Origin: Jiangella alkaliphila | Lineage (GTDB): Bacteria > Actinomycetota > Actinomycetes > Jiangellales > Jiangellaceae | Reading direction: 5' to 3' | Assembly (NCBI RefSeq): GCF_900105925.1 | Contig: NZ_LT629791.1 | Span: 3,135,278-3,199,277, forward strand | DNA: 64,000 bases | Shown here: piece by piece, positions 1-64,000 of the stretch | Layout of the letters: the number at the start of each line of letters is the position of its first letter | Position numbering within the stretch: the first letter of the stretch is position 1 | Position numbers and translations under genes: made by a program | Notes under the pieces: model-generated | Databases searched by the model: none | Told to the model about the DNA's origin: nothing | The model's input: the letters and a program-made list of their open reading frames with translations, nothing else

Positions 1-894
1 GCCGCGTACTCGGCTGCGGCGTACAGCCCGTACCGGATTCCGACTCTCGCCACCGTCGGCGTCGCCGTACTGATCTTCAGCACTGCCGTCGATTCGGTGT
101 TGCCCGTCGCCCCCACCCAGTACATACCGCTCGTGGTCATGGTGCCGATCGCCGTGGCGGCCGACGGACTGCGGCGGTGGAAGCTTCGAGCCGACGAACG
201 ACGCACCGAGCTCGCCGACCTCGAACGGCGGCAGGCGGAAGCATTACGGCGGGCAGCGGAAGAAGAACGCGCGCGAATCGCTCGCGAGCTGCACGACGTG
301 GTCACGCACAATGTCGCCGTCATGATCATCCAGGCGGGCGCCGCGCGGAAAGTGATGCTCACCTCGCCCGCCGAAGCCAGCGAGGCGCTGCTCGCGGTCG
401 AGTCCGGTGGCAGGGCGGCCATGGTCGAGCTGCGGCAAGCCATGGGGCTGCTGACCACCGACGGTGACGGCCGCGACGAAGGCGACGCGGCAGAGTTGGA
501 ACCGCAGCCGGGCGTGTCGTCGTTGCCGTCTCTCGTGTCGCGGGTGCGCGACGCCGGGTTGGACGTCGACCTGACCATCACCGGAGCTGAACGCCCGTTG
601 CCGCGAGGAATCGAACTCGCGGCGTATCGGGTGGTGCAGGAGGCGCTGACCAACAGCGTCAAGCACGCCGTCGGGGCGTCCGCCTCCGTCGACGTCGTCT
701 ACGGGGAGCGCGAACTCAGAGTGGAGGTCGTCGACACCGGAGGAACGGCGGGGGAGTCGGCGTCGTCCGGAAACATGCGGGGACTGATCGGGCTGCGCGA
801 GCGCGTGGCGGTGTACAACGGCACCGTTGAAGCCGCTCGCCTGCCCACCGGCGGCTACCGTGTCACCGCATCGATTCCCGTGGAGGACTCGTGA
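1..894 (+). CDS. sensor histidine kinase, NarL/DesK type (5' end outside window)
   Basis: Membrane sensor kinase that autophosphorylates on His and passes the phosphate to the regulator encoded next. The reading frame is open from base 1, so the N-terminal membrane part is cut off; one hydrophobic segment remains at bases 50-160, followed by a coiled-coil-like linker. The HisKA_3 box (ELHDVVTHN) lies near bases 285-310. The HATPase_c domain follows, with the N-box-like QEALTNSVKHA near 637-666 and a C-terminal glycine-rich GLIGLRER near 784-807. The stop overlaps the next start (GTGA), so the two genes are translationally coupled. The signal sensed cannot be told. Confidence 0.9.
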   Translation, partial: AAYSAAAYSPYRIPTLATVGVAVLIFSTAVDSVLPVAPTQYIPLVVMVPIAVAADGLRRWKLRADERRTELADLERRQAEALRRAAEEERARIARELHDVVTHNVAVMIIQAGAARKVMLTSPAEASEALLAVESGGRAAMVELRQAMGLLTTDGDGRDEGDAAELEPQPGVSSLPSLVSRVRDAGLDVDLTITGAERPLPRGIELAAYRVVQEALTNSVKHAVGASASVDVVYGERELRVEVVDTGGTAGESASSGNMRGLIGLRERVAVYNGTVEAARLPTGGYRVTASIPVEDS

Positions 895-1604
895 CCGACC
901 CGCTGCGTGTGGTGATCGCCGACGATCAGACGTTGGTCCGTACCGGGTTCCGGATGATCCTCAATGCCGACGGCATCGAGGTCGTGGCCGAGGCCGCCAC
1001 CGGCGAGGAGGCTGTCGCTGCGGTGCGCTCGGTACGTCCCGACCTGGTGTTGATGGATATTCGGATGCCTGAGCTCGACGGGCTGGAAGCCACGCGCCGC
1101 ATCCTGAGTGGCGACGGTCCGCAACCGCGCGTCATCGTCCTCACCACCTTCGACCTCGACCGATATGTGTACGCGGCCTTGGCGGCCGGCGCCAGCCGGT
1201 TCCTGCTGAAGGACGTCACCCCTGAGGCGCTCGTCGCGGCCGTGCGGATGGTCCGCGACGGCGATGCCCTGCTGGCCCCATCGATCACTCGTAGGCTCGT
1301 GGAGCGCTTCGCCCATCGCGACGATGACGCCGCGGCGCTGCACCGCGACCTGGCCGCCTTGACGCCGCGCGAACTGGAGGTGCTGGCCCTGCTGGCACGT
1401 GGTCTGAGCAATGCGGAGCTCGCGTCGCGACTGCACCTGTCGGAGGCGACGGTGAAGACCCATGTTGCGCGGATACTCGGCAAGCTCGGCCTTCGTGACC
1501 GCGTGCAAGCCGTGATCGCCGCCTATGAAACCGGTCTGGTGAGTGTCGGCGACCACGACGCGCGGCCTTCCGGCGAACGGCTTGGCCCGCCATCCGCATT
1601 GTGA
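891..1604 (+). CDS. response regulator, NarL/FixJ (LuxR HTH) family
   Basis: Cytoplasmic transcription regulator, 237 aa. The receiver domain has the acidic pair D11/D12, phospho-acceptor D56 in VLMDIRMP, and the conserved Lys in FLLKDVTP. The C-terminal LuxR-type HTH (about residues 155-212) reads TPRELEVLALLARG followed by ATVKTHVARIL. The GTG start overlaps the kinase stop by 4 nt, so this is the cognate partner of the upstream DesK-like kinase. Target genes are not apparent from the sequence. Length and domain order are normal for the family. Confidence 0.95.
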   Translation: MTDPLRVVIADDQTLVRTGFRMILNADGIEVVAEAATGEEAVAAVRSVRPDLVLMDIRMPELDGLEATRRILSGDGPQPRVIVLTTFDLDRYVYAALAAGASRFLLKDVTPEALVAAVRMVRDGDALLAPSITRRLVERFAHRDDDAAALHRDLAALTPRELEVLALLARGLSNAELASRLHLSEATVKTHVARILGKLGLRDRVQAVIAAYETGLVSVGDHDARPSGERLGPPSAL

Positions 1605-1616
1605 GACGGTGGTGAG

Positions 1617-2738
1617 GTGACGCTCCATACGGACATCCCGACGCGCGCCCAGCTCGAGCGGCTGATCGCGGCGCGGCACGAGGCGAGCGTGTCGGTGTAC
1701 GTGCCGACGAGTCCGGTCACGCAGCAGGCGCAGGCGGGCCGGATCGAGCTGAAGAACCTGGCCGCCGAGGCGACGCGGCAGCTGGACGAGGCGGGGGCCG
1801 GCCGCGGCGCGGTCGCCGACGTCCGCGAGTCGCTGGACGACCTCGTCGAGGACGACGACTTCTGGGCCGAGCAGGCGCGCAGCCTGGCGGTGTTCGCCTC
1901 GCCGGGCGGGGTGACGGTGTTCAGGCTGCCGAACGAGCTGACCGGCGTCGTCGAGGTCAGCGACCGCTTCTACGTGAAGCCGCTGCTGCGCGCCGTCACG
2001 TTCCCGCAGGCCGCGTTCGTGCTCGCGCTCGCGGCCGGCTCGGTGCGGCTGGTCGAGGTCACGCGCGACGGGCCGCCGTTCACGGTCGACGTTCCGGGGC
2101 TGCCGTCCGACGCGGCGTCGGCGGCCGGCAAGTCGTCGATCGCCGACCGCGCGCCGGTCGGCCGCATCCAGGGCTCGGAGGGGCAGAAGGTCCGGCTGCG
2201 CCAGTACGCGCGCAAGATCGACCAGGCGCTGCGCGGTGTGCTCACCGGCCTGGAGTTGCCGCTGATCCTCGCCGCCACCGAGCCGCTGGACGCCATCTAC
2301 CGCTCGGTGAACAGCTACCCGCACCTGGCCGGGCACGGCATCGCGGGCAGCCCGGAGGGCAGCACCGACGCGGAACTGGCCGACCACGCGCGGGCCGTCC
2401 TCGACGAGGTCTACGCGCGGCAGCTCGCCGAGTTCCGCGAGCTGTACGAGCTGCGCTTCGATCAGGGCCGCTCGTCCGCGGACGTCGCGACCGTCGCCCG
2501 CGCCGCGACCTACGGCGTCGTCGACACCCTGATCGTCGACATCGACGAGAAGCTGCCCGGCTACGTCGACGACGAGTCCGGCGCGGTGACGCCGGCCGCC
2601 GACGATGCCGCCAGCTACGGCATCGTCGACGAGATCGCCCGGCGCGCGTTGCTGGCCGGCGGCCGCGTGCTGGCGGTCCGCGCCGACGACGTGCCCGGCG
2701 GCGGGCCGGTCGCGGCCGTGTTCCGGTTCGCGTTCTGA
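1617..2738 (+). CDS. baeRF-family (archaeo-eukaryotic release-factor-like) protein
   Basis: A 373-aa protein with the layout of the bacterial members of the archaeo-eukaryotic release factor superfamily: an N-terminal segment opening LHTDIPTRAQLERLIAARH with YVPTSP, a central alpha/beta part, and a C-terminal part with YGVVDTLIVD and a final FRFAF. By similarity it is closest to baeRF family 11. Its role is not established; a link to ribosomes or stress has been proposed for the superfamily. The GTG start is 12 nt after the response regulator, with only a weak upstream purine stretch. Possibly the last gene of the two-component operon. Confidence 0.75.
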   Translation: MTLHTDIPTRAQLERLIAARHEASVSVYVPTSPVTQQAQAGRIELKNLAAEATRQLDEAGAGRGAVADVRESLDDLVEDDDFWAEQARSLAVFASPGGVTVFRLPNELTGVVEVSDRFYVKPLLRAVTFPQAAFVLALAAGSVRLVEVTRDGPPFTVDVPGLPSDAASAAGKSSIADRAPVGRIQGSEGQKVRLRQYARKIDQALRGVLTGLELPLILAATEPLDAIYRSVNSYPHLAGHGIAGSPEGSTDAELADHARAVLDEVYARQLAEFRELYELRFDQGRSSADVATVARAATYGVVDTLIVDIDEKLPGYVDDESGAVTPAADDAASYGIVDEIARRALLAGGRVLAVRADDVPGGGPVAAVFRFAF

Positions 2739-2819
2739 GCCCGCTGTCGTTTCCGTCCAAGACGACGGCGCAGGCCCGGGTCTAGCGTGGGCGCGACACC
2801 GACCACGAGGAGAAGCACG

Positions 2820-3398
2820 ATGCGCAAGCTGGTCTACACCGGGTTCATGTCGCTCGACGGCGTCGTCGACTCCCCGGGCGGCGGCCCGGGTGAGGAGCAC
2901 CGCAGCGCCGGGTGGGTGTTCAAGGACCTCGAGTTCGTCCCCGAGGCGTGGACGCTCAAGGGCGAGGAGCTCGAGGACACGTCGGCGCTGATGTTCGGCC
3001 GTCGCAGCTACGAGCTGTTCGCGCCGACCTGGCCCACGTCGCAGGACCACGTCTCCTACAAGGAGCTGCCCAAGTACGTGGTCTCGTCCACGCTGCCCGA
3101 CGACGCCGTCGTCGACGACTGGGGACCCATCACGTTCCTGCGCTCCACCGATGACGTCGCGGCGCTCAAGGAGGGCGACGGCGGCGCGATCTACATCCAC
3201 GGCAGCGCCGTGCTCGCGCAGCGGCTGTCCGACACCGACCTCATCGACCAGTACAACCTGCTCGTCTTCCCGGTGCTGCTCGGTGCCGGCAAGAGCGTCT
3301 TCGGTCGGGCCGACCGCGCGAAGCAGCTGCTGAGTCTGCGCGAGTCCGAGACCTACTCGAACGGGATCATGAAGCTGGTCTACGACGTCAAGCGCTGA
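2820..3398 (+). CDS. dihydrofolate reductase family (RibD C-terminal-like) protein
   Basis: A 192-aa cytoplasmic NADPH-dependent reductase-fold protein. It opens MRKLVYTGFMSLDGVVDSPGG and contains MFGRRSYELFAPTW and LLGAGKSVFG, typical of the RibD C-terminal/DHFR-like family common in actinomycetes. The ATG at 2820 was chosen because GAGGAG lies 7-12 nt upstream; an upstream in-frame GTG at 2787 lacks such a site. Its last 19 bases overlap the convergent AraC gene. The substrate is unknown; these stand-alone proteins usually do not take part in riboflavin synthesis. Confidence 0.88.
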   Translation: MRKLVYTGFMSLDGVVDSPGGGPGEEHRSAGWVFKDLEFVPEAWTLKGEELEDTSALMFGRRSYELFAPTWPTSQDHVSYKELPKYVVSSTLPDDAVVDDWGPITFLRSTDDVAALKEGDGGAIYIHGSAVLAQRLSDTDLIDQYNLLVFPVLLGAGKSVFGRADRAKQLLSLRESETYSNGIMKLVYDVKR

Positions 3399-4090
3399 TC
3401 CAGGTCGAGCGCGATGGCACCGCCGGCGCCCTCGCGCAGCTGGCGGGCGGTCCGTCCGACGTACGAGCGCAGGGCCCGGGCCAGGTGCGGCTCGTCGAAG
3501 TAGTCGAGCTTGACGACGACGTCGGCGGCGGGCTCGCCACCGGCCAGCAGTTCGGCCGCCGTCCGGGCCCGCTCGATCTGGCGGACGGCGCCGCGGGTCA
3601 GCCCGGTCGCTCCGCGGAACCGGCGCTCGACCGTGCGTCCCGAGACGTCCGGACGGTGGCCGTGCAGCACCTGGGCGACGAGCGGGTCGCGGACGACGAT
3701 GCCGGCCCGGACCAGCCGCTGGACCAGCGCCTCGGCGTCGTCGGCGCCCGGCGTCTCCCAGCGCGAACCGTCGAGCCGGAACGTCCGGTTCGTGGTGTCG
3801 GGCAGCTCGATGCCGCCGTCGACCAGCGCCGCCGTGGGCACGGCCCGCAGTGAGGTGCCGACGGCGAACTCGATGCCCATGAACGTCGCGGCGTCGGGCA
3901 CCGGCGCGGTGCCGGTCCTCGTCTCGGGGCCGGAGACGCCCGCGTAGGTGCCGCGCTCGTCCGCCCAGAACACCAGGCCCCAGCGCACCCCGGCGACGGA
4001 GGTCATCTGCGTGACCTGCTCGCTGGTGCACGTCCACACCTCGTCGACCCACGGCGAGTCGGAGCCGCGCGTCCCGAACCGCAGTCCCAC
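3380..4090 (-). CDS. AraC-family transcriptional regulator
   Basis: A 236-aa regulator. The N-terminal half (sensor part) holds VDEVWTCTSEQVTQMTSV and a WGLVFW strand. The C-terminal AraC HTH pair covers about residues 135-230 (SGRTVERRFRGATGL, then DEPHLARALRSYVGRT). The GTG at 4090 gives VGLRFGTRG; longer frames run into the upstream gene. It lies 20 nt downstream of the DUF1772 gene and is probably co-transcribed with it. It converges on the reductase gene with a 19-nt overlap. The target is unknown; control of the co-directional oxidoreductase/DUF1772 genes is plausible. Confidence 0.85.
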   Translation of the reverse strand: MGLRFGTRGSDSPWVDEVWTCTSEQVTQMTSVAGVRWGLVFWADERGTYAGVSGPETRTGTAPVPDAATFMGIEFAVGTSLRAVPTAALVDGGIELPDTTNRTFRLDGSRWETPGADDAEALVQRLVRAGIVVRDPLVAQVLHGHRPDVSGRTVERRFRGATGLTRGAVRQIERARTAAELLAGGEPAADVVVKLDYFDEPHLARALRSYVGRTARQLREGAGGAIALDLDQRLTS

Positions 4091-4110
4091 AGACGCAGGA
4101 TACGCCGCCG

Positions 4111-4641
4111 TCAACGGGCCTTCCGCAGCACGAGCGCCTGGGTGAGCGCGCCCACGGCCGCGATCGAGAGCACGGTGCGCACGGCGTTGGAGACCACCCA
4201 CTGCGTCTCGAACCGGTCGCGGACGTCCGTGACGGCCGCGGCGTCGCCGAGGTCGCCGAGCTGGTCGATCTCGGTGTTCAGCGGGACGTTGACGATCATG
4301 GTCAGGGCGAAGACGACGGCGACGAGCACGAGCGCGACGACGGACCAGCGCACGGCGGCCGGCGGGCCGTAGCGGCGCAGCACCAGCGGCGCCACGATCG
4401 CCAGCAGCAGCGCCAGGGTGAAGGTGACGGGGAACACCGGGTTGTCGTTGTAGCGCTGGAGGGTGGTCACGAAGGTCTGGTCGTCGACGTCGGCCAGGTT
4501 GGGCATGACGGCGGCGGAGAAGGTGAAGTTGAGCCCGGTGACCAGCACCACGGCCAGCAGCGTCACGCCGAGCACGAGCCCGGTCCAGCCGTCACCTCGC
4601 CCGGCCTCCCGGCGTTCGGTCGTTCCCATCGTCTCGCTCAT
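4111..4641 (-). CDS. DUF1772 (anthrone oxygenase-like) membrane protein
   Basis: A 176-aa integral membrane protein with four predicted hydrophobic segments (about residues 20-45, 70-90, 98-120 and 150-172). The conserved FNVPLN-type segment appears as VNVPLNTEID, followed by FETQWVVSNAVRT, both features of DUF1772. Relatives include fungal anthrone oxygenases, but bacterial members are mostly uncharacterised. The ATG at 4641 has GAGGAG about 7 nt upstream. It sits between the MDR oxidoreductase (137 nt upstream) and the AraC regulator (20 nt downstream), suggesting a small operon. Confidence 0.85.
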   Translation of the reverse strand: MSETMGTTERREAGRGDGWTGLVLGVTLLAVVLVTGLNFTFSAAVMPNLADVDDQTFVTTLQRYNDNPVFPVTFTLALLLAIVAPLVLRRYGPPAAVRWSVVALVLVAVVFALTMIVNVPLNTEIDQLGDLGDAAAVTDVRDRFETQWVVSNAVRTVLSIAAVGALTQALVLRKAR

Positions 4642-4778
4642 AGCGGATCTCCTCGTCTGCGGTCTCAGTACCTTCCGTCCACTGTCTCGCGACACTTCCG
4701 GCGGAACAATGCCTCTGCGTCGTCGATTCATGCTCATTCGTCCAGCCAAGGTGGACGCTCGAACCCGCCCTCGGCCGG

Positions 4779-5741
4779 TCATCCGCCCGGCCGCACCTCG
4801 ACGACGACCTTGCCCAGCGCCAGCCCGGTGCCGACGCGGGCCAGCGCCTCGGGCACGCCGTCGAGGTCGAAGGTCCGGTCGATGTGGATGCGGACGTCGC
4901 CGCGCACGCACTGGTCGGCCAGCGGCTGGAAGTGCGCCGGTCCCTGCTTGACCACGAGGACGCCGAGCCGGCGCCCGGTGACCCGGCCGGCGACGGCGCC
5001 GATCGTGAGGACGCGCAGCAGCGCGCGCGTCGACCCGCCGACGCACTGGTACCGGCCGCCACGGGCGAGCGCTCGCCGGTAGGCGAACACCGACCGGTGG
5101 GCGACGAGGTCGAGGATGCGGTCGTACGGCCCGCCGCGGGTGAAGTCGCTGCTGCGGTAGTCGATCACCTCGTCGGCGCCGGCCGTTCGCATGAACGCGA
5201 GCTTGCCGGCGTTGTCGACGCCGGTCACGTGCAGCCCGGCGCGCTCGGCGAGTTGGACGGCGAACGCGCCCGTGCCGCCGCCGGCCCCGTTGATCAGCAT
5301 CCGCTGCCCGGGCCGTCCGCCGGCCGTCCCCTGCAGGGCGATGGCGCCGGACTGGGGGAGCGTCGCGGCCTGGGCGAAGGTCAGTCCGTCCGGCTTGGGT
5401 GCGAGCGCCGACTCGGCGGCGACGGCGTACTCGGCGAAGCCACCCATGAGGGCGAGGTTGTCGCCGTACACCTCGTCGCCGGGGCGGAACCGGGTGACCC
5501 CGGCGCCGACCGCCTCGACCCGTCCGGCGATGTCGGAGCCGAGCACCCGGCGGGCCGGCCGGCGAGGGCCGCCCAGGCGTGCGTACAGCGGCGTGCCGCG
5601 CAGGCACTCCCAGTCGGACAGGTTCACCGAGGTCGCGACGACCTCGACGAGCACTTGGTCGCGTTCCGGCGACGGCACCGGGACCTGCTCGACGCGCAGC
5701 ACGTCCGGCGGGCCGTAGCGGTCGTACACCACCGCCCTCAC
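4779..5741 (-). CDS. NAD(P)-dependent MDR oxidoreductase (quinone reductase-like, zinc-free)
   Basis: A 320-aa medium-chain dehydrogenase/reductase. The N-terminal GroES-like domain opens VRAVVYDRYGPPDVLRV and contains SVNLSDWECLRG, ending in PGDEVYGDN. The Rossmann domain has LINGAGGGTGAFAVQLA as the NAD(P)-binding turn. The catalytic-zinc cysteine and histidine and the structural-zinc cysteines are absent, pointing to the quinone oxidoreductase branch rather than zinc alcohol dehydrogenases. The GTG at 5741 matches the usual family start. The substrate is unknown, probably an enone or quinone. Confidence 0.88.
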   Translation of the reverse strand: MRAVVYDRYGPPDVLRVEQVPVPSPERDQVLVEVVATSVNLSDWECLRGTPLYARLGGPRRPARRVLGSDIAGRVEAVGAGVTRFRPGDEVYGDNLALMGGFAEYAVAAESALAPKPDGLTFAQAATLPQSGAIALQGTAGGRPGQRMLINGAGGGTGAFAVQLAERAGLHVTGVDNAGKLAFMRTAGADEVIDYRSSDFTRGGPYDRILDLVAHRSVFAYRRALARGGRYQCVGGSTRALLRVLTIGAVAGRVTGRRLGVLVVKQGPAHFQPLADQCVRGDVRIHIDRTFDLDGVPEALARVGTGLALGKVVVEVRPGG

Positions 5742-5918
5742 CGCGGCACCGTAACACCGGCCCTGACCAGCAGACAATCCTCCTTCATACCCACCGACGC
5801 GTACGGCGTACCCGAGTTCGCCCGGTGTTCATCCGTTCTTGCGGATCCGGACAGGTCGCCCCACTTGGCTGTGCGGGGCGGCTGGGGGCCGCCGTCATCG
5901 ACGAGGGGGAAATCAGGC

Positions 5919-8378
5919 ATGAGCGCGCGGAGAGCGCATAGAGCCGCGGTCGCCGTTCTGGCGGTCGCGGGGCTGGTCCCACTGGGAGCGGCCGGAGTAC
6001 CGGCGGCGGCGAACACCGAGGTCGCGAGCGTCGTCGTCAACGAGGTCTCGCAGCGGGTGAACCCGGACTGGGTGGAGTTCCACAATCCGGGCGACGCGCC
6101 GGTGGACCTGTCCGGCTGGAAGGTCCAGGACGATCAGGACCGCGGCCCGGAGGACTATGTGTTCCCGCCGGGCACGGTCATCCCGGCCGGCTGGTACCTG
6201 GTCCTCGACGCGGCCGAGGGCGAGACACCCGGGTTCGAGTTCGGGCTGGGCGCCGCCGACACCGTCCGGCTGTCCGACGCCGGCGGCGAGCTGGTCGACA
6301 GCCTCAGCTGGACCGAGCACGCGACGACGACGTACGGGCGCTGCCCGGACGGCACCGGCGAGGTCCGCCAGACGGCGGCGCCGACCCGTGGCGAGGCCAA
6401 CGACTGCACGTCGCCGGCCCGCATCAACGAGGTCGCGGCCGGGTTCGTCGAGCTGGCCAACCCCGGTGGTGCCGCGCTCGAGCTGGGCGGGCACGTCCTG
6501 CGCGCGGCCGGCGCCGACGACGGCTACGAGGTCCCGGCCGGTGAGCTGGCGCCGGGCGGGCTGCTGCTGATCGACGCGGACGAGCTCGGCTTCGCGCCGG
6601 CCGAGGTGGACGGCGTCGAGTTGGTCGACGGCAACGGCGCGGTGGCCGACGAGCACGGCTGGGACGCGCTGCCGGAGCCGAGCACGGGCCGCTGCCCGGA
6701 CGGCACCGGCGCGTTCGCGGTGACGGCGTCGGCGACGCCGGGCGCCCCGAACGACTGCGTGCCGGTCGCCGGCCAGGACGTCGTCAAGGTCAACGAGGTC
6801 GAGTCCAGCGACGGCGTGCCCGGCGACTGGATCGAGTTCGTCAACACCGGCGCCGAGGCGGTCGACCTGTCCGGCTGGCTGGTCCGCGACAACGACGACA
6901 CCCGGTTCTCGACCATCCCAGCCGGGACCGTCGTCGAAGCAGGCGGCTTCTACGTCCACGAGGAGACCGCGCTCGGGTTCGGCCTGGGCGGCGGCGACAT
7001 GGCCCGCCTGTACACGCCGAACGGCACGCTGGCCGACTCCTACGCCTGGGACGAGCACGCGCTGACCACGTACGGGCGCTGCCCCGACGGCACCGGCGAG
7101 TTCCGGGCCACCACCACGCCGACCAAGGGCGCGCCGAACGCCTGCGACGGCGACCCGGAGCCCGAGCCGGAGCCGGAGCCGGGTGACCCGTGGCCCGGCG
7201 GCCCGGACGTCACCGTCGTCGACGAGGAGGACGCCTTCGACGGCGACCTCAGCGGCATCGACTACGACGACGGCGTCCTGTGGGCGGTCGACAACGGCCG
7301 CGGCCAGTTGCACAAGCTGGAGTGGGACGGCACCGTCTGGCACAACAGCGACGACGGCTGGGCGGCCGGCAAGCCGCTGCATTACCCGGGCGGCGTCGGC
7401 GCGCCGGACAGCGAGGGCGTGACGGTGACGGGCGACGGCTCCGTCGTGGTCGGGACCGAGCGCGACAACGACGCCGACGACCTCAGCCAGCTCAGCCTGC
7501 TGCGCTTCGACGTCTCCGGTGCCGAGGCGAGCCTGACGGCGTCGACCGAATGGGACCTCACCGCCGAGCTGCCGCCGACCGGCCCGAACGCCGGCATCGA
7601 GGCGGTCGAGTGGGTGCCTGACGACGTCCTGACCGAGCTCGGGTTCGCCGACGCCTCGACCGGCGAGGCCTACGACCCGGACGGCTACGCCGAGCACGGC
7701 GACGGCGTGTACTTCGTCGGCATCGAGGGCACCGGGCTGGTCTTCGCCTACCTGCTGCTCGACGACGGCGACGTCCACCAGCTCGCCGAGCTCGACCCGC
7801 AGCTGGCCGGCGTCATGGCGCTGGACTTCGACGCCGCCACCGGCACGCTCTGGGTGGTCTGCGACGACGGGTGCGACGGCACGTCGTCGCTGCTGCGGGT
7901 GGGCGCCGACGGCGCGTTCACGGCGGCCGGCCAGGTGGCCCGGCCCGAGGGGATGGCGAACCTCAACACCGAGGGCTTCGCGATCACCCCGGTCGATCGC
8001 TGCGCCGACGGCGTGCGGCCGGTCTACTGGACCGACGACAACGACACCGACGGCCACTCGCTGCGGGCGGGCACGCTGCCCTGCCCGGACCCGGAGGAGC
8101 CGGGCGGCGACGACGGCGCCGAGGACGGCGCGGAGGACGGCGCGGAGGACGGATCGGACGACGGCTCCGACGCGGGCACGGACGACGGCGCCGGCGGTGC
8201 CGACGGTACGGACGACGGCGGCGGCGCGGATGCAGGCACCGATGACGGCGACGGCGAGGCGCTGCCGGACACCGGTGGCGCGGCCGGCACCCTCGTCGCC
8301 GCAGGTGTGCTGCTGGCGCTGGCCGGGCTCGGGCTGGTCATGATCCAGCGCCGGCGCGGCGGGCTCGGCGTGAGCTGA
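5919..8378 (+). CDS. secreted lamin-tail-domain protein with LPDTG cell-wall anchor
   Basis: An 819-aa surface protein. A signal peptide (residues 1-31, ending AANTE) is followed by three LTD-type beta-sandwich modules (roughly 33-165, 168-280 and 285-405). Modules 1 and 3 carry E-x-VDLSGW, and all three end with GRCPDGTG and a Cys. A PEPEPEPEPEPG linker leads to a propeller-like domain of about 300 aa with LSGIDYDDGVLWAVDN and VYWTDDNDTDGHS, resembling phytase-like esterase propellers. Then come an Asp/Gly/Glu/Ala tail, LPDTG, a hydrophobic helix and a basic end: a class E-like sortase signal. The ATG follows GAGGGGGA. Possible roles are adhesion, DNA or phosphoester binding. No operon partner is seen. 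Confidence 0.85.
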   Translation: MSARRAHRAAVAVLAVAGLVPLGAAGVPAAANTEVASVVVNEVSQRVNPDWVEFHNPGDAPVDLSGWKVQDDQDRGPEDYVFPPGTVIPAGWYLVLDAAEGETPGFEFGLGAADTVRLSDAGGELVDSLSWTEHATTTYGRCPDGTGEVRQTAAPTRGEANDCTSPARINEVAAGFVELANPGGAALELGGHVLRAAGADDGYEVPAGELAPGGLLLIDADELGFAPAEVDGVELVDGNGAVADEHGWDALPEPSTGRCPDGTGAFAVTASATPGAPNDCVPVAGQDVVKVNEVESSDGVPGDWIEFVNTGAEAVDLSGWLVRDNDDTRFSTIPAGTVVEAGGFYVHEETALGFGLGGGDMARLYTPNGTLADSYAWDEHALTTYGRCPDGTGEFRATTTPTKGAPNACDGDPEPEPEPEPGDPWPGGPDVTVVDEEDAFDGDLSGIDYDDGVLWAVDNGRGQLHKLEWDGTVWHNSDDGWAAGKPLHYPGGVGAPDSEGVTVTGDGSVVVGTERDNDADDLSQLSLLRFDVSGAEASLTASTEWDLTAELPPTGPNAGIEAVEWVPDDVLTELGFADASTGEAYDPDGYAEHGDGVYFVGIEGTGLVFAYLLLDDGDVHQLAELDPQLAGVMALDFDAATGTLWVVCDDGCDGTSSLLRVGADGAFTAAGQVARPEGMANLNTEGFAITPVDRCADGVRPVYWTDDNDTDGHSLRAGTLPCPDPEEPGGDDGAEDGAEDGAEDGSDDGSDAGTDDGAGGADGTDDGGGADAGTDDGDGEALPDTGGAAGTLVAAGVLLALAGLGLVMIQRRRGGLGVS
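8107..8265 (+). repeat. acidic low-complexity coding repeat
   Basis: GACGGCGCGGAGGACGGC-type short repeats encode DGAEDGAEDGAEDGSDDGSD and similar runs just before the LPDTG anchor. The tract is a likely wall-spanning spacer and could vary in length by slippage. Confidence 0.8.
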
Positions 8379-8388
8379 TCCGGCCAGC

Positions 8389-8432
8389 GCCGCCCGGACC
8401 GCCGCCCTCCCCGGGACGGCGGTCCGGGCGGC
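8389..8432. terminator. strong bidirectional hairpin terminator
   Basis: Perfect 16-bp inverted repeat: arm GCCGCCCGGACCGCCG at 8389-8404, 12-nt loop, complementary arm 8417-8432. It begins 10 nt after the LTD gene stop and lies between two convergent genes, so it may stop transcription from both sides. It lacks a clear U-tract, as is common in actinomycetes. Confidence 0.8.
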
Positions 8433-8523
8433 GACGGTCCGGCCCGGTCCGGAACGCGGTCCGCAGCGGCGGTCCGGGCCGACGGAGGCTCTGCGTCAAG
8501 TCCATTGGCGTTGTGAAGGCCGG

Positions 8524-8549
8524 GTTACTGCTGCCCTGGCCGTAGTAAC
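8524..8549. repeat. small hairpin in convergent intergenic space
   Basis: GTTACT at 8524-8529 pairs with AGTAAC at 8544-8549, with further partial pairing inside (GGCCGT/CTGCCC region). It lies between the LTD gene terminator and the beta-helix gene end and may be the terminator for the minus-strand gene. The rest of the 217-base gap holds GC-rich partial repeats and no gene. Confidence 0.45.
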
Positions 8550-8595
8550 TCGCCCTTGACGGGCCCACGGCGCACGAGGCGCCCAGCGCTCGAGG

Positions 8596-10653
8596 TCAGA
8601 GCCAGGCCGACGGCTCCGGTGGCTCCACCGGGACGGGACGGTCGTCGCACCAGGTGCCCCAGGCGTCCCAGCCGCCGTCGTTGCCGCCGAGCAGGTCGAT
8701 CGAGAACTCCGGGCCGGTCGGCGGGAAGTTGAACGAGCCGCAGTTGTTCGTGAACGCGTGGCCGACGCCCCGGGCGTCCAGGTTCTCGATCGTCGCGCTG
8801 CCGAACGCCCGCGCGTTCAGCACGTTCGTCCCGGCGCCGTCGACCCGCACGTCGCGCACCGTCACGTGTGAGATGCCGTACAGGTCCTTGACCGCCCACT
8901 CCGACACGAACTGGATGGCGTTGTAGCTGACGTCCAGGAAGTCGGAGTCGACGACGCGGAAGTCGGCGTCCAGCGGGCCCTCCAGCGCGTAGAACCAGAT
9001 CGCGCCGACGCCGATGTCCCAGTTCAGCTCGCGGGTCCCGGCCCGGACGGTGGTGTTGCGGGCGAAGGTCAGCTGCCCCTGGAAGTCGGTCGAGCCGTGC
9101 CGGTAGCCGGCGTGCAGCGCGGACCCCTCGCGGACCGGGTCGGCGATCAGGTTGTCCGACACGGTGTTGTCGCGGCCGCCGTAGATCGCGATGCCGTTCG
9201 CCAGCACCGGCGACTGGATCGTGTTGTGGTCGAAGGTGTTGCCGGAGTTCTTGTCCAGCTCTTTCGCGGCGTCGCCACTGACGTAGTGCGACCACATCGC
9301 CATCGCGTCGTCGCCGGTGTTGCGGACGAAGTTGTTCGTCGCGCGCACGCCGGTCCAGCCGCGCCGGATGTTCAGCCCGTCGGCGATCTGGTCGACGATG
9401 ACGTTGTCGCGGATCAGCAGGTCGCTGCCGGGCCCGTCCAGCCAGATGCCGACCTTGGTGTTCTTGATGTAAAGGTCTTCGACGACGGAGTCGCTGAGTG
9501 CGCCGCCGACGCCGTTGACCTGGTCGTTGTCGATCCGCTCGGCCACCTCGCCGACGATCGCGAAGTCGGCCAGCCGAACGTCGTGGCTGCCGCCGGCGTC
9601 GTCCGCCCAGCGGCCGTAGAAGCCGGGGGAGTCGTGCCTCGAGCCGTCCGGCGCCTGCGTCGCGCGAGGCGTGACCGGGCCGGTGACGATCGAGTGCCAG
9701 TTCCCCGCCCCGACGATCGCGACCTCGTCGACCACGATGTGCCGGGTGACGAGGAACGTGCCGGCAGGGATGTAGACGACGGCGTCGCGGCCGGGGTGGC
9801 GCTGCTGGGCGTGCGCGATGGCGCGGTCGAACGCGGCCGAGGAGTCGCGGCGGCCGGACGGGTCGGCGCCGAACTGCAGGATCGACACCGAGTGCGCGGG
9901 CTTGCGGGCCGGCGGCGCCACCTGCTCGTAGTCCAGCAGGTCGACGACGGTCCACGCGGCGGCCGCGCGGCGCGGCACCGTCAGCCGCAGCGTCGACCCG
10001 GCGGGATGGGTGCGGTCCAGCAGCAGCCGCTGCTCGTCGTAGGCGTGGCTGGGCCGGTGCGGCTTGGCCTGGCTCTCCGTCGGCGGCCGCCACCAGTCCG
10101 GGTTGAGCCAGCCGGTCCCGGGGTCGTTCGAGAACGGGTAGTCGGCGTACAGCCAGGAGTACCGCGAGGTCAGCGTCATGGTGCTCCGGTGCCGGCCGTC
10201 GACGGTGACCTCCAGCGGTGACTCGATGCCGCCGCCTGACGGCGCGTCCGGGATGCTGGCGCGGACGGTGATCGCGTTGGCCGGGCGGGTCAGCGTGAAC
10301 TCGACGTACGCGCCCGGGTCCAGCCTGACGGCGTCGCGGCCGGACGCTTCGGCGCTCAGCGTGTAGGCGGCCCGCTGCTCGGCGCCGCGCCGGTCCGGGG
10401 AGTAGAGCGCGATGTCGCCGGTGGACGACGCGCTGAGCGGTTCGCCGGTGTGGACGGCGAACTCGGCCTCCTGCTCGGCGAACGCGACGTCGGCGCCGCG
10501 GCCCTCGACCAGCTCGGGGTCGAGGCCGGCCCGGGTCTCACGAGGCGTGGCGGCGGTGGCGGACGGAGACGGCTCGGCCTGGGCGGCCGGCATGACGGCG
10601 GCAATGGCGGTCGCGAGGACGGCGGCCGCGGCGACGATGAGACGGCTGCGCAT
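8596..10653 (-). CDS. secreted parallel beta-helix glycosidase-like protein (GH87/mycodextranase-like)
   Basis: A 685-aa exported protein. The signal peptide covers residues 1-26 (AAQAEPSPS). An N-terminal carbohydrate-binding-like beta-sandwich spans about 55-245 and includes YVEFTLTRPANAITVRAS and a YSWLYADYPF stretch. A right-handed beta-helix starts near 250 with ILQFGADPSGRRDSSAAFDRA and continues to the end with repeated asparagine-rich turns (DNTVSDNLIADP, NNFVRNTGDDAMAMW). The architecture resembles bacterial GH87 alpha-1,3-glucanases (mycodextranases) and pectate-lyase-fold enzymes; the glycan cleaved cannot be fixed from sequence. It is a single-gene unit. Confidence 0.72.
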   Translation of the reverse strand: MRSRLIVAAAAVLATAIAAVMPAAQAEPSPSATAATPRETRAGLDPELVEGRGADVAFAEQEAEFAVHTGEPLSASSTGDIALYSPDRRGAEQRAAYTLSAEASGRDAVRLDPGAYVEFTLTRPANAITVRASIPDAPSGGGIESPLEVTVDGRHRSTMTLTSRYSWLYADYPFSNDPGTGWLNPDWWRPPTESQAKPHRPSHAYDEQRLLLDRTHPAGSTLRLTVPRRAAAAWTVVDLLDYEQVAPPARKPAHSVSILQFGADPSGRRDSSAAFDRAIAHAQQRHPGRDAVVYIPAGTFLVTRHIVVDEVAIVGAGNWHSIVTGPVTPRATQAPDGSRHDSPGFYGRWADDAGGSHDVRLADFAIVGEVAERIDNDQVNGVGGALSDSVVEDLYIKNTKVGIWLDGPGSDLLIRDNVIVDQIADGLNIRRGWTGVRATNNFVRNTGDDAMAMWSHYVSGDAAKELDKNSGNTFDHNTIQSPVLANGIAIYGGRDNTVSDNLIADPVREGSALHAGYRHGSTDFQGQLTFARNTTVRAGTRELNWDIGVGAIWFYALEGPLDADFRVVDSDFLDVSYNAIQFVSEWAVKDLYGISHVTVRDVRVDGAGTNVLNARAFGSATIENLDARGVGHAFTNNCGSFNFPPTGPEFSIDLLGGNDGGWDAWGTWCDDRPVPVEPPEPSAWL

Positions 10654-10723
10654 ACTCGGTCAAAGTACAGCAAAATAAGGTGTAAGAATACGAAAGAACT
10701 CAACAATCCGCCATCATCTACCC
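10654..10723. promoter_or_regulatory. AT-rich upstream region of the beta-helix gene
   Basis: The 70 bases upstream of the minus-strand beta-helix gene are unusually AT-rich (runs such as CAAAATAAGG and AATACGAAAG), so its promoter is probably here. No confident -10/-35 pair could be assigned. Confidence 0.35.
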
Positions 10724-10796
10724 ACCCGAGTTGATCATGGAGAAGGTCGGCTCCAGATCGCCGCCAGAGCCGAGTTTCTCCATGATCAACTCGGGT
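10724..10796. repeat. dispersed hairpin element, copy 1 (21-bp stem)
   Basis: Perfect inverted repeat: 10724-10744 (core GTTGATCATGGAGAA) pairs with 10776-10796 around a 31-nt loop. The right arm contains the stop codon of the AHSA1 gene (10786-10788), so the element forms the 3' end of that minus-strand transcript and probably terminates it. The same core recurs near 17390 and, with changes, near 25680. Confidence 0.85.
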
Positions 10797-11250
10797 CGGG
10801 GGCGCGGCTCGCGGTCGTGCGGCCGAGCTCGTCGCGGTACCGGCCGAGCACCAGCGGCCAGCCGCGGTCGTAGTCGGCGCGGGCGGTGGACGGGTCGTCG
10901 TAGCTCTCCCAGCCGCTGTGCCGCAACGTCACCAGCGTGCCGCCGCCGTCGACCGCGGCGAAGGAGACCTCGACCAGCCCCGCGGCGTCGGCCGGCCGGC
11001 CCGGGTGCCAGGTGAACGCGACCACCGCGGGCGGCTCCCACCGGGTCACCGTCCCCCAGGCCGCCTCGTCGCCTGCCTCGGAGCGCTCGACGATGACGCC
11101 GTCCTCGAACGCGACGGTCGCGGCCTCGCCGTAGACGCTGAACCGGGCCAGCGGCCACCAGCGCCCGATGCCGGCGGTGAACACGTCGAACGCGACCGCC
11201 GGTGCGGCCTCGACCAGCAGTTCGCGGCGGATCTCGGGTACGGGACTCAT
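10786..11250 (-). CDS. SRPBCC/AHSA1-domain protein
   Basis: A 154-aa cytoplasmic START-like (AHSA1) domain protein. It opens VPEIRRELLVEAAPAVAFDVFT with IGRWWPL, and has VVAFTWHPG and TLVTLRHSGWESYDDP, typical of actinobacterial AHSA1 proteins paired with ArsR regulators. The ATG at 11250 overlaps the stop of the ArsR gene (ATGA), so translation is coupled. Its last codons and stop are formed by the right arm of the hairpin element. The ligand is unknown. Such pairs are annotated widely but few have been studied. Confidence 0.88.
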   Translation of the reverse strand: MSPVPEIRRELLVEAAPAVAFDVFTAGIGRWWPLARFSVYGEAATVAFEDGVIVERSEAGDEAAWGTVTRWEPPAVVAFTWHPGRPADAAGLVEVSFAAVDGGGTLVTLRHSGWESYDDPSTARADYDRGWPLVLGRYRDELGRTTASRAPDPS

Positions 11251-11582
11251 CGCTCGTCCTCCTCCGGTTCGGGCGTGGCGCGGGCGACCTCGGCGGCATA
11301 CGCGTCGAGCGCGACGTCCCAGGTGCCGACCAGCCACTCCTGCACGGCCGCCAGCCCGTCCGGCGCCAGCGCGTAGAGGTTGCGGGTGCCCACGCTGCGG
11401 TGCTCGATCAGCCCGGCGCCGCTGAGTACCCGCAGGTGCTTGCTCACGGCGGGCCGGCCGACCGGCAGTCGCTCGGCCAGCTTGCCGACGGGCGTCGGGC
11501 CGTCGCGCAACAACTCGAGGATGCGCCGCCGCACGGGCTCGCCGAGGGCGTCGAACGCCGCATCCGCTGATTGGTTACTCAT
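11247..11582 (-). CDS. ArsR-family winged-helix repressor
   Basis: A 111-aa regulator with a winged-helix fold: FDALGEPVRRRILELLRDGP, the recognition helix GRPAVSKHLRVLSGAGLI, and the wing HRSVGTRNLYAL. There are no metal-binding cysteines, so it is the non-metal ArsR type commonly coupled to AHSA1 genes. The ATG at 11582 is preferred over an in-frame TTG two codons earlier; no clear Shine-Dalgarno is seen. It probably represses its own two-gene operon. The 29 bases before the GMC gene end are too short to show an operator confidently. Confidence 0.88.
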   Translation of the reverse strand: MSNQSADAAFDALGEPVRRRILELLRDGPTPVGKLAERLPVGRPAVSKHLRVLSGAGLIEHRSVGTRNLYALAPDGLAAVQEWLVGTWDVALDAYAAEVARATPEPEEDER

Positions 11583-11611
11583 GGGCAACGGTTACTCTAC
11601 AGCAACCATTG

Positions 11612-13117
11612 CTACTCCGTCTCGATCAGCGCCGCGATCCGTTCACCGGCCATGACGGCGGTCGCGGCCGGCCCGCTCGACGTCACCGCCGGGAAGATCG
11701 ACGTGTCGGCGACGCGCAGGCCGGTGACGCCGTGCACGCGGCCGTGCTCGTCGACGACGCCGTCCGGGCCCATCGCGCAGCCGCCGCTGAGGTGGATCGC
11801 GGTCCCGACGTGCGCGGCCAGCCAGCGGTCCAGCGCCGCGTCGTCGGCCAGGACGTCGTCGTCGAGGCCGGGCGTCGTCCGCGCCGCGACCAGTGGCCGG
11901 AACGCCGCCGTCGTCAGCAGCCGCACCGCCACCCGCACGCCGTCCCGCAGCCGGGCCCGGTCCTCCGGCGTGGACAGGAAGTGGTGGTCCAGGCGCGGCG
12001 ACACCGCCGGGTCGGCCGAGACCAGTTCGACGGTGCCGCGGCTGGTCTCCTGCTGCAGCGCGACCCGCAGTGCCAGGTCGTCGCCGGCGCCGGGGACGAC
12101 CACGCCGAGCGGCCGCGTCCAGCACAGGATCTCCAGGTCGCCCTCGTACGGCGACCCGGTCGCGGTGAACGCCAGCCGGCCCTGCAGCGGCAGCGCCGCC
12201 GACGGCGTCAGCGCGGCGCCCGCGGGCCGGTACCCGACGGTGATCTCGGGGTGATCGCTGGTCCCGCGGCCGACGCCGGGCAGATCGGCGACCACGGGCA
12301 CGCCGAGCGACGCCAGCCGCGCGGCCGGGCCGACGCCGGACACCATGAGCAGCTGCGGCGACAGCACGGCTCCGGCGGACAGGATCACCTCGCCGGCCTG
12401 TACCTCCTCAGTGCGGCCCTCCCGCGAGACCACCACGCCGACGGCCCGGGCGCCCGCGAACAGCACCCGCCGCACCACCGCGCCGCCGAGCACCGTCAGG
12501 TTCGGCCGGCCGCGCGCCGCCGCCAGGTGCGTCCGCGCGGTGCTGTGCCGAAGCCCGTCCGCGACGGAGAGCGGCACCGGCCCGTACCCGGGCCGGCCGC
12601 CGTCGTTCTGGTCCGGCTGCGCCGGGAATCCCAGCTCGGCGCAGGCGGCGTAGAACGCCGTCGTCACCGGGTGCGGCGGGGCGTCGCGGCGTACCGGCAC
12701 CGGCCCGCCGTGCCCATGCCCCGGCCGGTCGCCGTGGTCGCGGTCGTCCTCCAGCGCCGCGAAGAACGGCCGGACCCGCTCCCACGACCACGCCGGGTTG
12801 CCCAGCGCCGCCCACCGGTCGAAGTCGGCCGGCGCGCCGCGGACGAAGTAGCCGCCGTTGATCGCGGTCGACCCGCCGACGATCCGGCCGCGCGGCACGA
12901 CCGCCGTCACGTCCGTGGTGAGCCGGGCCGGGAACGCCCAGGCCGCCGGGTGACCGAGCGCCGCCGCGGGCATCGTGGCCGGGTCGAGCAGCTCGGCCGG
13001 CTGCTCGTCCGGGCCGGCCTCGAGCAGCAGCACCCGGCGGTCCGGGTTGTCGCTGAGCCGGGCCGCCAGCGGTGCTCCGGTCGCGCCCGCACCCACCACG
13101 ACGACGTCGTAGAACAC
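11612..13117 (-). CDS. GMC-family FAD oxidoreductase
   Basis: A 501-aa flavoenzyme oxidising an alcohol or sugar. The FAD-binding Rossmann motif GAGATGAPLAARL lies near residues 8-20. The GMC signature GGSTAINGGYFVRG is near 80 and a second region, ILSAGAVLSPQLLMVSGVGP, near 260-280. The C-terminal domain has LSGGCAMGPDG with the catalytic His side and FPAVTSSGPAATAVM. The GTG at 13117 matches the normal family N-terminus. It appears monocistronic. The substrate is unknown; choline- and glucose-dehydrogenase-like relatives exist. Confidence 0.9.
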   Translation of the reverse strand: MFYDVVVVGAGATGAPLAARLSDNPDRRVLLLEAGPDEQPAELLDPATMPAAALGHPAAWAFPARLTTDVTAVVPRGRIVGGSTAINGGYFVRGAPADFDRWAALGNPAWSWERVRPFFAALEDDRDHGDRPGHGHGGPVPVRRDAPPHPVTTAFYAACAELGFPAQPDQNDGGRPGYGPVPLSVADGLRHSTARTHLAAARGRPNLTVLGGAVVRRVLFAGARAVGVVVSREGRTEEVQAGEVILSAGAVLSPQLLMVSGVGPAARLASLGVPVVADLPGVGRGTSDHPEITVGYRPAGAALTPSAALPLQGRLAFTATGSPYEGDLEILCWTRPLGVVVPGAGDDLALRVALQQETSRGTVELVSADPAVSPRLDHHFLSTPEDRARLRDGVRVAVRLLTTAAFRPLVAARTTPGLDDDVLADDAALDRWLAAHVGTAIHLSGGCAMGPDGVVDEHGRVHGVTGLRVADTSIFPAVTSSGPAATAVMAGERIAALIETE

Positions 13118-13232
13118 GGTCGCACCGTATCTGCGAGGATGGCGGCGTGACCGGGCCGGGGCACGGCGTTCCGTCACCGCCCGGGCGAGCGCACATCACC
13201 GACCTGCGCAATACCGAGCCGCAGGGTTGCCG

Positions 13233-13577
13233 CTAGGGTGCCGGCGCGCCGCCATAGCCGATCTCGTTGCCGTCCAGGTCGTGGTAGGTGATCTTGCGGA
13301 CGCCGTTGCCATACGTCTCGCGCAGCGCCGGCTCGATGCCGCGCGACGTGATGCCGTCGACCACCGCGTCGAGGTCGTCGACGAAGATCGTGACGTGGCT
13401 CCGGCCGGCGGTCTCGGGGCGCTGGTTGACGGCGATCGAGCGGTGCTCGGCCAGCTCCCACACCACCTCGGTGTCGTGGGCGCGGAACGTGAACGGCGCG
13501 CCGAACAGCTTCTCGTACCAGGCGGCCGAGGCGGCGAAGTCGGTCACCGGGAGCACGGCGAATAGGTCGAGAGTCAT
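13233..13577 (-). CDS. VOC-family (glyoxalase/bleomycin-resistance fold) protein
   Basis: A 114-aa single vicinal-oxygen-chelate domain. It opens LDLFAVLPVTDFAASAAWYEKLFG and contains VVWELAEHRSIAVNQRP and KITYHDLDGNEIGYGG, the usual beta-alpha-beta-beta-beta pairs. His and Glu residues at metal-site positions are present (EHRS; DLDGNEIG). The function is unknown; such stand-alone proteins are often isomerases, dioxygenases or drug-binding proteins. A 115-base gap separates it from the GMC gene and shows no other feature. Confidence 0.88.
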   Translation of the reverse strand: MTLDLFAVLPVTDFAASAAWYEKLFGAPFTFRAHDTEVVWELAEHRSIAVNQRPETAGRSHVTIFVDDLDAVVDGITSRGIEPALRETYGNGVRKITYHDLDGNEIGYGGAPAP

Positions 13578-13641
13578 GTGGCGATGCTAGCCAGTCCGGC
13601 ACCCTAGCGGTCTACGGTGACCTCACACCGAGGGGGACATC

Positions 13642-13680
13642 ATGAGTACGGAGGAGACCAGCGGGAGTGGGACGAGATGA
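13642..13680 (+). other. 12-codon ORF with good ribosome site, overlapping the next start
   Basis: ATG at 13642 follows a GAGGGGG stretch by about 5 nt and reads MSTEETSGSGTR before a TGA that overlaps the ATG at 13677 (ATGA). It could be a leader peptide or the surviving start of a gene whose middle has been lost. Confidence 0.4.
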
Positions 13681-13877
13681 GCGAGGCCGGTCGCGCCTCG
13701 GTCCCGCGCGACCGGCTGTTCATCCAGCTCGGCTTCCTGCTCGACGCCATCCCGGAGGGGGAACGGGCGCGCTGGATGCGCGAGTTCCTGCCGCTCCCCG
13801 CCCGGGTGCTCTACCAGGCCGACGGGAGGCGTCAGTACGAGAAGCACCGCCGTCTCGTGTACGGCGATCTCGCCTGA
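13677..13877 (+). pseudogene. small protein resembling the C-terminal tail of hemerythrin-domain proteins
   Basis: A 66-aa product (SEAGRASVPRDRLFIQ and so on, ending RRQYEKHRRLVYGDLA) that resembles, from memory, the tail that follows the HHE four-helix bundle in actinobacterial hemerythrin-like proteins: a helix, an ERARWMREF-type helix, then LPARVLYQ and GRRQYEKH. No HHE domain precedes it. The frame stays open upstream to a GTG at 13617 and reads GDQREWDEM before the ATG. It is most likely a remnant left by an internal deletion, but it could be a real small protein coupled to the 12-codon ORF. Confidence 0.5.
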
Positions 13878-13902
13878 CGCCTACCGGGACATCTCCCTGG
13901 GG

Positions 13903-15165
13903 TCAACCTCGGCCGCTGCTGGCGCGGGCCCGCCGGGCGATCGCGTCGATCGACACCGCGAGCAGCAGCACCGCTCCGGTGACGATGAAACGCACGGAGG
14001 AGTCCACGCCGATGCGGTTGAGGCCGCTGTTGATCGACATGAGCACCAGCACGCCCAGCAGCGCCGAGTAGGCCGAGCCGCGGCCGCCGAACAGGCTGAC
14101 GCCGCCGATGACCGCCGCCGCGATCGCGGTCAGGTTGACGTCGTTGCTGCCGCTGGCCTGCGACACCGACGTCAGCCGGGCCAGGAACAACAGACCGCCG
14201 GTCGCGGCCAGCAGGCCGGTCAGCGAGAACGCCGAGATGTAGATCCAGGTGACGTTGATGCCGGAACGGCGGGCCGCCTCGACGTTGCCGCCGACGGCGT
14301 ACAGGTGCCGGCCCCAGGTCGACTTGCGCAGGACGAGGTCCAGGAGCACGACCAGCCCCACGAAGAACACCACCGCGAAACCCCAGCCGCGGTCGATGTT
14401 CAGGTAGTAGGTGAGGAAGCCGAGGCCGGCCAGCATGACCCCCGCCTTGATCAGCACCAGCGTCACCGACTGCGCGGGCAGCCCGGCCGCCGTCCGCCGC
14501 CGGATGCCGATGAGGTTGACCAGCGCGTACAGCGCGACGACCGCCACCACGACGACGTACGAGACCGCCGGGCTGAGGAAGTCCTCGCGGGCGAACTGCG
14601 CCAGCGGCGACGTGCGCGGCAGGTTGATCGTGCCGGTGTCGCCGAGCACGACGTACTGCAGGCCGACGAAGCCGAGCAGGCCGGCCAATGTGATGACGAA
14701 GCTCGGCACGCCGATCTTGGTGAAGATCAGCCCGTAGACGATGCCGATGACTGCGCCCGTCCCGGCGCCGGCCGCCAGCCCCAGCACCAGCGGCTGCTCC
14801 TGCTGGACCACCAGGACGGCCGTGATGGACCCCGCGAGACCGCTGATCGAGCCGACGGACAGGTCGATCTCGCCGAGAAGCAGCACCAGCACGATGCCGA
14901 CCGCGATGATGCCGTACGGCACGGCGGTGAGCGTGATGTTGACCAGGTTGCTCGACGACAGGTACGTGACGTCCTGCAGGTAGAAGACCAGCCCGATGAT
15001 GAACAGGCCGACGACCACCGGCAGCATGCCGAGGTCGCCGTCGCGGACGCGCCGCCGGAACGCGTCCACCGCGCCGCGCAGGCCGGCGTCCTGGGCCAGC
15101 CGCTCGTCGAGGAGGTCGGCGCGGGCCGCGGTCTCGTCGGCCGGCGCCGTCCGGGTCCTACTCAT
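13903..15165 (-). CDS. xylH: XylH-like sugar ABC transporter permease (cassette 1)
   Basis: A 420-aa inner-membrane permease with about ten to twelve hydrophobic segments. It carries the branched-chain/monosaccharide permease signatures GEIDLSVGSISGLAGSITAVL, VITLAGLLGFVGLQYVV, NVEAARRSGINV and AAAVIGGVSLFGGRGSAYSALLG. It forms the channel for the XylF/XylG-like proteins encoded just upstream; its start overlaps the ATPase stop by 8 nt. A cytoplasmic N-terminal stretch of about 45 residues precedes the first helix. The sugar is probably a pentose by family, not proven. Confidence 0.9.
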   Translation of the reverse strand: MSRTRTAPADETAARADLLDERLAQDAGLRGAVDAFRRRVRDGDLGMLPVVVGLFIIGLVFYLQDVTYLSSSNLVNITLTAVPYGIIAVGIVLVLLLGEIDLSVGSISGLAGSITAVLVVQQEQPLVLGLAAGAGTGAVIGIVYGLIFTKIGVPSFVITLAGLLGFVGLQYVVLGDTGTINLPRTSPLAQFAREDFLSPAVSYVVVVAVVALYALVNLIGIRRRTAAGLPAQSVTLVLIKAGVMLAGLGFLTYYLNIDRGWGFAVVFFVGLVVLLDLVLRKSTWGRHLYAVGGNVEAARRSGINVTWIYISAFSLTGLLAATGGLLFLARLTSVSQASGSNDVNLTAIAAAVIGGVSLFGGRGSAYSALLGVLVLMSINSGLNRIGVDSSVRFIVTGAVLLLAVSIDAIARRARASSGRG

Positions 15166-15982
15166 CGGTGCCCCCTGACGCCTCGCGGCGGGCGTTGCGC
15201 TCGGCCACGACGTTGTCCGACGCGCCGGTGATGGCGGCGACGAGCTGCTCGGTCGTGACGTCGACGGTGCGGAACTCGGCCTCGTTGCGGCCCAGCCGCA
15301 GCACCACGATGCGGTCGGCGACGGCCTGCACGTCGGCCATGTTGTGGCTGATCAGGACGACGGCGAGGCGCTGCTCGCGGAGCCGCTCGACGAGGTTCAG
15401 CACCTCGGCGGTCTGCGCGACGCCCAGGGCGGCGGTCGGCTCGTCGAGCATGACCACCTTGGGCTGGCCGACCAGGCTGCGGGCGATCGCGACGGTCTGC
15501 CGCTGGCCGCCGGACAGGCTGGCGACCGGGATGCGCACGGTCGGGATCTTCGCGCCCAGCTCGCGCAGCAGCCGCCAGGACTCCTTCTCCATGGCCACCT
15601 CGTCCATCCAGGCCTGCGAGCCCAGCTCGCTGCCGAGGAACAGGTTGGCCACGACGTCGAGGTTGTCGCAGAGCGCGAGGTCCTGGAAGACCGTCGCGAT
15701 GCCCAGCGACTGTGCGGTGCCCGGGCTGCCGACGTGCACCTCGCGGCCCTCGACCCGCATGCTGCCGGAGTCGGGCTGGTACACGCCGGACATGATCTTG
15801 ACCAGGGTCGACTTCCCCGCGCCGTTGTCGCCGACGAGGGCGACCACCTCGCCGGCGTGGACCTGGAAGTCGACGCCGGCCAGCGCCTGGACGGCGCCGA
15901 AATGTTTGCCGATCCCGGTGAGTTCCAGGACCGGCTGGGTCGTGCGGGCCGAGGACCCGCTCTCCTCTGTGGCGACGCTCAT
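15158..15982 (-). CDS. xylG: XylG-like single-domain sugar ABC ATPase (cassette 1)
   Basis: A 274-aa ATPase powering sugar import. It has Walker A GDNGAGKSTL, Q-loop FQDLALCDNLDV, signature LSGGQRQ, Walker B VVMLDEPTAAL and switch LISHNMAD. E. coli XylG/RbsA are tandem two-domain proteins of about 500 aa; this one has a single domain, as in many actinomycete cassettes, and must act as a homodimer. The ATG at 15982 lies 9 nt after GAGGAG; an ATG three codons earlier abuts that site. The gene lies between XylF- and XylH-like genes. Confidence 0.92.
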   Translation of the reverse strand: MSVATEESGSSARTTQPVLELTGIGKHFGAVQALAGVDFQVHAGEVVALVGDNGAGKSTLVKIMSGVYQPDSGSMRVEGREVHVGSPGTAQSLGIATVFQDLALCDNLDVVANLFLGSELGSQAWMDEVAMEKESWRLLRELGAKIPTVRIPVASLSGGQRQTVAIARSLVGQPKVVMLDEPTAALGVAQTAEVLNLVERLREQRLAVVLISHNMADVQAVADRIVVLRLGRNEAEFRTVDVTTEQLVAAITGASDNVVAERNARREASGGTDE

Positions 15983-16010
15983 CGGCACCATCTCCTCTGT
16001 TCCAGAGTCA

Positions 16011-16052
16011 AGGGTGGCACCGGCCGGGAGATTCCGGCTCCAGTGCCACCCT
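16011..16052 (-). promoter_or_regulatory. intra-operon hairpin between binding-protein and ATPase genes
   Basis: Perfect 10-bp inverted repeat AGGGTGGCAC (16011-16020) / GTGCCACCCT (16043-16052), with some further GC pairing inside the 22-nt loop. It lies after the binding-protein stop and before the ATPase start. In other sugar operons such stem-loops raise the amount of binding protein over membrane components by partial termination or mRNA protection; that role is inferred here. Confidence 0.6.
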
Positions 16053-16071
16053 CGACGTTGTCTCGACGGGA

Positions 16072-17157
16072 TCAGCTGAGGCCCGCGGCCGCGCAGGCGT
16101 CCGCGTAGTCAGCGGTGCAGATCTCGTCGACGCTCCAGAACTCGTCGGCTACGACGGTGTCGGCCACGTTGTCGGCGGTGACCACGATCGGGTCGTGGAT
16201 CAGCGACGGCACACCCTGGAAGTCGACGGTGTCGGCGACCTCCTCGCCGTTGACGATCGAGATGGCCGCCTCGGCGGCGCCCTCGGCCTCGACCGGGATC
16301 GGCTTGTAGACCGTCATGTATTGCTCACCCGCGACGATGCGCTGGATGGCGGCCAGCTCGGCGTCCTGCCCGGTCACCGGCGGCAGCGCGTCGGCGGCGA
16401 TGCCCGCACCGGTCAGCGCCGCGATGACGCCGCCGGCCTGGCCGTCGTTGGCGGCGTAGACGCCGGCCAGCGAGGCGGGGTCGATGGTGTTGAGCTGGTC
16501 CGTCGTCCACGACTGGGCGTTGTCGGGGCTCCAGTCGGGGTTGTCGTACTCGCCGACGACGGTGAGGTCGCTGGCGTCGATGATGCTGTGCGCGCCGGAC
16601 TTGAACTGCGCGGCGTTGGGGTCGTCGGGCGACCCGTTCAGCATGAGGATGTCGCCGGCCGCGCCGACCGCGTCGACCAGGGCCTGGCCCTGCAGCTCGC
16701 CGACCCGCTCGTTGTCGAACGAGGTGTAGTAGTCGGCACCCTCGATGAAGCGGTCGTAGGCGATGACCGGGATGTCGGCGGCCTGCGCGTCGGCCACCAG
16801 CGACGCCGCGGCGACACCGTTGACCGGGTCGAGCACCATGACGTCGACGTTCTGCGAGATCGCGGAGTCGACCTGCTCGGCCTGCTGGGCCTCGTCCTGG
16901 TCGGCGTTGAAGTAGACGACCTCGCAGTCGGCGCACAGCTCCGCGACCTTGGCCTCGAACAGCGGCCGGTCGAACGCCTCGTAGCGGGCGGTGGCCGCTT
17001 CCGGCAGGAGCAGGGCGATCGAGGCGCCCCCGCTCGCGGTCTCGTCGCTCCCGCCGCCGTTGTCGTTGTCGTCCTCGTTGGCGCCACAGGCGGCCAGTGC
17101 GCCGGCGGCCAGGGCGAGGACTGCGAAGACGGCAGCCCGTCGATTGGGCTGGTGCAC
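16072..17157 (-). CDS. xylF: XylF-like sugar-binding lipoprotein (cassette 1)
   Basis: A 361-aa lipid-anchored periplasmic-binding-type protein. The signal peptide ends in lipobox LAAC at Cys24. The mature part closely follows the XylF pattern: LLLPEAATARYEAFDRP, VIAYDRFIEGADYYTSFDNE, LMLNGSPDDPNAAQFKSG, GVYAANDGQAGGV, PPVTGQDAELA and MTVYKPI. The GTG at 17157 was chosen because AAAGGAGGG lies about 8 nt upstream and the signal peptide begins there. It has a Cys pair in CADCE and another near the C-terminus. It is the first gene of cassette 1. Confidence 0.92.
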   Translation of the reverse strand: MHQPNRRAAVFAVLALAAGALAACGANEDDNDNGGGSDETASGGASIALLLPEAATARYEAFDRPLFEAKVAELCADCEVVYFNADQDEAQQAEQVDSAISQNVDVMVLDPVNGVAAASLVADAQAADIPVIAYDRFIEGADYYTSFDNERVGELQGQALVDAVGAAGDILMLNGSPDDPNAAQFKSGAHSIIDASDLTVVGEYDNPDWSPDNAQSWTTDQLNTIDPASLAGVYAANDGQAGGVIAALTGAGIAADALPPVTGQDAELAAIQRIVAGEQYMTVYKPIPVEAEGAAEAAISIVNGEEVADTVDFQGVPSLIHDPIVVTADNVADTVVADEFWSVDEICTADYADACAAAGLS

Positions 17158-17239
17158 AGTGAAACCCTCCTTTGGGTTCTTGGCCCGCCGATAGATCGGC
17201 CGGCTGGGGAGAGTGTCGAACGCCTGCGCGTTGTCGTCA

Positions 17240-17330
17240 AGGCTCAAATACATTACGCGTTTACAACTTGTTTATGCGTTCGTATTTCGACAGCAAATAT
17301 ACGGACATCGCCCGTGAATCGCGGTACGGA
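17240..17330 (-). promoter_or_regulatory. AT-rich promoter/operator region of sugar cassette 1
   Basis: The DNA upstream of the xylF-like gene is markedly AT-rich against its surroundings. It contains an imperfect dyad centred on ACAACTTGT (17263-17271) flanked by GTTTA-type halves (17257-17278). ROK-family XylR/NagC operators are AT-rich imperfect palindromes, so this is the best candidate site for the adjacent ROK regulator; exact promoter boxes are not clear. Confidence 0.4.
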
Positions 17331-17381
17331 CCAGAACGGCCGGTTGGTCCGGGCGCCGCCGTACGCTGCCTCCAGCGTCGC

Positions 17382-17442
17382 GTTGATCATGGAGAAGGGA
17401 GGCTTCCGGGCGCGGCAAGGCCTGACCTTCTCCATGATCAAC
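17382..17442. repeat. dispersed hairpin element, copy 2 (17-bp stem)
   Basis: GTTGATCATGGAGAAGG at 17382-17398 pairs perfectly with 17426-17442 around a 27-nt loop. It ends 11 nt from the ROK gene stop on the minus strand and probably terminates it. The stem core is identical to copy 1 while the loop differs. Confidence 0.85.
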
Positions 17443-17453
17443 TCGGGTCAGGC

Positions 17454-18620
17454 CTACTGCGCGGCATCGAGGCCGGCGATGAGCGCGCCGACCGCCTCGG
17501 TGTCCTCGCCGAGCGGCGAGATCGCCACCCGGGTCCGCTCCGCCACGCCGGGGAGGACGGCCCGGCGGAAGCCCTGCTGGACCGGGCGCAGCCAGGCGTC
17601 GCCGGCGGCGATCAGCGGCCCGCCGAGGGCGATCTCGGCCGGGTTGAGGATCATCGCCAGCCAGCCCAGGCCCCGGCCGAGCAGCTCGCCGGCGTCCTCG
17701 AGCACGTGCACCGCGACGGGGTGCCCGTCGCCGATCAGCGCGAGCACCTCGGTGAGCCCGAGGTCGCGCTGCAGCGCCGAGCTCAGCGCGGAACGGACCG
17801 ACTCCGCCGAGCCGACCGTCTCCAGGCAGCCGCGGCGCCCGCACCGGCACACCACCGACAGGCCGGGGTCCAGCGCGAGGTGGCCGATCTCGCCGGCCGC
17901 GCCGGAGTCGCCGCGCAGCAGCTCGCCGCCGACCGCGACCCCCGCCCCGATGCCCGAGCCGACCTTGACGAACACCACCGATCCCGGGCCGGCGCCGGCC
18001 CGGCGGGCCAGCGCGAGCGCGCCGAGGTTCGCGTCGTTCTCGACCACCACGGGCCGGCCCAGGACGGCGGCGATCTCGTCGCGCAGCGGGAAGCCGACCA
18101 GCGTGGGCAGGATCGCCGTCTCGGTGACGGAGCCGGTCGCGGCGTCGATCGGCGCCGGGACGCCCACCGCGACTCCGGCGATCTGGCCGGCGGTCAGGCC
18201 GGCCCGTTCACGGGCCGCCGCCGCGAGCGAGGCGATCGTCTCGATCAGCGTGTCCGGGCGCAGGCCGCCGGCGAGTTCCGTGGCGGACTCGGCCAGCACC
18301 TCGCCGGGTTCGGCGCCGGCGACGACCTTGACGTGCGTGCGGCCGAGGTCGATGCCGATGCCGTACCGCTGCCGCGCCGGCGCGCGCTGGACCAGGCGGC
18401 TGCGCCGGCCGTTGGCGACGCCCTGGCTGACGACCAGCTCGCCCTCGTCGACGAGGGCGTGCACCAGTCCGGAGATGGTCGCGGGGGCGAGGCCGGTCAG
18501 CCGGGCCAGCTCCGCCTGGCTGACCGGCTGGCCGGCCGGCAGCGCGAGCAGCAGCCGCTGCCGGTTCGCCAGCCGCAGGGCGGACAGCGACCCGGGACGC
18601 AGATCGCCCCTTGACGTCAT
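17454..18620 (-). CDS. ROK-family transcriptional regulator (XylR/NagC type)
   Basis: A 388-aa sugar-responsive repressor. The N-terminal MarR-like HTH (about 15-70) reads QPVSQAELARLTGLAPATISGLVHALVDEGEL. The ROK sugar-kinase-like domain has GIDLGRTHVKV, VVVENDANLGALA and the zinc-binding CRCGRRGCLE cluster followed by GLGWLAMILNPAEIALGGPL. It lies 53 nt after the cassette 2 permease and just upstream of cassette 1, all on the minus strand. It is therefore placed to control one or both sugar importers; xylose is likely by analogy only. Confidence 0.9.
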   Translation of the reverse strand: MTSRGDLRPGSLSALRLANRQRLLLALPAGQPVSQAELARLTGLAPATISGLVHALVDEGELVVSQGVANGRRSRLVQRAPARQRYGIGIDLGRTHVKVVAGAEPGEVLAESATELAGGLRPDTLIETIASLAAAARERAGLTAGQIAGVAVGVPAPIDAATGSVTETAILPTLVGFPLRDEIAAVLGRPVVVENDANLGALALARRAGAGPGSVVFVKVGSGIGAGVAVGGELLRGDSGAAGEIGHLALDPGLSVVCRCGRRGCLETVGSAESVRSALSSALQRDLGLTEVLALIGDGHPVAVHVLEDAGELLGRGLGWLAMILNPAEIALGGPLIAAGDAWLRPVQQGFRRAVLPGVAERTRVAISPLGEDTEAVGALIAGLDAAQ

Positions 18621-18672
18621 AGTGTGAACGCTACACCCTCTTGAAAGCCGCCCCGTGGGCGGTCGCGTGCCC

Positions 18673-19824
18673 CTAGCGGCCGGGCCGCGAATGCTCGCGG
18701 AACGGCGTTATTTCGGCACGGTGCGCGAGCGTGTCCAGCCCGACGGCGACGGCGAGGACGAGACCGGTCGCGATCAGCCGGATCGCCGACGACGCGCCCA
18801 GCAGGTCCAGGCCGTTGGCCAGCGAGCCGACCACCAGCGCGCCCAGCAGCGCCGACCACACCGTGCCGCGGCCGCCGAACAGGCTGGTCCCGCCGATGGC
18901 GGCGGCGGCGACCGCGGTGAGCATCAGGTCGGTGCTGCCTGACGACTGGTTGACGGCGAGCAGCCGCGACGCGGCGAGGATGCCGCCGGTGACGGCCAGC
19001 ACCGAGGCCAGCATGAACACGACCAGGCGGATCCGGTCGACCGCGATGCCGGCCCGGCGCGCCCCCGACGCGTTGCTCCCGGTCGCGACGGCGTGACGGC
19101 CGAGCTTCGTGCGGCGCACGACCAGGTCGCCGCCGGCGAGCAGCACGAGGAACACCACCACGGCGAGCGGCACGCCGCGGTCGGCGTTGAACACCGCGAC
19201 GGCCACCGGCGCGCCGATGGCGGCGACCACCCACGGCCAGACCCGCCGCGCCGGCCGCGGCCGTTCGTTGCGCAGGTACCCGACGATCGCGAGGACGGCG
19301 CCGCCGCTCGCCACAGCGGCGATCAGCCAGCCGAGCCCCGGCGCGAGGAACGTCCCCGCGATGGCCACCAGCTGCGGGTCGTCGATGTTGACGCTGCCGG
19401 TGTCGCCGAGGACCAGCAGCAGCGCGCCCTGCCACGTCAGCAGCCCGGCCAGCGTCACCACGAACGACGGGACGCCGACCCGCGTCACCATGGCCGCGTG
19501 CAGCAGCCCGACCAGCGCGCCGGTCAGCAGCCCGGCGAGGATCGCCAGGACGGCCGGCCAGTCCTGCTTCACGCTGAGCACGGCGGTGACGGCCGCGCCG
19601 AAGCCCGACACCGCGCCGACGGACAGGTCGATCTCGCCGATCAGCAGCACGAGCACGACCGCCACCGCGACGGCGCCCACCGCGACGATCTGCAGCATCA
19701 GGTTCGTGAGGTTCACCGCCGACAGGAAGCGCGGGTTGCTCAGGCTCATGACCAGCCAGATGATGGCGAGCGCGGCCGGCGGCGCCCAGCGGCCCAGGCG
19801 CGCCGGCGACACCGACCCGCTCAC
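18673..19824 (-). CDS. XylH-like sugar ABC transporter permease (cassette 2)
   Basis: A 383-aa integral membrane permease paralogous to the cassette 1 permease: LLIGEIDLSVGAVSGFGAAVTAVL, VVTLAGLLTWQGALLLV, NASGARRAGIAV, and AAAAIGGTSLFGGRGTVWSALLG. It lacks the long N-terminal tail of its paralogue. The GTG start overlaps the binding-protein stop by 4 nt (GTGA). No separate ATPase gene occurs in this operon, so its energy-coupling partner should be the ABC domain of the ATPase-kinase fusion encoded at the operon head. Confidence 0.9.
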   Translation of the reverse strand: MSGSVSPARLGRWAPPAALAIIWLVMSLSNPRFLSAVNLTNLMLQIVAVGAVAVAVVLVLLIGEIDLSVGAVSGFGAAVTAVLSVKQDWPAVLAILAGLLTGALVGLLHAAMVTRVGVPSFVVTLAGLLTWQGALLLVLGDTGSVNIDDPQLVAIAGTFLAPGLGWLIAAVASGGAVLAIVGYLRNERPRPARRVWPWVVAAIGAPVAVAVFNADRGVPLAVVVFLVLLAGGDLVVRRTKLGRHAVATGSNASGARRAGIAVDRIRLVVFMLASVLAVTGGILAASRLLAVNQSSGSTDLMLTAVAAAAIGGTSLFGGRGTVWSALLGALVVGSLANGLDLLGASSAIRLIATGLVLAVAVGLDTLAHRAEITPFREHSRPGR

Positions 19825-20909
19825 GGCGCCCCGCCCTCGGTCAGGCCGGCGACGGCGCACTCCTGCTCGAGCCCCTCGCAGATCTCGTCCACCGACCAGA
19901 AGCCGTCGGCGACGACGGTCGCGGCGATCGTCTCGCGCGTGACGGCGACCGGCTCCAGCATCAGCGCGGGGATGCGTCCCTGGCCGTTGTCGACCCAGCT
20001 GTTGCGCAGGTCGTCCGGCGGCTCGCCGGTCCGCGCCAGGCTGACGGCGACGTCGGCGGCCATCTCGGCCTGCGTGCGCACCGCCTTGTAGACCGTCATG
20101 TACTGGTCGCCGGTGAGGATCCGGCGGATCGCCGCCAGTTCGGCGTCCTGCCCGGTCACCGGCGGCAGCGGGTCGAGCCCGGCGGCCTTCATCGCGGCGA
20201 TGGCGCCGCCGGCCACGCCGTCGTTGGCCGCGTAGACGCCGGCGACGCGGTCGCGGCCCAGCGTCGTCAGGGCCCGGTCCATCGCCTCCTGTGCCTGGTC
20301 GGGCGACCAGTCGGGCACGTCGACCTCGGCGCCGACGGTGACACCGGCGGTGTCGAGGACGCTGTGCGCGCCACGGCGGAACAGCGCGGCGTTGTCGTCG
20401 GTGGGCGAGCCGTTCAGCACCACCAGCTCGCCGCCGGTGTCGCCGACGGCGGCCAGCAGGACCTCGGCCTGCAACACGCCGACCTGCTCGTTGTCGAACG
20501 TGACGTGGAAGTCGACCGGGACGTCGAGCACGAGCCGGTCGTAGCTGACCACCGGGACGCCGGCCGCGTGCGCCAGGCGGACGATGACAGCGGCGGACCT
20601 GGAGTCGACCGGGTCGAGCACGAGCACGTCGGCGCCGTTGGTGAGCGCGGCCTCGGCCTGGGCCTGCTGGTGGGCGGCGTCCTGGTCGGCGTTGCTGACC
20701 AGCGTCTCGCAGTCGGCGCACACCTCCTGGACGCGGTCGACGAACGCCGGGCGGTCGTGCGACTCGTAGCGGGCGGTCTTGTTCTCCGGCAGCAGCAGGG
20801 CGATCTGCAGCTCGTCGGACCCGCCGGCGGCCGTGCCGCAGGCCGCCGCCCCCAGCGCCAGGGCGAGGACCGCGGGCAGGGCGGCGGCGAGCAGGCGTCG
20901 GCGGCCCAT
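19821..20909 (-). CDS. XylF-like sugar-binding lipoprotein (cassette 2)
   Basis: A 362-aa lipoprotein with a signal peptide ending at Cys24 (LGAAAC). The mature domain parallels the cassette 1 protein: LLLPENKTARYESHDRP, VVSYDRLVLDVPVDFHVTFDNEQ, VVLNGSPTDDNAALFRRGAHS, GVYAANDGVAGGA and PPVTGQDAELA. The CADCE and C-terminal Cys pairs are conserved between the paralogues, suggesting structural disulfides. The ATG shares one base with the response-regulator stop (TGATG). It probably binds a pentose-like sugar and may supply the input to the fused kinase through the transporter. Confidence 0.9.
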   Translation of the reverse strand: MGRRRLLAAALPAVLALALGAAACGTAAGGSDELQIALLLPENKTARYESHDRPAFVDRVQEVCADCETLVSNADQDAAHQQAQAEAALTNGADVLVLDPVDSRSAAVIVRLAHAAGVPVVSYDRLVLDVPVDFHVTFDNEQVGVLQAEVLLAAVGDTGGELVVLNGSPTDDNAALFRRGAHSVLDTAGVTVGAEVDVPDWSPDQAQEAMDRALTTLGRDRVAGVYAANDGVAGGAIAAMKAAGLDPLPPVTGQDAELAAIRRILTGDQYMTVYKAVRTQAEMAADVAVSLARTGEPPDDLRNSWVDNGQGRIPALMLEPVAVTRETIAATVVADGFWSVDEICEGLEQECAVAGLTEGGAP

Positions 20910-21604
20910 CACCGGTCCGTCGTGAAGCGGTAGCCGGCCCGCGGCTCGGTGACGATCAGCTCGGTGCCCTCGGGTCCTTCGAGCTTGGCCCGCAGCCGGC
21001 CGACGTACACGCGCGTGTACTCCGTCTGCGTCTCGTAGCCCGGCCCCCACACCCGGCGCAGCAGTTCGGCGTGCGACAGCAGCCGGCCGGGGTTCATCGC
21101 CAGCTCGCGCAGCAGCGCGTACTCGGTGCGGGTGAGGTGCACCCGCTTGCCGCCCTTCGTGACCAGCTGGGCGTCGAAGTCGATGCGCACGTCGCCGACC
21201 CGCACCTGCGGCGCCACCGGGCGCGGCTCGGCCGGACGGGCCCGGCGCAGCATGGCGTTGATGCGGGCGAGCAGTTCCTCGATGCCGAACGGCTTGGTGA
21301 GGTAGTCGTCGGCGCCCAGGTTCAGCGCCCGGACCTTGTCGGTCTCGCCCCGCCGCGCCGACAGCACGATGATCCCGACGTCGGACCGGTCGCGCACCGC
21401 CCAGCACAGGTCGAAGCCGTCGTGGCCGGGCAGCATGAGGTCGAGCAGCACGACGTCGGGCGCGGTCTCGTCGAGCAGCCTGAGCAGGTCGGAGCCGTCC
21501 GTCGACACGACGACCCGGTAGCCGCGGGCGGTGAGGTTGGACCGCAGGACGTCGACGATGATGCGGTCGTCCTCGACGATGAGGACGCCGGGAGCCTCAG
21601 CCAT
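20909..21604 (-). CDS. response regulator, OmpR/KdpE type
   Basis: A 231-aa regulator. The receiver has EDD at 11-13, phospho-acceptor D55 in VVLLDLMLPG and the Lys of LTKPFG near 103. The OmpR winged helix covers about 130-228 (LTRTEYALLRELAMNPGRLLS, then VYVGRLRAKL and EPRAGYRF). The start overlaps the ATPase-kinase fusion gene by 8 nt, so it is the partner of that kinase. Being inside a transporter operon, it likely autoregulates sugar uptake; targets are not identifiable here. Confidence 0.93.
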   Translation of the reverse strand: MAEAPGVLIVEDDRIIVDVLRSNLTARGYRVVVSTDGSDLLRLLDETAPDVVLLDLMLPGHDGFDLCWAVRDRSDVGIIVLSARRGETDKVRALNLGADDYLTKPFGIEELLARINAMLRRARPAEPRPVAPQVRVGDVRIDFDAQLVTKGGKRVHLTRTEYALLRELAMNPGRLLSHAELLRRVWGPGYETQTEYTRVYVGRLRAKLEGPEGTELIVTEPRAGYRFTTDR

Positions 21605-24008
21605 CGTTCTCCTCGTCGTCGGCCGGTTCGACCGGCAGTGTCACGCGGAAGCTCGACTCGGGCCCGGCCACCAGCTCGACTCGGCCGCCGTGCGCCGCGG
21701 CGATGCCGCGGACGATGGCCAGTCCCAGCCCGGCGCCGGTGCTGCCCTCGCCGCGCACCCGCGGCTCGAAGATCCGCTCCGCGACCTCGGGCGGGATGCC
21801 GGGGCCGTCGTCGCTGACCAGCACCTCGACCGACGTGCCGCCGCTGACCGCCGCGGCGGTGACGCGCACCGCGCCGTCGGGCCCGCCGTGGCGGACCCCG
21901 TTCTCCAGCAGGTTGACGAACACCTGCTCGAGGCGGTCGTGGTCGGCCCAGATCGGCGGCAGGTCGGCGGCGACCGCGACCTTGACGCGGTCGGGGTGCG
22001 GCACGCAGCTGCGGGCCGCCTCGAGGACGAGCCGCACGTCGGTCCAGTCGGGGCGCAGGCGCAGCAGGCCGGACTCGATGGCCGAGGAGTCGAGCAGGTC
22101 GCCGACCAGGCGCTCCATGCGCGCGGACTCCGTCGTGATGGCGGCGAGGAACCGGTCGATGGAGTCGGGGTCCCAGACGAGGTCGCGCTGCTGCAGCGTC
22201 GAGGCGTACCCGTGGATCGCGGTCAGCGGCGTGCGCAGCTCGTGGCTGAGGTGCTGCAGCACCTCGCGCTGCAGCTGCTGAGAGCGCCGGGCGGCGGCCG
22301 CCTCGCGGCGCGCGCTCTCGAGCATCTCCCGCTCCAGGGCGAGAGCGAGCGACCGGCGCGCGTCGTCGAGCAGCTCGACGGCGTCGCGGGACGGCTCCGC
22401 GGGGTCGTCCCAGCGGGCCAGCAGCAGCCCGGTGCCGCCGGGGATCGGCAGCCCGGCGATGGCCAGACCGTCGCCGAGGCGCCGCGGCCGGTCGATCCCG
22501 GCAGGCGCCGCCTCGGCCAGCTCGCGCAGCCCGTGCGGGTCGGACTCAGAAGACTCGTCGAGGTCGATGTGCACCCACCGGGGCCCGCCGCCGGTGAGCT
22601 CGGAGACGTCGGTCAGCAGCATGCCGGCCGCCCGGGCACCGAGGCCGCGGCAGAGCGCGAGCAGCGCGGCGGACAGCCCGCCGTCGACGCGGTCGGGACC
22701 GGCCAGCGTCTCGAGCATCGCCCGCAGCGACTCGAGGATCTCGTTGCGCCGGCTGACCTCCTCGATCAGCCGTTCGCGCTCGATCGCACTGGCGGCGTGG
22801 CCGGCGTAGAGCGAGACCAGCTCGCGGCGGTCGGCGTCGAGGCGGCCGGCGGAGGTGCTGAACCCGGTGATGGTGCCCAGCACGCCGGTGGAGCCGACGA
22901 TCGGCGCGGACCACGCGCTGCGCACCCCGGCGGCGGAGGCCTGCTCGAGGTAGCCGGTCCAGGACGACTCGTCGCTCAGGTCGTCCATGACCACCAGCTG
23001 GCCGAGCGCCGCCGCCGTCCCGACCAGGCCGCCGGCCGACCCGACCGGCACCAGCGCGGCGTCCTCGGCCAGCGCCGGCGGCACGCCGATGGCCGCGGTG
23101 CGGCGCAGCAGCGGCCCGCGCGGCGCGCGGTCGAGCAGGTGCACGCAGAGCATGTCCTGGTCGAGGGCGGCCGCCGTGGCCGACACCACGAGCGGCAGCG
23201 ACGCGGCGGGGTCGGCGGCGGAGAGCTGCTCGACCAGGCTCTTCAGACGGTTGAGCTGACGGCGCGCCGCCGACTCGGTCTCGATGCCCGACATCAGCGC
23301 CGCGACGTCGTCAGAGTGGACCTCGGCCGGCGACACGGTCGCGACGATGCGGCCGTGGCGGAGCACCACGATGCGGTCCGCCAGCGCGAAGACCTCGTCG
23401 AGATCGTGGCTGACCAGCAGGATCGCCCGGCCGTCGTCGCGCAGGCCGCCCAGCACGCGCATGATCTCCGCGCGGCGCAGCACGCTCAGCGACGCCGTCG
23501 GCTCGTCCAGCACCAACAGGTCGGCGCCGGTGGACAGCGCCCGGGCCAGCGCCACCTCCTGCCGCTGGCCGCGCGACAGTGTGTCGACCCGGGCCCGGAC
23601 GTCGGTGAGCTGCGAGCCGAACCGCTCGAGCGCGTGCCGGGCGTCGGCGGCCATCCGGCCCTCGGCCAGCAGGACGCGGGAGTGCTCGCGGCCGAGGAAG
23701 ATGTTCGCCACGACGTCGAGGTCGTCGCAGAGCCCGAGGTCCTGCCAGACCACCGCGACCGGCGCCCGGGCGACGCCGGCGGTGGCCTGCACCTCGACCT
23801 GGCCCTCGTCGACGTCGGTGTCGCCGGTGATGCACCTGACCAGCGTCGACTTGCCGGCGCCGTTCTCGCCCACGACGGCGACGATCTCGCCGCCGCGCAC
23901 GCTGAGCGACACGCCGTCGAGCGCTCGCAGCCGCCCGTAGCGCTTCGTCACGCCACGCAGCTCGAGGATCGGCCCGGCCGTGCCGCGGCGGCCGTCGCCG
24001 TCGGTCAT
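21597..24008 (-). CDS. sugar ABC-transporter ATPase fused to GAF-like domains and a histidine kinase
   Basis: An 803-aa single-frame fusion (numbering from the ATG at 24008). Residues 12-245 form an XylG-type ABC ATPase with Walker A GENGAGKST (47-55), Q-loop VWQDLGLCDDLDVVANIFLG, signature LSRGQRQ (144-150), Walker B LLVLDEPT and switch His in LVSHDL. A helical linker leads to a GAF domain (about 265-415) and a second GAF-like region (about 430-560). The kinase follows: H-box HLSHELRTPL with phospho-acceptor His589, N-box FVNLLENGVRHG, G1 DDGPGIP and G2 GAGLGLAI. All catalytic motifs of both enzymes are intact. It heads an overlapping operon with regulator, binding protein and permease but no other ATPase. 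It could couple transport state to phosphorelay. It lies 87 nt from the QorB-like gene. Confidence 0.93.
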   Translation of the reverse strand: MTDGDGRRGTAGPILELRGVTKRYGRLRALDGVSLSVRGGEIVAVVGENGAGKSTLVRCITGDTDVDEGQVEVQATAGVARAPVAVVWQDLGLCDDLDVVANIFLGREHSRVLLAEGRMAADARHALERFGSQLTDVRARVDTLSRGQRQEVALARALSTGADLLVLDEPTASLSVLRRAEIMRVLGGLRDDGRAILLVSHDLDEVFALADRIVVLRHGRIVATVSPAEVHSDDVAALMSGIETESAARRQLNRLKSLVEQLSAADPAASLPLVVSATAAALDQDMLCVHLLDRAPRGPLLRRTAAIGVPPALAEDAALVPVGSAGGLVGTAAALGQLVVMDDLSDESSWTGYLEQASAAGVRSAWSAPIVGSTGVLGTITGFSTSAGRLDADRRELVSLYAGHAASAIERERLIEEVSRRNEILESLRAMLETLAGPDRVDGGLSAALLALCRGLGARAAGMLLTDVSELTGGGPRWVHIDLDESSESDPHGLRELAEAAPAGIDRPRRLGDGLAIAGLPIPGGTGLLLARWDDPAEPSRDAVELLDDARRSLALALEREMLESARREAAAARRSQQLQREVLQHLSHELRTPLTAIHGYASTLQQRDLVWDPDSIDRFLAAITTESARMERLVGDLLDSSAIESGLLRLRPDWTDVRLVLEAARSCVPHPDRVKVAVAADLPPIWADHDRLEQVFVNLLENGVRHGGPDGAVRVTAAAVSGGTSVEVLVSDDGPGIPPEVAERIFEPRVRGEGSTGAGLGLAIVRGIAAAHGGRVELVAGPESSFRVTLPVEPADDEENDG

Positions 24009-24095
24009 GCCACTATCATCCCCCCGCTGGCGCGAGACCTCGCGGTCGGCCGCCATCGTGACTCGCCGACGACGGCCGACCGTGCCATCGGCGCG

Positions 24096-24890
24096 TCAGC
24101 GCAGCGTGCGGACGAACTCCTCGATCGGGGCGGCGGGACGGCCGAGCAGCCGCTCGAGGTCCGGCGTCGGCGTGCCGAACTGCGGCAGCCGCAGCAGCGG
24201 CAGGATGAAGGCCATGCCGCCGGTCTCGTCGTCGGCCAGCTCCCGGAAGGTGACGCCGAGGGCCTCGGCGAGCTGCGGATACGTCCAGCCGGGGCCGCGC
24301 AGCTCGTAGACGGCCTTCTCGTGGCCGGTCCCGGTCAGGACGGCGCTCGCGGCCAGCGCGAGGTCGGCGATCGGCGCGGTGACCAGCGGCTGCCCGATCG
24401 CCGGCGCTGCCAGCTCGCCGGCCTTCACCGCGGCCGCCGCCAGGTCCGCCGTCACCAGCTCCTCGGTGTAGAAGGTGTTGCGCAGGAACGTGTACGCGAT
24501 GCCGGTGTCGCGGATCGCCCGCTCGGTCGTCGTGTGGTCGGCCAGGAAGCTCGCGCCGTCCTCGGCGGTGATGGCGCTGGTGTAGACGATGTGCCCGACG
24601 CCGGCGGTCTCGGCCGCTGCCACCACGTTCGCGTGCTGGCGCGGCCGCACGCCCGGCGACGTGTCCGACGCCGACACGAACAGCAGCCGATCGGCGCCGG
24701 CGAACGCGCGGCCGAGGCTGGCCGGGTCGTCGTAGTCGGCCTGGCGCACCTCGACGCCGCGCTCGGCGAAGGGCCGCGCCTTCTCCGGGTCGCGCGCCAC
24801 GACGGCGACCTCGCCGGCCGGCAGTTCGGCGATCAGGTCGTCGACCACGACGGGCCCGAACCGGCCGGTCGCCCCGGTCACCACGATCAT
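24096..24890 (-). CDS. NAD(P)-binding NmrA/QorB-like quinone oxidoreductase
   Basis: A 264-aa atypical SDR. The N-terminal nucleotide-binding motif is VTGATGRFGPVVVDDL, followed by ARDPEKARPFAERGVEVRQADYDDP, ADRLLFVSASD and TFLRNTFYTEEL. This pattern fits QorB-type NAD(P)H:quinone oxidoreductases and NmrA-like redox sensors. It is transcribed divergently from an HxlR regulator across a 106-base gap; HxlR/QorB-like pairs often respond to electrophiles or quinones. The ATG at 24890 is the normal family start. Confidence 0.88.
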   Translation of the reverse strand: MIVVTGATGRFGPVVVDDLIAELPAGEVAVVARDPEKARPFAERGVEVRQADYDDPASLGRAFAGADRLLFVSASDTSPGVRPRQHANVVAAAETAGVGHIVYTSAITAEDGASFLADHTTTERAIRDTGIAYTFLRNTFYTEELVTADLAAAAVKAGELAAPAIGQPLVTAPIADLALAASAVLTGTGHEKAVYELRGPGWTYPQLAEALGVTFRELADDETGGMAFILPLLRLPQFGTPTPDLERLLGRPAAPIEEFVRTLR

Positions 24891-24961
24891 GACTGTCTCC
24901 GTTCACTCAAGGGTCTGTTCTCGCGACGATCGCGACGTTACGCTGGAGACTCACCCAGCGA

Positions 24962-24974
24962 AAGTACGTACCTT
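24962..24974. promoter_or_regulatory. candidate HxlR operator
   Basis: AAGTACGTACCTT is a near-perfect palindrome 22 nt before the HxlR start, in the divergent promoter region shared with the oxidoreductase gene. HxlR-family sites typically contain GTAC half-sites, so it is a plausible autoregulatory operator. Confidence 0.5.
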
Positions 24975-24996
24975 GAGGTAACCAACGGAGGTGGGC

Positions 24997-25395
24997 GTGA
25001 GCATCGAGGTCAGCAAGGGCCTGCAGGCGCTGCAAGGTGACGTGTTCGACAGCAACTGCCCGTCGCGCGGCATCCTGGAGCACGTCACCAGCCGGTGGGG
25101 CGTGCTCGTCCTGGCCGCGCTGGGGGAGCGCGAGCAGCGCTTCGGCGAACTGCACCGGCGCATCGGCGGGGTGAGCCAGAAGATGCTCGCCCAGACGCTG
25201 CGCGCGCTGGCCGCCGACGGCTTCGTCGAGCGGACGGTCATCCCGGCCGCGCCGCCGCAGGTCAGCTACCGGCTGACCGCGTCAGGCGACCAGGTCGCCG
25301 CGCACGTGGTCGGGCTGGTGGGCTGGATCGAGCAGAACCTGCCCGCCATCCTGGCCGCCCGCGAGGGCCAGCCGGCGCCGTCCGACACCCCCTAG
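24997..25395 (+). CDS. HxlR-family winged-helix regulator
   Basis: A 132-aa DNA-binding protein. It has the HxlR signature: a single N-terminal Cys (DSNCPSRGILEHVTSRWGVLVL, where this Cys is often the redox sensor), RFGELHRRIGGVSQKMLAQTLRAL, and the wing VIPAAPPQVSYRLTASG. The GTG at 24997 is 5 nt after GGAGG; an in-frame GTG two codons earlier abuts that site. It is divergent from a QorB-like gene, which it probably regulates in response to thiol-reactive compounds. Its end overlaps the convergent repeat-peptide gene by 4 nt. Confidence 0.9.
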   Translation: MSIEVSKGLQALQGDVFDSNCPSRGILEHVTSRWGVLVLAALGEREQRFGELHRRIGGVSQKMLAQTLRALAADGFVERTVIPAAPPQVSYRLTASGDQVAAHVVGLVGWIEQNLPAILAAREGQPAPSDTP

Positions 25396-25589
25396 CGGTC
25401 CTCGTCCTCCTCGTCATCCTCGGGCGGGATGCCCGGCGACTCCGAGCCGCGCCCCGGCGGGCTCGTCGGGACGCCTGGCGATTCCGAGCCGCGCCCGGGT
25501 GGAGTGGTCGGGACTCCCGGCGATTCCGAGCCGCGCTCCGGTGGGGTGGCCGGGACGCCCGGCGATTCCGAGCCTTCGTGGTTTGTCAT
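25392..25589 (-). CDS. 65-aa proline-rich tandem-repeat peptide
   Basis: A small gene of unknown function. After MTNHE, a 14-residue unit (GSESPGVPTTPPGR) is repeated about three and a half times, ending in an acidic tail EDDEEDED. There is no signal peptide or membrane segment; it should be intrinsically disordered. The ATG at 25589 has a purine-rich GAGAGAGGGG stretch about 7-16 nt upstream. It converges with HxlR (4-nt overlap) and is preceded by a hairpin element, so it has its own promoter if expressed. Translation is unproven. Confidence 0.5.
   Translation of the reverse strand: MTNHEGSESPGVPATPPERGSESPGVPTTPPGRGSESPGVPTSPPGRGSESPGIPPEDDEEDEDR
25435..25574. repeat. 42-bp tandem repeat, about 3.3 copies
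   Basis: Units at 25435-25476, 25477-25518 and 25519-25560 plus a partial 14-bp copy, each starting GGCGAyTCCGAGCC. The unit length is a multiple of three and differences are mostly silent or conservative in the minus frame, which supports that coding frame. It is not a CRISPR: there are no unrelated spacers. Confidence 0.85.
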
Positions 25590-25673
25590 GGGAATGCCCC
25601 TCTCTCGATCCCGCCGACTGCCGGGTACCCGGATGGCGCCGCCCGAAACAGTCACCCCGCCCGCCCGGCCCTC

Positions 25674-25745
25674 GTTGATCTTGGAGTTCTGCGGCCATCT
25701 ATCGGACATTTCACCCAGCAATTCCGGCCTTTCTCCAAGATCAAC
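25674..25745. repeat. dispersed hairpin element, copy 3 (13-bp stem, variant core)
   Basis: GTTGATCTTGGAG at 25674-25686 pairs with CTCCAAGATCAAC at 25733-25745 around a 46-nt loop. Relative to copies 1 and 2 the stem has GATCTT instead of GATCAT, with the matching change in the other arm, so pairing is kept. It lies downstream of the AraC gene on the minus strand. The rest of the 213-base gap shows no gene. Confidence 0.8.
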
Positions 25746-25802
25746 TTCGCCGCGGGATCGGCGGGCCGGCGGGGCAGGCGGGCGGGGAGGGACGGAGGGA
25801 CG

Positions 25803-26627
25803 TCAGGGGAGCGGGCCGCGGCGTTCCTGGTCGCGGAACCGGGTCGGCGGCAGCCCGACCCGGCGGGTGAACACGCGGGTGAAGTAGCCGGGGTCGTCGT
25901 AGCCGGTGCGGGCGGCGACGGCGACGACGGGCAGGTCGGTGGTGGCCAGCAGTTCCTTCGCGCGGGTCAGCCGGGCGCGCAGCACGAACTCCTTGGGGCT
26001 GCAGCCGGCCGCGCGCCGGGTCGCCTCGCGCAGCGCCGCCTCCGTCAGCCCGAGCGTGCGGGCGTGAGCGGCGACGGTGACCGGCAGGCAGGCGTCGCGC
26101 AGCAGGGTGGCCAGGACGGGGTCCGCCACGGGGTCGGGGACGGCCGCGCGGCGGGTGGCGAGGATCAGCTGGTGCATGGCCGCCGCGGCCAGGACGTCGG
26201 TCGACGGGTCGTCAGGGCGGCAGGCGCGGGCCAGCGCGCCGAACGCCACCTCCAGCCCGGCCGCGTCGGCCACCGGGGTGACCGGCTCGTCGCGGGGGAG
26301 GTAGCCGAGGTCCTGGTAGGCGCGGGCGGCCGGGCCGTCGAACAGCGCCCACCATTCGTTCCAGCCGCCGGCGTCCGGGCCGTACCCGTGCTCGACGCCG
26401 GGCAGCAGCCAGAACAGCGTCGGCGCGACCAGCGGCTGCTCGCGCCCTCCCCACCGCAGCCACCCGGCGCCGCTGGACAGGAACACGAGGGCGTAGCAGT
26501 CCAGCGTGCGGCCGTGCAGCGTCGACACCCGGCCGGCCATGGTGCCGGCGGCGAGGCAGACCAAGCCGAGCCGCCGATGCCGGGCGTCCGGCGTGAGGTA
26601 CCGCGTCCACGACGCGACGCCGCTCAT
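25803..26627 (-). CDS. AraC-family regulator with cupin-like sensor domain
   Basis: A 274-aa regulator. The N-terminal cupin-like arm includes GRVSTLHGRTLDCYALVFLSSG and FWLLPGVEHGYGP. The C-terminal AraC HTHs (about 178-270) include LGLTEAALREATRRAAGCSPKEFVLRARLTRAKELL and the second-helix consensus VAARTGYDDPGYFTRVFTRRVGLPPTRFR. Its ATG overlaps the amidohydrolase stop (ATGA), so the two are co-translated. It probably controls that enzyme or an associated catabolic pathway. Confidence 0.9.
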   Translation of the reverse strand: MSGVASWTRYLTPDARHRRLGLVCLAAGTMAGRVSTLHGRTLDCYALVFLSSGAGWLRWGGREQPLVAPTLFWLLPGVEHGYGPDAGGWNEWWALFDGPAARAYQDLGYLPRDEPVTPVADAAGLEVAFGALARACRPDDPSTDVLAAAAMHQLILATRRAAVPDPVADPVLATLLRDACLPVTVAAHARTLGLTEAALREATRRAAGCSPKEFVLRARLTRAKELLATTDLPVVAVAARTGYDDPGYFTRVFTRRVGLPPTRFRDQERRGPLP

Positions 26628-27403
26628 GACTCCAGAGCGTAGAGCTCCGCCGCCGTCGCGCCGGTGACGCGCGCCAGTTCCGTCTCGGGCAGCGGCCCGA
26701 GCAGCCGGGTCAGCGTCTCGGCCGGCGCGGGATACGGGCCGACGCCCAGCACGTGCGGGTAGTCGGTGCCCCACAGCAGCCGGCCCGGGCCGAACGCCCA
26801 CCAGCAGGCCCGCACCAGCGAGCCGAGGTCGGCGTAGGGCGGGCCGGACGCCGACAGGGCGTACAGCCCGGACACCTTGACCCAGACGTTCGGCAGCTGG
26901 GCCAGCGCCACGAGGTCGCGCACCGACGGCGAGTCCGGCGGGCACAGCCCGAGGTGGTCGACGACCACGCGGACGTCCGGGTGCCGCTCGGCCAGGGGCG
27001 CGACGGCGCCCAGCTCGCCCGGCTGCACCAGCAGCCCGACGACGACGTCCAGCTCGGCCGCCGCCGCCCAGAGCGCCGGGTCGTCCACCGGCCCGACCAG
27101 CCGGACGCCGCGGTAGCCGTACTCGCCGACCAGCGCCCGCAGCGTGTCCGCGGCGCCGGGTGTCTCCGGCTCGACCAGGCAGACGCCGGCCAGCCGCCCG
27201 TTCCCGCCGGCCAGCACGGAGGACAGGTACGTGTGGTCGTAGCCGTGCGCCCGCGGCTGCACCAGCACGGCCGCGTCGACGCCGGCGGTGTCCATCAGGC
27301 CGAGCAGATCCTCCGCCGGATGCGCCTGCGACGGCTCGGGCACGCCGCCGACCGGTGCGTACGGTCCAGCGGACCAGACGTGGGCGTGCGCGTCGACGAT
27401 CAT
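26624..27403 (-). CDS. amidohydrolase-2 family TIM-barrel hydrolase
   Basis: A 259-aa metal-dependent hydrolase. It opens MIVDAHAHVWSAG (the HxH metal motif) and has VRVVVDHLGLCPP and LLWGTDYPHVLG, with the conserved Asp of the family. The layout matches amidohydrolase-2 (PF04909) enzymes such as lactonases and decarboxylases; the substrate is unknown. Its ATG overlaps the stop of a 44-codon amidohydrolase fragment (ATGA), and its stop overlaps the AraC start, so three reading frames are chained. Confidence 0.88.
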   Translation of the reverse strand: MIVDAHAHVWSAGPYAPVGGVPEPSQAHPAEDLLGLMDTAGVDAAVLVQPRAHGYDHTYLSSVLAGGNGRLAGVCLVEPETPGAADTLRALVGEYGYRGVRLVGPVDDPALWAAAAELDVVVGLLVQPGELGAVAPLAERHPDVRVVVDHLGLCPPDSPSVRDLVALAQLPNVWVKVSGLYALSASGPPYADLGSLVRACWWAFGPGRLLWGTDYPHVLGVGPYPAPAETLTRLLGPLPETELARVTGATAAELYALES

Positions 27404-27534
27404 CGTCCGGTGAGCACCAGCCTTCCACGGTCGGCCGCCAGCCGCCCGGCCTCGATGAGGATGGCGGCGCCGGCGACCGGAGGCGCGCCTGTGCCGTCGA
27501 CCAGCCGGTCCGCGCGGAACAGGGATGCCGTCAT
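27400..27534 (-). pseudogene. 44-codon N-terminal fragment of an amidohydrolase
   Basis: Reading from ATG 27534, the sequence MTASLFRADRLVDGTGAPPV then AAILIEAGRLAADRG matches the beta-sandwich start of metal-dependent amidohydrolases (FRADRLxDGTGxPP...G.I). It stops after 44 codons in TGA overlapping the next ATG, so the barrel is missing. An internal deletion is the simplest cause. The fragment's own ATG overlaps the stop of another fragment upstream. Confidence 0.6.
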
Positions 27535-27650
27535 CGGGCGGTCACGGTACCGGAGCGGTGGTGCACCGCGTCCAGTACCGTCTCAGGATTCGCGAACGGC
27601 GCCGGCAGGCCGCCGGTGTGCACGAACACCGGCGTCCGATCCGGCCCCAT
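27531..27650 (-). pseudogene. C-terminal fragment like ACC deaminase / D-cysteine desulfhydrase
   Basis: About 38 codons ending at 27531 read GPDRTPVFVHTGGLPAPFAN and onward, resembling the end of PLP-dependent D-cysteine desulfhydrase/ACC-deaminase proteins, where an FxHTGG(x)P motif binds PLP phosphate. No body of the enzyme is found upstream, where the VapB promoter follows. It is probably a degraded gene of the former amidohydrolase operon. The whole 27404-27734 gap is explained by these two fragments plus the VapBC promoter. Confidence 0.45.
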
Positions 27651-27712
27651 CGCCGACGACCGCGCCTCCGTCCTCCTCGGCGACGCGCCCGCTCGAGCGC
27701 AGGCGCTTCGTG

Positions 27713-27722
27713 TCACCGGTGA
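27713..27722. promoter_or_regulatory. palindrome upstream of VapBC module 1
   Basis: TCACCGGTGA is a perfect 10-bp palindrome ending 12 nt before the antitoxin ATG. Type II toxin-antitoxin complexes repress their own promoters at such sites. The short distance suggests a leaderless or nearly leaderless transcript. Confidence 0.4.
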
Positions 27723-27734
27723 TACCGTTGGTCT

Positions 27735-27971
27735 ATGAGCGAAGTCACCATCCGAGACCTCCGGCATCACGGCGGCGACGTGCTGCGCCGGGTCGCCGCG
27801 GGAGAGTCGGTGACGGTCACCCGCGACGGCGACCCCGTCGCCGAGCTCCGGCCGCTGCCGAAGCGGCCGCTGCCGGCCGGCGAGTTGCTCCGACGCTGGC
27901 GAGGGCTTCCCGACGTCGACCCGCAGCGGCTGCGCGACGACATCGACGCGGTCCTGGACCCGTCGCTGTGA
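27735..27971 (+). CDS. type II antitoxin, Phd/YefM-like (VapB role)
   Basis: A 78-aa antitoxin. The N-terminal Phd/YefM DNA-binding fold reads VTIRDLRHHGGDVLRRVAAGESVTVTRDGDPVAELRPL. The C-terminal part is the expected toxin-binding tail. The stop overlaps the PIN-toxin start (GTGA), the standard antitoxin-first arrangement. It should neutralise the adjacent ribonuclease and autorepress the promoter. Confidence 0.9.
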   Translation: MSEVTIRDLRHHGGDVLRRVAAGESVTVTRDGDPVAELRPLPKRPLPAGELLRRWRGLPDVDPQRLRDDIDAVLDPSL

Positions 27972-28414
27972 GCGCACGGCACCTGCGCGGTGTGCTCGAC
28001 ACCAGCACGGTCATCATGCTGCCGCAGCTGACGGAGCCGACGCGGCTTCCAGCCGAGCCGCTGATCACGGCGGTCACACTCGCGGAGCTGTCCGTCGGTC
28101 CGCTGGTCGCGTCGACGGAGCGAGAGCGCGCGGAACGTCAGGCGCACGTCCAGCAGGCCGAGGCCGATTTCGATCCGTTGCCGTTCGACCGTGCCGCGGC
28201 TCGGACGTTCGGCCGGGTGGCGGCCTCGTTGCGTCGCGCCGGCCGTAAGCCGGCGGCCCGTGCGTACGATGCGATGATAGCGGCCACCGCGCTCTCGAAC
28301 GAGCTTCCGGTCTTCACCTGTAACCCCCGCGACTTCGAGGGGATCGACGGGTTGGAGGTCGTTGCCGTGCCCTTTGCAGAGCCGGCCGCCGCGGCGACCG
28401 AGCCCGGCGGCTGA
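27968..28414 (+). CDS. type II toxin, PIN-domain ribonuclease (VapC-like)
   Basis: A 148-aa PIN nuclease. The catalytic acidic residues appear as the Asp in GVLDTSTVIM, the Glu in TLAELSVGP, the Asp in AYDAMIAATAL and a final acidic position after TCNPRDFEGI. VapC toxins cleave tRNA or rRNA to stop translation. The GTG start overlaps the antitoxin stop by 4 nt. The C-terminus is slightly extended and Ala-rich. Confidence 0.9.
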   Translation: MSARHLRGVLDTSTVIMLPQLTEPTRLPAEPLITAVTLAELSVGPLVASTERERAERQAHVQQAEADFDPLPFDRAAARTFGRVAASLRRAGRKPAARAYDAMIAATALSNELPVFTCNPRDFEGIDGLEVVAVPFAEPAAAATEPGG

Positions 28415-28482
28415 CCGGAAGTCCAAGCGGCCGGGCCGTTTGTCCATGGCGGCGGCGTCCCGTGGCGGGCGAGAGTGGTCGC

Positions 28483-29292
28483 ATGCTCACCTCCAACGGC
28501 TACGTGCTCGACGAGTCCGCGCGGCGGCTGGGCGAGCTCCAGCCCGTCCCCGACGCCGAGCGGCACGACCGCGACGCGCTGTGGGACCGGCTGCGCCGCG
28601 ACGGGTACCTGTTCCTGCGCGGCGCCCTCGACCCGGGCGACGTGCACGGGTTCCGCGCCTACTACGGCCGCTCGGTGGCGCCGTCCGGTGTCTGGACCGG
28701 CGCCGAGGACCGCGCGGAGTACCGGCACATCCTGTTCCGGCAGGTCGTGCCCGGGCCGGAGTACGCGGCGTTCTGCGCCCAGCCGGCGGTGCGTGACTGG
28801 TACGCGTGGTTCCTCGGCGGCGAGACGTTCCTGCACCGGCGCAAGCTGATCCGGCACGTTCGGCCGGGGGAGTCCGGCGTCGGCACCGCCACGCAGGCCC
28901 ACTACGACCTCGTCTACCTGCGCGAGGGCACCGATCGGGTGCTGTCGTCGTGGATCCCGCTGGGCGACTGCCCGGTCCCGCGCGGCGGGCTGACGTATCT
29001 GGAGGGCTGCCACCACCGGGTCATGGCGCAGGAGCGGGCCGGCACGTTGAAGCTGCCGGCGACGTCCATCACGGCCGACCTGCCGGGGCTGGCCGACGAG
29101 CACGACGCGCGCTGGTTGGTCGCCGACTACGAGGCCGGCGACATGGTCGTCCACTCGGCCTACACGGTGCATGCCGCACTGGACAACGTCGACGACGACT
29201 ACCGGCTGTCGACGGACATCCGCTACCAGCGGGCCGCCGACCCGATCGACTGGCGCTGGCAGCAGCACTGGCACGACCGCGACGGGCTCTGA
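28483..29292 (+). CDS. phytanoyl-CoA dioxygenase (PhyH)-like Fe(II)/2OG oxygenase
   Basis: A 269-aa cupin-fold oxygenase. The facial-triad His-x-Asp is AHYDLVYLREG and the distal His is in DMVVHSAYTVHA, followed by an Arg-containing strand (YRLSTDIRYQR). An RDGYLFLRGALDPGDV N-terminal strand is typical of PhyH proteins. The ATG at 28483 has a weak GAGAG upstream. Isolated gene; the substrate is unknown. Not close to the PhyH protein at 53334-54119. Confidence 0.87.
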   Translation: MLTSNGYVLDESARRLGELQPVPDAERHDRDALWDRLRRDGYLFLRGALDPGDVHGFRAYYGRSVAPSGVWTGAEDRAEYRHILFRQVVPGPEYAAFCAQPAVRDWYAWFLGGETFLHRRKLIRHVRPGESGVGTATQAHYDLVYLREGTDRVLSSWIPLGDCPVPRGGLTYLEGCHHRVMAQERAGTLKLPATSITADLPGLADEHDARWLVADYEAGDMVVHSAYTVHAALDNVDDDYRLSTDIRYQRAADPIDWRWQQHWHDRDGL

Positions 29293-29389
29293 CGTCCCCA
29301 GCGTGATGTCCGCTGTGTGAGACAAATCACGTCGGCGCAAGCCATCGCGGGCCGGTCGCCGTACTCCTCTGGACCGAAGGAGGAGACCC

Positions 29390-30406
29390 ATGCTCAGCAT
29401 CCGCAGCCGTACGTTCGCGAGCCTGGCCCTGACGCTCGTCCTGGCCGCCGGCGCGACCGGCGTCGCGCAGGCCGCCCGCGACACCAAGCCGCCGACCGCG
29501 CCGGCGAACCTGCGCACCACCGCCGTGACGCAGACGACGGCGAACTTCGCCTGGAACCCGTCCACCGACAACGTCCGCGTCACCGAGTACGCGCTGTGGG
29601 CGCCCGGCCTGCCGATCGTGCGGGTGCCGGGCAATCAGACCACCGCGCAGGTCACCGGGCTGCACCCGAACACGTCGTACACGTTCAAGGTCCAGGCGTG
29701 GGACGGCTGGAACTGGTCGTTCCCGAGCGAGCGGACCATCACCACCCCGCGGGAGACGACGGCGCCGACGGTGCCGGGGAACCTGCGGCTCGGCGACAAC
29801 GTCTTCGGCACCCCGGTCGACGGCGTGACGGCGTCGACGGCGCTGTTGCGCTGGGACCTGGCCACCGACGACTTCGGGCCGGTCGACTACGAGGTGCTGG
29901 TGAACGGCGCTCCGACGGACGACGCGTGGTCCATCGCGCCGGCGGGCAGCCCGGCACGGACGGCGCAGGGTTCCTGGGTCCGCCAGCTCGAACCCGGCAC
30001 CACCTACACGTTCACCGTCCGGGCCAGGGACGGCTCCGGCAACGTGTCGGCGGTGAGCAACCTCGTCACCGTCAGCACCGACGCGAGCGGCGACACCGTC
30101 GCGCCGACCCGGCCCACGCTGATCTCCGCCGGCGACGGCGGCACCAGCTACTGCCCGGAGGAGCTGTGGCTGCGCTGGACCGGCTCGTCGGACGACGCCG
30201 ACGCGGCCACGGCGATCGAGTACGAGGTCCGCGTGAACGGCACCATCATCGACGTCGCGCGCGGCGCCACGAGCTGGATCACCTACACCGACGTCGCCGG
30301 CGCCAACGTCGTCACGATCGTCGCCGTCGACCGCGCGGGCAACGCGTCGGCCCCGAGCAACCCGATCACCGTCAACGTCCAGTGGGGCACCGAGTGCCCG
30401 GCCTGA
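29390..30406 (+). CDS. secreted fibronectin type III repeat protein
   Basis: A 338-aa exported protein with a signal peptide (1-28, VAQAARD) and three FN3 modules (about 32-117, 118-216 and 222-338). Linkers of the type DTKPPTAPANL, ETTAPTVPGNL and DTVAPTRPTL precede each module, and YTFKVQAWDG / YTFTVRARDGSGNVS / VTIVAVDRAGNAS occur at their ends. There is a Cys pair in module 3. No catalytic domain is present; FN3 arrays in actinomycetes usually space domains of secreted glycanases or bind surfaces. The ATG follows GGAGGAGA. Confidence 0.87.
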   Translation: MLSIRSRTFASLALTLVLAAGATGVAQAARDTKPPTAPANLRTTAVTQTTANFAWNPSTDNVRVTEYALWAPGLPIVRVPGNQTTAQVTGLHPNTSYTFKVQAWDGWNWSFPSERTITTPRETTAPTVPGNLRLGDNVFGTPVDGVTASTALLRWDLATDDFGPVDYEVLVNGAPTDDAWSIAPAGSPARTAQGSWVRQLEPGTTYTFTVRARDGSGNVSAVSNLVTVSTDASGDTVAPTRPTLISAGDGGTSYCPEELWLRWTGSSDDADAATAIEYEVRVNGTIIDVARGATSWITYTDVAGANVVTIVAVDRAGNASAPSNPITVNVQWGTECPA

Positions 30407-30416
30407 CCTGACGACA

Positions 30417-30455
30417 CGCGCCCCTGCCGCATCAGGCCGGTGCGGCAGGGGCGCG
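30417..30455. terminator. bidirectional hairpin terminator
   Basis: CGCGCCCCTGCCGCA (30417-30431) pairs with TGCGGCAGGGGCGCG (30441-30455), 15 bp perfect with a 9-nt loop. It sits between the convergent FN3 and permease genes and can serve both. Confidence 0.85.
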
Positions 30456-30469
30456 CGTGTGTGACGAGG

Positions 30470-31993
30470 TCAGCGTAGCGACGGCTGGCCCGGCTCGTCC
30501 TCCTGAGCGGACAGGTCGAGGACGGAGATGCCGGTGGCCGCGTTCGCCCCACGGCCGATCGCGTCGTACACCTCCGGCCGGGTCGTCTTGAGGAACTGCG
30601 CCCAGAGCAGCCCGATGACGGCGGCGACGAGGAAGAGGCCGGGCAGGATCCACCGCTCCGGCGCGTCCGATGCGACGCCGATCAGGATGTCGTAGTTCGC
30701 GATCGCCAGGATCACCACGATCACCAGCAGGATCATCGCCAGCACCGGCGCGATGACCCGGCGCCATGTGTTCTCACCGGACGGGTGCCGGGCGAAGAAC
30801 ACGATCACCGCCACCGAGGTCAGTGCCACCAGCGCCAGCACCCCGAACCCGCCCGTGGTGCCGAGGTTGAAGAACAGCTGCACCAGCGGGTCGAGGTCGA
30901 AGATCGCGTAGACGAGGATGACGACCAGGCCGATGACGCTCTGCACGACCGACGCGGCCACCGGCGCGCCCGACGACGGCGACGTCCGGCCCAGCGCGGC
31001 GGGCAGCACCCGCTCGCGGCCGAGCGCGAACACGTACCGGGCGACGGTGTTGTGGAAGGAGATCATCGCGGCGAACACCGAGGTGACGAACAGCGTCTCG
31101 CCGATGTCCACCCAGGTGGCGCCGAGGAACTCGTCGGCCTGGATGAAGATCACCCCGTTCTGGAACTCCTGCGCGAACGGGACGATGTTGTCCGGGCCGG
31201 CCGCTACCGTCATCGCCCACGACGCCAGCACATACACCACGGCGACGACCGCGATGGAGATGTACGTGGCCAGCGCGATGGTCCGCTTCGGGTTGCGCGA
31301 CTCCTCCGAGTACACGACCGACGCCTCGAAGCCGACGAAGCCGAGCACGGCGAGCACGAGGATCGCGCCGGCGCCGGACTCGAACAGGTTCCCGACTTCC
31401 AACGCCTCGAAGGAGACGTCGCCGCCGGCCGGGTTCGCGAGGCTCGCGAACGCGTAGATGAGGATGATCGCCATCTCCGCGAGCAGCAGCACCGCGAGGA
31501 TGGTGCCGTTGACGTCGATGCGCAGAACGCCGAGGATGCCGACGATCGCCCAGGCGACCAGCGCGATGACCCACCAGTCGACGCTGATGCCGAACCAGTC
31601 GTCGAGCTGCGGGGCGGCCGCGACGCCGATGATGCCGTAGAGCCCGACCTGCAGCAGGTTGTACGCCAGCAGCGCCATGTACGCCGCGGAGACACCGGCC
31701 GGCCGGCCGATGCCGTGCGTCACGTAGGTGTAGAACGCGCCCGCGTTGGTGATGTGCCGGGACATCGCGACGTAGCCGACGGCGAACAGTGCCAGCAACA
31801 GACCGATCGCGGCGAACGCCACGGGCAGGCCGATGATGCCGGTGACCGCGAAGCCGGTGGTCACGACGCCGGCGACGACGGTGAGCGGCGTCGCGGCGCT
31901 GAGGACGAAGAACACGACGGCGGGAACGCCGAGCCTGTTGCTGGCGAGCGTCCGCGACACGCGGTCGGCGCCCAGGCGGCTCGAATGGGACAC
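30470..31993 (-). CDS. APC-family amino-acid/amine permease
   Basis: A 507-aa membrane transporter with about 12-14 helices. TM1 has the APC substrate-site motif FFVLSAATPLTVVAGV; a GAFYTYVTHGIGRPAG segment and the GFVGFEASVVYSEESRNPKRTIALA loop are characteristic. The GTG at 31993 lies 5 nt after GAGGAG. It follows the GPP34 gene by 22 nt on the same strand. The nearby copper amine oxidase hints at amine or amino-acid import, but the substrate is not evident. Confidence 0.9.
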   Translation of the reverse strand: MSHSSRLGADRVSRTLASNRLGVPAVVFFVLSAATPLTVVAGVVTTGFAVTGIIGLPVAFAAIGLLLALFAVGYVAMSRHITNAGAFYTYVTHGIGRPAGVSAAYMALLAYNLLQVGLYGIIGVAAAPQLDDWFGISVDWWVIALVAWAIVGILGVLRIDVNGTILAVLLLAEMAIILIYAFASLANPAGGDVSFEALEVGNLFESGAGAILVLAVLGFVGFEASVVYSEESRNPKRTIALATYISIAVVAVVYVLASWAMTVAAGPDNIVPFAQEFQNGVIFIQADEFLGATWVDIGETLFVTSVFAAMISFHNTVARYVFALGRERVLPAALGRTSPSSGAPVAASVVQSVIGLVVILVYAIFDLDPLVQLFFNLGTTGGFGVLALVALTSVAVIVFFARHPSGENTWRRVIAPVLAMILLVIVVILAIANYDILIGVASDAPERWILPGLFLVAAVIGLLWAQFLKTTRPEVYDAIGRGANAATGISVLDLSAQEDEPGQPSLR

Positions 31994-32015
31994 GGGGACT
32001 CCTCGGGATGTGGAG

Positions 32016-32639
32016 CTATCGGGGGCTGAGGGTGGCGTCACCCACAGCTGCTTCTGTATGGGCCAGAACCTCTCGCATCGACATGGGCATCGATCCGACC
32101 GCGGCGGCGATGTGGCGCAACGTGACGGCGTCGCCGTCCCACCACACCCCCTTGGTGAAGCCGGTCACCGCGACCAGGCCGGCCAGCATGGCGTCATGGA
32201 AGTCGAGCGGGTCGCCGCGGTTGACCAGCCCGTACAGCCGGTCGGTCGGCCAGGCGGCGACCTTCGGATCGACCGGCAGGTACCGGACGGACGAGCCGAA
32301 CAGCTTGCGGGTCTTGACCGGCTCGATCTCACCCTCGCGGGCCAGCCGGACCGCGACCCGCTCGAGCGCGCTCTGGGAGAGGAACGCCAGCCAGGTGCGC
32401 AGCGACCGGCTCTGCTGGTCGGCTACGAGCTGACGGACGATCCGGTAGCCCAGGTCGTCGGCCGGCGGCTGGGCGCCGGTCAATGACAGGGTGCCCGACG
32501 CGACGTGCAGGTTGTTGTTGAGGATCAGCTCGCCGAGCAGCGCGCCGGCCAGCCCGAGCCCTGCGGCTCGAGCGTTCAGCCGGAGCTTGCCGCTGCCGAC
32601 GTCGTGGACGATGTGGAAGAAATCATTGGCCAGCAGCAC
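32016..32639 (-). CDS. GPP34-domain (Golgi phosphoprotein 3-like) protein
   Basis: A 207-aa GOLPH3-like (PF05719) protein. It has LLANDFFHIVHD near the N-terminus, GLGLAGALLGELILNNN, and a late VWWDGDAVTLRHIAAAV. Bacterial members are common in actinomycetes and of uncertain role; GOLPH3 binds phosphoinositide membranes in eukaryotes. The GTG at 32639 follows GGTGGAGG. It is probably co-transcribed with the permease downstream and divergent from the copper amine oxidase. Confidence 0.83.
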   Translation of the reverse strand: MLLANDFFHIVHDVGSGKLRLNARAAGLGLAGALLGELILNNNLHVASGTLSLTGAQPPADDLGYRIVRQLVADQQSRSLRTWLAFLSQSALERVAVRLAREGEIEPVKTRKLFGSSVRYLPVDPKVAAWPTDRLYGLVNRGDPLDFHDAMLAGLVAVTGFTKGVWWDGDAVTLRHIAAAVGSMPMSMREVLAHTEAAVGDATLSPR

Positions 32640-32931
32640 TCCGCCTGCACCTCCACCCCGGGTGCGAGGACCGGGATGAGAACGGACGGCCGGGGCCATA
32701 CGGGACATGGATGATGTGCGCGTCCCCACCCTTGAGACGCGCGTTTCGGACCGGTTGCGGTGCTCGCGATGCCGCGTTCCGATTCACGCCCGGTAGTTTG
32801 TCGGCCTTTGTCCTCTGAGACAAGAGGCAATTTCGGCGGTAATGGGGCTGGAGGTCCGAGACGCCTTACATAGTCGCTTTACGGCGCAATGTCTTGACGG
32901 CATCGGTTCCGGGCGGCGAGTCTATGGCGTT
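32640..32931. promoter_or_regulatory. 292-base divergent intergenic region with a TTGTC-N6-GACAA dyad
   Basis: No gene is seen. An inverted repeat TTGTC (32808-32812) / GACAA (32819-32823) is a possible operator. TTGACG at 32894-32899 could be a -35 box for the amine oxidase gene, but no convincing -10 or ribosome site precedes its GTG. Confidence 0.4.
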
Positions 32932-34881
32932 GTGACGGTCACGCCCGTGCGCACGCACCCGCTCCAGCGCCTGTCCGCGGACGAGATCCGCGCGGCTCGC
33001 GCCCTCTTCGACGACAACGGCCTGGTCAGCGCGGCGACGAGGTTCGCGCTGCTCGGTCTGGAAGAGCCCGACAAGCTGGCGGTGCTCGGCCACCGCGACG
33101 GCGATCCGGTCGATCGCCGCGTGCGGGCCGTCCTCCTCGACCTCGAGACGGGCGCCGCGCGCACCGTCATCGCGTCGCTGACCCGCGGCGCGGTCGACTC
33201 CGTCGAGACGATCGATCCCGTCACCGACGGCCAGCCGGCGATCCTGCTGGAGGAGCTGATCACGGTCGACGAGATCGTGAAGGCCGACGCCGGCTGGCGC
33301 GCGGCGATGGCCCGTCGCGGCATCACCGACGCCGACCTCGACCTCGTCCGCCCGTGCCCGCTGGCGGCCGGCAACTTCGGCATCCCCAGTGAGCGGGGCC
33401 GCCGGGTGCTGCACGTGCTGTCGTTCCGGCAGAACCGGCCCGAGGACCACGCCTGGGCGCACCCGATCGACGGCGTGGTGGCCTACGTCGACCTCATCGA
33501 GAAGAAGGTCATCGAGCTGATCGACGACGTCGTCCTCCCGATCCCGGAGGAGGAGGCCAACCACGACGACCCCGCCTACACCGGGCCGCCGCGCACCACG
33601 CTGCGGCCGATCGAGATCACCCAGCCCGAGGGGCCGAGCTTCACCGTCGACGGCGACGTCGTCAGCTGGGAGAACTGGACCTTCCGGGTCGGCTTCGACC
33701 CGCGCGAGGGCCTGGTCCTGCACCAGCTCGGCTGGCGCGACGGCGACCGCGTCCGGCCGGTGATCTACCGGGCGTCGCTGGCCGAGATGGTGGTCCCGTA
33801 CGCCGACCCGAGCCCGGTGCGGTTCTGGCAGGCCTACTTCGACGCCGGCGAGTACCTGCTCGGCCAGCAGGTCAACTCGCTGGAGCTGGGCTGCGACTGC
33901 CTCGGCGAGATCCACTACTTCGACGCCGTCCTGGCCGACGGCGACGGCGCGCCGCGCGAGGTCAGCAACGCCATCTGCCTGCACGAAGAGGACTACGGCG
34001 TGCTGTGGAAGCACACCGACATCTTCACCGAGTCGGCCGAGACGCGGCGGCAGCGGCGGCTGGTCATCTCCTTCTTCGTCACCGTCGGCAACTACGACTA
34101 CGGCTTCTACTGGTACCTGTACCTCGACGGGACGATCCAGCTGGAGGTCAAGGCCACCGGCGTCGTGTCCACCTCGTCGTACCGGCCGGACAGCTCGTAT
34201 GCCTCGGAGGTGGCGCCCGGCCTCGGCGCGCCCTACCACCAGCACCTGTACTGCGTCCGCCTGGACATGATGGTCGACGGCCTCGACAACGCCGTCGACG
34301 AGCTGGAGGTGCAGCCGCTGCCGATCGGCCCGGCCAACCCGAACGGCAACGCGTTCACCCGGCGGACCACCCGGCTGCGCACCGAGGCCGAGGCGTCCCG
34401 CGCGGCGGACCCGCTGGCCGGGCGCACGTGGCAGATCTCCAGCTCGGACGCGACCAACCGGCTCGGCCGTCCGGTCGCGTACGAGCTGCGTCCCGAGGGC
34501 AAGCCGATGCTGCTCGCCGACCCCGCGTCGGCGACGGCGAACCGCGCGGCGTTCGCGACCAAGTCGCTGTGGGTCACCCGCTACGACCCGGCCGAGCGCT
34601 ACCCCGCCGGCGACCTCATCAACCAGCACCCCGGTGGCGCCGGCCTGCCCCAGTACGTCGCGGCCGACCGTGCCATCGAGGACCAGGACATCGTGGTCTG
34701 GCACACCTTCGGCGCCGTGCACTTCCCGCGGCCCGAGGACTGGCCGGTCATGCCGGTGGAGTACAGCGGCTTCACCCTCCGCCCGGTCGGCTTCTTCGAC
34801 CGCAACCCGACGCTCGACGTGCCGGCCACCACGTCCGCCCACTGCGGCCACGAGGGGCACGGCGACCACCACCACGGCTAG
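32932..34881 (+). CDS. copper-containing primary amine oxidase
   Basis: A 649-aa quinoprotein oxidising primary amines (tyramine, phenylethylamine or histamine type) to aldehydes, NH3 and H2O2. Hallmarks: the catalytic base Asp304 in YFDAGEY; TPQ-precursor Tyr388 in TVGNYDYG; copper ligands His436 and His438 (HQH) and His597 (VHFPRPEDWPVMP). There is no signal peptide, so it is probably cytoplasmic. The C-terminal tail is His-rich (HCGHEGHGDHHHG), unusual and possibly copper-scavenging. The GTG at 32932 gives the normal family length; the frame is open upstream but non-homologous. It is divergent from the GPP34/APC pair. Confidence 0.95.
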   Translation: MTVTPVRTHPLQRLSADEIRAARALFDDNGLVSAATRFALLGLEEPDKLAVLGHRDGDPVDRRVRAVLLDLETGAARTVIASLTRGAVDSVETIDPVTDGQPAILLEELITVDEIVKADAGWRAAMARRGITDADLDLVRPCPLAAGNFGIPSERGRRVLHVLSFRQNRPEDHAWAHPIDGVVAYVDLIEKKVIELIDDVVLPIPEEEANHDDPAYTGPPRTTLRPIEITQPEGPSFTVDGDVVSWENWTFRVGFDPREGLVLHQLGWRDGDRVRPVIYRASLAEMVVPYADPSPVRFWQAYFDAGEYLLGQQVNSLELGCDCLGEIHYFDAVLADGDGAPREVSNAICLHEEDYGVLWKHTDIFTESAETRRQRRLVISFFVTVGNYDYGFYWYLYLDGTIQLEVKATGVVSTSSYRPDSSYASEVAPGLGAPYHQHLYCVRLDMMVDGLDNAVDELEVQPLPIGPANPNGNAFTRRTTRLRTEAEASRAADPLAGRTWQISSSDATNRLGRPVAYELRPEGKPMLLADPASATANRAAFATKSLWVTRYDPAERYPAGDLINQHPGGAGLPQYVAADRAIEDQDIVVWHTFGAVHFPRPEDWPVMPVEYSGFTLRPVGFFDRNPTLDVPATTSAHCGHEGHGDHHHG

Positions 34882-34913
34882 CCCTTGCATGCAGGTTGCA
34901 GTACACTCGCCGC

Positions 34914-35147
34914 ATGGCCGGTGAGATCCTCCAGGTCCGCGACGTCGACAGCGACGACCTCGCGGTGCTGCGCGAACGTGCCGCGCGCGAGGGCAAGTCG
35001 CTGTCGGCGTACGTGCGCGACCTGCTGCACGACGAGGCGATGTCGCCGACCAACGCCGAGGTGGTCGAGGCCATCGCGGGCGAAGAGCCGGTCGAGGCCG
35101 ATCTCGACGAGGTGCGCCGCTACATCGAGGCTGAACGCTCTTGGTGA
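34914..35147 (+). CDS. type II antitoxin, ribbon-helix-helix FitA/VapB-like
   Basis: A 77-aa antitoxin with an N-terminal ribbon-helix-helix: ILQVRDVDSDDLAVLRERAAREGKSLSAYVRDLLHDEA. The acidic C-terminal helix (EEPVEADLDEVRRYIEAERSW) should wrap the toxin. It is preceded by a TACACT-like -10 at 34901-34906, leaving a very short leader. The stop overlaps the toxin start (GTGA). Confidence 0.88.
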   Translation: MAGEILQVRDVDSDDLAVLRERAAREGKSLSAYVRDLLHDEAMSPTNAEVVEAIAGEEPVEADLDEVRRYIEAERSW

Positions 35148-35548
35148 CGGTGGTCGACGCGTCGGTGGTCGTCCGGCTGCTCCAGGCCCGCGAGGACGAT
35201 GAGCTGCTCCGCAAGCGCATCGCCACGTCCGATCGCGGTCTGCACGCGCCGGCGCACCTCGACATCGAGGTGCTCTCCGCCATCAGCGGTCTGGCGAGGG
35301 GCGGCAAGGTCCATGCCTACCGCGCCGCCCGGATGGCCGACCAGCTCGCCCTGCTGCGCATCACTCGCCATCCGGTCGCGCAGTTCGGCCGGCGGCTGTT
35401 GAAGCTCCGCGACAACTTCACGGTGTACGACGCGGCCTACCTCGTGCTGGCCGAGACCCTCGGCTGCCCGCTGCTCACCTGCGACACGAAGGTCGCCAGG
35501 GCGCCGAAGGGCGCCCACCGCGCCGAGATCCACACGTATCCGGCGTGA
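35144..35548 (+). CDS. type II toxin, PIN-domain ribonuclease (VapC)
   Basis: A 134-aa PIN nuclease with all four acidic positions: VVDASVVVRLL, HLDIEVLSAI, VYDAAYLVLAE and LLTCDTKVA. The GTG at 35144 overlaps the antitoxin stop. It belongs to a different subfamily from the toxin at 27968-28414 (different antitoxin fold), so the two modules are independent acquisitions rather than duplicates. Confidence 0.92.
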   Translation: MTVVDASVVVRLLQAREDDELLRKRIATSDRGLHAPAHLDIEVLSAISGLARGGKVHAYRAARMADQLALLRITRHPVAQFGRRLLKLRDNFTVYDAAYLVLAETLGCPLLTCDTKVARAPKGAHRAEIHTYPA

Positions 35549-35708
35549 CCGGCGTTCGACGGAGGACGGAGCGGGGCGGACGAGCTTCCGTCATTTGACG
35601 GGTGCAATGTCACCGTGCCACCGGTACCGTCGCTGAACACCATTCTCATCACGGGCCGGACTGTCTTCCGGCCCGCGATGTCACGTGCACGGGTGAGACG
35701 GAGACCGC

Positions 35709-38372
35709 ATGAAGAAGATCGTCGCCGCGCTCGCGCCGACGGCACTGGCGGCAGGACTGTTGACGGTGCCCATGGCGGGCGTCCCGTCGGCGAACGAGGC
35801 TCTGCCGCAGTGGCCGGAGGTGGGCAGCGCGCGGGTCGTCCCGCTCCAGGAGACGGGGTCGCCGAACGAGCGCCTCAACCTGATCGTCATCTGCGACGGC
35901 TACCAGGCCGACGAGATCGACCGGTGCGAGGAGGACGTCGACCGCAACCAGGCCATCCAGCGGGGCGTGGAGCCGTTCCGCACCTACCGCGACTACATCA
36001 ACGTCTACCTGCTGCAGATCGTGTCGCCCGACTCGGGCGTGCGGCGCGACCCGGAGGAGGACGCGTCCGACGAGGTCAAGGACCGCAAGAACACCCCGCT
36101 GCGGCTCTGGTACTCCGACGGGCTGACGAACCCGCTGGCGCGCGGCATCACGTACGGCTCGGCGCTGGACCCGGGCGGCTGTCCCGGCCACCCCACGACG
36201 GGCGGCGGCGGGCCGTCGTACCCGCTCGCTCCGGGCATCCTCGGCGACCTGCGCTGCAGCGGCAACCAGCAGCGGGCCATGTACCTGAACTCGTACGTCG
36301 CGCCCGTCCTGGGGCTGCAAGCGGGGGTCTTCCTGCCCTCTGGCGGCGCGAGCTCGGGCCCGCAGAACGTGCAGACGCTGGCCATCTCGAACACGTTCAC
36401 CTACGGCGGCATCGGCGGCCGCGACGCGACGGCGTCCGGCGGCAGCCCGCAGTCGCCGCTGATCTCGCTGCACGAACTGGGTCACTCGCTGGGCACCATG
36501 GCCGACGAGTACCCGTACAGCAGCCGGACGGAGCCGGGCGATCCGTACAACCCGGTGCCGAACCCGGAGCCGCCGTCGTTCCACCACACCCGGCTGACGT
36601 CGGCGCAGATGATCGCGAACCAGGTCAAGTGGTGGCGCTGGCTCGGCGAGGAGAGCCTGTCCGGCGGCATCATCCGGGCGGCCGACCCCGACGGCCACGA
36701 GAGCGGCAACACCCGCGGCTCCGACATCTGGCGGCCCAGCTCGCACTCGATCATGCGCTGGATCGGCTTCCACTGGGACCAGCCCGGCCTGGAGCACATG
36801 GTCGCCCGCATCACCGGCCAGCGCGACAAGGGTCAGATGAGCCTGCTGAGCACGCCCGCCGGCACCGTCGCGGGCGACGGCGTCCTCTGGCTGGAGACCA
36901 CGCACCCGCGGTTCCACGACCTGCAGATCACCTGGCGCAGCGGCGGGCCGGCCGGCCCGGTCATCGCGACCGGCACCCGCCACCTCGACCTCGCCGGCCT
37001 GGGCCTCGCTCCGGGCACCACGGTCCACGTCGAGGTCCGCGACCCCGTCGGCCCGGACGGCAACGACTGGGTGCGCAACCCGTCGACGAACAACACCGCG
37101 ACCGACTCCGGCTTCAACGGCCCCCGGTTCGTGCAGACCCGGTCCTGGACGGTGGGCGACGCGTCGGCCGCCCCTGACACCGTGGCGCCGGAGTTCACCG
37201 GGTCGACCCCGGACGTCCGGCCGGTCGCCGGCGACGAGGTCGTCTTCGTCGAGACCACCCACGCGGCCGACCGCGTGTTCGACGTCGCGTGGACGGTGAA
37301 CGGCGCCGCCGTGGCCGCCACGGGCGACGGCCGGGCGCTCGACCTCGGCGCGCTGGACCTGCCGGCCGGCACGCACGAGCTCACGGCGACGGTGACCGAC
37401 CCGGCCGCGCCGGGCGCCTCCGACACCGTGACGTGGACCGTCGACAACGCCATGCCGACGGCGCCGCGGACACTGTCCGAGCCGCTGACCACGATGACGT
37501 CCGACGACGGGCACGGCATCTACTTCGACGGCTGGGACATGCTGCTCACGCCGTCGGACGACCGCACCGGTTACGAGGGCGAGCCGTACATCGTCGGCGA
37601 GTTCCGGCTCGACGGCGACGGCTGGTTCAACTACTTCGGCTTCCCGGAGGAGCCGATGCCGGTCTCGCCGTTCGAGTTCCGCCACTCGGGCACCAGCGTC
37701 AAGGCGCTGACGTACGGCAACCTCGGCACCGGCGGGCTGTCGAAGGCGACGTTCGAGCAGGACTACGGCCCGGACGACCCGAACGGCCCGTTCGTGCCCG
37801 GCTACGGCACCCACACCGTCGAGCACCGCGCGGTCGACCCGGCCGGCAACATCAGCACGCCCGACTCGTACACGGCGACCGTGCTGCCGGGCGCGGAAGC
37901 GGCCTGCACCCGGACCATCACCGGTGTCCGTGCCGGCGCCCTGCTGGTCACCAGCGGCGTCACCTGCATCGAGGACGCCACAGTGGCCGGCACGGTGACG
38001 GTGCGCTCCGGCGGGTCGCTGGTGGTCAAGGACAGCACCGTCGCCGGCAGCCTGCTGGCCGACGGCGCGGGCGAGATCCAGGTGATCGGATCGACGCTGG
38101 CCGGCCAGGTGCGCATCACCGGCACCGTCAACGGCGTCACCGCCGCCGGGTCGTCGTTCCGCGGCTCGGTCGCGCTGACCGGCAACGGGCGGGTCCCCGG
38201 CAACGCGTCGGAGCAGCGGTACACGCAATACGGCGTGGCGTACGGGCCGATCCTGGCGGGCAACTCGTTCGCCGGCCGGCTCAGCTGCTCCAGCAGCAGC
38301 GCGCCGGTGCGCGACTTCGGCGCGGCGAACGAGCTGCGTGGCGTCGCGACAGGGGAGTGCTCGGCCTTGTGA
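35709..38372 (+). CDS. secreted M64-family (IgA peptidase-like) metalloprotease with C-terminal beta-domains
   Basis: An 887-aa exported zinc protease. The signal peptide covers about 1-28. The M64 domain (about 40-380) starts LNLIVICDGYQADEIDR, and the zinc site HELGH is at 255-259, followed by SLGTMADEY supplying the next ligand and conserved Glu; an IMRWIGFHWDQPG segment follows. After it come Ig-like modules (about 390-600, including LYG-like FEFRHSGT) and a C-terminal repetitive beta-solenoid (about 735-860) with TVAGTVTVRSGGSLVVKDS-type repeats. It probably degrades extracellular protein. Single gene. Confidence 0.9.
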   Translation: MKKIVAALAPTALAAGLLTVPMAGVPSANEALPQWPEVGSARVVPLQETGSPNERLNLIVICDGYQADEIDRCEEDVDRNQAIQRGVEPFRTYRDYINVYLLQIVSPDSGVRRDPEEDASDEVKDRKNTPLRLWYSDGLTNPLARGITYGSALDPGGCPGHPTTGGGGPSYPLAPGILGDLRCSGNQQRAMYLNSYVAPVLGLQAGVFLPSGGASSGPQNVQTLAISNTFTYGGIGGRDATASGGSPQSPLISLHELGHSLGTMADEYPYSSRTEPGDPYNPVPNPEPPSFHHTRLTSAQMIANQVKWWRWLGEESLSGGIIRAADPDGHESGNTRGSDIWRPSSHSIMRWIGFHWDQPGLEHMVARITGQRDKGQMSLLSTPAGTVAGDGVLWLETTHPRFHDLQITWRSGGPAGPVIATGTRHLDLAGLGLAPGTTVHVEVRDPVGPDGNDWVRNPSTNNTATDSGFNGPRFVQTRSWTVGDASAAPDTVAPEFTGSTPDVRPVAGDEVVFVETTHAADRVFDVAWTVNGAAVAATGDGRALDLGALDLPAGTHELTATVTDPAAPGASDTVTWTVDNAMPTAPRTLSEPLTTMTSDDGHGIYFDGWDMLLTPSDDRTGYEGEPYIVGEFRLDGDGWFNYFGFPEEPMPVSPFEFRHSGTSVKALTYGNLGTGGLSKATFEQDYGPDDPNGPFVPGYGTHTVEHRAVDPAGNISTPDSYTATVLPGAEAACTRTITGVRAGALLVTSGVTCIEDATVAGTVTVRSGGSLVVKDSTVAGSLLADGAGEIQVIGSTLAGQVRITGTVNGVTAAGSSFRGSVALTGNGRVPGNASEQRYTQYGVAYGPILAGNSFAGRLSCSSSSAPVRDFGAANELRGVATGECSAL

Positions 38373-38377
38373 GTGGC

Positions 38378-38416
38378 GACGGGGCCCGGGTCGCGCATGG
38401 CGGCCCGGGCCCCGTC
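38378..38416. terminator. strong hairpin terminator after the M64 peptidase gene
   Basis: GACGGGGCCCGGG (38378-38390) pairs perfectly with CCCGGGCCCCGTC (38404-38416) around a 13-nt loop, starting 6 nt after the stop codon. Confidence 0.85.
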
Positions 38417-38470
38417 CTACCTGGTCACAACGGTCTGGTCCGGTCCGGTGGGCGGGCGTACGGTGACGGC

Positions 38471-39274
38471 ATGCCGAGTGCGATCGCCAACGGCGTCGAT
38501 CTGTACTACGAGGCACACGGACACGGTCCGGTCATCCTCGGCATCCACGGCAGCCCGAGTTCGGCCGTCCTCTGGGAGCCCGCCGCCGTCCGCCTGGGAG
38601 CGCTCGGCACCTGCGTCGTCTACGACCGCCGCGGCTACGGCCGCAGCACCGCGCCGGAGCCGTTCGAGGCGACCGACCTCGACGACCAGGTGGCCGACGC
38701 CGCCGCGCTGCTGGACCGCCTCGGCGCGGAGTCGGCGATCGTCATCGGCCGCAGCACCGGCGGGCTGATCGCGCTGGAGCTGGCGCACTCGCGGCCGCAT
38801 CGGGTCGACGGTCTGGTGCTGCTCGAGCCCGCGCTGTTCACCGTCGACGGCGACACTCGCGCGTGGGCGGCGCAGCTGCGCGCGGAGGTCCTCGCGGCCG
38901 CCGGCGACGACCCGGCTCGAGCCGCCGAGGCCGTCGTCCGCATCGCGCTCGGCGACGAGGCCTGGGACGCGATGGACGCCGGCGTCCGGGACCTGCTGCG
39001 CGCCGGCGGCCGCGCCGTCCTGGCCGAGATCCGCGGCCGAGGCCTCGACCTCAGCGCGGAGCCGCTCGAGTTGAGCGACGCCGAGCTGTCCGGCATCGAG
39101 GTCCCGACGCTGCTGGTGTCGGCGGCGGGGTCACCGGCCCCGCTGCGCCGCGTGGTGCCGCGGCTGGCCGCCCGGCTGCCCCGCGCGTCCGCCGCCGTCG
39201 TCGCGGGCGGCCACCTCATCGATCCCGCGTCCCCCGTCGTGCTGGAGTTCGTCCGCCCGCTGACCGAACCCTAA
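38471..39274 (+). CDS. alpha/beta-hydrolase
   Basis: A 267-aa serine hydrolase. The oxyanion region is GIHGSPSSAVLWEP, the nucleophile elbow GRSTGG, the acid lies after PTLLVSAAGS, and the catalytic His is in AGGHLID. It opens with ANGVDLYYEAHGHG, the usual first strands. The substrate is unknown; esterases, epoxide hydrolases and lactonases share this pattern. It is followed 9 nt later by the DNA glycosylase gene. Confidence 0.9.
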   Translation: MPSAIANGVDLYYEAHGHGPVILGIHGSPSSAVLWEPAAVRLGALGTCVVYDRRGYGRSTAPEPFEATDLDDQVADAAALLDRLGAESAIVIGRSTGGLIALELAHSRPHRVDGLVLLEPALFTVDGDTRAWAAQLRAEVLAAAGDDPARAAEAVVRIALGDEAWDAMDAGVRDLLRAGGRAVLAEIRGRGLDLSAEPLELSDAELSGIEVPTLLVSAAGSPAPLRRVVPRLAARLPRASAAVVAGGHLIDPASPVVLEFVRPLTEP

Positions 39275-39283
39275 GGTGCCCGT

Positions 39284-39895
39284 GTGGGGTTCACCCGGGC
39301 GGAGCTGGAGACGTTCCGCGACGGCACACTGCCCGACCTCGTCGGGCCGGGCCTGCGGCTGCTGTTCGTGGGCATCAACCCCGGCCTGATGACCGTGGCG
39401 GTGCAGACGCACTTCGGCCGGCCGGGGAACCGGTTCTATCCGGCGTTGCTGCGGGCCGGCATCATCGACCGGCCGATCGACGTCTCAGGCGGGACGTCCG
39501 CCTCGGACGAGGCGTACCTGACCGGCCGCGGTCTGGGCATCACCAACCTCGTCGACCGGGCGACGGCGCGGGCGGACGAGCTGAGCGCCGCGGAGCTGGC
39601 GGCCGGGGCCGCCGCCCTGGCGGACAAGGTGGCCCGGCTGGCGCCGGAGGTCGTGGCGGTGCTCGGCATCACCGCGTACCGGACCGCGTTCCGGCGGCCG
39701 CGCGCCATGGCCGGCGAGCAGCCCGGCGGCCTCGGCGGCGCGCGGCTGTGGGTGCTGCCGAACCCGAGCGGGCTCAACGCACACGAGACCCCGGACAGCT
39801 TGGCCGCGGCCTACCGGACGGCGGCCGTGGCAGCCGGTGTCGTCCCTGCCATACCACCAGGTGAGAAAGCTCTTGAGGAGCAAACGGGTCGTTGA
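39284..39895 (+). CDS. mug: G/U mismatch-specific DNA glycosylase (MUG)
   Basis: A 203-aa base-excision repair enzyme of the uracil-DNA glycosylase superfamily that removes U or T analogues from mismatches. The active-site motif is LLFVGINPGLMT (Asn as catalytic residue) and the second motif is VLPNPSGLNAHE; the intercalation loop is GNRFYPAL. The GTG start at 39284 is close behind the hydrolase gene. The stop overlaps the DMT transporter's TTG start. Confidence 0.93.
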   Translation: MGFTRAELETFRDGTLPDLVGPGLRLLFVGINPGLMTVAVQTHFGRPGNRFYPALLRAGIIDRPIDVSGGTSASDEAYLTGRGLGITNLVDRATARADELSAAELAAGAAALADKVARLAPEVVAVLGITAYRTAFRRPRAMAGEQPGGLGGARLWVLPNPSGLNAHETPDSLAAAYRTAAVAAGVVPAIPPGEKALEEQTGR

Positions 39896-40914
39896 CTACT
39901 GTCGCCCGGATGAGTCGTCAGAACCCGGCGCGCGGCGTCGCGTACGTCATCCTCGCGGCGGTGTTCTTCTCCGTCAACGCGTCGATGTCGAAGGTCGCGC
40001 TGGAGGCGGGGGTGGAGCCGTCGGTGCTGGCGGCGCTGCGATCGACCGGCGCGGCCGTGGTCCTGCTGGTCGCCGTCGCCGCGATCGCGCCCGGGCGGCT
40101 GCGGATCGGGCTGCGCGAGCTGCCGTTCCTGGTCGCACTCGGCGTCGCCGGCGGCGCGCTGGTGCAATGGCTGTACTTCATGGCGATCGACCGGCTGCCG
40201 GTGGGCATCGCGCTGCTGCTGGAGTTCACCGCGCCGGCCATGGTCGCGCTGTTCAGCTGGTCGGTGCTGCGGCAGCGGATCCGCCGCCAGACCTGGCTGG
40301 GGATCGGCGTCGCGCTGATCGGGCTCGCGCTGGTCGCCCAGGTGTGGACGGACATCGGGCTCGACGCCGTCGGCGTGCTGGCCGGGTTCGGCGCGGCCGC
40401 CTGCCTGGCCAGCTACTACCTGGTCGGCTCGCGGTTGTCCGGCGACCGCGACTCGCTGTCGCTGACGTTCTGGATGTTCGCGTTCGCGGCGCTGTTCTGG
40501 GCCGTCGCGCAGCCGTGGTGGACGGTCGACCTCGCGCCACTGGGCCGCGAGACGTCGCTGCTGGGCGCCTTCGACTCGGTGTCGGTGCCCGCGTGGTCGA
40601 CGGTGCTGTGGATCATCGTGTTCGGGACGGTCGTGGCGTACGGCCTGAACCTCGCCGCGCTGCGGCACATCTCGCCGACCGCCTGCGGCGTCATCGGGAT
40701 GTCCGAGCCGGTCGGCTCCGCGGTGGTCGCGTGGGTGTGGCTCGAGCAGAGCCTCAGCGCGCCCCAGGTGGTCGGCGGGCTGGTCGTGCTGGCCGGCATC
40801 GCGCTGGCCGAGACCGGCGGCACGGCGGCAGCGTCGCCGCCGCCGGACTCTCCCGCTGAGGACGACGTGGACCGCGTACCGCTGTCGCCCGAGGCCGCCG
40901 CCGCGCCGCATTGA
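39892..40914 (+). CDS. EamA/DMT-superfamily transporter
   Basis: A 340-aa membrane exporter with ten predicted helices in two EamA repeats. Repeat 1 begins GVAYVILAAVFFSVNASMSKVAL and includes LLLEFTAPAMVALFSW; repeat 2 has AYGLNLAALRHISPTACGVIGMSEPVGSAVVAWVWL. A disordered Pro/Glu-rich C-terminal tail follows. The TTG at 39892 overlaps the MUG stop (TTGA) and has GAGGAG 11 nt upstream; the ATG at 39910 is an alternative start. The exported metabolite is unknown (amino acids or purine-type compounds by family). Confidence 0.88.
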   Translation: MTTVARMSRQNPARGVAYVILAAVFFSVNASMSKVALEAGVEPSVLAALRSTGAAVVLLVAVAAIAPGRLRIGLRELPFLVALGVAGGALVQWLYFMAIDRLPVGIALLLEFTAPAMVALFSWSVLRQRIRRQTWLGIGVALIGLALVAQVWTDIGLDAVGVLAGFGAAACLASYYLVGSRLSGDRDSLSLTFWMFAFAALFWAVAQPWWTVDLAPLGRETSLLGAFDSVSVPAWSTVLWIIVFGTVVAYGLNLAALRHISPTACGVIGMSEPVGSAVVAWVWLEQSLSAPQVVGGLVVLAGIALAETGGTAAASPPPDSPAEDDVDRVPLSPEAAAAPH

Positions 40915-40942
40915 CGATCACTGACGGCGACGGCCGGCGACG

Positions 40943-42508
40943 TCACAGACTCGCGAAGGCGGGCACGGACTCGGCGGCGGGGTCGGTGAGGGCCTCGTGG
41001 TACGCCGACCAGTGCAGCAGGGCGCTGACGGCGACCGCGTTGCAGCCGGGCCAGTCCATCGTCACCAGGCGGGTGCCGAACCGGGTGTCCAGGCCCCACG
41101 TCGACAGCGAGCCCTGCTCGTCCTGGCCGGCGACGATGGCGTTGGCCGCGGCCAACGCCTTGTCGACGTAGCGGTCGTCGCCGGTCTCGCGGTGCAGCGT
41201 GAGCAGCGACACCAGCCAGTGTCCGGTGTGCACCTCCATCGGCCAGTAGCAGCGGTACTGCTCGAGCACTGTCGGCGTCGGGCAGTGCGGCGGGACGGGT
41301 GACTCCTCCGGCGCCCACACCACGAACTGGTCCTCGATGTAGGCGTTCAGCCGCGCCGCCAACTCCGCGCGCGAGGGCACGTCGCAGCGACCCGACAGCA
41401 GGTAGCGGATGGTCTCGTTGGTGTCCCAATGTTGCAGGTTGCTCCACGGCGGCGTCTCCGGGATGTCCTCGTACATCCCCTCCCAGCGGCCGTCCGCCAC
41501 CGGGCCGGCCAGCAGCCAGGCCTCGCCCTTGGCCGCGGCCGACGCGCGGGCGGCCAGCTGCGGTGGCGTCCCCGGCGCACCGGACACCTCGCCGAGCAGG
41601 GTGAGCAGCCAGATCGGGGTCACGACGGCGGAGGTGTAGCCGATGCTCGGCTCGCCCGTGCGCGGGTCGACGCGGAACGGCCAGGAGCCGTCCGGGTTCT
41701 GCAGGTCGGTCAGGACGTCGCCGATGCGCGCCGCCCGTTCGAGGTACCGCGACTCGCCGGTGCGCTCGAACAGGCGCAGCATCACCTCGCCGACGCGTGC
41801 GGCCCGGAAGACGGTGATGTGGTCGCCCTCGACCCACCCGCCGAACCCGCCCTCGAGCACCGTCGACGGCGCCAGCCCGCCCAGCCGCCAGTCGTCCGGG
41901 AGGTGGTGCTCGAGCAGCCACCGTCCGTACGCCAGCGCCTGCCGTTCCGCGTCGGCGGCCTGCGGGTGGTCCGGGAACCGGTCGGCGTACGTCAGGTAGG
42001 CATGGATGTAGCTGGCATGGTGCTGGGCCGGGAACGCCAGCCGGCCGCGCAGCCCCGACACGCTGTCCTCGAACGAGCTCCACGCGCTGCGGGGATAGCC
42101 GTCCTCGTAGCCGAAGACCTCGTCGCGGGCCGGCTGGAGCAGGTAGCCGACGGTGCGGTGGACGGCGCCGGCCCAGTCCGCGGGGGCGGGCCGGACGCCG
42201 TCGAACCCGGGGACCTTCCAGAACCGGCGGTGTTTGCGGACGGCCACCTCGCGGTCGCCGTCGAAGCCGCGGATCAGCACGTCCACCGGGCCGAGCGGGA
42301 GTAGCGGCCAGGCGGCGGACAGGTCGGCCGCAGGTGCGTCGACGGACCCCGTCCAGACGACCCGCTCGCGGTCGGCGACGGCGACCTCGAACCGCGAGGC
42401 CAGCGGCACCCACGCCCAGCGGAGCAACGGTGGCCCGACGAACCGGGGCGAGAACGCGGTCGGCCCCTCGAACCGGATCACGCGCGCTGGGTCGATCCAG
42501 TCACTCAT
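40943..42508 (-). CDS. uncharacterised alpha/alpha-toroid protein
   Basis: A 521-aa soluble protein with a roughly 110-aa N-terminal beta-rich part (RFEVAVADRERVVW, DVLIRGFDGDREVAV) and a helical body with repeated Trp/Tyr/His-rich helix hairpins (AQHHASYIHAYLTYADRFP, GSWPFRVDPRTGEPSIGYTS, EVHTGHWLVSLLTLHRETGD). This is the pattern of six-hairpin glycosidase or epimerase/lyase folds. No family is confidently recognised. It is the last gene of the PIG-L operon. Start choice is odd: three ATGAGTGC-like copies precede it, each in a different frame; 42508 is the in-frame one. Confidence 0.65.
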   Translation of the reverse strand: MSDWIDPARVIRFEGPTAFSPRFVGPPLLRWAWVPLASRFEVAVADRERVVWTGSVDAPAADLSAAWPLLPLGPVDVLIRGFDGDREVAVRKHRRFWKVPGFDGVRPAPADWAGAVHRTVGYLLQPARDEVFGYEDGYPRSAWSSFEDSVSGLRGRLAFPAQHHASYIHAYLTYADRFPDHPQAADAERQALAYGRWLLEHHLPDDWRLGGLAPSTVLEGGFGGWVEGDHITVFRAARVGEVMLRLFERTGESRYLERAARIGDVLTDLQNPDGSWPFRVDPRTGEPSIGYTSAVVTPIWLLTLLGEVSGAPGTPPQLAARASAAAKGEAWLLAGPVADGRWEGMYEDIPETPPWSNLQHWDTNETIRYLLSGRCDVPSRAELAARLNAYIEDQFVVWAPEESPVPPHCPTPTVLEQYRCYWPMEVHTGHWLVSLLTLHRETGDDRYVDKALAAANAIVAGQDEQGSLSTWGLDTRFGTRLVTMDWPGCNAVAVSALLHWSAYHEALTDPAAESVPAFASL

Positions 42509-42535
42509 CGGCACTCATTGGCACTCATACGCTGC
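42506..42535 (-). repeat. triplicated start region (10-bp tandem repeat)
   Basis: On the minus strand ATGAGTGCCA, ATGAGTGCCG and ATGAGTGACT follow each other at 42528, 42518 and 42508. Only the last is in frame with the alpha/alpha-toroid protein, while the ribosome site GGGAG is spaced for the first. The first ATG opens a 7-codon ORF whose TGA overlaps the 42508 ATG. Confidence 0.7.
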
Positions 42536-42543
42536 TCCCGAGG

Positions 42544-43710
42544 TCAGAACCAGGTCTCGACGACGTCGGTGACGACGCCGTCCGGGCCGGCCAGTGCGAG
42601 GTGCCGCCACTTGTCGAAGGTGGTGCACGGGTGCGAGATGCCGAGCTGCACGCGGTCACCGACGGCGAGCGCGGTGCCGGCGGGCAGCGAGACGAAGGCG
42701 TGCTGGTCGTTCAGGGCGGTGACCTCGGCGTCCAGCGAGCGAGTCTCCGTCGCGCCGCGGGGGAGGACGGCGAGCGGGATCGGCAGCCCCTGGTCGAACG
42801 AGGCGTCGCGGCGGCCGACGTCGAGGAAGGCGCGGCCGGGCTCGGGCGCCGACACGACGGTGCCCCACACGGTGAGCGCGGCGCGCAGCCGGGCCGGCGC
42901 GTCCGGGCCGTCGAGTGGGGAGTTGCGGCGGAACATGCCGGAGTCATGCGTGACGTAGCAGCCGCTGCGCAGCACCACCCGCCCGCCGCCGGCCAGCACG
43001 TCCGCCACGACGTCGTAGAACATGCTTCCGCCGGCCGACAGCACGAGGTTGCCGTTCACGTCGTCGCGCAGGTCGTCGCCGGCCGCCCGCAGCGTCTCCA
43101 GGTAGGCCCGTACCGCGGCCATCGACGGCGGCGTGCGGTCGCCGGCCACCGAGCCCTCGTAGCCGGCGACGCCGGTCAGACGGACGTTCGGCGACCGCCC
43201 GATCGCGGCCCGGACGGCGTCGCGATCGGCCTTCGTGCGGGTGCCGGTGCGCCCGCCCGGCAGCCCGACCTCCAGCAGGACGTCCATGACGGCGCCCGCC
43301 CGGGCCGCGGCCGTCTGCAGGATCTCGACGCCGTCGGGGGAGTCGACCCAGCAGCGGAACGCGAACCCGCCGCCGGCGACCTCGCCGGCCACCCAGGCCG
43401 CCTCGCCGGGCTGCACCAGCTCGTTGGCCAGCTGCACCGACGGCACGCCGTGCGCGCGCATGACCCGCACCTGGGCCGGCGTCGCGGCCGTGATGCCGGT
43501 GGCGCCGGCGGCCAGCTGGCGGTGGAACAGCGCCGGCGCCATGGTGGTCTTGCCGTGCGGCTGCAGCTCGGCGCCGTGCTCGCGGCACCACGCCGCCATG
43601 GTGGCGAGGTTGTGCTCCAGCGCGGCGTCGTCGAGGACCGCGAACGGGGTGGGCAGGTCGTGGACGGATCGGCCGGCGATCGAGGGCGTCGAAGGAGTCA
43701 CGGGCGTCAC
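42544..43710 (-). CDS. PLP-dependent D-threonine aldolase / D-serine dehydratase-like enzyme
   Basis: A 388-aa fold-type III PLP enzyme. The N-terminal alanine-racemase barrel has the PLP lysine in LQPHGKTTMAP and conserved LANELVQP and GVAGYEG. The C-terminal D-serine-dehydratase-like domain contains GISHPCTTFDKW, where the His-x-Cys pair binds a metal in characterised members. It probably cleaves or dehydrates a beta-hydroxy D-amino acid or related compound. The GTG at 43710 overlaps the PIG-L gene stop (GTGA). It lies 35 nt upstream of the alpha/alpha-toroid gene. Confidence 0.88.
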   Translation of the reverse strand: MTPVTPSTPSIAGRSVHDLPTPFAVLDDAALEHNLATMAAWCREHGAELQPHGKTTMAPALFHRQLAAGATGITAATPAQVRVMRAHGVPSVQLANELVQPGEAAWVAGEVAGGGFAFRCWVDSPDGVEILQTAAARAGAVMDVLLEVGLPGGRTGTRTKADRDAVRAAIGRSPNVRLTGVAGYEGSVAGDRTPPSMAAVRAYLETLRAAGDDLRDDVNGNLVLSAGGSMFYDVVADVLAGGGRVVLRSGCYVTHDSGMFRRNSPLDGPDAPARLRAALTVWGTVVSAPEPGRAFLDVGRRDASFDQGLPIPLAVLPRGATETRSLDAEVTALNDQHAFVSLPAGTALAVGDRVQLGISHPCTTFDKWRHLALAGPDGVVTDVVETWF

Positions 43711-44549
43711 GGTACCGGGAAGGTGCCCCGCAGGTTGACCGAGGAGTACGCGATGTGCCTGGTCAGCGGGTCGGCCGCGAGTGCGGCGTCGGTGACCGGC
43801 AGCTGCGCGTGCGTCTCGTTGTACAGCCGCACGAACGACTCGGCGAAGTTGACGCCGGCGGCCCGGCCGGCCTCGCCGTTGTACGACTCCACCAGCTTGC
43901 GGGCGAACACGCCGTGGTAGCCCTGGCTGACGAACTGGTCCATCGCCGCGAGCTTCGTCCCGACGACGTCGGTGATGTCGACGTAGCAGTCGTTGCGCAG
44001 CCCGTTCAGGCTGAGCGCGTCGAGGTTGTAGACCGGCAGCCCGGTGAGGAACACCTGCCGCACCGGCACCTCGTCGCGGCCGTCGAGGTTGCGCAGGTAG
44101 GTGCCGGCCCGCGAGAGCGCGGCCAGCGCCATGCCGGTGGCGACGGAGTGCGGGTCGAAGTACGCCGGGCTGCGCGGGTGGTCGGCGATGACGATCTCGG
44201 GCTGCTCGGCCGCGATCTGCTCCGCGATCTCCTCGACGACGTCCTCGCGGACGGTCGCGTAGGTGTCCTCGTGGTCCAGCGTGATGATCTTGCTGATGCC
44301 GATGATGTCGGCGGCCCGGTCCAGCTCGTCCTTCTTGTTCGCGACGATGGCGTCGAGGCCCGCGGTCGCGATGTCGTCGGACGGGTGGTCCTTGCGCCAC
44401 TCCTCGGCGTACTTGTTCGCGTGGATGCGCCCGCCGTGGCTCAGGATCAGCGCGACGACCTCGTCGCCGCGCTCGGCGTGCAGCGCCAGCGTGCCGCCGC
44501 AGTTCGTGATCGTGTCGGCCGGGTGGGCGTAGATCGTCATGATCTTCAT
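43707..44549 (-). CDS. PIG-L/LmbE-family deacetylase with altered catalytic motif
   Basis: A 280-aa LmbE-like protein. The family normally has AHPDDE at the N-terminus; here it is YAHPADTITNCGG. The metal-binding His and second Asp are kept, but the first Asp, the general base in MshB, is Ala, and the Glu is Thr. ADHPRSPAYFDPHSVA supplies later His ligands. It may be an altered hydrolase or a different activity rather than an N-acetylglucosamine deacetylase. The ATG at 44549 heads a three-gene operon driven from a regulon promoter lying inside the end of the upstream gene. Confidence 0.8.
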   Translation of the reverse strand: MKIMTIYAHPADTITNCGGTLALHAERGDEVVALILSHGGRIHANKYAEEWRKDHPSDDIATAGLDAIVANKKDELDRAADIIGISKIITLDHEDTYATVREDVVEEIAEQIAAEQPEIVIADHPRSPAYFDPHSVATGMALAALSRAGTYLRNLDGRDEVPVRQVFLTGLPVYNLDALSLNGLRNDCYVDITDVVGTKLAAMDQFVSQGYHGVFARKLVESYNGEAGRAAGVNFAESFVRLYNETHAQLPVTDAALAADPLTRHIAYSSVNLRGTFPVP

Positions 44550-44600
44550 GGAGGGTCTCCGGGGTCCGGGATGCGCCAGCGCCTGGGAACGAGCACACAC

Positions 44601-44620
44601 GGAACCTCATTCCATGTCAA
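44601..44620 (-). promoter_or_regulatory. regulon promoter/operator site A (upstream of PIG-L operon)
   Basis: Minus strand: -35 TTGACA (44615-44620), then T and the palindrome GGAATGAGGTTCC (44601-44613). The site covers the last codons and stop of the alpha-galactosidase gene. The operator lies in the -35/-10 spacer, as expected for a repressor. It ends 51 nt before the PIG-L start. Confidence 0.75.
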
Positions 44621-46712
44621 GCACCACGAGTTCGCTCGCGTAGTCGCCGACCAGCGGCACCCGCAGGCCGTGGTGCATGAGCAGCGCCCCGCTGTACCGG
44701 GTGCCCGATGCCGTGTCGACGTACACAGCGGCCGGGTCGAGGCCGCGCAGCCGCAGCAGCACCGTCCGCCGCAGGTGCCGCACCGACGGCGCGAACGCGA
44801 ACACCATGAGCTGGTGACCCGACGGCGACAGGTAGCTGACCGCCGTCACGTCGTCGGGCGCCCCGCTCAGCCGGCGCATGACCCCGTACTGCACCGTCGC
44901 GCGCACCCGCTTGTACTGCGCGACGTACTGCGCCGCCTCGGCCAGGTCCGACGACGACCACGACACCAGGTCGCCGCCGATGCCCAGCAGCCCGGTCATC
45001 GCCGAGTGGAAGCGGAACCGCAGCGGGATGTCGCGCTTGGTGAGGTAGGTGGGGGAGTCGGTGACCCATGCCATCATCGTGTGCGGCGAGTGCACGTAGG
45101 CGTACCCGTGCTGGATCGAGAGCCGTTCCAGCGCGTCGGTGTTGTCGCTGGGCCACACCCACTCCGTGCGCGACAGAACGCCGAGGTCGGCCCGGCCGCC
45201 GCCGGAGGCGCAGCTCTCGATCCAGACGTCCGGATGCAGGGCGCGGACGCGGTCGAGCACGTCGTAGAACCCTTCGACGTGGCCGATCCAGACCGAGCCG
45301 GACTCGTCGAGCCCATCGGAGGCCTCCGTCAACGGCCGGTTGAGATCCCACTTCAGCGCGTCGATCGGCGCCGACGACAGCAGGGCGTCCAGCGCCTCGA
45401 CGAGGTGGGTGCGGACGTCCGGACGGCTCAGCGCCAGCAGGTGGGTCTGCCGGGCGAGCGTGCGCGGGCGGGTCGGCCACTGGTAGATCCAGTCCGGGTG
45501 GGCCCGGAAGAGGGCGCTGTCCGGGCTGACGGCCTCGGGCTCGACCCACAGGCCGAACCGCATGCCAAGGCCGTGCACCTCGTCGGCCAGCGGCGTCAGG
45601 CCATCGGGGAACGCCTCCGGGTCCGGGGTCCAGTCGCCGATGCCGGCGCTCTCGTCGTTCCGGCCGGCGAACCAGCCGTCGTCGACGACGAACAGCTCGG
45701 CGCCCAGTCCGGCCGCCCGCCGGGCCAGCTCGAGCTGCGAGTCGGGGCGAACGTCGAAGAACGTCGCCTCCCAGCTGTTGTAGAGGACCGGCCGGACGGT
45801 GCCGGATCGGGGCACGACGTGGCGGCGCTCGTAGGCGTGCCAGCGGTCGGTGAGATCGTCGTGGCCCGCACCCGCGAAGACGCCGACCGAGACGGGGGTC
45901 GTCCACGACGCGCCCGGGGCCAGTGGGTGCCGAAGGTCGAAGTCGTTGACGCCGGCGGTCACGTGCAGCCGGCCGTCGTAGGCCAGCTCGGCCGCCAGCC
46001 GCCACGAGCCGCTCCAGGCCAGCGCGACGCTCCACACCTCGCCGGCGTCGTCGCCCGCGGCACGGTCCAGCGCCAGCCACGGCTGGGCGGCGTGACCGGG
46101 GATGCCGCGGCGCGACTCCAGCACGAGCCGGCCGGGCCCGAGCGGCCGCCGCACCACCTGCGTCTCGGCGGCGTACATGCCGGCCAGCCAGGTCGCGGCC
46201 CAGCTCGGCTGCCAGGGCAGTGCCCAGCCGGCCGAGTACGCGCGGTCCAGCACGAGCGGCTCGTCGCCGTCGTTGATCACCTCGCACCAGCGCTCCAGCG
46301 CGCCGCCGCGGACCCGATAGTGCAGCTCGGTGGCGAACGGGTAGTGCCGGTCCTCGAGCCGGACGGCGAGCGTGTCGCGGCCGGGTCCGATCGTGTGGTC
46401 CGCGTAGGCCAGATCGAGCGCCCGGACGCCGTCGGCGAATTCGACCCCGAGCGCGCTCTCGTCGAACCGCCGCCCGCCGTGCTGCACGAACTCCTCGGCG
46501 TGCGCGCGCGGCGACGACCAGGTGTTCGAGCCGAAGTCGCCGGCGTCCTCGGCGAGCAGCGTCGCGACGTCGGACGGCGCGACCGGCCCGCCCCAGTGCA
46601 CGTGCCGCACCCCGCCGCCGGGCTCGACGGCCAGGACGTACGCGAAGCCGGCGCCGCTGAGCAGGAACGCGTTCTGCTCGCCCAGGTGCTGGATCGGAGA
46701 GTCGTCAGGCAC
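44607..46712 (-). CDS. alpha-galactosidase, glycoside hydrolase family 36
   Basis: A 701-aa retaining alpha-galactosidase. An N-terminal beta-supersandwich (about 1-300) precedes the TIM barrel, with LFVVDDGWFAGRND near 340, nucleophile Asp456 in IDALKWDLNRP and acid/base Asp522 in VWPSDNTDALER. There is no signal peptide, so it acts in the cytoplasm on imported galactosides. The GTG at 46712 has GAGGAG 4 nt upstream; an upstream in-frame TTG at 46742 lacks one. It has its own regulon promoter (46754-46773). Its end overlaps the next operon's promoter. Confidence 0.93.
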   Translation of the reverse strand: MPDDSPIQHLGEQNAFLLSGAGFAYVLAVEPGGGVRHVHWGGPVAPSDVATLLAEDAGDFGSNTWSSPRAHAEEFVQHGGRRFDESALGVEFADGVRALDLAYADHTIGPGRDTLAVRLEDRHYPFATELHYRVRGGALERWCEVINDGDEPLVLDRAYSAGWALPWQPSWAATWLAGMYAAETQVVRRPLGPGRLVLESRRGIPGHAAQPWLALDRAAGDDAGEVWSVALAWSGSWRLAAELAYDGRLHVTAGVNDFDLRHPLAPGASWTTPVSVGVFAGAGHDDLTDRWHAYERRHVVPRSGTVRPVLYNSWEATFFDVRPDSQLELARRAAGLGAELFVVDDGWFAGRNDESAGIGDWTPDPEAFPDGLTPLADEVHGLGMRFGLWVEPEAVSPDSALFRAHPDWIYQWPTRPRTLARQTHLLALSRPDVRTHLVEALDALLSSAPIDALKWDLNRPLTEASDGLDESGSVWIGHVEGFYDVLDRVRALHPDVWIESCASGGGRADLGVLSRTEWVWPSDNTDALERLSIQHGYAYVHSPHTMMAWVTDSPTYLTKRDIPLRFRFHSAMTGLLGIGGDLVSWSSSDLAEAAQYVAQYKRVRATVQYGVMRRLSGAPDDVTAVSYLSPSGHQLMVFAFAPSVRHLRRTVLLRLRGLDPAAVYVDTASGTRYSGALLMHHGLRVPLVGDYASELVVLDME

Positions 46713-46753
46713 GTCGCTCCTCACGGACGGGTCAGTCGCCAACTACTAGACGT

Positions 46754-46773
46754 GGGACGACGTTTCATGTCAA
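46754..46773 (-). promoter_or_regulatory. regulon promoter/operator site B (upstream of alpha-galactosidase)
   Basis: Minus strand: TTGACA (46768-46773), T, then GAAACGTCGTCCC (46754-46766). This is the most divergent copy of the GGAAyGnnGTTCC palindrome but has identical spacing to -35. It lies 41 nt before the GTG start. The region is divergent with the gene at 46821, which may share control. Confidence 0.65.
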
Positions 46774-46820
46774 GGTCTTCCGGCTGTGGCCCCATTCGGC
46801 CGGCCAGGGAGGCACGTGTC

Positions 46821-49055
46821 ATGTCCACATCGGCGAGAGTTCGGCTGGTCCGCGACGACGATCGGGTCCAGGTCACCACGCAGTCCTACACCTGGACGTG
46901 GACCGCGGCCGGCGACCTGCTGACCCTGGCCGACAGACGGGGCCGGACGATCGTGTCCGGCCCGATGCAGCCGGCCGTGGTGACCGGTCGCGACGGAGCC
47001 GCCCGGTACATGCCCGGCCGGCTCGACGGCGTGGACGTCGACGGCGAGCGGCTCACCGTGACCTACTCGGGGGTGAACGGCGCCGACGTCACCACGGTGA
47101 GCTGGCGGTTCGAGGCCGAGCGGTGCTGGATCGACCCCGTCGAGTACTCCATGGCCGCCGACGCCGACGTCATCTCGCTGGTCTACTTCGCCCGCGCGCC
47201 CGAGCGGGCCGGTGACCAGCCCCGGCCTGGCCTCCTCTGCCGCTACCTGATCCACCCGGGCATCTCCGGCTCGGCGGCCGTGAGCCCGGTGATCCAGACC
47301 CAGGCCAAGCTCGACACCTTGACCTGGCTCGGCCGTGGCGGCGGCGGTGCGGTCCCGATGCGCCAGCAGTGGGGACTGCCGGTGCACTACGTGGCCGGTA
47401 TCGGCTCGTCGGCGCACCCGGTCGAGGTCGGCGCGATGACGTCGAAGCTGAGCGATGCGTTCTGTCTCGGACTCGGCGACCTCCCGGCGGGCGATCTGCT
47501 GCTGCGGTTCCAGGACGAGCGGTTCTCGCCGGTACTCCAGATGCACGGCGACCTCTGGGGCCACCTGCGCGGTCCGGCGACCTTCGCGCTGGGTGCGCCC
47601 ATGGTGTTCACCGTCGGACCCGCCTATCCGGACGCGATCCGGGCCTACCAGCGCGCGCTCGTCGAGTCGGGCATCGTCTCGGTACCGGCACCGTCACGGC
47701 GGAAGGCCGAGGCGGCCACGTCGTCGCAGTTCAACACCTGGGGTGCCCAGCTTGCGGCGGGGAAGGCGTCGCAGCGCTTCGACCAGGCCGGCCTGGAGGC
47801 GATCCACGCCCAGCTGCTCGGCTCCGGCCTCGACGTCGGCATGTTCGTGATCGACGACAAGTGGGAGGGCGAGTACGGCAAGCTCGAACACGCACCGGAT
47901 CGCTTCCCCGAGTTCGAGCGGGCACTGGCGGACGTCCGCGGACACGGTCATCGGATCGGCCTGTGGGCGGCGTTCCTGCGCTGTGACGACCCCGCGACCC
48001 ACGGGCTCTCGGCGGCGGACCTGCTCAGCGGTCCCGATGGCGCTCCGATCGTGCTGGGGCCGGCCGAGGCGCCGTACTTCCTGTTCGACGTCACCCGGGC
48101 CGGGGTGCGTGAGGTGCTGCGGCACCGGATCGCCGCGTTCGTCGCGCACTACCGGCCCGACATGGTGAAGTTCGACTTCGGCTACGAGATCCCCGACCTG
48201 TCGCAATGCGCGCCGTCCGACCTGAGCTTCGCCGGTGAGCGGCTGCTGGGCCTGGCGCTCGACGTGGTGGTCGGAGCCCTCCGTGCCGCCGACCCCGACA
48301 TCGTGGTCATGTACTACTCGCTGTCGCCGCTGTTCGCACCGTACGTCGACCTGCACAGCCTGGACGACCCCTGGATGAACGCCCAGGAGTACCACGCGGA
48401 GGCCAACCGCCGGCTGTACTTCAGCCGGCTGCTCGGCGAGCTCGGCACGCCGACCTACGGGTCCGGTGGCTACGACTGGGTCAACCAGGTCGACATCTGG
48501 TTCGACTCGGTCGCCGCCGGCCCGCTGGGCATGCTGAGCAGCTTCACCGGTGACCTCTCCGACAGCAGTTGCACCCCCGAGCACGTCGCGGCGCACAACG
48601 GCCTGGTACGGCTCGCGCGCCGCTCCACCCGGTTCCGGGTCGAAGCGATCGGCGCGTCCGGGCTCGGCCCGGTCACGGGTGCGCGGTCGTCGTCGTGGGT
48701 GCGGCTCGAGGACGGTGCGCCGGTGCTGGTCGTGCTGCGGGTGGCCGGGTTCCTGGGCGCACCGGGGGTGCGCGAGTACGGCGGCCTGCTCAGCACGGAC
48801 GCGGACGTCGCGGTCGGCTCGCTCGACACCGGCGGGCTGGCGACGGCACGCCGGATCGGTGTCGTCCCGCGCGGCGACGGCGAGCTGATCCTGCGCTTCG
48901 TGCCCGCCGGCGAATCGGTCGCGGTCGTCGTACACACGCTCGACGGCGGGCGGCACGAGTCCTCACCGGAGGCGCGCGACGGCGAGCTCGCCATCCCGTT
49001 GTCCACCGCGGTCGACGGTGTCCCGGTCACCTGGATCGAGCTTGTCAGGCGTTGA
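46821..49055 (+). CDS. GH31/GH36-like alpha-glycosidase
   Basis: A 744-aa cytoplasmic protein with an N-terminal beta-sandwich (about 1-260) and a TIM barrel. VGMFVIDDKWEGEYGKLEHAPDRFPEF marks the beta-strand with a substrate-binding Asp pair, and MVKFDFGYEIPD carries the probable nucleophile Asp, as in clan GH-D/GH31 retaining alpha-glycosidases. A distal LHSLDDPWMNAQEY may include the acid. The C-terminal domain is a beta-sandwich. The specificity is not clear. ATG 46821 follows GGGAGG. It is divergent from the alpha-galactosidase; its stop (VRR, TGA) lies within the next gene's promoter. Confidence 0.75.
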   Translation: MSTSARVRLVRDDDRVQVTTQSYTWTWTAAGDLLTLADRRGRTIVSGPMQPAVVTGRDGAARYMPGRLDGVDVDGERLTVTYSGVNGADVTTVSWRFEAERCWIDPVEYSMAADADVISLVYFARAPERAGDQPRPGLLCRYLIHPGISGSAAVSPVIQTQAKLDTLTWLGRGGGGAVPMRQQWGLPVHYVAGIGSSAHPVEVGAMTSKLSDAFCLGLGDLPAGDLLLRFQDERFSPVLQMHGDLWGHLRGPATFALGAPMVFTVGPAYPDAIRAYQRALVESGIVSVPAPSRRKAEAATSSQFNTWGAQLAAGKASQRFDQAGLEAIHAQLLGSGLDVGMFVIDDKWEGEYGKLEHAPDRFPEFERALADVRGHGHRIGLWAAFLRCDDPATHGLSAADLLSGPDGAPIVLGPAEAPYFLFDVTRAGVREVLRHRIAAFVAHYRPDMVKFDFGYEIPDLSQCAPSDLSFAGERLLGLALDVVVGALRAADPDIVVMYYSLSPLFAPYVDLHSLDDPWMNAQEYHAEANRRLYFSRLLGELGTPTYGSGGYDWVNQVDIWFDSVAAGPLGMLSSFTGDLSDSSCTPEHVAAHNGLVRLARRSTRFRVEAIGASGLGPVTGARSSSWVRLEDGAPVLVVLRVAGFLGAPGVREYGGLLSTDADVAVGSLDTGGLATARRIGVVPRGDGELILRFVPAGESVAVVVHTLDGGRHESSPEARDGELAIPLSTAVDGVPVTWIELVRR

Positions 49056-49071
49056 CATGGAACGGCGTTCT
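49052..49071 (+). promoter_or_regulatory. regulon promoter/operator site C (upstream of CBM/propeller gene)
   Basis: TTGACA (49052-49057), T, then GGAACGGCGTTCT (49059-49071); a CATTGT -10-like hexamer follows at 17-nt spacing from the -35. It overlaps the stop codon of the upstream glycosidase gene and lies 44 nt before ATG 49116. Confidence 0.78.
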
Positions 49072-49115
49072 GTTCATTGTGCGAGCACTCGTCCGCCCCG
49101 AAGCAGGGAGTCGCC

Positions 49116-51149
49116 ATGGCCGACCAGAACCGCCGCCGCTTGGGCCGAGCCGTCACCGCCGCCGGCGTGGCCGTCGCCGGCGTCGCGCTGTCATCCACGC
49201 TGCTGGTGTCGGCCCAGCCGTTGCCGCAGCCCATCGTCGGCAAGCCCGGGCTGCTGCTCCAGAACGGCGCGTTCGACGCCGGCAACCGCAGTGGTCACCC
49301 GATCGGCTGGGGCGTCGAGGGCAACGCCGAAGGTGCCAACATCGTCAACCTGGGCGCGTACCGCACCGCCGGGCTCGGCTCACTGGAGATCAACGACGTC
49401 GCCGGCTCGGCCGTCTCGGTGCGCAGCGAGCGCATCGTCGCGACGGCGGGCGACGACTACACCCTCACGGCGAACGTCAAGGGCAGGAGCGGCACACCGG
49501 CCTGGCTCTATCTGGAGTTCTGGGACTTTGACCGCAACCGCATCGGCGCCACCAACGCCGAGCCCGCCTTCAGCACCGACTGGCAGACGGTGACCGTCAC
49601 CGGCGTCGCCCCGCCGAACACCGCGCACGTGACGGCGCACGTCTACGGCTCGCAGGCGGCCGCCGGGATCTCGTACTGGGACGAGGTGGTGCTCAGCGCG
49701 GCACCGCCGGCCTACGACCCGCACCTGGGCGCCGAGCGCGAGCTGTTCCTCGACGACTACCGCATCGAGTCCGCGCACGACGTCGAGCGCGTCGTCCATC
49801 CCGGTGAGAAGCTCCAGCGCCCGGTGCTTCGACCGGACCAGCCGTGGGAGGACAGCGCCTACACCTACGGCTCGGTCTACGTGATCGACGGCCTCTACCG
49901 CATGTGGTACACGTGCTACAACGACCAGGCGCCGCACTACCACCTCTGCTACGCCGAGAGCGCCGACGGCATCACCTGGGACAAGCCGCTGGGCCGCTCC
50001 ACCGTCTCCGGGGTCGGCTACAAGGACATCCCGGCGTCGCAGACGAACATCGTGATGGCCGGCAGCGGCGCGCACGTCGCCTACAACCCGGACGCTCCCG
50101 CGGACCGGAAGTACTTCCTGATGAAGTCGCAGCCGGCACCGGGCGTGCCGGGCGGCAACGGCTACTACGGCTGGAAGTCTCCCGACGGGTACAACTGGAC
50201 GCCGCTGTCGTCCACGCACCTGCTGAACGACGGCGACGTCGTCCAGACCACCTGGGATCCCCGGGCCGAGCTGTATATCGCGACGATCAAGAAGCGGATG
50301 TTCACCTCCCGCACGCCCGGCATCTACGAGCGGTCGGCGTTCGTGTCCACCAGCCCGGACCTGGTGACCTGGACGACACCGCAGCTGGCGGTCATGGGCG
50401 ACTCCGCCGACGACGGCGCCGCCGAGGCGATCGGCGGGCTCGAAGCCCAGATCTACGGCATGCCGGTGCATCCGTACGAAAGCACCTACGTCGGCGTCCC
50501 ATGGGTCTTCCTGACCACCGACTACACCTCGGGCGAGTACGCCACTGCCGCCGACGGGCCGGTGCTCCCGCAGCTGGCGACCTCGCGCGACCTGCTGCGC
50601 TGGGAGCGTCCGGTCCGCGATCCGCTGCTCGAGCCGAGCCGGGGTGGCGCTTGGGACGACGGCGCCCTCTACACCGCCTCGAACATCCTGGTCGACGACG
50701 AGAAGATCACGATGTACTACGCCGGCTTCCAGAACGGGCACGGCGGCGCCGACGCCGACGACCCCAACCGGGACCGGCACTTCGGCAACGTCGGCCTCGC
50801 GACGTGGCGCCGCGACGGCTTCGCGTCGATGACCAACGCGTCGCTGCCCGGCCTCGGCGACCCCGGCGAGATCACGACCAAGCCGGTGGTCTTCGACGGC
50901 GCGTCGCTGAACGTCAACGCCGTCGTCCACGAGGGCGGCAGCCTGCAGGTCGAGGTGCTGACCGCCGACGGCGAGCCCATCCCCGGCTTCACCGCCGCCG
51001 ACGTGCTGCCGATCAACGGCGACCGGCTGTCGGCGCCGGTCAACTGGCGCGGCCGAGCCCGGCTCGCGAACCTCGCCGGCCAGCAGGTCAAGTTCCGGTT
51101 CCACCTGGTCAACACCGATCTGTACTCCTACTGGGTGGGGCAGGGCTGA
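49116..51149 (+). CDS. secreted CBM plus five-blade beta-propeller glycosidase-like protein
   Basis: A 677-aa exported protein. The N-terminus RRRLGRAVTAAGVAVAGVALSS resembles a Tat-type or lipid-free Sec signal, with cleavage after about 35. A CBM4/9-like domain (about 45-200; LLLQNGAFDAG, ISYWDEVVLS) is followed by a beta-propeller (about 205-580) with ERELFLDDYRIES, GLYRMWYTCYN, CYAESADGITWDKP and ILVDDEKITMYYAGFQNG, resembling GH32/GH43/GH130-type folds. A small C-terminal beta domain follows. The enzyme activity is not fixed. The GTG of the ceramidase-like gene follows 4 nt after its stop, so they form an operon. Confidence 0.75.
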   Translation: MADQNRRRLGRAVTAAGVAVAGVALSSTLLVSAQPLPQPIVGKPGLLLQNGAFDAGNRSGHPIGWGVEGNAEGANIVNLGAYRTAGLGSLEINDVAGSAVSVRSERIVATAGDDYTLTANVKGRSGTPAWLYLEFWDFDRNRIGATNAEPAFSTDWQTVTVTGVAPPNTAHVTAHVYGSQAAAGISYWDEVVLSAAPPAYDPHLGAERELFLDDYRIESAHDVERVVHPGEKLQRPVLRPDQPWEDSAYTYGSVYVIDGLYRMWYTCYNDQAPHYHLCYAESADGITWDKPLGRSTVSGVGYKDIPASQTNIVMAGSGAHVAYNPDAPADRKYFLMKSQPAPGVPGGNGYYGWKSPDGYNWTPLSSTHLLNDGDVVQTTWDPRAELYIATIKKRMFTSRTPGIYERSAFVSTSPDLVTWTTPQLAVMGDSADDGAAEAIGGLEAQIYGMPVHPYESTYVGVPWVFLTTDYTSGEYATAADGPVLPQLATSRDLLRWERPVRDPLLEPSRGGAWDDGALYTASNILVDDEKITMYYAGFQNGHGGADADDPNRDRHFGNVGLATWRRDGFASMTNASLPGLGDPGEITTKPVVFDGASLNVNAVVHEGGSLQVEVLTADGEPIPGFTAADVLPINGDRLSAPVNWRGRARLANLAGQQVKFRFHLVNTDLYSYWVGQG

Positions 51150-51153
51150 CGGG

Positions 51154-52560
51154 GTGGTGACGGCGCTCGGTGACCGGCTGCGGGTTCCGGCGTTCGCCGG
51201 CCGGGCCGGTGTGGCCCGGCGCGACGTCACCCCGCCGCCCGGCATCCGGACCCGCAACTGGGGCCCGGCCGAGACCGATGTCGCCGACGGCGTGCACCGG
51301 CCGCTGACGCTGACCGCCCTGGCCCTCGCGGTGCACGAGGGGCCAGGCGGCGACGGCGGACCGATGCTGCTGCTGGCCGTCGACGCGACGTGGTGGCGGC
51401 GGGTGGACGACGAACGGCGGCTGCGGTTCGCGGTGCTCGACCGGCTCGGCCTGGACCCGGGCCGGCTGCTCATCGCGCTCTCCCACACGCACGCGGGACC
51501 GGTGCTGTGCGCGGCCGACGCCGACCTCGACGGCGGTGCGCTGGTCCCGGCGTACCTGGACCGGCTCGCGGCCGCGGCGGTGGACGCGGGCGCCGAGGCG
51601 ATCGCCGCGCTGGCGCCCGCGGTTCTCGAGTGGACGGCCGGCCGCTGCACGCTCGCCACCGACCGTGAGCTGGACCTCGGCGGCCGGGCCGTGGTCGGGG
51701 CCAACCCCGCCGCCGCCGACGACACCGTCGTGGTCGGGCGGCTCACGGGCGCCGACGGTGTGCGCCGGACGCTCGCCACCGTGGTCAACTACGCGTGCCA
51801 CCCGACCACCCTGGCCTGGCAGAACCGGCTGGTCTCACCGGACTACGTGGGCTCGATGCGCCGGCTCGTCGAGGCGGCCACCGGCGCGCCGTGCCTGTTC
51901 CTGCAGGGCGCCTCCGGGGAGCTGGCGCCCGCCGAGCAGTACACCGGCGACACCGAGGTGGCCGACCGGCACGGCCGCGCGCTCGGCCACGCCGTGCTGG
52001 CCGCACTCGACGGACTGCCGCCGCCCGGGACGGAGCTGGGGCTGGCCGAGCTGGTGGAGTCCGGCGCGCCGCTGGCGGTGTGGCGGCCGGTGCCGTCGTC
52101 GCCGTCGACGGAGCTGGCCGTCCGGCGGTCGGTCGCCGAGCTGGAGGTCCGGCCGCTGCCGACGATCGCCGAGCTGGCGGCCGAGTGGGCCGGCATCGAC
52201 GAGCGCAGCCGGGACGAGCGCCTGCGCCGAGCCCGCCACCTGCGCGACGGCTACCTCGACGGCGGCGACGTCGTCGAGCACCCGGTCTGGGCCTGGCGGC
52301 TCGGCGACGCCCTGCTCGTCGCCCATCCGGGGGAGGCGTACTCGCAGCTGCAGCGCGGTCTGCGGGCCCGGTTCCCGGACCGGCCGGTCCTGGTCCTCAA
52401 CCTCACCAACGGGCCCGGCTTCGTGTACTTGCCGACGCGCGAGGCGTACCGCCGCGGCGCGTACCAGTCGTGGCAGACGCCGCTGGCGGCCGGGTCGCTC
52501 GAGCGGCTGGAGGCGCACGCGGCCGGGCTGCTCGACGTGCTGCTGGAGGAGGGCGCATGA
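51154..52560 (+). CDS. neutral ceramidase-like hydrolase
   Basis: A 468-aa protein related to the N-terminal metal-binding domain of neutral/alkaline non-lysosomal ceramidases: GVARRDVTPPPGIRTRNWGP, the metal motif IALSHTHAGP, VVNYACHPTTLAW and FLQGASGELAPAEQY. The C-terminal Ig-like domain of true ceramidases is absent and no signal peptide is seen, so it is probably cytoplasmic. Such short homologues occur within sugar-catabolic loci and may hydrolyse an amide or lactone of a sugar derivative; this is inference. The stop overlaps the SDR start (ATGA). Confidence 0.75.
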   Translation: MVTALGDRLRVPAFAGRAGVARRDVTPPPGIRTRNWGPAETDVADGVHRPLTLTALALAVHEGPGGDGGPMLLLAVDATWWRRVDDERRLRFAVLDRLGLDPGRLLIALSHTHAGPVLCAADADLDGGALVPAYLDRLAAAAVDAGAEAIAALAPAVLEWTAGRCTLATDRELDLGGRAVVGANPAAADDTVVVGRLTGADGVRRTLATVVNYACHPTTLAWQNRLVSPDYVGSMRRLVEAATGAPCLFLQGASGELAPAEQYTGDTEVADRHGRALGHAVLAALDGLPPPGTELGLAELVESGAPLAVWRPVPSSPSTELAVRRSVAELEVRPLPTIAELAAEWAGIDERSRDERLRRARHLRDGYLDGGDVVEHPVWAWRLGDALLVAHPGEAYSQLQRGLRARFPDRPVLVLNLTNGPGFVYLPTREAYRRGAYQSWQTPLAAGSLERLEAHAAGLLDVLLEEGA

Positions 52561-53366
52561 GCCGCAGCGTGGTGGTGACCGGCACCGGCATGGGCATCGG
52601 GCGCGCGATCGCCGACCGGCTCGCCGCCGACGGCTGGGTGGTGGTCGGGGTCGAACGGGACCCCGCCGCCGACGCCGGCTCCTGCGCCGACGTGGTCACC
52701 GGCGACACCGCCGAGCGCGGCACGCATGCCGAGGCGGCGCGGCGGGCCCTGGCGCTGGCCCCGCTGGGCGGCTGGGTCAACAACGCCGGCATCACCGAGC
52801 CGACCCCGCTGCACGCGCTCGACGAGGACGCCGTCCGCGCCGTGGTCGCGATCAACGGGCTCGGCTACCTCTGGGGCTGCGCTGCCGCCGTCGAGGCCTT
52901 CGCCGCGCAGGGGCGCCCGGGCGCGATCGTCAACATCGGCTCGATCCACGGCCGGGTCAGCTACCCGCAGCACGCCGCCTACGAGTTCACCAAGGGCGGC
53001 GTCGATGCGCTCACCCGCAGTGTCGCCGTCACCTACGGGCCGTACGGCGTCCGGGCCAACGCCGTCGCCCCGGGCGGCGTGCGCACGCCGCACCTGCAGG
53101 CGCACATCGCCGCCTCCGCCGACCCCGCGGCGACCGAGCGCGAGCTCGCCCAGGGCCCGCCGTTGCGCCGGATCGCCGAGCCGGGCGAGGTCGCCGCCGT
53201 GGTGGCGTTCCTGCTCTCCGACGACGCGTCGTACGTGAGCGGGCAGTCGGTCGCCGTCGACGGCGCCTGGACGGCGGCGTTCTCGAACCCGCCCGACGAC
53301 CCGGAGCTGCGGCGGCTGTTCGCGACCGGCCGGTCAGACGTCCAGGACGAACCGGGCCGCGGGTGA
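52557..53366 (+). CDS. short-chain dehydrogenase (candidate L-rhamnose/L-fucose dehydrogenase)
   Basis: A 269-aa classical SDR: VVVTGTGMGIGRAIADRL for the cofactor, VNNAGITEP, catalytic Ser in IVNIGSIHG, and YEFTKGGVD for Tyr-x3-Lys (here Y-E-F-T-K). The C-terminal VSGQSVAVDGAW is usual. With the lactonase- and rhamnonate-dehydratase-like genes nearby, oxidation of a 6-deoxyhexose to its lactone is plausible but not proven by sequence. Its last 33 bases overlap the convergent PhyH gene. Confidence 0.85.
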   Translation: MSRSVVVTGTGMGIGRAIADRLAADGWVVVGVERDPAADAGSCADVVTGDTAERGTHAEAARRALALAPLGGWVNNAGITEPTPLHALDEDAVRAVVAINGLGYLWGCAAAVEAFAAQGRPGAIVNIGSIHGRVSYPQHAAYEFTKGGVDALTRSVAVTYGPYGVRANAVAPGGVRTPHLQAHIAASADPAATERELAQGPPLRRIAEPGEVAAVVAFLLSDDASYVSGQSVAVDGAWTAAFSNPPDDPELRRLFATGRSDVQDEPGRG

Positions 53367-54119
53367 GAGCCGGTCGTGGACCACCTTGCGGACGTACGCG
53401 GCCTGGTCGAGCTGCTGCGGCTCGTCGCGGCGGCTGTAGGACATGGTCAGGCCGCGCCGCGGTACGCCCGTGCGGTTCAGCGTGCCGCCGTGCCAGACGT
53501 GGGCGTTGAAGATGACGACGGTGCCGGCCTCGCCCAGCAGCAGCCGCTCGTCCGGGTGCGGCGCGGCCGCGTCGGGCAGGTCGTCGGCGGGCACGCGGCC
53601 CCACCGGTGCGAGCCCGGCACCACCCGGGTGGCGCCGTTGTCGGCGGTGAAGTCGTCGAGCAGCCACATCGAGTTGCAGATATGGAAGTCGCCGTCGGCC
53701 ACCGGCCGGCCCCAGTCCGAGTGCAGGTTCTGGTGGCCCTCGCCCGGCAGCGCCGCGCGGAAGTTCAGCGAGTTCACCCGCACGTTCCCGACGACGTGGT
53801 GCGCGGCGGCGAGGACCGCGGGCTCGGTGAAGACGGACTCGAACACCTCGCCCTTGTTGATCAGGTCGGCCAGCATCGCGGCGCCCCGCTGCCCGCCCAC
53901 CTCGTGGCCGGCCGCCGATCCCTCGGACTCCTGCAGCTCACCGATCCGCGCCCGCAGTGCGGCCAGCCGCTCGCCGGCGAACAGGCCGGGCAGTGCCAGG
54001 AAGCCGTCGGCATCGAGCCGGGCCCGCTGGTCATCGGTGAGCGCGTCGCTCGTCGCGCCCAGCTCGGCCAGCGCGGTGTGCAGCGCCGGCCGGTGGGTCG
54101 TGGCGGGTGTTGCGGTCAT
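53334..54119 (-). CDS. phytanoyl-CoA dioxygenase (PhyH)-like oxygenase
   Basis: A 261-aa Fe(II)/2-oxoglutarate oxygenase. The metal triad is HSDWG (His-x-Asp) and the distal His in NAHVWHGGTLNRTG, followed by PRRGLTMSYSRRD with the 2OG-binding Arg. The DQRARLDADGFLALPGLF start is typical. The ATG at 54119 is the first family-like methionine. It is divergent from an AraC regulator (128-base gap), which likely controls it. Its 3' end overlaps the SDR gene by 33 nt. Confidence 0.88.
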   Translation of the reverse strand: MTATPATTHRPALHTALAELGATSDALTDDQRARLDADGFLALPGLFAGERLAALRARIGELQESEGSAAGHEVGGQRGAAMLADLINKGEVFESVFTEPAVLAAAHHVVGNVRVNSLNFRAALPGEGHQNLHSDWGRPVADGDFHICNSMWLLDDFTADNGATRVVPGSHRWGRVPADDLPDAAAPHPDERLLLGEAGTVVIFNAHVWHGGTLNRTGVPRRGLTMSYSRRDEPQQLDQAAYVRKVVHDRLSPAARFVLDV

Positions 54120-54247
54120 CGTGTGCACCTTCCAACAGTCGAGTGTGTCGCCACGGCCATTCGACTCCGGGCGACGCCACCGGCTCAATGCAGCGATCGA
54201 CCCGGTGAGTGCACGGATCGACGCCTACGCCGTAGCATCCGGCGTCC

Positions 54248-55081
54248 ATGAACGGTGAGACGGTCGAACGGTTCGCCGGGTCGGCGCTGAGCAGGGCCGA
54301 AGCGGCAGCCCGGCAGTGGCCGAGCCCGCAGCGGCCGATGTTCGTCTCGGCGGGCGCGTACTCGGCCCGGCGGCTGCAGCACGCGGCGCCGCACCGGTAC
54401 GCCGTCTGGAAGCTGGCCTACTACCGCTCCGGCGCCATCGATGCACTGGTCGACGGCGTGAGCTACCCGATCACGGCCGGCACCGTGCTCGTGGTCCCGC
54501 CGCACGCCGACCACGCCGAGGTCGCGCACACCGCCTACTCGAACTACTTCGTCCTGGTGAACGCCCGGCCGGACTGGCCGTGGCCGCTGATCACGACCGA
54601 CGACGGCGCGAACCGGCTCGGCGGCGTGTTCGCCGCCCTGGTGCGGGAGAAGTCGGCGCCGGACGAGCATGCCCTCGCGATGGTCGACGCGCTGGTCCAG
54701 CAGGTCGACATCGCCTTGCGACGCGACCATGCCCGGCGGCACGACTCGGCGGCCCGCACGATCGTCAACGCCGTCGACCAGTTGCTGGAGGAGCGGTACG
54801 CCGAGCAGGTGCGGCTCGACGCCGTCGCCCGCGACGTGGGGGTGTCCGGGTCGACGCTGCGCGCCTACTTCGCCGCCGAGCTGGGCATGTCGCCGCAGGC
54901 GCGGCTGCTGGAGATCCGCCTCCGGCACGCCGTGGCGCTGCTGCGCACGTCGGACCTGACGCTGGCCTCCGTCGCCGAGCGCTGCGGGTACCACTCGGCC
55001 AGCCACCTGAGCCGGCACGTCAAGGCCGCGCTGTCGTCCACGCCGGGGGAGATCCGCCGGCGGGGCCACCTGCTGCCCTGA
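54248..55081 (+). CDS. AraC-family transcriptional regulator with cupin sensor
   Basis: A 277-aa regulator. The N-terminal cupin (about 40-110) includes WKLAYYRSGAIDALVDGVSYPITAGTVLVVPPHADHAEV. The C-terminal tandem HTH (about 175-272) has VRLDAVARDVGVSGSTLRAYFAAELG and ASVAERCGYHSASHLSRHVKAALSSTPGEIR. It probably binds a sugar or sugar acid and controls the divergent PhyH gene and perhaps neighbours. Its own 128-base upstream gap holds no GGAAC-type regulon site. Confidence 0.9.
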   Translation: MNGETVERFAGSALSRAEAAARQWPSPQRPMFVSAGAYSARRLQHAAPHRYAVWKLAYYRSGAIDALVDGVSYPITAGTVLVVPPHADHAEVAHTAYSNYFVLVNARPDWPWPLITTDDGANRLGGVFAALVREKSAPDEHALAMVDALVQQVDIALRRDHARRHDSAARTIVNAVDQLLEERYAEQVRLDAVARDVGVSGSTLRAYFAAELGMSPQARLLEIRLRHAVALLRTSDLTLASVAERCGYHSASHLSRHVKAALSSTPGEIRRRGHLLP

Positions 55082-55169
55082 TCGTCGTGGCGGGGCAGCG
55101 GAGCGTGCAACGCCGGTGGCGGGCTGTGTATTGAGCCGATGATCCGGGCCACGGTGTGATGGCGGTCAC

Positions 55170-55182
55170 GGAACACCGTTCC
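55170..55182 (+). promoter_or_regulatory. regulon operator site F (upstream of propeller/discoidin gene)
   Basis: GGAACACCGTTCC, a perfect palindrome (CGGAACACCGTTCCG including flanks), 34 nt before ATG 55217. The -35 position is degenerate (GGTCAC instead of TGACAT-like), so the promoter may be weaker or placed differently. Confidence 0.7.
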
Positions 55183-55216
55183 GCGTGTTCGCTCCGGCTC
55201 GGACCTGGAGGAAACG

Positions 55217-57457
55217 ATGGCGACGTCGTCGCGGAAGCTGCTGCCCTACCTGTCCACGGCGGTGGCCGCGTTCCTGGCCGCGTCCGTCGTCGCGAACCCG
55301 GAACCGACGCCGGTCGCGCCCGAGGTGGCCGCCGTCGCTCCGTCGGGCGACGGCGCGGCGCCGAGCGCGATGGTCACCTCGATCGGCCCGACGTGGGGAA
55401 TGGTCGGGTACGCGCCGGGTCACATCGCAGCTGTTCCGCAGCCGTTCGGCTACGACACCGTCGTGGACGGCGAGACCACGAAGCGCATCTTCCTGAGCTT
55501 CGGCGCCCAGCCGGACGTCTCCACCGCCGCGTCCGTGTTCTACACGGCGACGTCCGACGACGCCGGCCAGCGGTTCCTGACCTCCGAGCAGACGCCGTGG
55601 ACCGCTCTGAACATGGTGCGGCTCGACGACGGCTCGTTCCTGTCGATCGAGTTCATCCCGGAGTGGATCGACACCACGCACGTGACCATCCGCACCTGGC
55701 GCTCGACCGACCAGGGCGAGACCTGGCAGCTGACCAGGGGCAGCTATACAGCGCCGAAGCCGATGGGCTACCTGCGGGTGTGGCGCGGGCCGATCCAGCT
55801 CGCGTCCGACGGGTCGGTCATCGTTCCCGCCTACACCGAGTACGCGAGCGACACCCGAGGCAGCAGCCTGATCCTGCAGACCCGCGACCAGGGCCGGACC
55901 TGGACGTTGCGCTCGACGATCATCCCGGCCACGACGGACTTCGGCACCAACGAGGTCGGCATGTCCTACACCACCGACGGCCGCCTGACCGCCGTGCTGC
56001 GGCCGGACAACGCTCCGCAGCCCTTCGACCTGCGGCAGGTCTTCTCCAGCAACGACGGCCTCACCTGGTCCGCGCCGCAGATCGTCACGGGGCCGGACGG
56101 ACCGGCCGCCAGCATCAGCCCGGTGCTCGTGCTGCAGCCGAACGGCATGCTGCTGCTCAGCTACGGGCGCCCGGACAACCATTTGCTGGTCAGCACCGAC
56201 GGCACCGGCCGGACCTGGGACCAGCACGCGTTCGTCTTCGGCAACGCGCCGGCGACCACCGGGCCGGCCGCCATCATGGGATCGAGCGGCAACACGGCCC
56301 TGACGAACGTCGAGTCGAACCGGTCGATCTTCTTCTACGACCGGTGCCACAGCAACAACCTGTGCAAGCCGTACAACGAGCAGTACAGCATCTGGGGCGC
56401 CTACGTCGACGCGGTCACGCCCGGCACCGGGAAGATCGACGTGGCGACGAAGCTGAACTCCGGCTCGGCAACGGTCAGCGGCAGCTTCGGCCCGGCCGAC
56501 CCGGTCTACCCGGAGACCCGGCCGGAGGGCGCGTTCGACGGCAGTTCCGAACAGCACGCCGCGGCGGTGCTGCGCGCCGGCGCCGGTGCACCGTCGATGG
56601 TCCTGGAACTGGACCAGGCGTACTCGGTGAGCCGGATCGGGCTGATGCTCGGCAGCGGCGAGCCACGCAGTGCCACGGTCCAGCTCTCGATGGACGGCAC
56701 GACCTGGTCGGCGCCGGTCGTCACCGCGAGCGGGACCCGCGACCGGGCGCTGCGGTACACCAACTTCACGGCGCAGCAGGTGCGGTACGTCCGGGTGACC
56801 GGGCCGGCGGGAACGGACACGCCTGTCACCGAGCTCGAGGTCTACGCCGCCGACGTCGACACCTTCGAGAACGACGCGGTCTTCGGCATCCCGCGCGGCT
56901 ACACCGACGCGCTCAACGCCACCACCACCGACGTCGACCTGGCCGGCAGCGACAGCCGGCGCTCGTTGCGGCTCTTCGACAACTACACCGACCAGGTCGC
57001 GAAGATCACCAAGGTCACGCCGGACCGGAGCCGGCAGGTGACGACGTTCGATCTCGGGAGCTCGGAGTGGAACTACCGCGGGCAGTTCCTCTTCGACATC
57101 AAGGGCCGTTCCGGCACGACGCTCACCAACCGCTGGCACTTCATGCTGACCCCCGGCAGCCATCCCGCGCCGGGTGCCGGCGGCACACCGGGCGTCGCCA
57201 CGCTCTCGGCGTGGAACGGGTCGAGCTGGATCGTGGTCGGCAGTCTCGCCCAGCCCATCGTGCCGCAGAGCTGGCGGCCGGTCACCGTCGACGCAACGCT
57301 GTCGAGCGCGACGGTGACGATCGCGGGCCAGTCGTTCACCACGAACGTCACCTTCCAGAGCGCGACCGCGCTGGCCGGCGTGGCGTTCACCTCGGCCGGC
57401 ACCGCCGCGACCGGCAACACCTGGTTCATCGACGACGTCCGGATCACCGGCGGCTGA
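55217..57457 (+). CDS. secreted Asp-box beta-propeller (BNR) protein with F5/8-type-C and LamG-like domains
   Basis: A 746-aa exported protein. The signal peptide ends near residue 28. The six-bladed propeller (about 55-410) has Asp boxes STDQGETWQL, TRDQGRTWTL and SSNDGLTWSA and an STDGTGRTWDQ variant. A discoidin-like domain (about 430-550) has RPEGAFDGS and ARYVRVTG-type end VRYVRVTGPAG. A C-terminal jelly-roll domain (about 555-746) has TFENDAVFGIPRGY and WFIDDVRI. The fold is sialidase-like, but the RIP Arg motif of GH33 was not found, so another exo-glycosidase or lyase activity is possible. It has a strong paralogue at 59600-61849. The lactonase GTG follows 4 nt after its stop. Confidence 0.82.
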   Translation: MATSSRKLLPYLSTAVAAFLAASVVANPEPTPVAPEVAAVAPSGDGAAPSAMVTSIGPTWGMVGYAPGHIAAVPQPFGYDTVVDGETTKRIFLSFGAQPDVSTAASVFYTATSDDAGQRFLTSEQTPWTALNMVRLDDGSFLSIEFIPEWIDTTHVTIRTWRSTDQGETWQLTRGSYTAPKPMGYLRVWRGPIQLASDGSVIVPAYTEYASDTRGSSLILQTRDQGRTWTLRSTIIPATTDFGTNEVGMSYTTDGRLTAVLRPDNAPQPFDLRQVFSSNDGLTWSAPQIVTGPDGPAASISPVLVLQPNGMLLLSYGRPDNHLLVSTDGTGRTWDQHAFVFGNAPATTGPAAIMGSSGNTALTNVESNRSIFFYDRCHSNNLCKPYNEQYSIWGAYVDAVTPGTGKIDVATKLNSGSATVSGSFGPADPVYPETRPEGAFDGSSEQHAAAVLRAGAGAPSMVLELDQAYSVSRIGLMLGSGEPRSATVQLSMDGTTWSAPVVTASGTRDRALRYTNFTAQQVRYVRVTGPAGTDTPVTELEVYAADVDTFENDAVFGIPRGYTDALNATTTDVDLAGSDSRRSLRLFDNYTDQVAKITKVTPDRSRQVTTFDLGSSEWNYRGQFLFDIKGRSGTTLTNRWHFMLTPGSHPAPGAGGTPGVATLSAWNGSSWIVVGSLAQPIVPQSWRPVTVDATLSSATVTIAGQSFTTNVTFQSATALAGVAFTSAGTAATGNTWFIDDVRITGG

Positions 57458-57461
57458 CCTC

Positions 57462-58388
57462 GTGAAGTGGGAACACGTGCTCGACCTCGACATCGTCGAC
57501 GCGCACCACCACCTGTGGGACCTGGCCCGGTCCTACCCGTGGCTGCAGGAGACGGCCGGTGAGCTGCAGGTACACGGCGACGATGCCGCGATCCGGCGCG
57601 ACTACCTGGTCGACGACTTCCGGCGGGACGCCGAGCCGCTCCGGCTGGTCGCGTCGGTGCACGTCGACGCCGGCGCGGCCGACCCGCTGGAGGAGGCGCG
57701 CTGGCTGCAGCAGGTGGCGGACGAGTCCGGGTACCCGCAGGCGATCGTGGCCGGCGCCCGCCTGGATGCCGGCGACGTCGACGAGGTGCTGGACGAGCTG
57801 GCGGCGCTGCCGAACGTCCGCGGCGTCCGGCACATCCTGAACTGGCACCCCGACCCGGCCATGAGCTACACCGACCGGCCGGACCTGATCACCGACCCGG
57901 CCTGGCTGGCCGGCTTCGCCCGGCTGGCGCACCACGGGCTCTCGTTCGACCTGCAGGTGTACCCGGCGCAGCTCGCCGAGGCGGCGCAGCTGGCAGCCGG
58001 CCATCCGGACACGATGGTGGTGCTGAACCATGCCGGGATGCCGCTCGGCCGTGACCCGGACAGCCTGCTGGACTGGCGCCGCGGCCTCGACGCACTCGCC
58101 GCCCGGCCGAACACCGCGGTGAAGATCTCCGGCCTGGGCATGACCGACCACCGGTGGACCCTCGGCTCGCTGCGCCCGGTGGTGCTCGAGTGCATCGAGG
58201 CGTTCGGCGCGGACCGCGCGATGTTCGCCAGCAACTTCCCGGTCGACGGCCTGTACTCGACGTACGCCCAGCTCTACGACGCGTTCGACACGATCACGGC
58301 GGACTTCTCGGCCGGCGAGCGCGCCGCGCTCTTCGCCGGGACCGCCCGCCGGGTCTACGGCCTGGCCGACCGGGCAGCGCCGGCGTGA
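57462..58388 (+). CDS. amidohydrolase-2 lactonase (candidate L-rhamnono/L-fucono-lactonase)
   Basis: A 308-aa TIM-barrel hydrolase of the COG3618 type. The metal motif is IVDAHHHLWDL; further ligands are in VVLNHAGMPL, and the conserved end is RAMFASNFPVDGL. COG3618 includes L-fuconolactonase and L-rhamnono-lactonase, and the gene is coupled by a 4-nt overlap (GTGA) to a rhamnonate-dehydratase-like gene, so a sugar-lactone role fits. The start is GTG 57462; GTG 57477 is an alternative. Confidence 0.85.
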   Translation: MKWEHVLDLDIVDAHHHLWDLARSYPWLQETAGELQVHGDDAAIRRDYLVDDFRRDAEPLRLVASVHVDAGAADPLEEARWLQQVADESGYPQAIVAGARLDAGDVDEVLDELAALPNVRGVRHILNWHPDPAMSYTDRPDLITDPAWLAGFARLAHHGLSFDLQVYPAQLAEAAQLAAGHPDTMVVLNHAGMPLGRDPDSLLDWRRGLDALAARPNTAVKISGLGMTDHRWTLGSLRPVVLECIEAFGADRAMFASNFPVDGLYSTYAQLYDAFDTITADFSAGERAALFAGTARRVYGLADRAAPA

Positions 58389-59581
58389 GCCCGCTGACGG
58401 TCAGGGCGGTCCGGGCGTACCTGCCCGACGCCGGCGGCGGCGCCGACTACCACGACCAGCCGGCCGGGCACTGGATCGACGACCACATCGCCAGCCCGAT
58501 GGCGAAGTACGCGGAGTACCGCGCCAGCCGGCAGTCGTTCGGGCTGCACCTGCTCGGCACGGTGGTGGTCGAGGTGGAGGCGTCCGACGGCACCGTCGGG
58601 TTCGCGCCCACCACCGGCGGCGAGCCGGCCGCGTGGATCGTCGAGAACCACCTGGCGAAGCTCGTCGAGGGTGCGCCGGTGACCGAGCTGGAGCGGATCT
58701 GGGACCGGATGTTCCTGTCGACGCTGCACTACGGCCGCAAGGGCCTGGCGCTGAACGCGATCAGCGGCGTCGACCTGGCGCTGTGGGACCTGGCCGGGAA
58801 GCTCCGTGGCGAGCCGGTGCACGCGCTGCTCGGCGGCGCGGTCCGCGACGAGCTGGTCTTCTACGCCACCGGTCCGCGCCCCGACGTCGCCCGCGACCTG
58901 GGCTTCATCGGCGGGAAGGTGCCGCTGCGGCACGGCCCGGCCGAGGGCGAGGCCGGCATCGCCCGCACCGTCGCCGCGCTGGCGCAGCTGCGCGACGCCG
59001 TCGGCCCGGAGTTCTGGCTGATGCTCGACTGCTGGATGTCGCTGGACGTCCGTCACGCCGCCCGGCTGGCGCACGCGCTGGACGCCGTCGGGCTGCGCTG
59101 GCTGGAGGAGCCGCTGTTGCCGGACGACTACTGGGGGCACGCCGCGCTGCGCAAGCGGCTGCCGGCCGGCATGCTGCTGAGCAGCGGCGAGCACGAGGCG
59201 ACGCGGTACGGCTTCCGGCTGCTGCTCGAGCTGGGCGCCGTCGACATCCTGCAGCCCGACGTCGGCTGGTGCGGCGGGCTGACCGAGCTGCTGAAGATCT
59301 CCGCGCTGGCCGACGCGCACGGCGCGCTGGTCGTGCCGCACGGATCGAGCGTGTACTCGTACCACTTCGTCGCGACCCGCCACAACAGCCCGTTCGCCGA
59401 GTTCCTGATGATGCATCCGGACGGCACCGAGGTGGTGCCGATGTTCCGGCCGCTGCTCCTGGACGAGCCGGTGCCGCGTGGTGGGCGGCTGGCGGTGTCG
59501 GAGCTGGACCGGCCCGGGTTCGGCGTGCGGCTGGACCCGTCGTGCGAGCTGCGCCGCCCGTACCGCCGCCCCTCGCCGTGA
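58385..59581 (+). CDS. rhmD: L-rhamnonate dehydratase-like enolase-superfamily enzyme
   Basis: A 398-aa enzyme predicted to dehydrate L-rhamnonate to 2-keto-3-deoxy-L-rhamnonate. The N-terminal capping domain has ADYHDQPAGHWIDDHIASPMAK and SRQSFGLHLLGTVVVEVEASDG, close to known RhmD proteins. The barrel has YGRKGLALNAISGVDLALWD; Mg ligands are in LMLDCWMSLD, WLEEPLLPDDY and SSGEHEATRYGF; HGSSVYSYHF carries the conserved His of the active site. L-mannonate or L-lyxonate as substrate cannot be excluded. The start is coupled to the lactonase. Confidence 0.88.
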   Translation: MSPLTVRAVRAYLPDAGGGADYHDQPAGHWIDDHIASPMAKYAEYRASRQSFGLHLLGTVVVEVEASDGTVGFAPTTGGEPAAWIVENHLAKLVEGAPVTELERIWDRMFLSTLHYGRKGLALNAISGVDLALWDLAGKLRGEPVHALLGGAVRDELVFYATGPRPDVARDLGFIGGKVPLRHGPAEGEAGIARTVAALAQLRDAVGPEFWLMLDCWMSLDVRHAARLAHALDAVGLRWLEEPLLPDDYWGHAALRKRLPAGMLLSSGEHEATRYGFRLLLELGAVDILQPDVGWCGGLTELLKISALADAHGALVVPHGSSVYSYHFVATRHNSPFAEFLMMHPDGTEVVPMFRPLLLDEPVPRGGRLAVSELDRPGFGVRLDPSCELRRPYRRPSP

Positions 59582-59599
59582 CCGTCGGGATCTGCGGGA

Positions 59600-61849
59600 T
59601 CAGTGGATGGCGAGGTCGTCGATCAGGAAGGTCATGCCGTAGGCGATCGGATCGCCGGTGGTGAACGTGACGCCGGACAGCACGTCCGCCGGTGCTGCGG
59701 TCGTGGTCGTGGTGAACGCCTGCCCGCCGATCGTCACGGTCGCCTCGTCGGCGGAGGTGTCCACCGAGATCGGCACCCAGGTGTTCAGCGCGATCGGGGT
59801 GGTGAGCCGGCCCAGCGCCGTCCACGCCGACCCGTCGCTGACCTCCAGGGTCTGCGCCGGTTGCGCGGTGGTCCCCGGCACCAGCCGGAACCGCCACGGC
59901 TGGGTCGCCTGGTCGCCGTCGCGGCCGTTGACGGCGAACGTGAACGGACCGCGATAGTCGTTGGTGGCGAAGCTGAACGAGGTCATCTGGTGGTCGGCGT
60001 CCGGGGTGACGGTGGTCGCGACGGCGTTGTCGTCCAGGAACTTGTCCCACAGCCGCAGCGCCGACGAGCTGTCCGAGCCGCCGAGCTCCTGGTCGGAGAC
60101 CGTGGTGTTCTTGGAGTCGACGAAGCCGCGCGGGATGCCGTACAGGGGGTCGTTCTCGAACGTGTCGACGCCGGCCGCGTAGAGCTCCAGCTCGGTGACC
60201 GGCGTCGTCACGCCGGCCGCACCGGTCACCCTGACGTAGCGGGCCTGCTGCGGCTCGATGTCGGTGTAGCGCATGGCGTGGTCGCGCGTGCCCTCGGCCA
60301 CGACCACCGGCTCGGACCACGTGGTGCCATCGACGGAGAGCGACACCGTGGCATCGAGCGGCTGCCCGGAGCCGAGCATGAGGCCGATCCGGTCCAGGGC
60401 GTATTCGCGGTCCAGCTCGATCGTCATAGAGGGCGCGCCGCGCCGGGCCTCGAGGACGGCCGCCGCGTGCGGCCGGGAGCTGCCGTCGAAGGCGCCTTCG
60501 GGCCGCTGCTCCGGGAACCGGAGGTTGGGACGCTTGACGAACGTGCCGGTCACGCTCGCCGTCCCGTTGTGGATCTTCGTCTCCAGGTCGATCCTCCCGG
60601 TGCCCGGCGTCACGGCGTGGACGTAGGAGGCGAAGACGCCGTACTGCTCGTCGTAGGCCTTGCACCCCCAGACGTGGCAGTAGTCGCCGATGTAGACGGT
60701 GCGGTCGGAGTCGACGTTGACCAGGCTGGTATTGCCGCTGCTGCCGTCGTACCGCCCGTTGCCGGTCTCGGACGGGTACTTCACCAGCACCGACTGCTCC
60801 TCGTCCCACGTGCGTCCGGTGCCGTCGCGGCTGACATAGAGGCGGTCGTCCGGCCGGCCGGTGCTCAGCAGCAGGACGCCGTTGGGCTGCAGCACGACGC
60901 CCGGGTAGATGCCGACCACCTGCTGGCCGTCCGGTCCGAGCAGGGGCACCGCGGGCGTCCAGGTGACGCCGTCGTCGGCCGACCGGCTCACCCGCAGCCG
61001 CGGCGGGCTCTCCGCGGTGCGCAGGACGGCGATGAGGTCGCCCTCGGTGGTGTAGGACCAGCCGACCTCGTTGGTGCCGGGCGCCGTCGCCGGGATCTGG
61101 CCGCGCTGGGTCCAGCTGGCCCCGCCGTCGGTGGACTGCAGGATGATGCTCGACCCCGGCTCGCCCCGGTAGGCGGTGTAGGCCGGCTGCACGATGGTGC
61201 CGTCGGCCAGCAGCATGGGCTCGCGGTGCACCCGCAGGCCGCGGTTCATCGGGCCCAGCACCTTGCCGGGCGGGGGAGTGAACGGCGCTCGCGACACCTG
61301 CCAGGTGGCGCCGTCGTCGCGCGACCGCCGGACCAGCAGGTTCACCGCCGTCTGGGTGCTGTCGGTCCACTCCGGGATGAAGTCGACCGACAGCAACGAG
61401 CCGTCCTCGAGCCGGATCATGTTGAGCGCGCTGACCGGCGCGTTGCGCTCCGTGATGAGGAACGAGACGGCCGAGTCCAGCGACGTCGACAGGTTGAGCA
61501 CCTGGTCGGCGCCGGCGACGTCGTCGTTCGCCCCGGTGGTGACGAGCACCTTCTGCTCGGTGACGCCGGCGACGACGGTGTCCATCGCGAACGTCGACGG
61601 CACGGCCGCGCGCGGCCCAGGACCCCAGTTGAGCACGTTCCACTCCGGGCCGACCCCGACGGAGTACGCGTCAGGGTCGGGTCCGTCGCCGGCCGGCAGC
61701 GGGTTCTCCGCGCCGGACGGCAGGTCGGCAGCACGATCGACGTCGCCGCCGTCCGGCCCGAGGTTGGTGGCGAGCAGAACGACCGCGGCCGTGAATCCGA
61801 CGAGGCCGCTGACGACGTTGGACAGCCGGTTGCGAGTGGGACGTGGCAT
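59600..61849 (-). CDS. secreted Asp-box beta-propeller protein with discoidin and LamG-like domains (paralogue)
   Basis: A 749-aa exported protein with the same layout as the protein encoded at 55217: a signal/anchor helix (about 8-28), a propeller with Asp boxes SRDDGATWQV, STDGGASWTQ and SADDGVTWTP, then RPEGAFDGSS, ARYVRVTGAAG, TFENDPLYGIPRG and a C-terminal jelly roll. No RIP motif is found. The ATG at 61849 follows AGGAGAG. It lies 37 nt downstream of another propeller gene on the same strand and is probably driven from site D. It converges on the rhamnonate dehydratase gene with an 18-nt gap. Confidence 0.82.
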   Translation of the reverse strand: MPRPTRNRLSNVVSGLVGFTAAVVLLATNLGPDGGDVDRAADLPSGAENPLPAGDGPDPDAYSVGVGPEWNVLNWGPGPRAAVPSTFAMDTVVAGVTEQKVLVTTGANDDVAGADQVLNLSTSLDSAVSFLITERNAPVSALNMIRLEDGSLLSVDFIPEWTDSTQTAVNLLVRRSRDDGATWQVSRAPFTPPPGKVLGPMNRGLRVHREPMLLADGTIVQPAYTAYRGEPGSSIILQSTDGGASWTQRGQIPATAPGTNEVGWSYTTEGDLIAVLRTAESPPRLRVSRSADDGVTWTPAVPLLGPDGQQVVGIYPGVVLQPNGVLLLSTGRPDDRLYVSRDGTGRTWDEEQSVLVKYPSETGNGRYDGSSGNTSLVNVDSDRTVYIGDYCHVWGCKAYDEQYGVFASYVHAVTPGTGRIDLETKIHNGTASVTGTFVKRPNLRFPEQRPEGAFDGSSRPHAAAVLEARRGAPSMTIELDREYALDRIGLMLGSGQPLDATVSLSVDGTTWSEPVVVAEGTRDHAMRYTDIEPQQARYVRVTGAAGVTTPVTELELYAAGVDTFENDPLYGIPRGFVDSKNTTVSDQELGGSDSSSALRLWDKFLDDNAVATTVTPDADHQMTSFSFATNDYRGPFTFAVNGRDGDQATQPWRFRLVPGTTAQPAQTLEVSDGSAWTALGRLTTPIALNTWVPISVDTSADEATVTIGGQAFTTTTTAAPADVLSGVTFTTGDPIAYGMTFLIDDLAIH

Positions 61850-61886
61850 CGCGCTCTCCTGGGGGTCCGTGCCTGGACGCGTGCGG

Positions 61887-63077
61887 TCAGTCGACGTCGG
61901 TGGTGTTGTAGCGCAGCGCGATGGCGGCGTTGCGGTCGGTGTCGTAGACGACGGTGACCAGCCGCGTCGTACCGATGGCGGCCGTGCCCGGATAGCCGGA
62001 GTCCCAGTTCGAACCCGGGTTGTAGAGCACGTGCTTCGGCGTGTTGCCCCACAGCACGTCGGTGCGCCGCAGCGCGATCATCGTCGGCCGGTTCGTCGGC
62101 GACGTGTTCGCGTTCGGCTGGCTCCACAGCGTCGGCACCAGGTTCGTGCCCGGGATGAACTCGACCTCCGGCCCGTGCATCGGCACGCCCAGCGAGGTCG
62201 GCGCCGTCCACGTCGTCATGTACGTGTTGTCGTAGGAGTCGCTCTGCACGCCGGCGGTGCTGGCGCCCGACGTCGACGCGGTCCTGATGATCGCGCGGAC
62301 GTGGCCGGGCTCGATCTCGGTGATGGCCGGCTCCTGGTAGTTCACCGACGCGCTGCTGGCGATGGTCTTCTGCCGGCCGGTCACCCGTCCGTCCCAGGTC
62401 ACGCCGCCGTCGACGCTGGCCACAACGATCGAGGCGTGCGTGCTGGCCCCGTTGGGCGTGCCGTAGAGCGGGATCAGCAGCTGGCCGTTGGACATCTCGG
62501 CGATCTTGGCGCTGTTGATCGGCCGCGGCATGGTCGACGAGAACACCTGCACCGGCGCCGAGAACGCGGCGTTGTCGGCGTCGCGCCGCTTCACCTGCGT
62601 CTGCACGAACCCGCCGGTGGTGCCGTCGGCCACGAAGTACGACAGCAGCAGCCGGCCGCTGCGCAGCGTGGTCAGCGACGGGTCGCGGTAGTCGTAGTCC
62701 TCGAGGTCGGCGACGATGAACGGCGTGGCCTGCTGCCAGGTGGCGCCGCCGTCGCGGCTGCGCATCATCCGCAGCTGGCTGGGCTGCTGTGAGTGGGCGC
62801 TGGACCAGCGGTAGACCATCAGCAGGTCGTCCGCGTCGCCGTGCGGGTCGCGGGTCAGGTCGGGGAAGTACGCCCGGCAGGTGGTGCCGAGCACGGGGTC
62901 GCCGCACGGGCCGCCGGGCACCGCCACCGACTGCACGATCGCGGCCGGCGCCAGGTCGCGCGGGGCCTTGACCGTGGTTGGGCCGGCGGTGGCCGGGAGC
63001 CCGGCGAGGACGACCGCGAGGATCGCCGCCAGTCCGGCGACGAGCGAGAGGGACCTGCGTGGATCGAGTCGTGTCAT
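61887..63077 (-). CDS. secreted Asp-box beta-propeller (sialidase-fold) protein
   Basis: A 396-aa exported single-domain propeller. The signal peptide is residues 1-32 (ATAGPTT). Asp boxes SRDGGATWQQ and SVDGGVTWDG and strands LLMVYRWSS, YDYRDPSLTTL and NYQEPAITEIEPGHVRAIIRTAS are of the exo-glycosidase propeller type. The E-P-A-I-T-E turn may hold the catalytic Glu. It lacks the discoidin and jelly-roll modules of its neighbours. It heads the minus-strand operon with the 749-aa propeller gene under regulon site D. Confidence 0.82.
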   Translation of the reverse strand: MTRLDPRRSLSLVAGLAAILAVVLAGLPATAGPTTVKAPRDLAPAAIVQSVAVPGGPCGDPVLGTTCRAYFPDLTRDPHGDADDLLMVYRWSSAHSQQPSQLRMMRSRDGGATWQQATPFIVADLEDYDYRDPSLTTLRSGRLLLSYFVADGTTGGFVQTQVKRRDADNAAFSAPVQVFSSTMPRPINSAKIAEMSNGQLLIPLYGTPNGASTHASIVVASVDGGVTWDGRVTGRQKTIASSASVNYQEPAITEIEPGHVRAIIRTASTSGASTAGVQSDSYDNTYMTTWTAPTSLGVPMHGPEVEFIPGTNLVPTLWSQPNANTSPTNRPTMIALRRTDVLWGNTPKHVLYNPGSNWDSGYPGTAAIGTTRLVTVVYDTDRNAAIALRYNTTDVD

Positions 63078-63118
63078 GACCGCACCTCCGACGCCGAGTC
63101 AGTGGCACGAGGAAACCC

Positions 63119-63138
63119 AAAACGGCATTCCATGTCAA
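63119..63138 (-). promoter_or_regulatory. regulon promoter/operator site D
   Basis: Minus strand: TTGACA (63133-63138), T, then GGAATGCCGTTTT (63119-63131), 41 nt before ATG 63077. It forms a divergent pair with site E on the other strand. Confidence 0.75.
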
Positions 63139-63165
63139 TGGCCTGGAAGGTTCGCGATGCGGCTC

Positions 63166-63185
63166 TTGACATGGAATGACCTTCT
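63166..63185 (+). promoter_or_regulatory. regulon promoter/operator site E
   Basis: TTGACA (63166-63171), T, then GGAATGACCTTCT (63173-63185), 37 nt before ATG 63223. It is divergent to site D, with 27 bp between the two -35 boxes. Confidence 0.75.
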
Positions 63186-63222
63186 GTGTCTGCTGTCAGG
63201 CATCGACTCCTGGAGGCAGCCC

Positions 63223-64000
63223 ATGCGCGTGTCCCGGCCGCTCCTGCTCACCGCGGGCGTCACCCTCGCTGGCGTCGCCGCCGCGCTGATCCCCGCCACC
63301 GCACCGTCGGCCCGCGACGTCGACGTCCCGACCGACGGTGGCGACCCGGACGGCTACGTCGTCGCCCAGCACGACCCCGGCACCGTGTACGAGCCGCCGC
63401 CCGGCGTCATCGGCGGCAACGCGCTGGTCGAGGCGTTCGACGCGGTCGACGCCGACGGCCTGCCGGTGCGCCGGGTGCAGCTGACCTGGCAGTCGAACGA
63501 GGACGTCGCGTCGGCCGACAGCGCGGCATCGATGATCCACTCCGACGACGGCGGCTACACGTTCCCGAGCGGTGTCAACGCCGAGACCGGCGCCGGCTGG
63601 TTCTCCAAGCTGCGCGACGGGTCGATCATCGGCGTCGAGTTCATCCCGAGCCGCGTGGTCGACGCGCACACCGTCGAGCTGATCGCCCGCCGCTCCACCG
63701 ACGACGGCCGCACGTGGAGGGACCTGCCGTCGACCTTCACCACCGACCTCACGTTCGATCCGTCGAAGTTCGACCGCGGCATCCGCGTGCACCGCGACAT
63801 CTTCTACGCCGCCGACGGCGCGCTGCTGATGACCTACTACACGACCTACGCCGGCGACCCGGGCTACCGCACCGAGCTCGCGCGCAGCACCGACGGCGGC
63901 GCGACCTGGCACCGGTACGCGACGGTCGCGTCGTTCACCGACGGACTGTGGATGGGCGAGTCCGGCATCGAGCGGGCCGCGAACGGCGACCTCGTCGCCG
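63223..64000 (+). CDS. secreted Asp-box beta-propeller protein (3' end outside window)
   Basis: The first 259 codons of an exported sialidase-fold protein. The signal peptide covers about 1-28 (ATAPSARDV). Strands and Asp boxes seen are MIHSDDGGYTFPSG, RRSTDDGRTWRD and ARSTDGGATWHRY. The LRDGSIIGVEFIPSR strand matches the RLDDGSFLSIEFIPEW strand of the protein at 55217, so it is another member of the local family. ATG 63223 follows GGAGG by 6 nt. The C-terminal domains lie beyond the window. Confidence 0.85.
   Translation, partial: MRVSRPLLLTAGVTLAGVAAALIPATAPSARDVDVPTDGGDPDGYVVAQHDPGTVYEPPPGVIGGNALVEAFDAVDADGLPVRRVQLTWQSNEDVASADSAASMIHSDDGGYTFPSGVNAETGAGWFSKLRDGSIIGVEFIPSRVVDAHTVELIARRSTDDGRTWRDLPSTFTTDLTFDPSKFDRGIRVHRDIFYAADGALLMTYYTTYAGDPGYRTELARSTDGGATWHRYATVASFTDGLWMGESGIERAANGDLVA

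Follow-up and report, generated by a model that had tools for sequence, protein, structure and literature searches.

XylG, the ATPase of XylFGH-type sugar importers, usually carries a pair of ATPase domains and lacks a kinase part. In the XylFII-LytS/XylR system of Clostridium, xylFGH is under the control of a two-component system that takes its input from a XylF-like protein, and the kinase LytS is a membrane protein that is contacted by the binding protein and carries no ATPase fusion. In the BceAB-BceRS system of Firmicutes, a kinase and regulator are governed by the state of an ABC transporter and in turn induce a transporter (PMC10314905, PMC8534201), and in Ks-Amt5 an ammonium transporter is fused to a histidine kinase, with the transporter part having lost transport and serving as a receptor (PMC5764959). 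Communication between transporters and kinases is known mainly from loose membrane complexes; here we describe a locus of Jiangella alkaliphila, located in a 64,000-nucleotide stretch of contig NZ_LT629791.1 (the window), in which kinase and transporter are joined covalently, by way of the ATPase domain.

An initial annotation, made from the letters alone, had proposed that one frame encodes a sugar ABC-transporter ATPase, GAF-like domains, and a complete histidine kinase. We confirmed this architecture: a minus-strand frame runs intact from an ATG at 24008 to a stop codon ending at 21597, and comprises the following features:

21597..24008, minus strand: fused ABC ATPase, GAF, GAF-like, and histidine kinase protein; 803 aa, without a membrane segment
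23280..23972, minus strand: ATPase domain, aa 13-243, a single XylG/CUT2-type NBD with all catalytic motifs intact (Pfam ABC_tran and structure model)
22719..23210, minus strand: first GAF domain, aa 267-430, with a long helix at its end (Pfam GAF_2 and structure model)
22389..22688, minus strand: second GAF-like domain, aa 441-540 (structure model only, without a Pfam match)
21627..22271, minus strand: kinase core, with HisKA at aa 580-647, including H589, and HATPase_c at aa 689-794 (Pfam)

All Pfam matches were above cut-off (ABC_tran, 30-172, 2e-28; GAF_2, 273-410, 3.6e-12; HisKA, 580-647, 5e-16; HATPase_c, 689-794, 2.5e-23). The ABC fold, together with an intact Walker A (GENGAGKST), Q-loop (VVWQD), signature (LSRGQRQ), Walker B (LLVLDEP), and switch His (VSHD), identifies a CUT2 (XylG-type) ATPase, and the H (SHELRTPL, H589), N (NLLENGVRH), G1 (DDGPG), and G2 (GAGLGL) boxes identify a HisKA-type sensor histidine kinase. 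The best NCBIfam matches of the ATPase domain were AraG, YtfR, and XylG, all below cut-off; the equivalog for the two-domain XylG/AraG/RbsA proteins was missed by a wide margin (best 178 bits vs. a cut-off of 689), the fusion having one ATPase domain. An AlphaFold2 model returned the ATPase domain (13-243), the GAF (about 267-430) and GAF-like (441-540) domains, a long helix (541-605), and the kinase core, with a mean pLDDT of 79; it was built from 19 sequences and its pTM of 0.36 makes the relative placement of the domains unreliable. Each of the top PDB fold matches listed resembled one part of the fusion, kinase/GAF or ATPase, and no solved relative with both was among them. No stretch of the whole 803 aa was hydrophobic enough for a membrane helix, so that the fusion lacks the build of a BceS-type kinase, which has two membrane helices and no extracytoplasmic domain. 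Open frames on the opposite strand of the gene, the longest 1169 aa, were set aside as high-GC shadow frames.

Searches with the middle of the fused protein brought the fused members to 30 (the window included), spread over several families of Actinomycetota and no fewer than three of its classes. The open fused frame is conserved in these 30 members, which rules out both a sequencing error and a false joining of two genes. The fusion was found in 9 of 12 Jiangella genomes (our own included), in 3 of 5 genomes of the sister genus Phytoactinopolyspora, and in 18 further genomes from other families and classes, and no match was found in the Jiangella genomes G007, G008, and G010; these frequencies are rough, as sampling was sparse and thresholds differed between searches. 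The regulator gene always adjoins the fusion, and so do xylF/xylH-type genes wherever the contig reaches. The fused ATPase domains form one clade (100/97), apart from the neighbouring XylGs, pointing to a single origin of the fusion. The dN/dS of the ATPase domain (about 0.2-0.3) indicates that it is under purifying selection. Spread by plasmids was considered and dropped; no plasmid record covers 80% of the fused protein.

Downstream, three genes follow the kinase gene so closely that each overlaps the next:

20909..21604, minus strand: OmpR/PhoB-type response regulator with phospho-acceptor Asp55 (Response_reg and Trans_reg_C)
19821..20909, minus strand: BP1, XylF-like sugar-binding protein with a likely lipobox (PDB 3m9w, E. 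coli XylF, 3e-54)
18673..19824, minus strand: PERM1, XylH-like permease (BPD_transp_2) of a dedicated form, type A below (Pfam/NCBIfam and permease tree)

The start and stop coordinates bear out the overlaps given earlier: 8 nt between the kinase stop (21597) and the regulator start (21604), 1 nt where the regulator stop and BP1 start share position 20909, and 4 nt between the BP1 stop (19821) and the PERM1 start (19824). The regulator is MtrA/PhoB-like in NCBIfam, yet below the cut-offs. BP1 scored 235 bits (1.4e-69) against the NCBIfam xylF equivalog and did not reach its cut-off of 389.55; it has the XylF-type fold and keeps the YDR, TDDN, W, ND, QD, and YK motifs, whose residues we take, by way of XylF, to be sugar-binding. 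Since these sugar-site motifs are kept, the signal is probably an aldopentose, for instance xylose. Upstream, a same-strand gene for an NmrA-like oxidoreductase and a divergently oriented gene for an HxlR-type regulator (24096-25395 in the window) accompany the module in most Jiangella loci. No structured RNA was found in the region.

The same-strand cluster continues beyond PERM1 with a regulator and a second, complete importer:

17454..18620, minus strand: ROK-family regulator, 52 nt after PERM1
16072..17157, minus strand: XylF2, the binding protein belonging to this importer, probably starting with GTG at 17157
15158..15991, minus strand: XylG2, independent XylG-type importer ATPase, 2.7 kb downstream of the PERM1 gene
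13903..15165, minus strand: XylH2, permease of the separate importer, with the canonical coupling loop GGNVEAARRSGI

The statement that the operon contains no other ATPase is thus correct for the four overlapping genes and incorrect for the cluster as a whole, which holds XylG2. Between the two sets, identity is 52% for XylF2 vs. BP1, 44% for XylH2 vs. PERM1, and 42% for XylG2 vs. the fused ATPase domain. The longest XylF2 frame (16072-17253, ATG at 17253) begins within a conserved promoter block, and the likely GTG at 17157 has an AGGAGGG ribosome-binding site.

Across the relatives we distinguish two locus types, with two further loci, cut by contig ends, standing outside both counts. In the 14 loci of type B, the fusion is followed by the regulator, a XylF-like binding protein, XylG, and XylH, or by an arrangement close to this. 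The 14 loci of type A, from Jiangellaceae, G631, and G761, have the order fusion, regulator, binding protein, and permease, and their operon encodes no separate XylG. Type A sequences group together in the trees of the fusion (SH-aLRT 99) and the permease (98), and weakly so in that of the binding protein (81). Variants also occur: loci L046 and L063 (G181) have a permease-XylG pair upstream of the fusion plus a set of binding protein, XylG, and XylH downstream, and locus L107 (G1015) has two tandem XylF-like binding-protein genes between regulator and XylG (9056-11444).

No PDB sequence match was found for PERM1, and it is by family knowledge, not from a solved homologue, that we take the GGNxEAARRxGI loop to be the ATPase-facing coupling loop:

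19045..19080, minus strand: PERM1 coupling loop, aa 249-260 (GSNASGARRAGI), in which S250 and S253 replace the Gly and Glu conserved in XylH

GG and E were present in all 24 compared XylH-type rows (GGS in one), a count that excludes two divergent extra permeases, from L046 and L106, of which one has GDN with E and the other GGH with D. In the type A permeases, the second G is S (G250S) and the E is S, R, or D (E253S/R/D) in 14 of 14. Of the 67 columns that are nearly invariant in XylH, only six differ in every type A permease, and three of these six lie within or beside the coupling loop; the membrane motifs GEIDLSVG and PSFVVTLAG are retained in most. On the ATPase side, two residues are type-A-specific and occur in 14 of 14 type A fused ATPases, D96 of the permease-facing groove and R146 of the signature; the groove (aa 86-110) of the fused ATPase is 63% identical to XylG, vs. 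40% for the whole domain. Because there is no XylG in the operon, the coupling loop is altered, and D96 and R146 are specific to type A, the fused ATPase very likely docks on the type A permease, PERM1 in our window; that the kinase lacks a membrane anchor of its own argues for the same seat. The changes look as they should for a dedicated ATPase-permease pair, though they represent one event on one branch.

The initial annotation had gone further and proposed that the fused ATPase energises the importer. As a partner of PERM1 in the Jiangella type it very probably stands; as the general job of the fusion it does not, because half of the relatives carry an adjacent XylFGH with its own XylG. 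The corresponding reading, that the fused ATPase powers import through PERM1 and that the rate of its ATP cycle sets kinase output, is possible but doubtful in our judgement. It gains from the catalytic motifs, intact in nearly all members, from the purifying selection on the domain, from the lack of another ATPase in type A operons, and from the precedent of BceS, which tracks ABC transporter cycling (PMC10314905). It loses by the type A coupling-loop Glu, which is gone, by the separate XylFGH that adjoins the module in Jiangella and in G020 (both type A), as by the XylG that type B loci have of their own, and by type A locus L061 (G761; genome 64% complete), whose fused ATPase has lost both the Gln of the Q-loop and the His of the switch, with the kinase boxes intact. 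This degenerate site may be a natural hint that hydrolysis is dispensable for signalling. Since the Glu is lost and G761 lacks these two ATPase residues, we favour a receptor over a flux meter for type A. That the fused ATPase is the sole motor of PERM1, each ATP cycle directly setting kinase output, seems to us similarly doubtful; if true, one polypeptide would both drive import and report flux to a gene regulator.

It is unlikely that the ATPase domain works away from the permease, as a dimerisation or nucleotide-sensing input of a cytosolic sensor whose GAF domains detect an internal metabolite and whose linkage to the importer is regulatory only. The fusion has no membrane anchor, and GAF domains often bind small molecules, as such a sensor would need; however, neither the constant linkage to xylF/xylH-type genes nor the preferential conservation of the permease-facing groove fits it. 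Very improbable is a reading in which XylG2 or another ATPase from outside the operon drives PERM1 and the fusion only modulates PERM1: XylG2 is only 2.7 kb away and one ATPase can serve several actinobacterial importers (e.g. MsiK), but the PERM1 loop is unlike that of every XylG-served permease compared, and the stretches fetched around the type A loci of G017, G018, G631, and G761 hold no other ABC ATPase.

Candidate target sites of the regulator provide an indication of the output. The gaps between regulator and binding-protein genes in type B contain 28 GTTYAC-n5-GTTYAC pairs in 12 loci, vs. 1.9 in shuffles (up to two mismatches), with half-site spacing peaking at 11 and 31 bp. A matching repeat, GTTTAC-n5-GTTTAT, is conserved ahead of the separate importer of the window:

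17230..17296, minus strand: promoter block upstream of xylF2, near-invariant in nine Jiangella genomes
17259..17275, plus strand: candidate regulator site GTTTACAACTTGTTTAT, an 11-bp direct repeat within this block

The exact pattern GTTYAYN5GTTYAY has nine sites in the 7.7 Mb genome, the xylF2 promoter being one of them (reversed control, zero). Paired GTTCAC-like units 11 bp apart, near candidate target genes, have the build of a PhoB/MtrA-type operator, and PHO boxes are 11-nt repeats with GTTCACC (PMC6988585); this likeness is as expected, because the regulator is PhoB/MtrA-like. Some of the other genomic sites precede phosphate-type genes and resemble PHO boxes. A near copy of the repeat lies ahead of the xylF of G020, from the sister genus, and the pattern is absent from the Jiangella genomes in which no fusion was found (G007, G008, and G010). 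The prediction that every type A genome has a Jiangella-like operator failed, none being found in G017, G018, G631, and G761. The Jiangella repeat is oriented against xylF transcription, opposite to type B, and it could belong to the ROK regulator instead, or the ROK protein could use the same block.

We think it rather probable that the module is a two-component system in which a transporter serves as the receptor and XylFGH is induced. Two copies of the fusion would seat their ATPase domains on the cytoplasmic face of PERM1, at the positions of XylG; the lipoprotein BP1 would deliver an aldose, most likely xylose, upon which PERM1 and the ATPase pair would change state. Gene order and intact motifs suggest that the GAF domains and long helices relay this movement to the kinase core, and that the core would then phosphorylate the regulator encoded by the overlapping gene. 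The conserved repeats suggest that the phosphorylated regulator binds direct repeats of 11 bp (GTTYAC-n5-GTTYAC) and switches on a complete XylFGH, presumably the downstream importer in Jiangella and the adjacent importer in type B relatives. In the Jiangella type, the BP1-PERM1 pair would have become dedicated to the fused ATPase. Counting against this receptor reading, type B fusions coexist with XylG, and the two would somehow have to share a permease; the type A genomes in which no operator was found, the reversed orientation of the Jiangella repeat, and the PHO-box-like sites elsewhere in the genome also speak against it.

A soluble fused kinase can be purified, mutated, and mixed with the permease, which makes a long-standing question directly testable, namely whether the kinase reads ligand binding, ATP binding, or turnover. 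Comparing type A with type B gives a natural view of how a transporter turns into a receptor, and points to defined interface residues that can be swapped.

Compared with BceAB-BceRS, the proposed system likewise couples a histidine kinase and regulator to an ABC transporter and leads to transporter induction; however, the BceAB-BceRS kinase is a separate membrane protein touching the permease, whereas the fusion kinase is soluble, covalently joined to the ATPase, and associated with a sugar importer and binding protein. Ks-Amt5 also joins a transporter part to a kinase, but it is an Amt channel in one chain, while here the ATPase subunit alone is fused and the permease and binding protein are separate chains. 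BP1, PERM1, and the fused ATPase domain belong to the XylFGH/CUT2 families, from which the type A permease differs by the missing coupling-loop Glu. XylFII-LytS/XylR shares the connection of a XylF-like protein to a two-component system for xylFGH, but signals through the membrane kinase LytS, with no ATPase fusion, instead of a soluble kinase fused to an ATPase. In the searchable open-access literature we found no description of a kinase fused through an ABC ATPase subunit, and no functional account of a covalent NBD-kinase, which agrees with the view of the initial annotation. Transporter-coupled and transporter-fused kinases are already known; as far as that literature goes, what is new here is the fusion by way of the ABC ATPase subunit.

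Follow-up and report, generated by a model that had tools for sequence, protein, structure and literature searches.

A PIG-L-fold protein lacking the deacetylase general base and a PLP dehydratase as candidate parts of a dispersed actinobacterial regulon

What do three tightly coupled minus-strand genes of Jiangella alkaliphila do together, and do they make up a pathway by themselves? The genes, which encode a PIG-L protein, a fold-III PLP enzyme and a toroid protein, lie in a window of 64,000 nt (the whole stretch of DNA analysed; GCF_900105925.1, NZ_LT629791.1, positions 3,135,278 to 3,199,277, forward strand). A preliminary description had taken this trio, under a regulon promoter shared with glycosidases, to be a pathway of its own. 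The coordinates and couplings that it gave are exact to the base: the PIG-L and PLP genes overlap by 4 nt, the GTG start of the PLP gene lying within GTGA, and a gap of 35 nt separates the PLP gene from the toroid gene. The trio and the other genes of the window considered here are as follows.

40943..42508, minus strand: toroid protein gene, 521 aa, (alpha/alpha)6 by predicted structure
42544..43710, minus strand: fold-III PLP enzyme gene, D-serine-dehydratase type, GTG start
43707..44549, minus strand: PIG-L/LmbE-fold protein gene, 280 aa, motif HPAD
44607..46724, minus strand: GH36 alpha-galactosidase gene, directly 5' of the trio, start uncertain (first in-frame TTG at 46742)
46821..49055, plus strand: putative alpha-galactosidase gene, 744 aa, divergent from GH36, weak GH31 match
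49116..51149, plus strand: gene for a protein with a signal-like N-terminus (by eye), GH32N resemblance below cut-off
61887..63077, minus strand: BNR_2 (sialidase-like) protein gene, downstream of the site at 63118-63138 (minus)
called start 63157, plus strand: second BNR_2 gene, running past the window end, with a regulon site (63166-63186) at its start

The product of 46821..49055 found no match in a Pfam search and matched a solved GH31 alpha-galactosidase weakly (E 1.9e-8).

The PIG-L protein and its two neighbours

The PIG-L protein scores 57.9 bits against its Pfam family (PF02585; cut-off 28.2), and the top Foldseek and VIA rows for its model are all LmbE proteins. According to PMC4101496, the de-N-acetylase signature is HXD1D2+H, with D1 acting as the general base. 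Here the motif reads H9-P10-A11-D12, plus H134, and the general-base Asp is replaced by Ala (A11); the protein had rightly been called altered, H-P-A-D standing in place of H-P-D-D. A11 and the metal ligands H9, D12 and H134, as assigned by alignment, are invariant in 21/21 aligned orthologs, HPAD occurs in 27/27 distinct PIG-L genes, and 5/7 PIG-L proteins found in this same genome keep HPDD. The fold and the three metal ligands (His-Asp-His) are shared with LmbE/PIG-L de-N-acetylases such as BshB, MshB and diacetylchitobiose deacetylase, whereas those enzymes have the catalytic D1 for which all 27 members of this family examined have Ala. Assignment as a de-N-acetylase by the HXD1D2+H signature was rejected, D1 being Ala in all genes examined, and for the same reason the earlier term 'amidase-like' is doubtful.

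The top Foldseek match of the protein is GalB (4-carboxy-2-hydroxymuconate hydratase, PDB 5cgz), with diacetylchitobiose deacetylases coming next. In the same search output GalB has HSAD and the deacetylases HPDD, and AHSAD of GalB aligns with AHPAD of the PIG-L protein, so that both carry a base-less H-x-A-D on the LmbE fold; the S-x-G-x-R and W-R-K residues are also common to the two. Identity over the structural alignment is nevertheless 24%, the VIA rows are tied (Z 21.5 for GalB, 22.5 for BshB), and the gene context, as far as examined, is of the sugar/amino-acid type, not aromatic, with no aromatic-cleavage genes among the neighbours scanned around PIG-L. Since the protein resembles GalB in keeping the metal site without the general base, its most likely reaction, by analogy, is a hydration/dehydration or other lyase step in which the metal assists, with an oxidised intermediate as substrate, and not ordinary de-N-acetylation.

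The PLP protein scores above the Pfam cut-offs for both Ala_racemase_N (46.1 bits, cut-off 24.1) and D-ser_dehydrat (76, cut-off 22), and is the only PF14031 protein found in this genome. Its PLP Lys lies in PHGKTTMAP, and its H-x-C metal motif is SHPC, as in its best solved relative, 3gwq, versus SHVD in 4v15. An H-x-C metal motif marks dehydratases, and H-x-D marks D-threonine aldolases. Both domains, the PLP Lys and H-x-C are common to D-serine dehydratase, D-threo-3-hydroxyaspartate dehydratase and 3gwq; enzymes of this type release ammonia from a D-3-hydroxy amino acid, as the present one may. Assignment as the 3-hydroxy-D-aspartate aldolase BhcC (NF045642) was rejected, at 99.6 bits against an equivalog cut-off of 690.

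For the toroid protein a Pfam search gave nothing over cut-off. Structure prediction (mean pLDDT 60) recovered the fold proposed earlier, with an N-terminal beta part followed by an (alpha/alpha)6 barrel, and the model matches enzymes of the (alpha/alpha)6 type with VIA Z values of 21-24. These matches, to GH88/GH105, GH76, cellobiose 2-epimerase/AGE and AprG, are tied and show 8-14% identity, and the toroid protein differs from those enzymes in its added N-terminal part and in matching no Pfam family over cut-off; for GH88/GH105, too, there was no family match over cut-off. It was found in 7/393 class genomes (E<=1e-8), all Jiangella, with one of the seven copies broken. It is intact in 6/12 Jiangella genomes and absent from 4/11 Jiangella genomes with PIG-L. 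The toroid protein is probably a Jiangella-specific accessory carbohydrate enzyme, which may be unsaturated-glycuronidase- or epimerase-like.

A promoter-operator common to the trio and distant genes

The trio, its glycosidases and further genes of the island share an upstream promoter-operator, TTGACATGGAAYGNNGTTYCR, which is also found before PIG-L orthologs in other families. Five sites lie in the window.

44600..44620, minus strand: TTGACATGGAATGAGGTTCCG, 50 nt before the PIG-L ATG, overlapping the GH36 gene end
46753..46773, minus strand: 3 mismatches, 5' of GH36, within the promoter region between the divergent GH36 and 46821-49055 genes
49052..49072, plus strand: 1 mismatch, before 49116-51149
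63118..63138, minus strand: 2 mismatches, upstream of the BNR_2 gene 61887..63077, in the divergent 63.1-kb region
63166..63186, plus strand: 2 mismatches, at the start of the second BNR_2 gene, in the same divergent region

In TTGACATGGAATGAGGTTCCG a -35-like TTGACA overlaps a palindrome. With a pattern derived from the window sites themselves, the window holds these 5 sites at <=3 mismatches, compared with none in 100 shuffles. The whole genome holds 11 sites, 7 of them within 3179.9-3215.7 kb, and the reversed control none. These sites agree with the earlier placement of the trio under a promoter shared with glycosidases.

Outside Jiangella, 310 kb of loci contained 15 sites, compared with 1 in the reversed control and 0 for 20 shuffled patterns; eight of the 16 PIG-L genes there have a site <=120 nt upstream. 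TTGACATGGAAYGNNGTTYCR lies before PIG-L or its operon in all 11 Jiangella genomes carrying PIG-L (<=4 mismatches) and in 10/16 loci outside the genus (<=3 mismatches), although loci of related genera are not independent in this comparison. At <=3 mismatches no site was found before PIG-L in L011, L020 and L022-L024, and whole-genome counts hardly exceed the reversed control in G407 (3 versus 1) and stand at 6 versus 3 in G393. In other genera the operator is also found within a core cluster of genes, and in three genomes (G398, G400, G401) PIG-L and this cluster lie on different contigs, both with sites. The regulator that binds the operator is probably the conserved IclR protein of the cluster.

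The recurring unit and the core cluster

PIG-L orthologs are sporadic in actinobacteria and occur once in Paenibacillus; one scan gave 23 loci, 7 in Jiangella and 16 elsewhere, and 11 Jiangella genomes carry the gene. Six Jiangella genomes, counting this one, have the trio intact, so it is conserved beyond this strain, but it was not found beyond the genus. A different PLP dehydratase lies <=20 kb from PIG-L in nine of the 16 non-Jiangella loci, compared with 0.16 expected, and in four of these the gap between the two genes is 34-40 nt. What recurs is not the trio but PIG-L together with a fold-III PLP dehydratase, and these two are parts of a larger regulon. The non-Jiangella PLP enzyme has only about 30-35% identity to that of Jiangella and belongs to a different, non-orthologous subgroup; it has NHAC, likewise H-x-C, as does 3wqc. 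Two distinct subgroups accompany the PIG-L family, in which respect the system differs from known fold-III PLP dehydratases.

The core cluster, conserved in most PIG-L genomes, comprises an oligopeptide-type ABC importer, two Gfo/Idh dehydrogenases, an FAA hydrolase, IclR, a D-aminoacylase-like enzyme (c5), Amidohydro_2 and the PLP dehydratase, often with RidA and a histidinol-dehydrogenase-like enzyme. In the J. alkaliphila genome it lies about 38 kb from the trio, outside the window, and has no PLP dehydratase; between 3195 and 3245 kb, the 50 kb read, neither RidA nor a gene of the histidinol-dehydrogenase-like kind was seen. With the core of the regulon outside the window and the toroid gene only in Jiangella, the earlier equation of the trio with the pathway is not supported. 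A c5 ortholog (E<=1e-130) was found in 12/393 class genomes, 11 with PIG-L and one at 49% identity, and in 12/15 non-Jiangella PIG-L genomes (one being the query's own), plus one partial; it is missing or weak in Paenibacillus (G395) and Microbacterium (G399). In L010, L012, L018, L079, L080 and L081 a RidA-like gene (c24, Pfam-tested in L012 only) stands next to c5 or to the PIG-L operon. Two second copies of the core cluster (L063, L064) have no local PIG-L.

A candidate catabolic route and its alternatives

Amino-sugar/amino-acid-type catabolism, the theme first proposed for the trio, remains the most likely one. With slightly better than even confidence, we read the PIG-L and PLP genes as parts of a dispersed, jointly regulated regulon that would break down an N-acyl amino-sugar (acid) oxidatively. 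Secreted beta-propeller-type enzymes and alpha-galactosidases would free the substrate, an N-acyl 2-amino-2-deoxy sugar or sugar acid, from a glycan, and after import it would undergo oxidation and lactone opening (Gfo/Idh, Amidohydro_2). The D-aminoacylase-like enzyme would remove the N-acyl group, the PLP enzyme would then eliminate ammonia, as OngC does with D-glucosaminate, and RidA would clear the imine; oxidation of the 2-keto-3-deoxy product may lead to FAA-type cleavage, with the putative hydration/dehydration or lyase step of the PIG-L protein falling on an oxidised intermediate. The Ong pathway for oxidised chitin (OngB deacylase, OngC acting on D-glucosaminate, RidA; PMC9537276, PMC12017989) offers a precedent: in Pseudoalteromonas (OngB/OngC/OngD), a D-aminoacylase-type deacylase, a fold-III PLP deaminase and RidA form one regulated set, with a KDG kinase and with GlcNAc1A as substrate. 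The core cluster has a D-aminoacylase-like enzyme, a PLP dehydratase and often RidA. The oligopeptide-type importer, the two Gfo/Idh, FAA hydrolase, IclR and PIG-L are present here and did not appear in the passages on the Ong pathway consulted.

More tentatively, and at somewhat less than even confidence, the base-less (H-x-A-D) PIG-L proteins may be a new metal-dependent hydratase/lyase family whose reaction would be the hallmark of an undescribed actinobacterial pathway for an N-acyl amino-sugar acid under IclR control; in Jiangella the neighbouring ammonia-eliminating step would have passed to a non-orthologous PLP enzyme from an alpha-galactosidase operon. This would probably be an instance of a pathway enzyme replaced by a non-ortholog, and the annotation 'PIG-L family deacetylase' is predicted to be wrong for a recognisable subfamily. 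A literature search mostly outside subscription journals found no description of PIG-L paired with a PLP dehydratase or D-aminoacylase in such a cluster. The cross-family regulon, with its readable operator, importer and large enzyme set, is defined from sequence alone, and the route is thus open to straightforward growth and transcript assays in soil actinobacteria that can be cultured.

Possible, though unlikely, is a PIG-L protein that works as a true amidase/de-N-acylase despite its substituted base, with the PLP enzyme deaminating the product, the Jiangella pair being a two-step OngB-OngC-like module and the D-aminoacylase-like enzyme serving otherwise. The retained fold and metal ligands, the rank of the diacetylchitobiose deacetylases directly after GalB, and the adjacency of the PIG-L and PLP dehydratase genes in Jiangella and four other loci are consistent with this; the Ala found in 27/27 genes, set against HPDD in 5/7 PIG-L proteins of the same genome, and the presence of a D-aminoacylase-like enzyme in most PIG-L genomes argue against it.

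We give still less credence to a regulon that serves an N-acyl-D-amino acid or a D-3-hydroxy-amino-acid peptide, not a sugar, with the glycosidases merely co-controlled. Against PpOngB a c5 relative (L012) reaches 236 bits, against D-aminoacylase and N-acyl-D-glutamate deacylase 276-277; since c5 is somewhat closer to the latter two than to OngB, an N-acyl-D-amino acid could be the substrate. The importer is of the SBP_bac_5/oligo_HPY Pfam types, and the solved structure nearest the non-Jiangella PLP enzyme is D-threo-3-hydroxyaspartate dehydratase; with the D-aminoacylase-like enzyme these would make up a route for D-amino acids. Such a substrate would, however, leave two Gfo/Idh enzymes to be accounted for, as well as an FAA hydrolase with a below-cut-off resemblance to 2,4-didehydro-3-deoxy-L-rhamnonate hydrolase, and the motif also lies at BNR_2 and further glycan-type genes.

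A local glycosidase operon of Jiangella, unconnected to the remote core cluster and with PIG-L and PLP proteins that detoxify side products, is an improbable reading of the trio. The trio is indeed found in Jiangella only, GH36 precedes it in 8/9 assessable genomes, and near its remote cluster this genome has weak sites (3 mismatches before the adjoining Amidohydro_2 gene, 4 before the first Gfo/Idh gene); but the motif is conserved across families, and PIG-L is linked with another PLP dehydratase and co-occurs with the core cluster. Ordinary D-serine detoxification beside an unrelated deacetylase, as chance neighbours, could draw on the D-serine deaminase label of 3gwq and is scarcely credible, the pairing recurring in other families with a non-orthologous partner (9 loci, 0.16 expected).

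Two further genes with regulon sites have relatives elsewhere. The product of 49116..51149 has 59% identity to an actinobacterial gene (L080:42-2024) that adjoins a regulon site. The second BNR_2 protein, for which the start called at 63157 probably lies too far upstream, has 767 aa as called in L058 and shares 68% identity with a gene in the vicinity of PIG-L in a Propionibacteriales MAG.

Arrangement and conservation of the three genes

The genes for a PIG-L protein, a fold-III PLP protein of the D-serine-dehydratase type and an (alpha/alpha)6-toroid protein follow a GH36 gene on the minus strand of the window, which corresponds to positions 3135278-3199277 of a single-contig genome of 7.72 Mb:

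44607-46724, minus strand, GH36 alpha-galactosidase
43707-44549, minus strand, PIG-L
42544-43710, minus strand, PLP gene
40943-42508, minus strand, toroid gene

The end of GH36 lies 57 nt from PIG-L, PIG-L shares 4 nt with the PLP gene, and 35 nt separate the PLP gene from the toroid gene. The preliminary description, with exact coordinates for the trio (40943-44549), was right in its observation of these genes, and its suggestion that a common promoter governs catabolism of an amino-sugar or amino-acid type was a good hint. Its reading of the trio as a pathway did not hold: two of the genes are outliers belonging to a larger regulon, and the toroid gene is a genus-level addition.

The closest relatives of the window's PIG-L (86-93%) are all from Jiangella, where 11 of 12 genomes carry the gene. 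The PLP gene is directly 3' of PIG-L in 10 of these 11; in the eleventh (G113), contig ends (loci L047/L048) split the pair. GH36 is upstream of PIG-L in 8 of 9 assessable genomes, the contig stopping before that point in two others, and in J. muralis that position is occupied by an FAD/4Fe-4S oxidase gene. On the other flank, a gene termed EamA is found in 11/11 and a gene termed Mug in 10/11 (both named by eye).

The toroid protein matched no Pfam family above cut-off. In its model (mean pLDDT 60, eight close sequences), residues ~103-513 align, at Z 21-24, with cellobiose 2-epimerases, AprG, unsaturated glucuronyl hydrolases and GH76; among the matches listed no family was closer than these tied (alpha/alpha)6 rows, and this lack of a closer family is not taken as evidence. 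The trio is ruled out as a conserved unit, since the toroid was found only in Jiangella (7/393 genomes of the class at E≤1e-8, one of them broken). The broken gene, in J. asiatica (G209, L008:2271-3489), is split into two overlapping pieces, neither of which matches residues 291-400. Because it is found only in Jiangella and is missing from G113, G144, G164 and G226, four of the 11 Jiangella genomes with PIG-L, the toroid is an accessory, genus-level addition.

An operator common to the trio and a core gene cluster

The operator, TTGACA leading into the palindrome TGGAAYGNNGTTYCR, was recognised by eye in the output of a palindrome scan of the window's intergenic regions and then tested by scans with the pattern TTGACATGGAAYGNNGTTYCR; the palindrome scan itself returned just two overlapping matches, of no interest. 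With the pattern, the window holds five sites at ≤3 mismatches vs 0 in 100 shuffles, one of them 50 nt upstream of PIG-L. The whole J. alkaliphila genome has 11 sites vs 0 for the reversed pattern; seven are within 3179.9-3215.7 kb, five of which are not independent of the motif definition because they are inside the window. Of the six sites beyond the window, two are within 17 kb of its edge, before island genes, one of them preceding an Amidohydro_2 gene that adjoins the core cluster; the cluster itself contains just one site, at 4 mismatches, ahead of its first Gfo/Idh gene. Among the 11 Jiangella genomes with PIG-L, seven have a site directly before PIG-L (0-1 mismatch) and four have one before the abutting GH36 (2-4 mismatches).

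Outside Jiangella, PIG-L was found at 16 loci in 15 genomes (60-68% identity), from Asanoa, Dactylosporangium, Virgisporangium, Actinomadura, Actinoallomurus, Actinophytocola, Microbacterium, Microlunatus, Nakamurella, a Propionibacteriales MAG and Paenibacillus; the locus search needs exact short peptides, so that these loci are a sample. Among the 393 class genomes there was no PIG-L ortholog outside Jiangella at E≤1e-40, and the family is therefore rare. The 16 loci played no part in defining the motif, and they contain 15 sites in 310 kb vs 1 for the reversed control and 0 for 20 shuffled patterns. Eight of them have a site ≤120 nt upstream of PIG-L; in L012 and L018 a site stands before a BNR_2 gene, the end of which runs into the start of PIG-L, and in L011, L020 and L022-L024 the same scan threshold gave no site before PIG-L. 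By eye, palindromes lacking TTGACA precede PIG-L in L022-L024. Scans of 12 complete sets of contigs gave 3-19 sites per genome vs 0-3 for the reversed pattern, the excess being small in G407 (3 vs 1) and G393 (6 vs 3). In the three genomes read further that have PIG-L and the cluster on different contigs (G398, G400, G401), sites occur both before PIG-L and within the cluster; separate contigs are no proof of distance in draft genomes. The operator is common to genes of the trio and of the cluster. A perfect site also occurs in L044 (16090), beside an FAD/4Fe-4S oxidase gene and two short pieces of a second PLP-gene copy (15822-16014), as if a second PLP-containing operon had decayed there.

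Near PIG-L or the PLP gene, varying sets of the following recur: an oligopeptide-type ABC importer, an IclR regulator, Amidohydro_3 (c5, D-aminoacylase-like), Amidohydro_2 (c2), two Gfo/Idh dehydrogenases, FAA hydrolase, RidA, a class-III aminotransferase, a histidinol-dehydrogenase-like protein, an MR_MLE enzyme and BNR_2 proteins. Gene calls for the fetched loci come from a simple script based on GC by codon position, so their starts are approximate; cluster labels (c0, c5 and the like) are single-linkage BLAST groups, with the Pfam scan run on representatives only. The Actinophytocola locus L080 reads c29 (to which the window gene 49116-51149 belongs), site, aminotransferase, site, two Gfo/Idh, FAA hydrolase, five importer genes, IclR, RidA, site, c5, c2, PLP, site and histidinol-dehydrogenase-like; PIG-L is on another contig. 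The IclR protein (L059:15755-16621, L080:11954-12784) is the natural candidate regulator of the operator because it lies in the cluster and, in L015, adjoins two sites.

Co-occurrence extends to the genome level. At E≤1e-130, c5 is present in 12/393 class genomes, namely the 11 PIG-L-bearing Jiangella and G124, which has no PIG-L and whose best match is just 49% identical. It is present in 12/15 non-Jiangella PIG-L genomes (49-100% identity, one being the query's own genome); the remainder comprise one 62% partial match, Microbacterium (39%) and Paenibacillus, with no match at E≤1e-60. A PLP dehydratase is ≤20 kb from PIG-L in 9/16 non-Jiangella loci, with gaps of 34, 38, 38, 40, 2193, 3481, 10981, 17438 and 17575 nt, vs a chance expectation of 0.16 loci (P of at least nine ~5e-15, on the assumption of independent loci, which does not hold for related genera). 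The seven unlinked loci are L014, L016, L017, L019, L021, L022 and L024. Queries for both searches were taken from the searched genomes, so those of L009 and L012 match themselves.

The J. alkaliphila core cluster (L059, ~3218-3233 kb) is ~38 kb from the trio, and its proteins are 44-79% identical to counterparts in other families. It contains no PLP dehydratase. Because a single PF14031 gene, that of the trio, was found in the genome, the trio's PLP protein is the only candidate found for the cluster's dehydratase step, as a putative non-orthologous replacement. G059 and G113 each have a second copy of the cluster (L063, L064), which includes a PLP gene belonging to the other group and lacks PIG-L. 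The literature searched, beyond the papers cited here, yielded no description of the larger gene set.

The PLP and PIG-L proteins

The PLP protein has the domains Ala_racemase_N and D-ser_dehydrat, and its closest solved relative is 3gwq, labelled 'D-serine deaminase' (E 1.5e-76). Both share SHPC, where the D-threonine aldolase 4v15 has SHVD; the Asanoa enzyme adjoining PIG-L has NHAC, as in D-threo-3-hydroxyaspartate dehydratase. Assignment as a D-threonine or 3-hydroxy-aspartate aldolase is ruled out by H-x-C rather than H-x-D and by a BhcC score far under cut-off. The two PLP groups, that of the trio and the other, are only ~30-35% identical.

The PIG-L protein scores 57.9 bits vs the Pfam cut-off of 28.2. 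The superfamily signature is given in a review as HXD1D2+H, with D1 the general base (PMC4101496); the window's protein reads H9-P10-A11-D12. In an alignment of 21 orthologs (six Jiangella and 15 other-genus loci, the latter 60-68% identical to it), H9, A11, D12 and H134 are invariant; L016 (start unclear), L025 (27% partial match) and, without any specific ground, L005 and L006 lie outside it. HPAD is present in 34/34 locus entries, representing 27 distinct genes (11 Jiangella, 16 others). Of seven PIG-L proteins found in the J. alkaliphila genome, five have HPDD, one HPYD and the window's HPAD; the HPYD protein, L056:1501-1863, plus strand (G000:C1:5147325-5147687), is thus a second paralog that lacks the general-base Asp.

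Among solved proteins the closest are archaeal diacetylchitobiose deacetylases and GalB, a hydratase that has HSAD where the window's protein has HPAD. Foldseek with the predicted model (mean pLDDT 74) placed GalB top (E 1.5e-13); in a second look with VIA, GalB (Z 21.5, rmsd 3.4, 217 aligned) tied with BshB (22.5) and the diacetylchitobiose deacetylases. The fold is clear, as is the loss of the deacetylase base, and from them we infer hydratase-like chemistry.

Proposed chemistry and other genes of the island

As a model for the regulon we take the route for oxidised chitin described in PMC12017989, in which a deacylase (OngB), an ammonia-eliminating PLP enzyme (OngC) and RidA act. An N-acyl amino-sugar acid would be handled in the same way, after Gfo/Idh oxidation and Amidohydro_2 lactone opening, and the route would continue to FAA-type cleavage; PIG-L might, more tentatively, perform a hydration/dehydration-type step. 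The main rival to an amino-sugar acid is an N-acyl-D-amino-acid as substrate. Sialic-acid catabolism was dropped, as the Jiangellales figures in PMC8754123 place that pathway in 0/17 genomes (0/13 species). A ceramide or sphingoid substrate was dropped because ceramidase-like genes match below cut-off only.

A conserved cluster member (L059:4039-5301) resembles glutamate-1-semialdehyde 2,1-aminomutase, just below the subfamily cut-off (364.9 vs 398 bits), and the pathway may include an amino-group shift. The BNR_2 proteins may have polysaccharide-lyase or GH33-type action; their only match to a solved BNR protein is weak (E 0.021).

At 57462-59581 (plus strand) of the window, near SDR and BNR_2 genes, a lactonase-like Amidohydro_2 protein and an L-rhamnonate dehydratase (NF011968, 658.9 bits vs a cut-off of 393) are encoded, so that the same island probably holds a non-phosphorylative L-rhamnose route. 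Also inside the island, a cytochrome P450 and a ferredoxin-reductase-like gene (L058:17220-19815) adjoin 2-hydroxyacid dehydrogenase and DHDPS-family aldolase genes. Elsewhere in the window, the gene at 21597-24056 (minus strand) encodes an unusual 819-aa fusion of an ABC-transporter ATPase, GAF and a histidine kinase (HisKA, HATPase_c).
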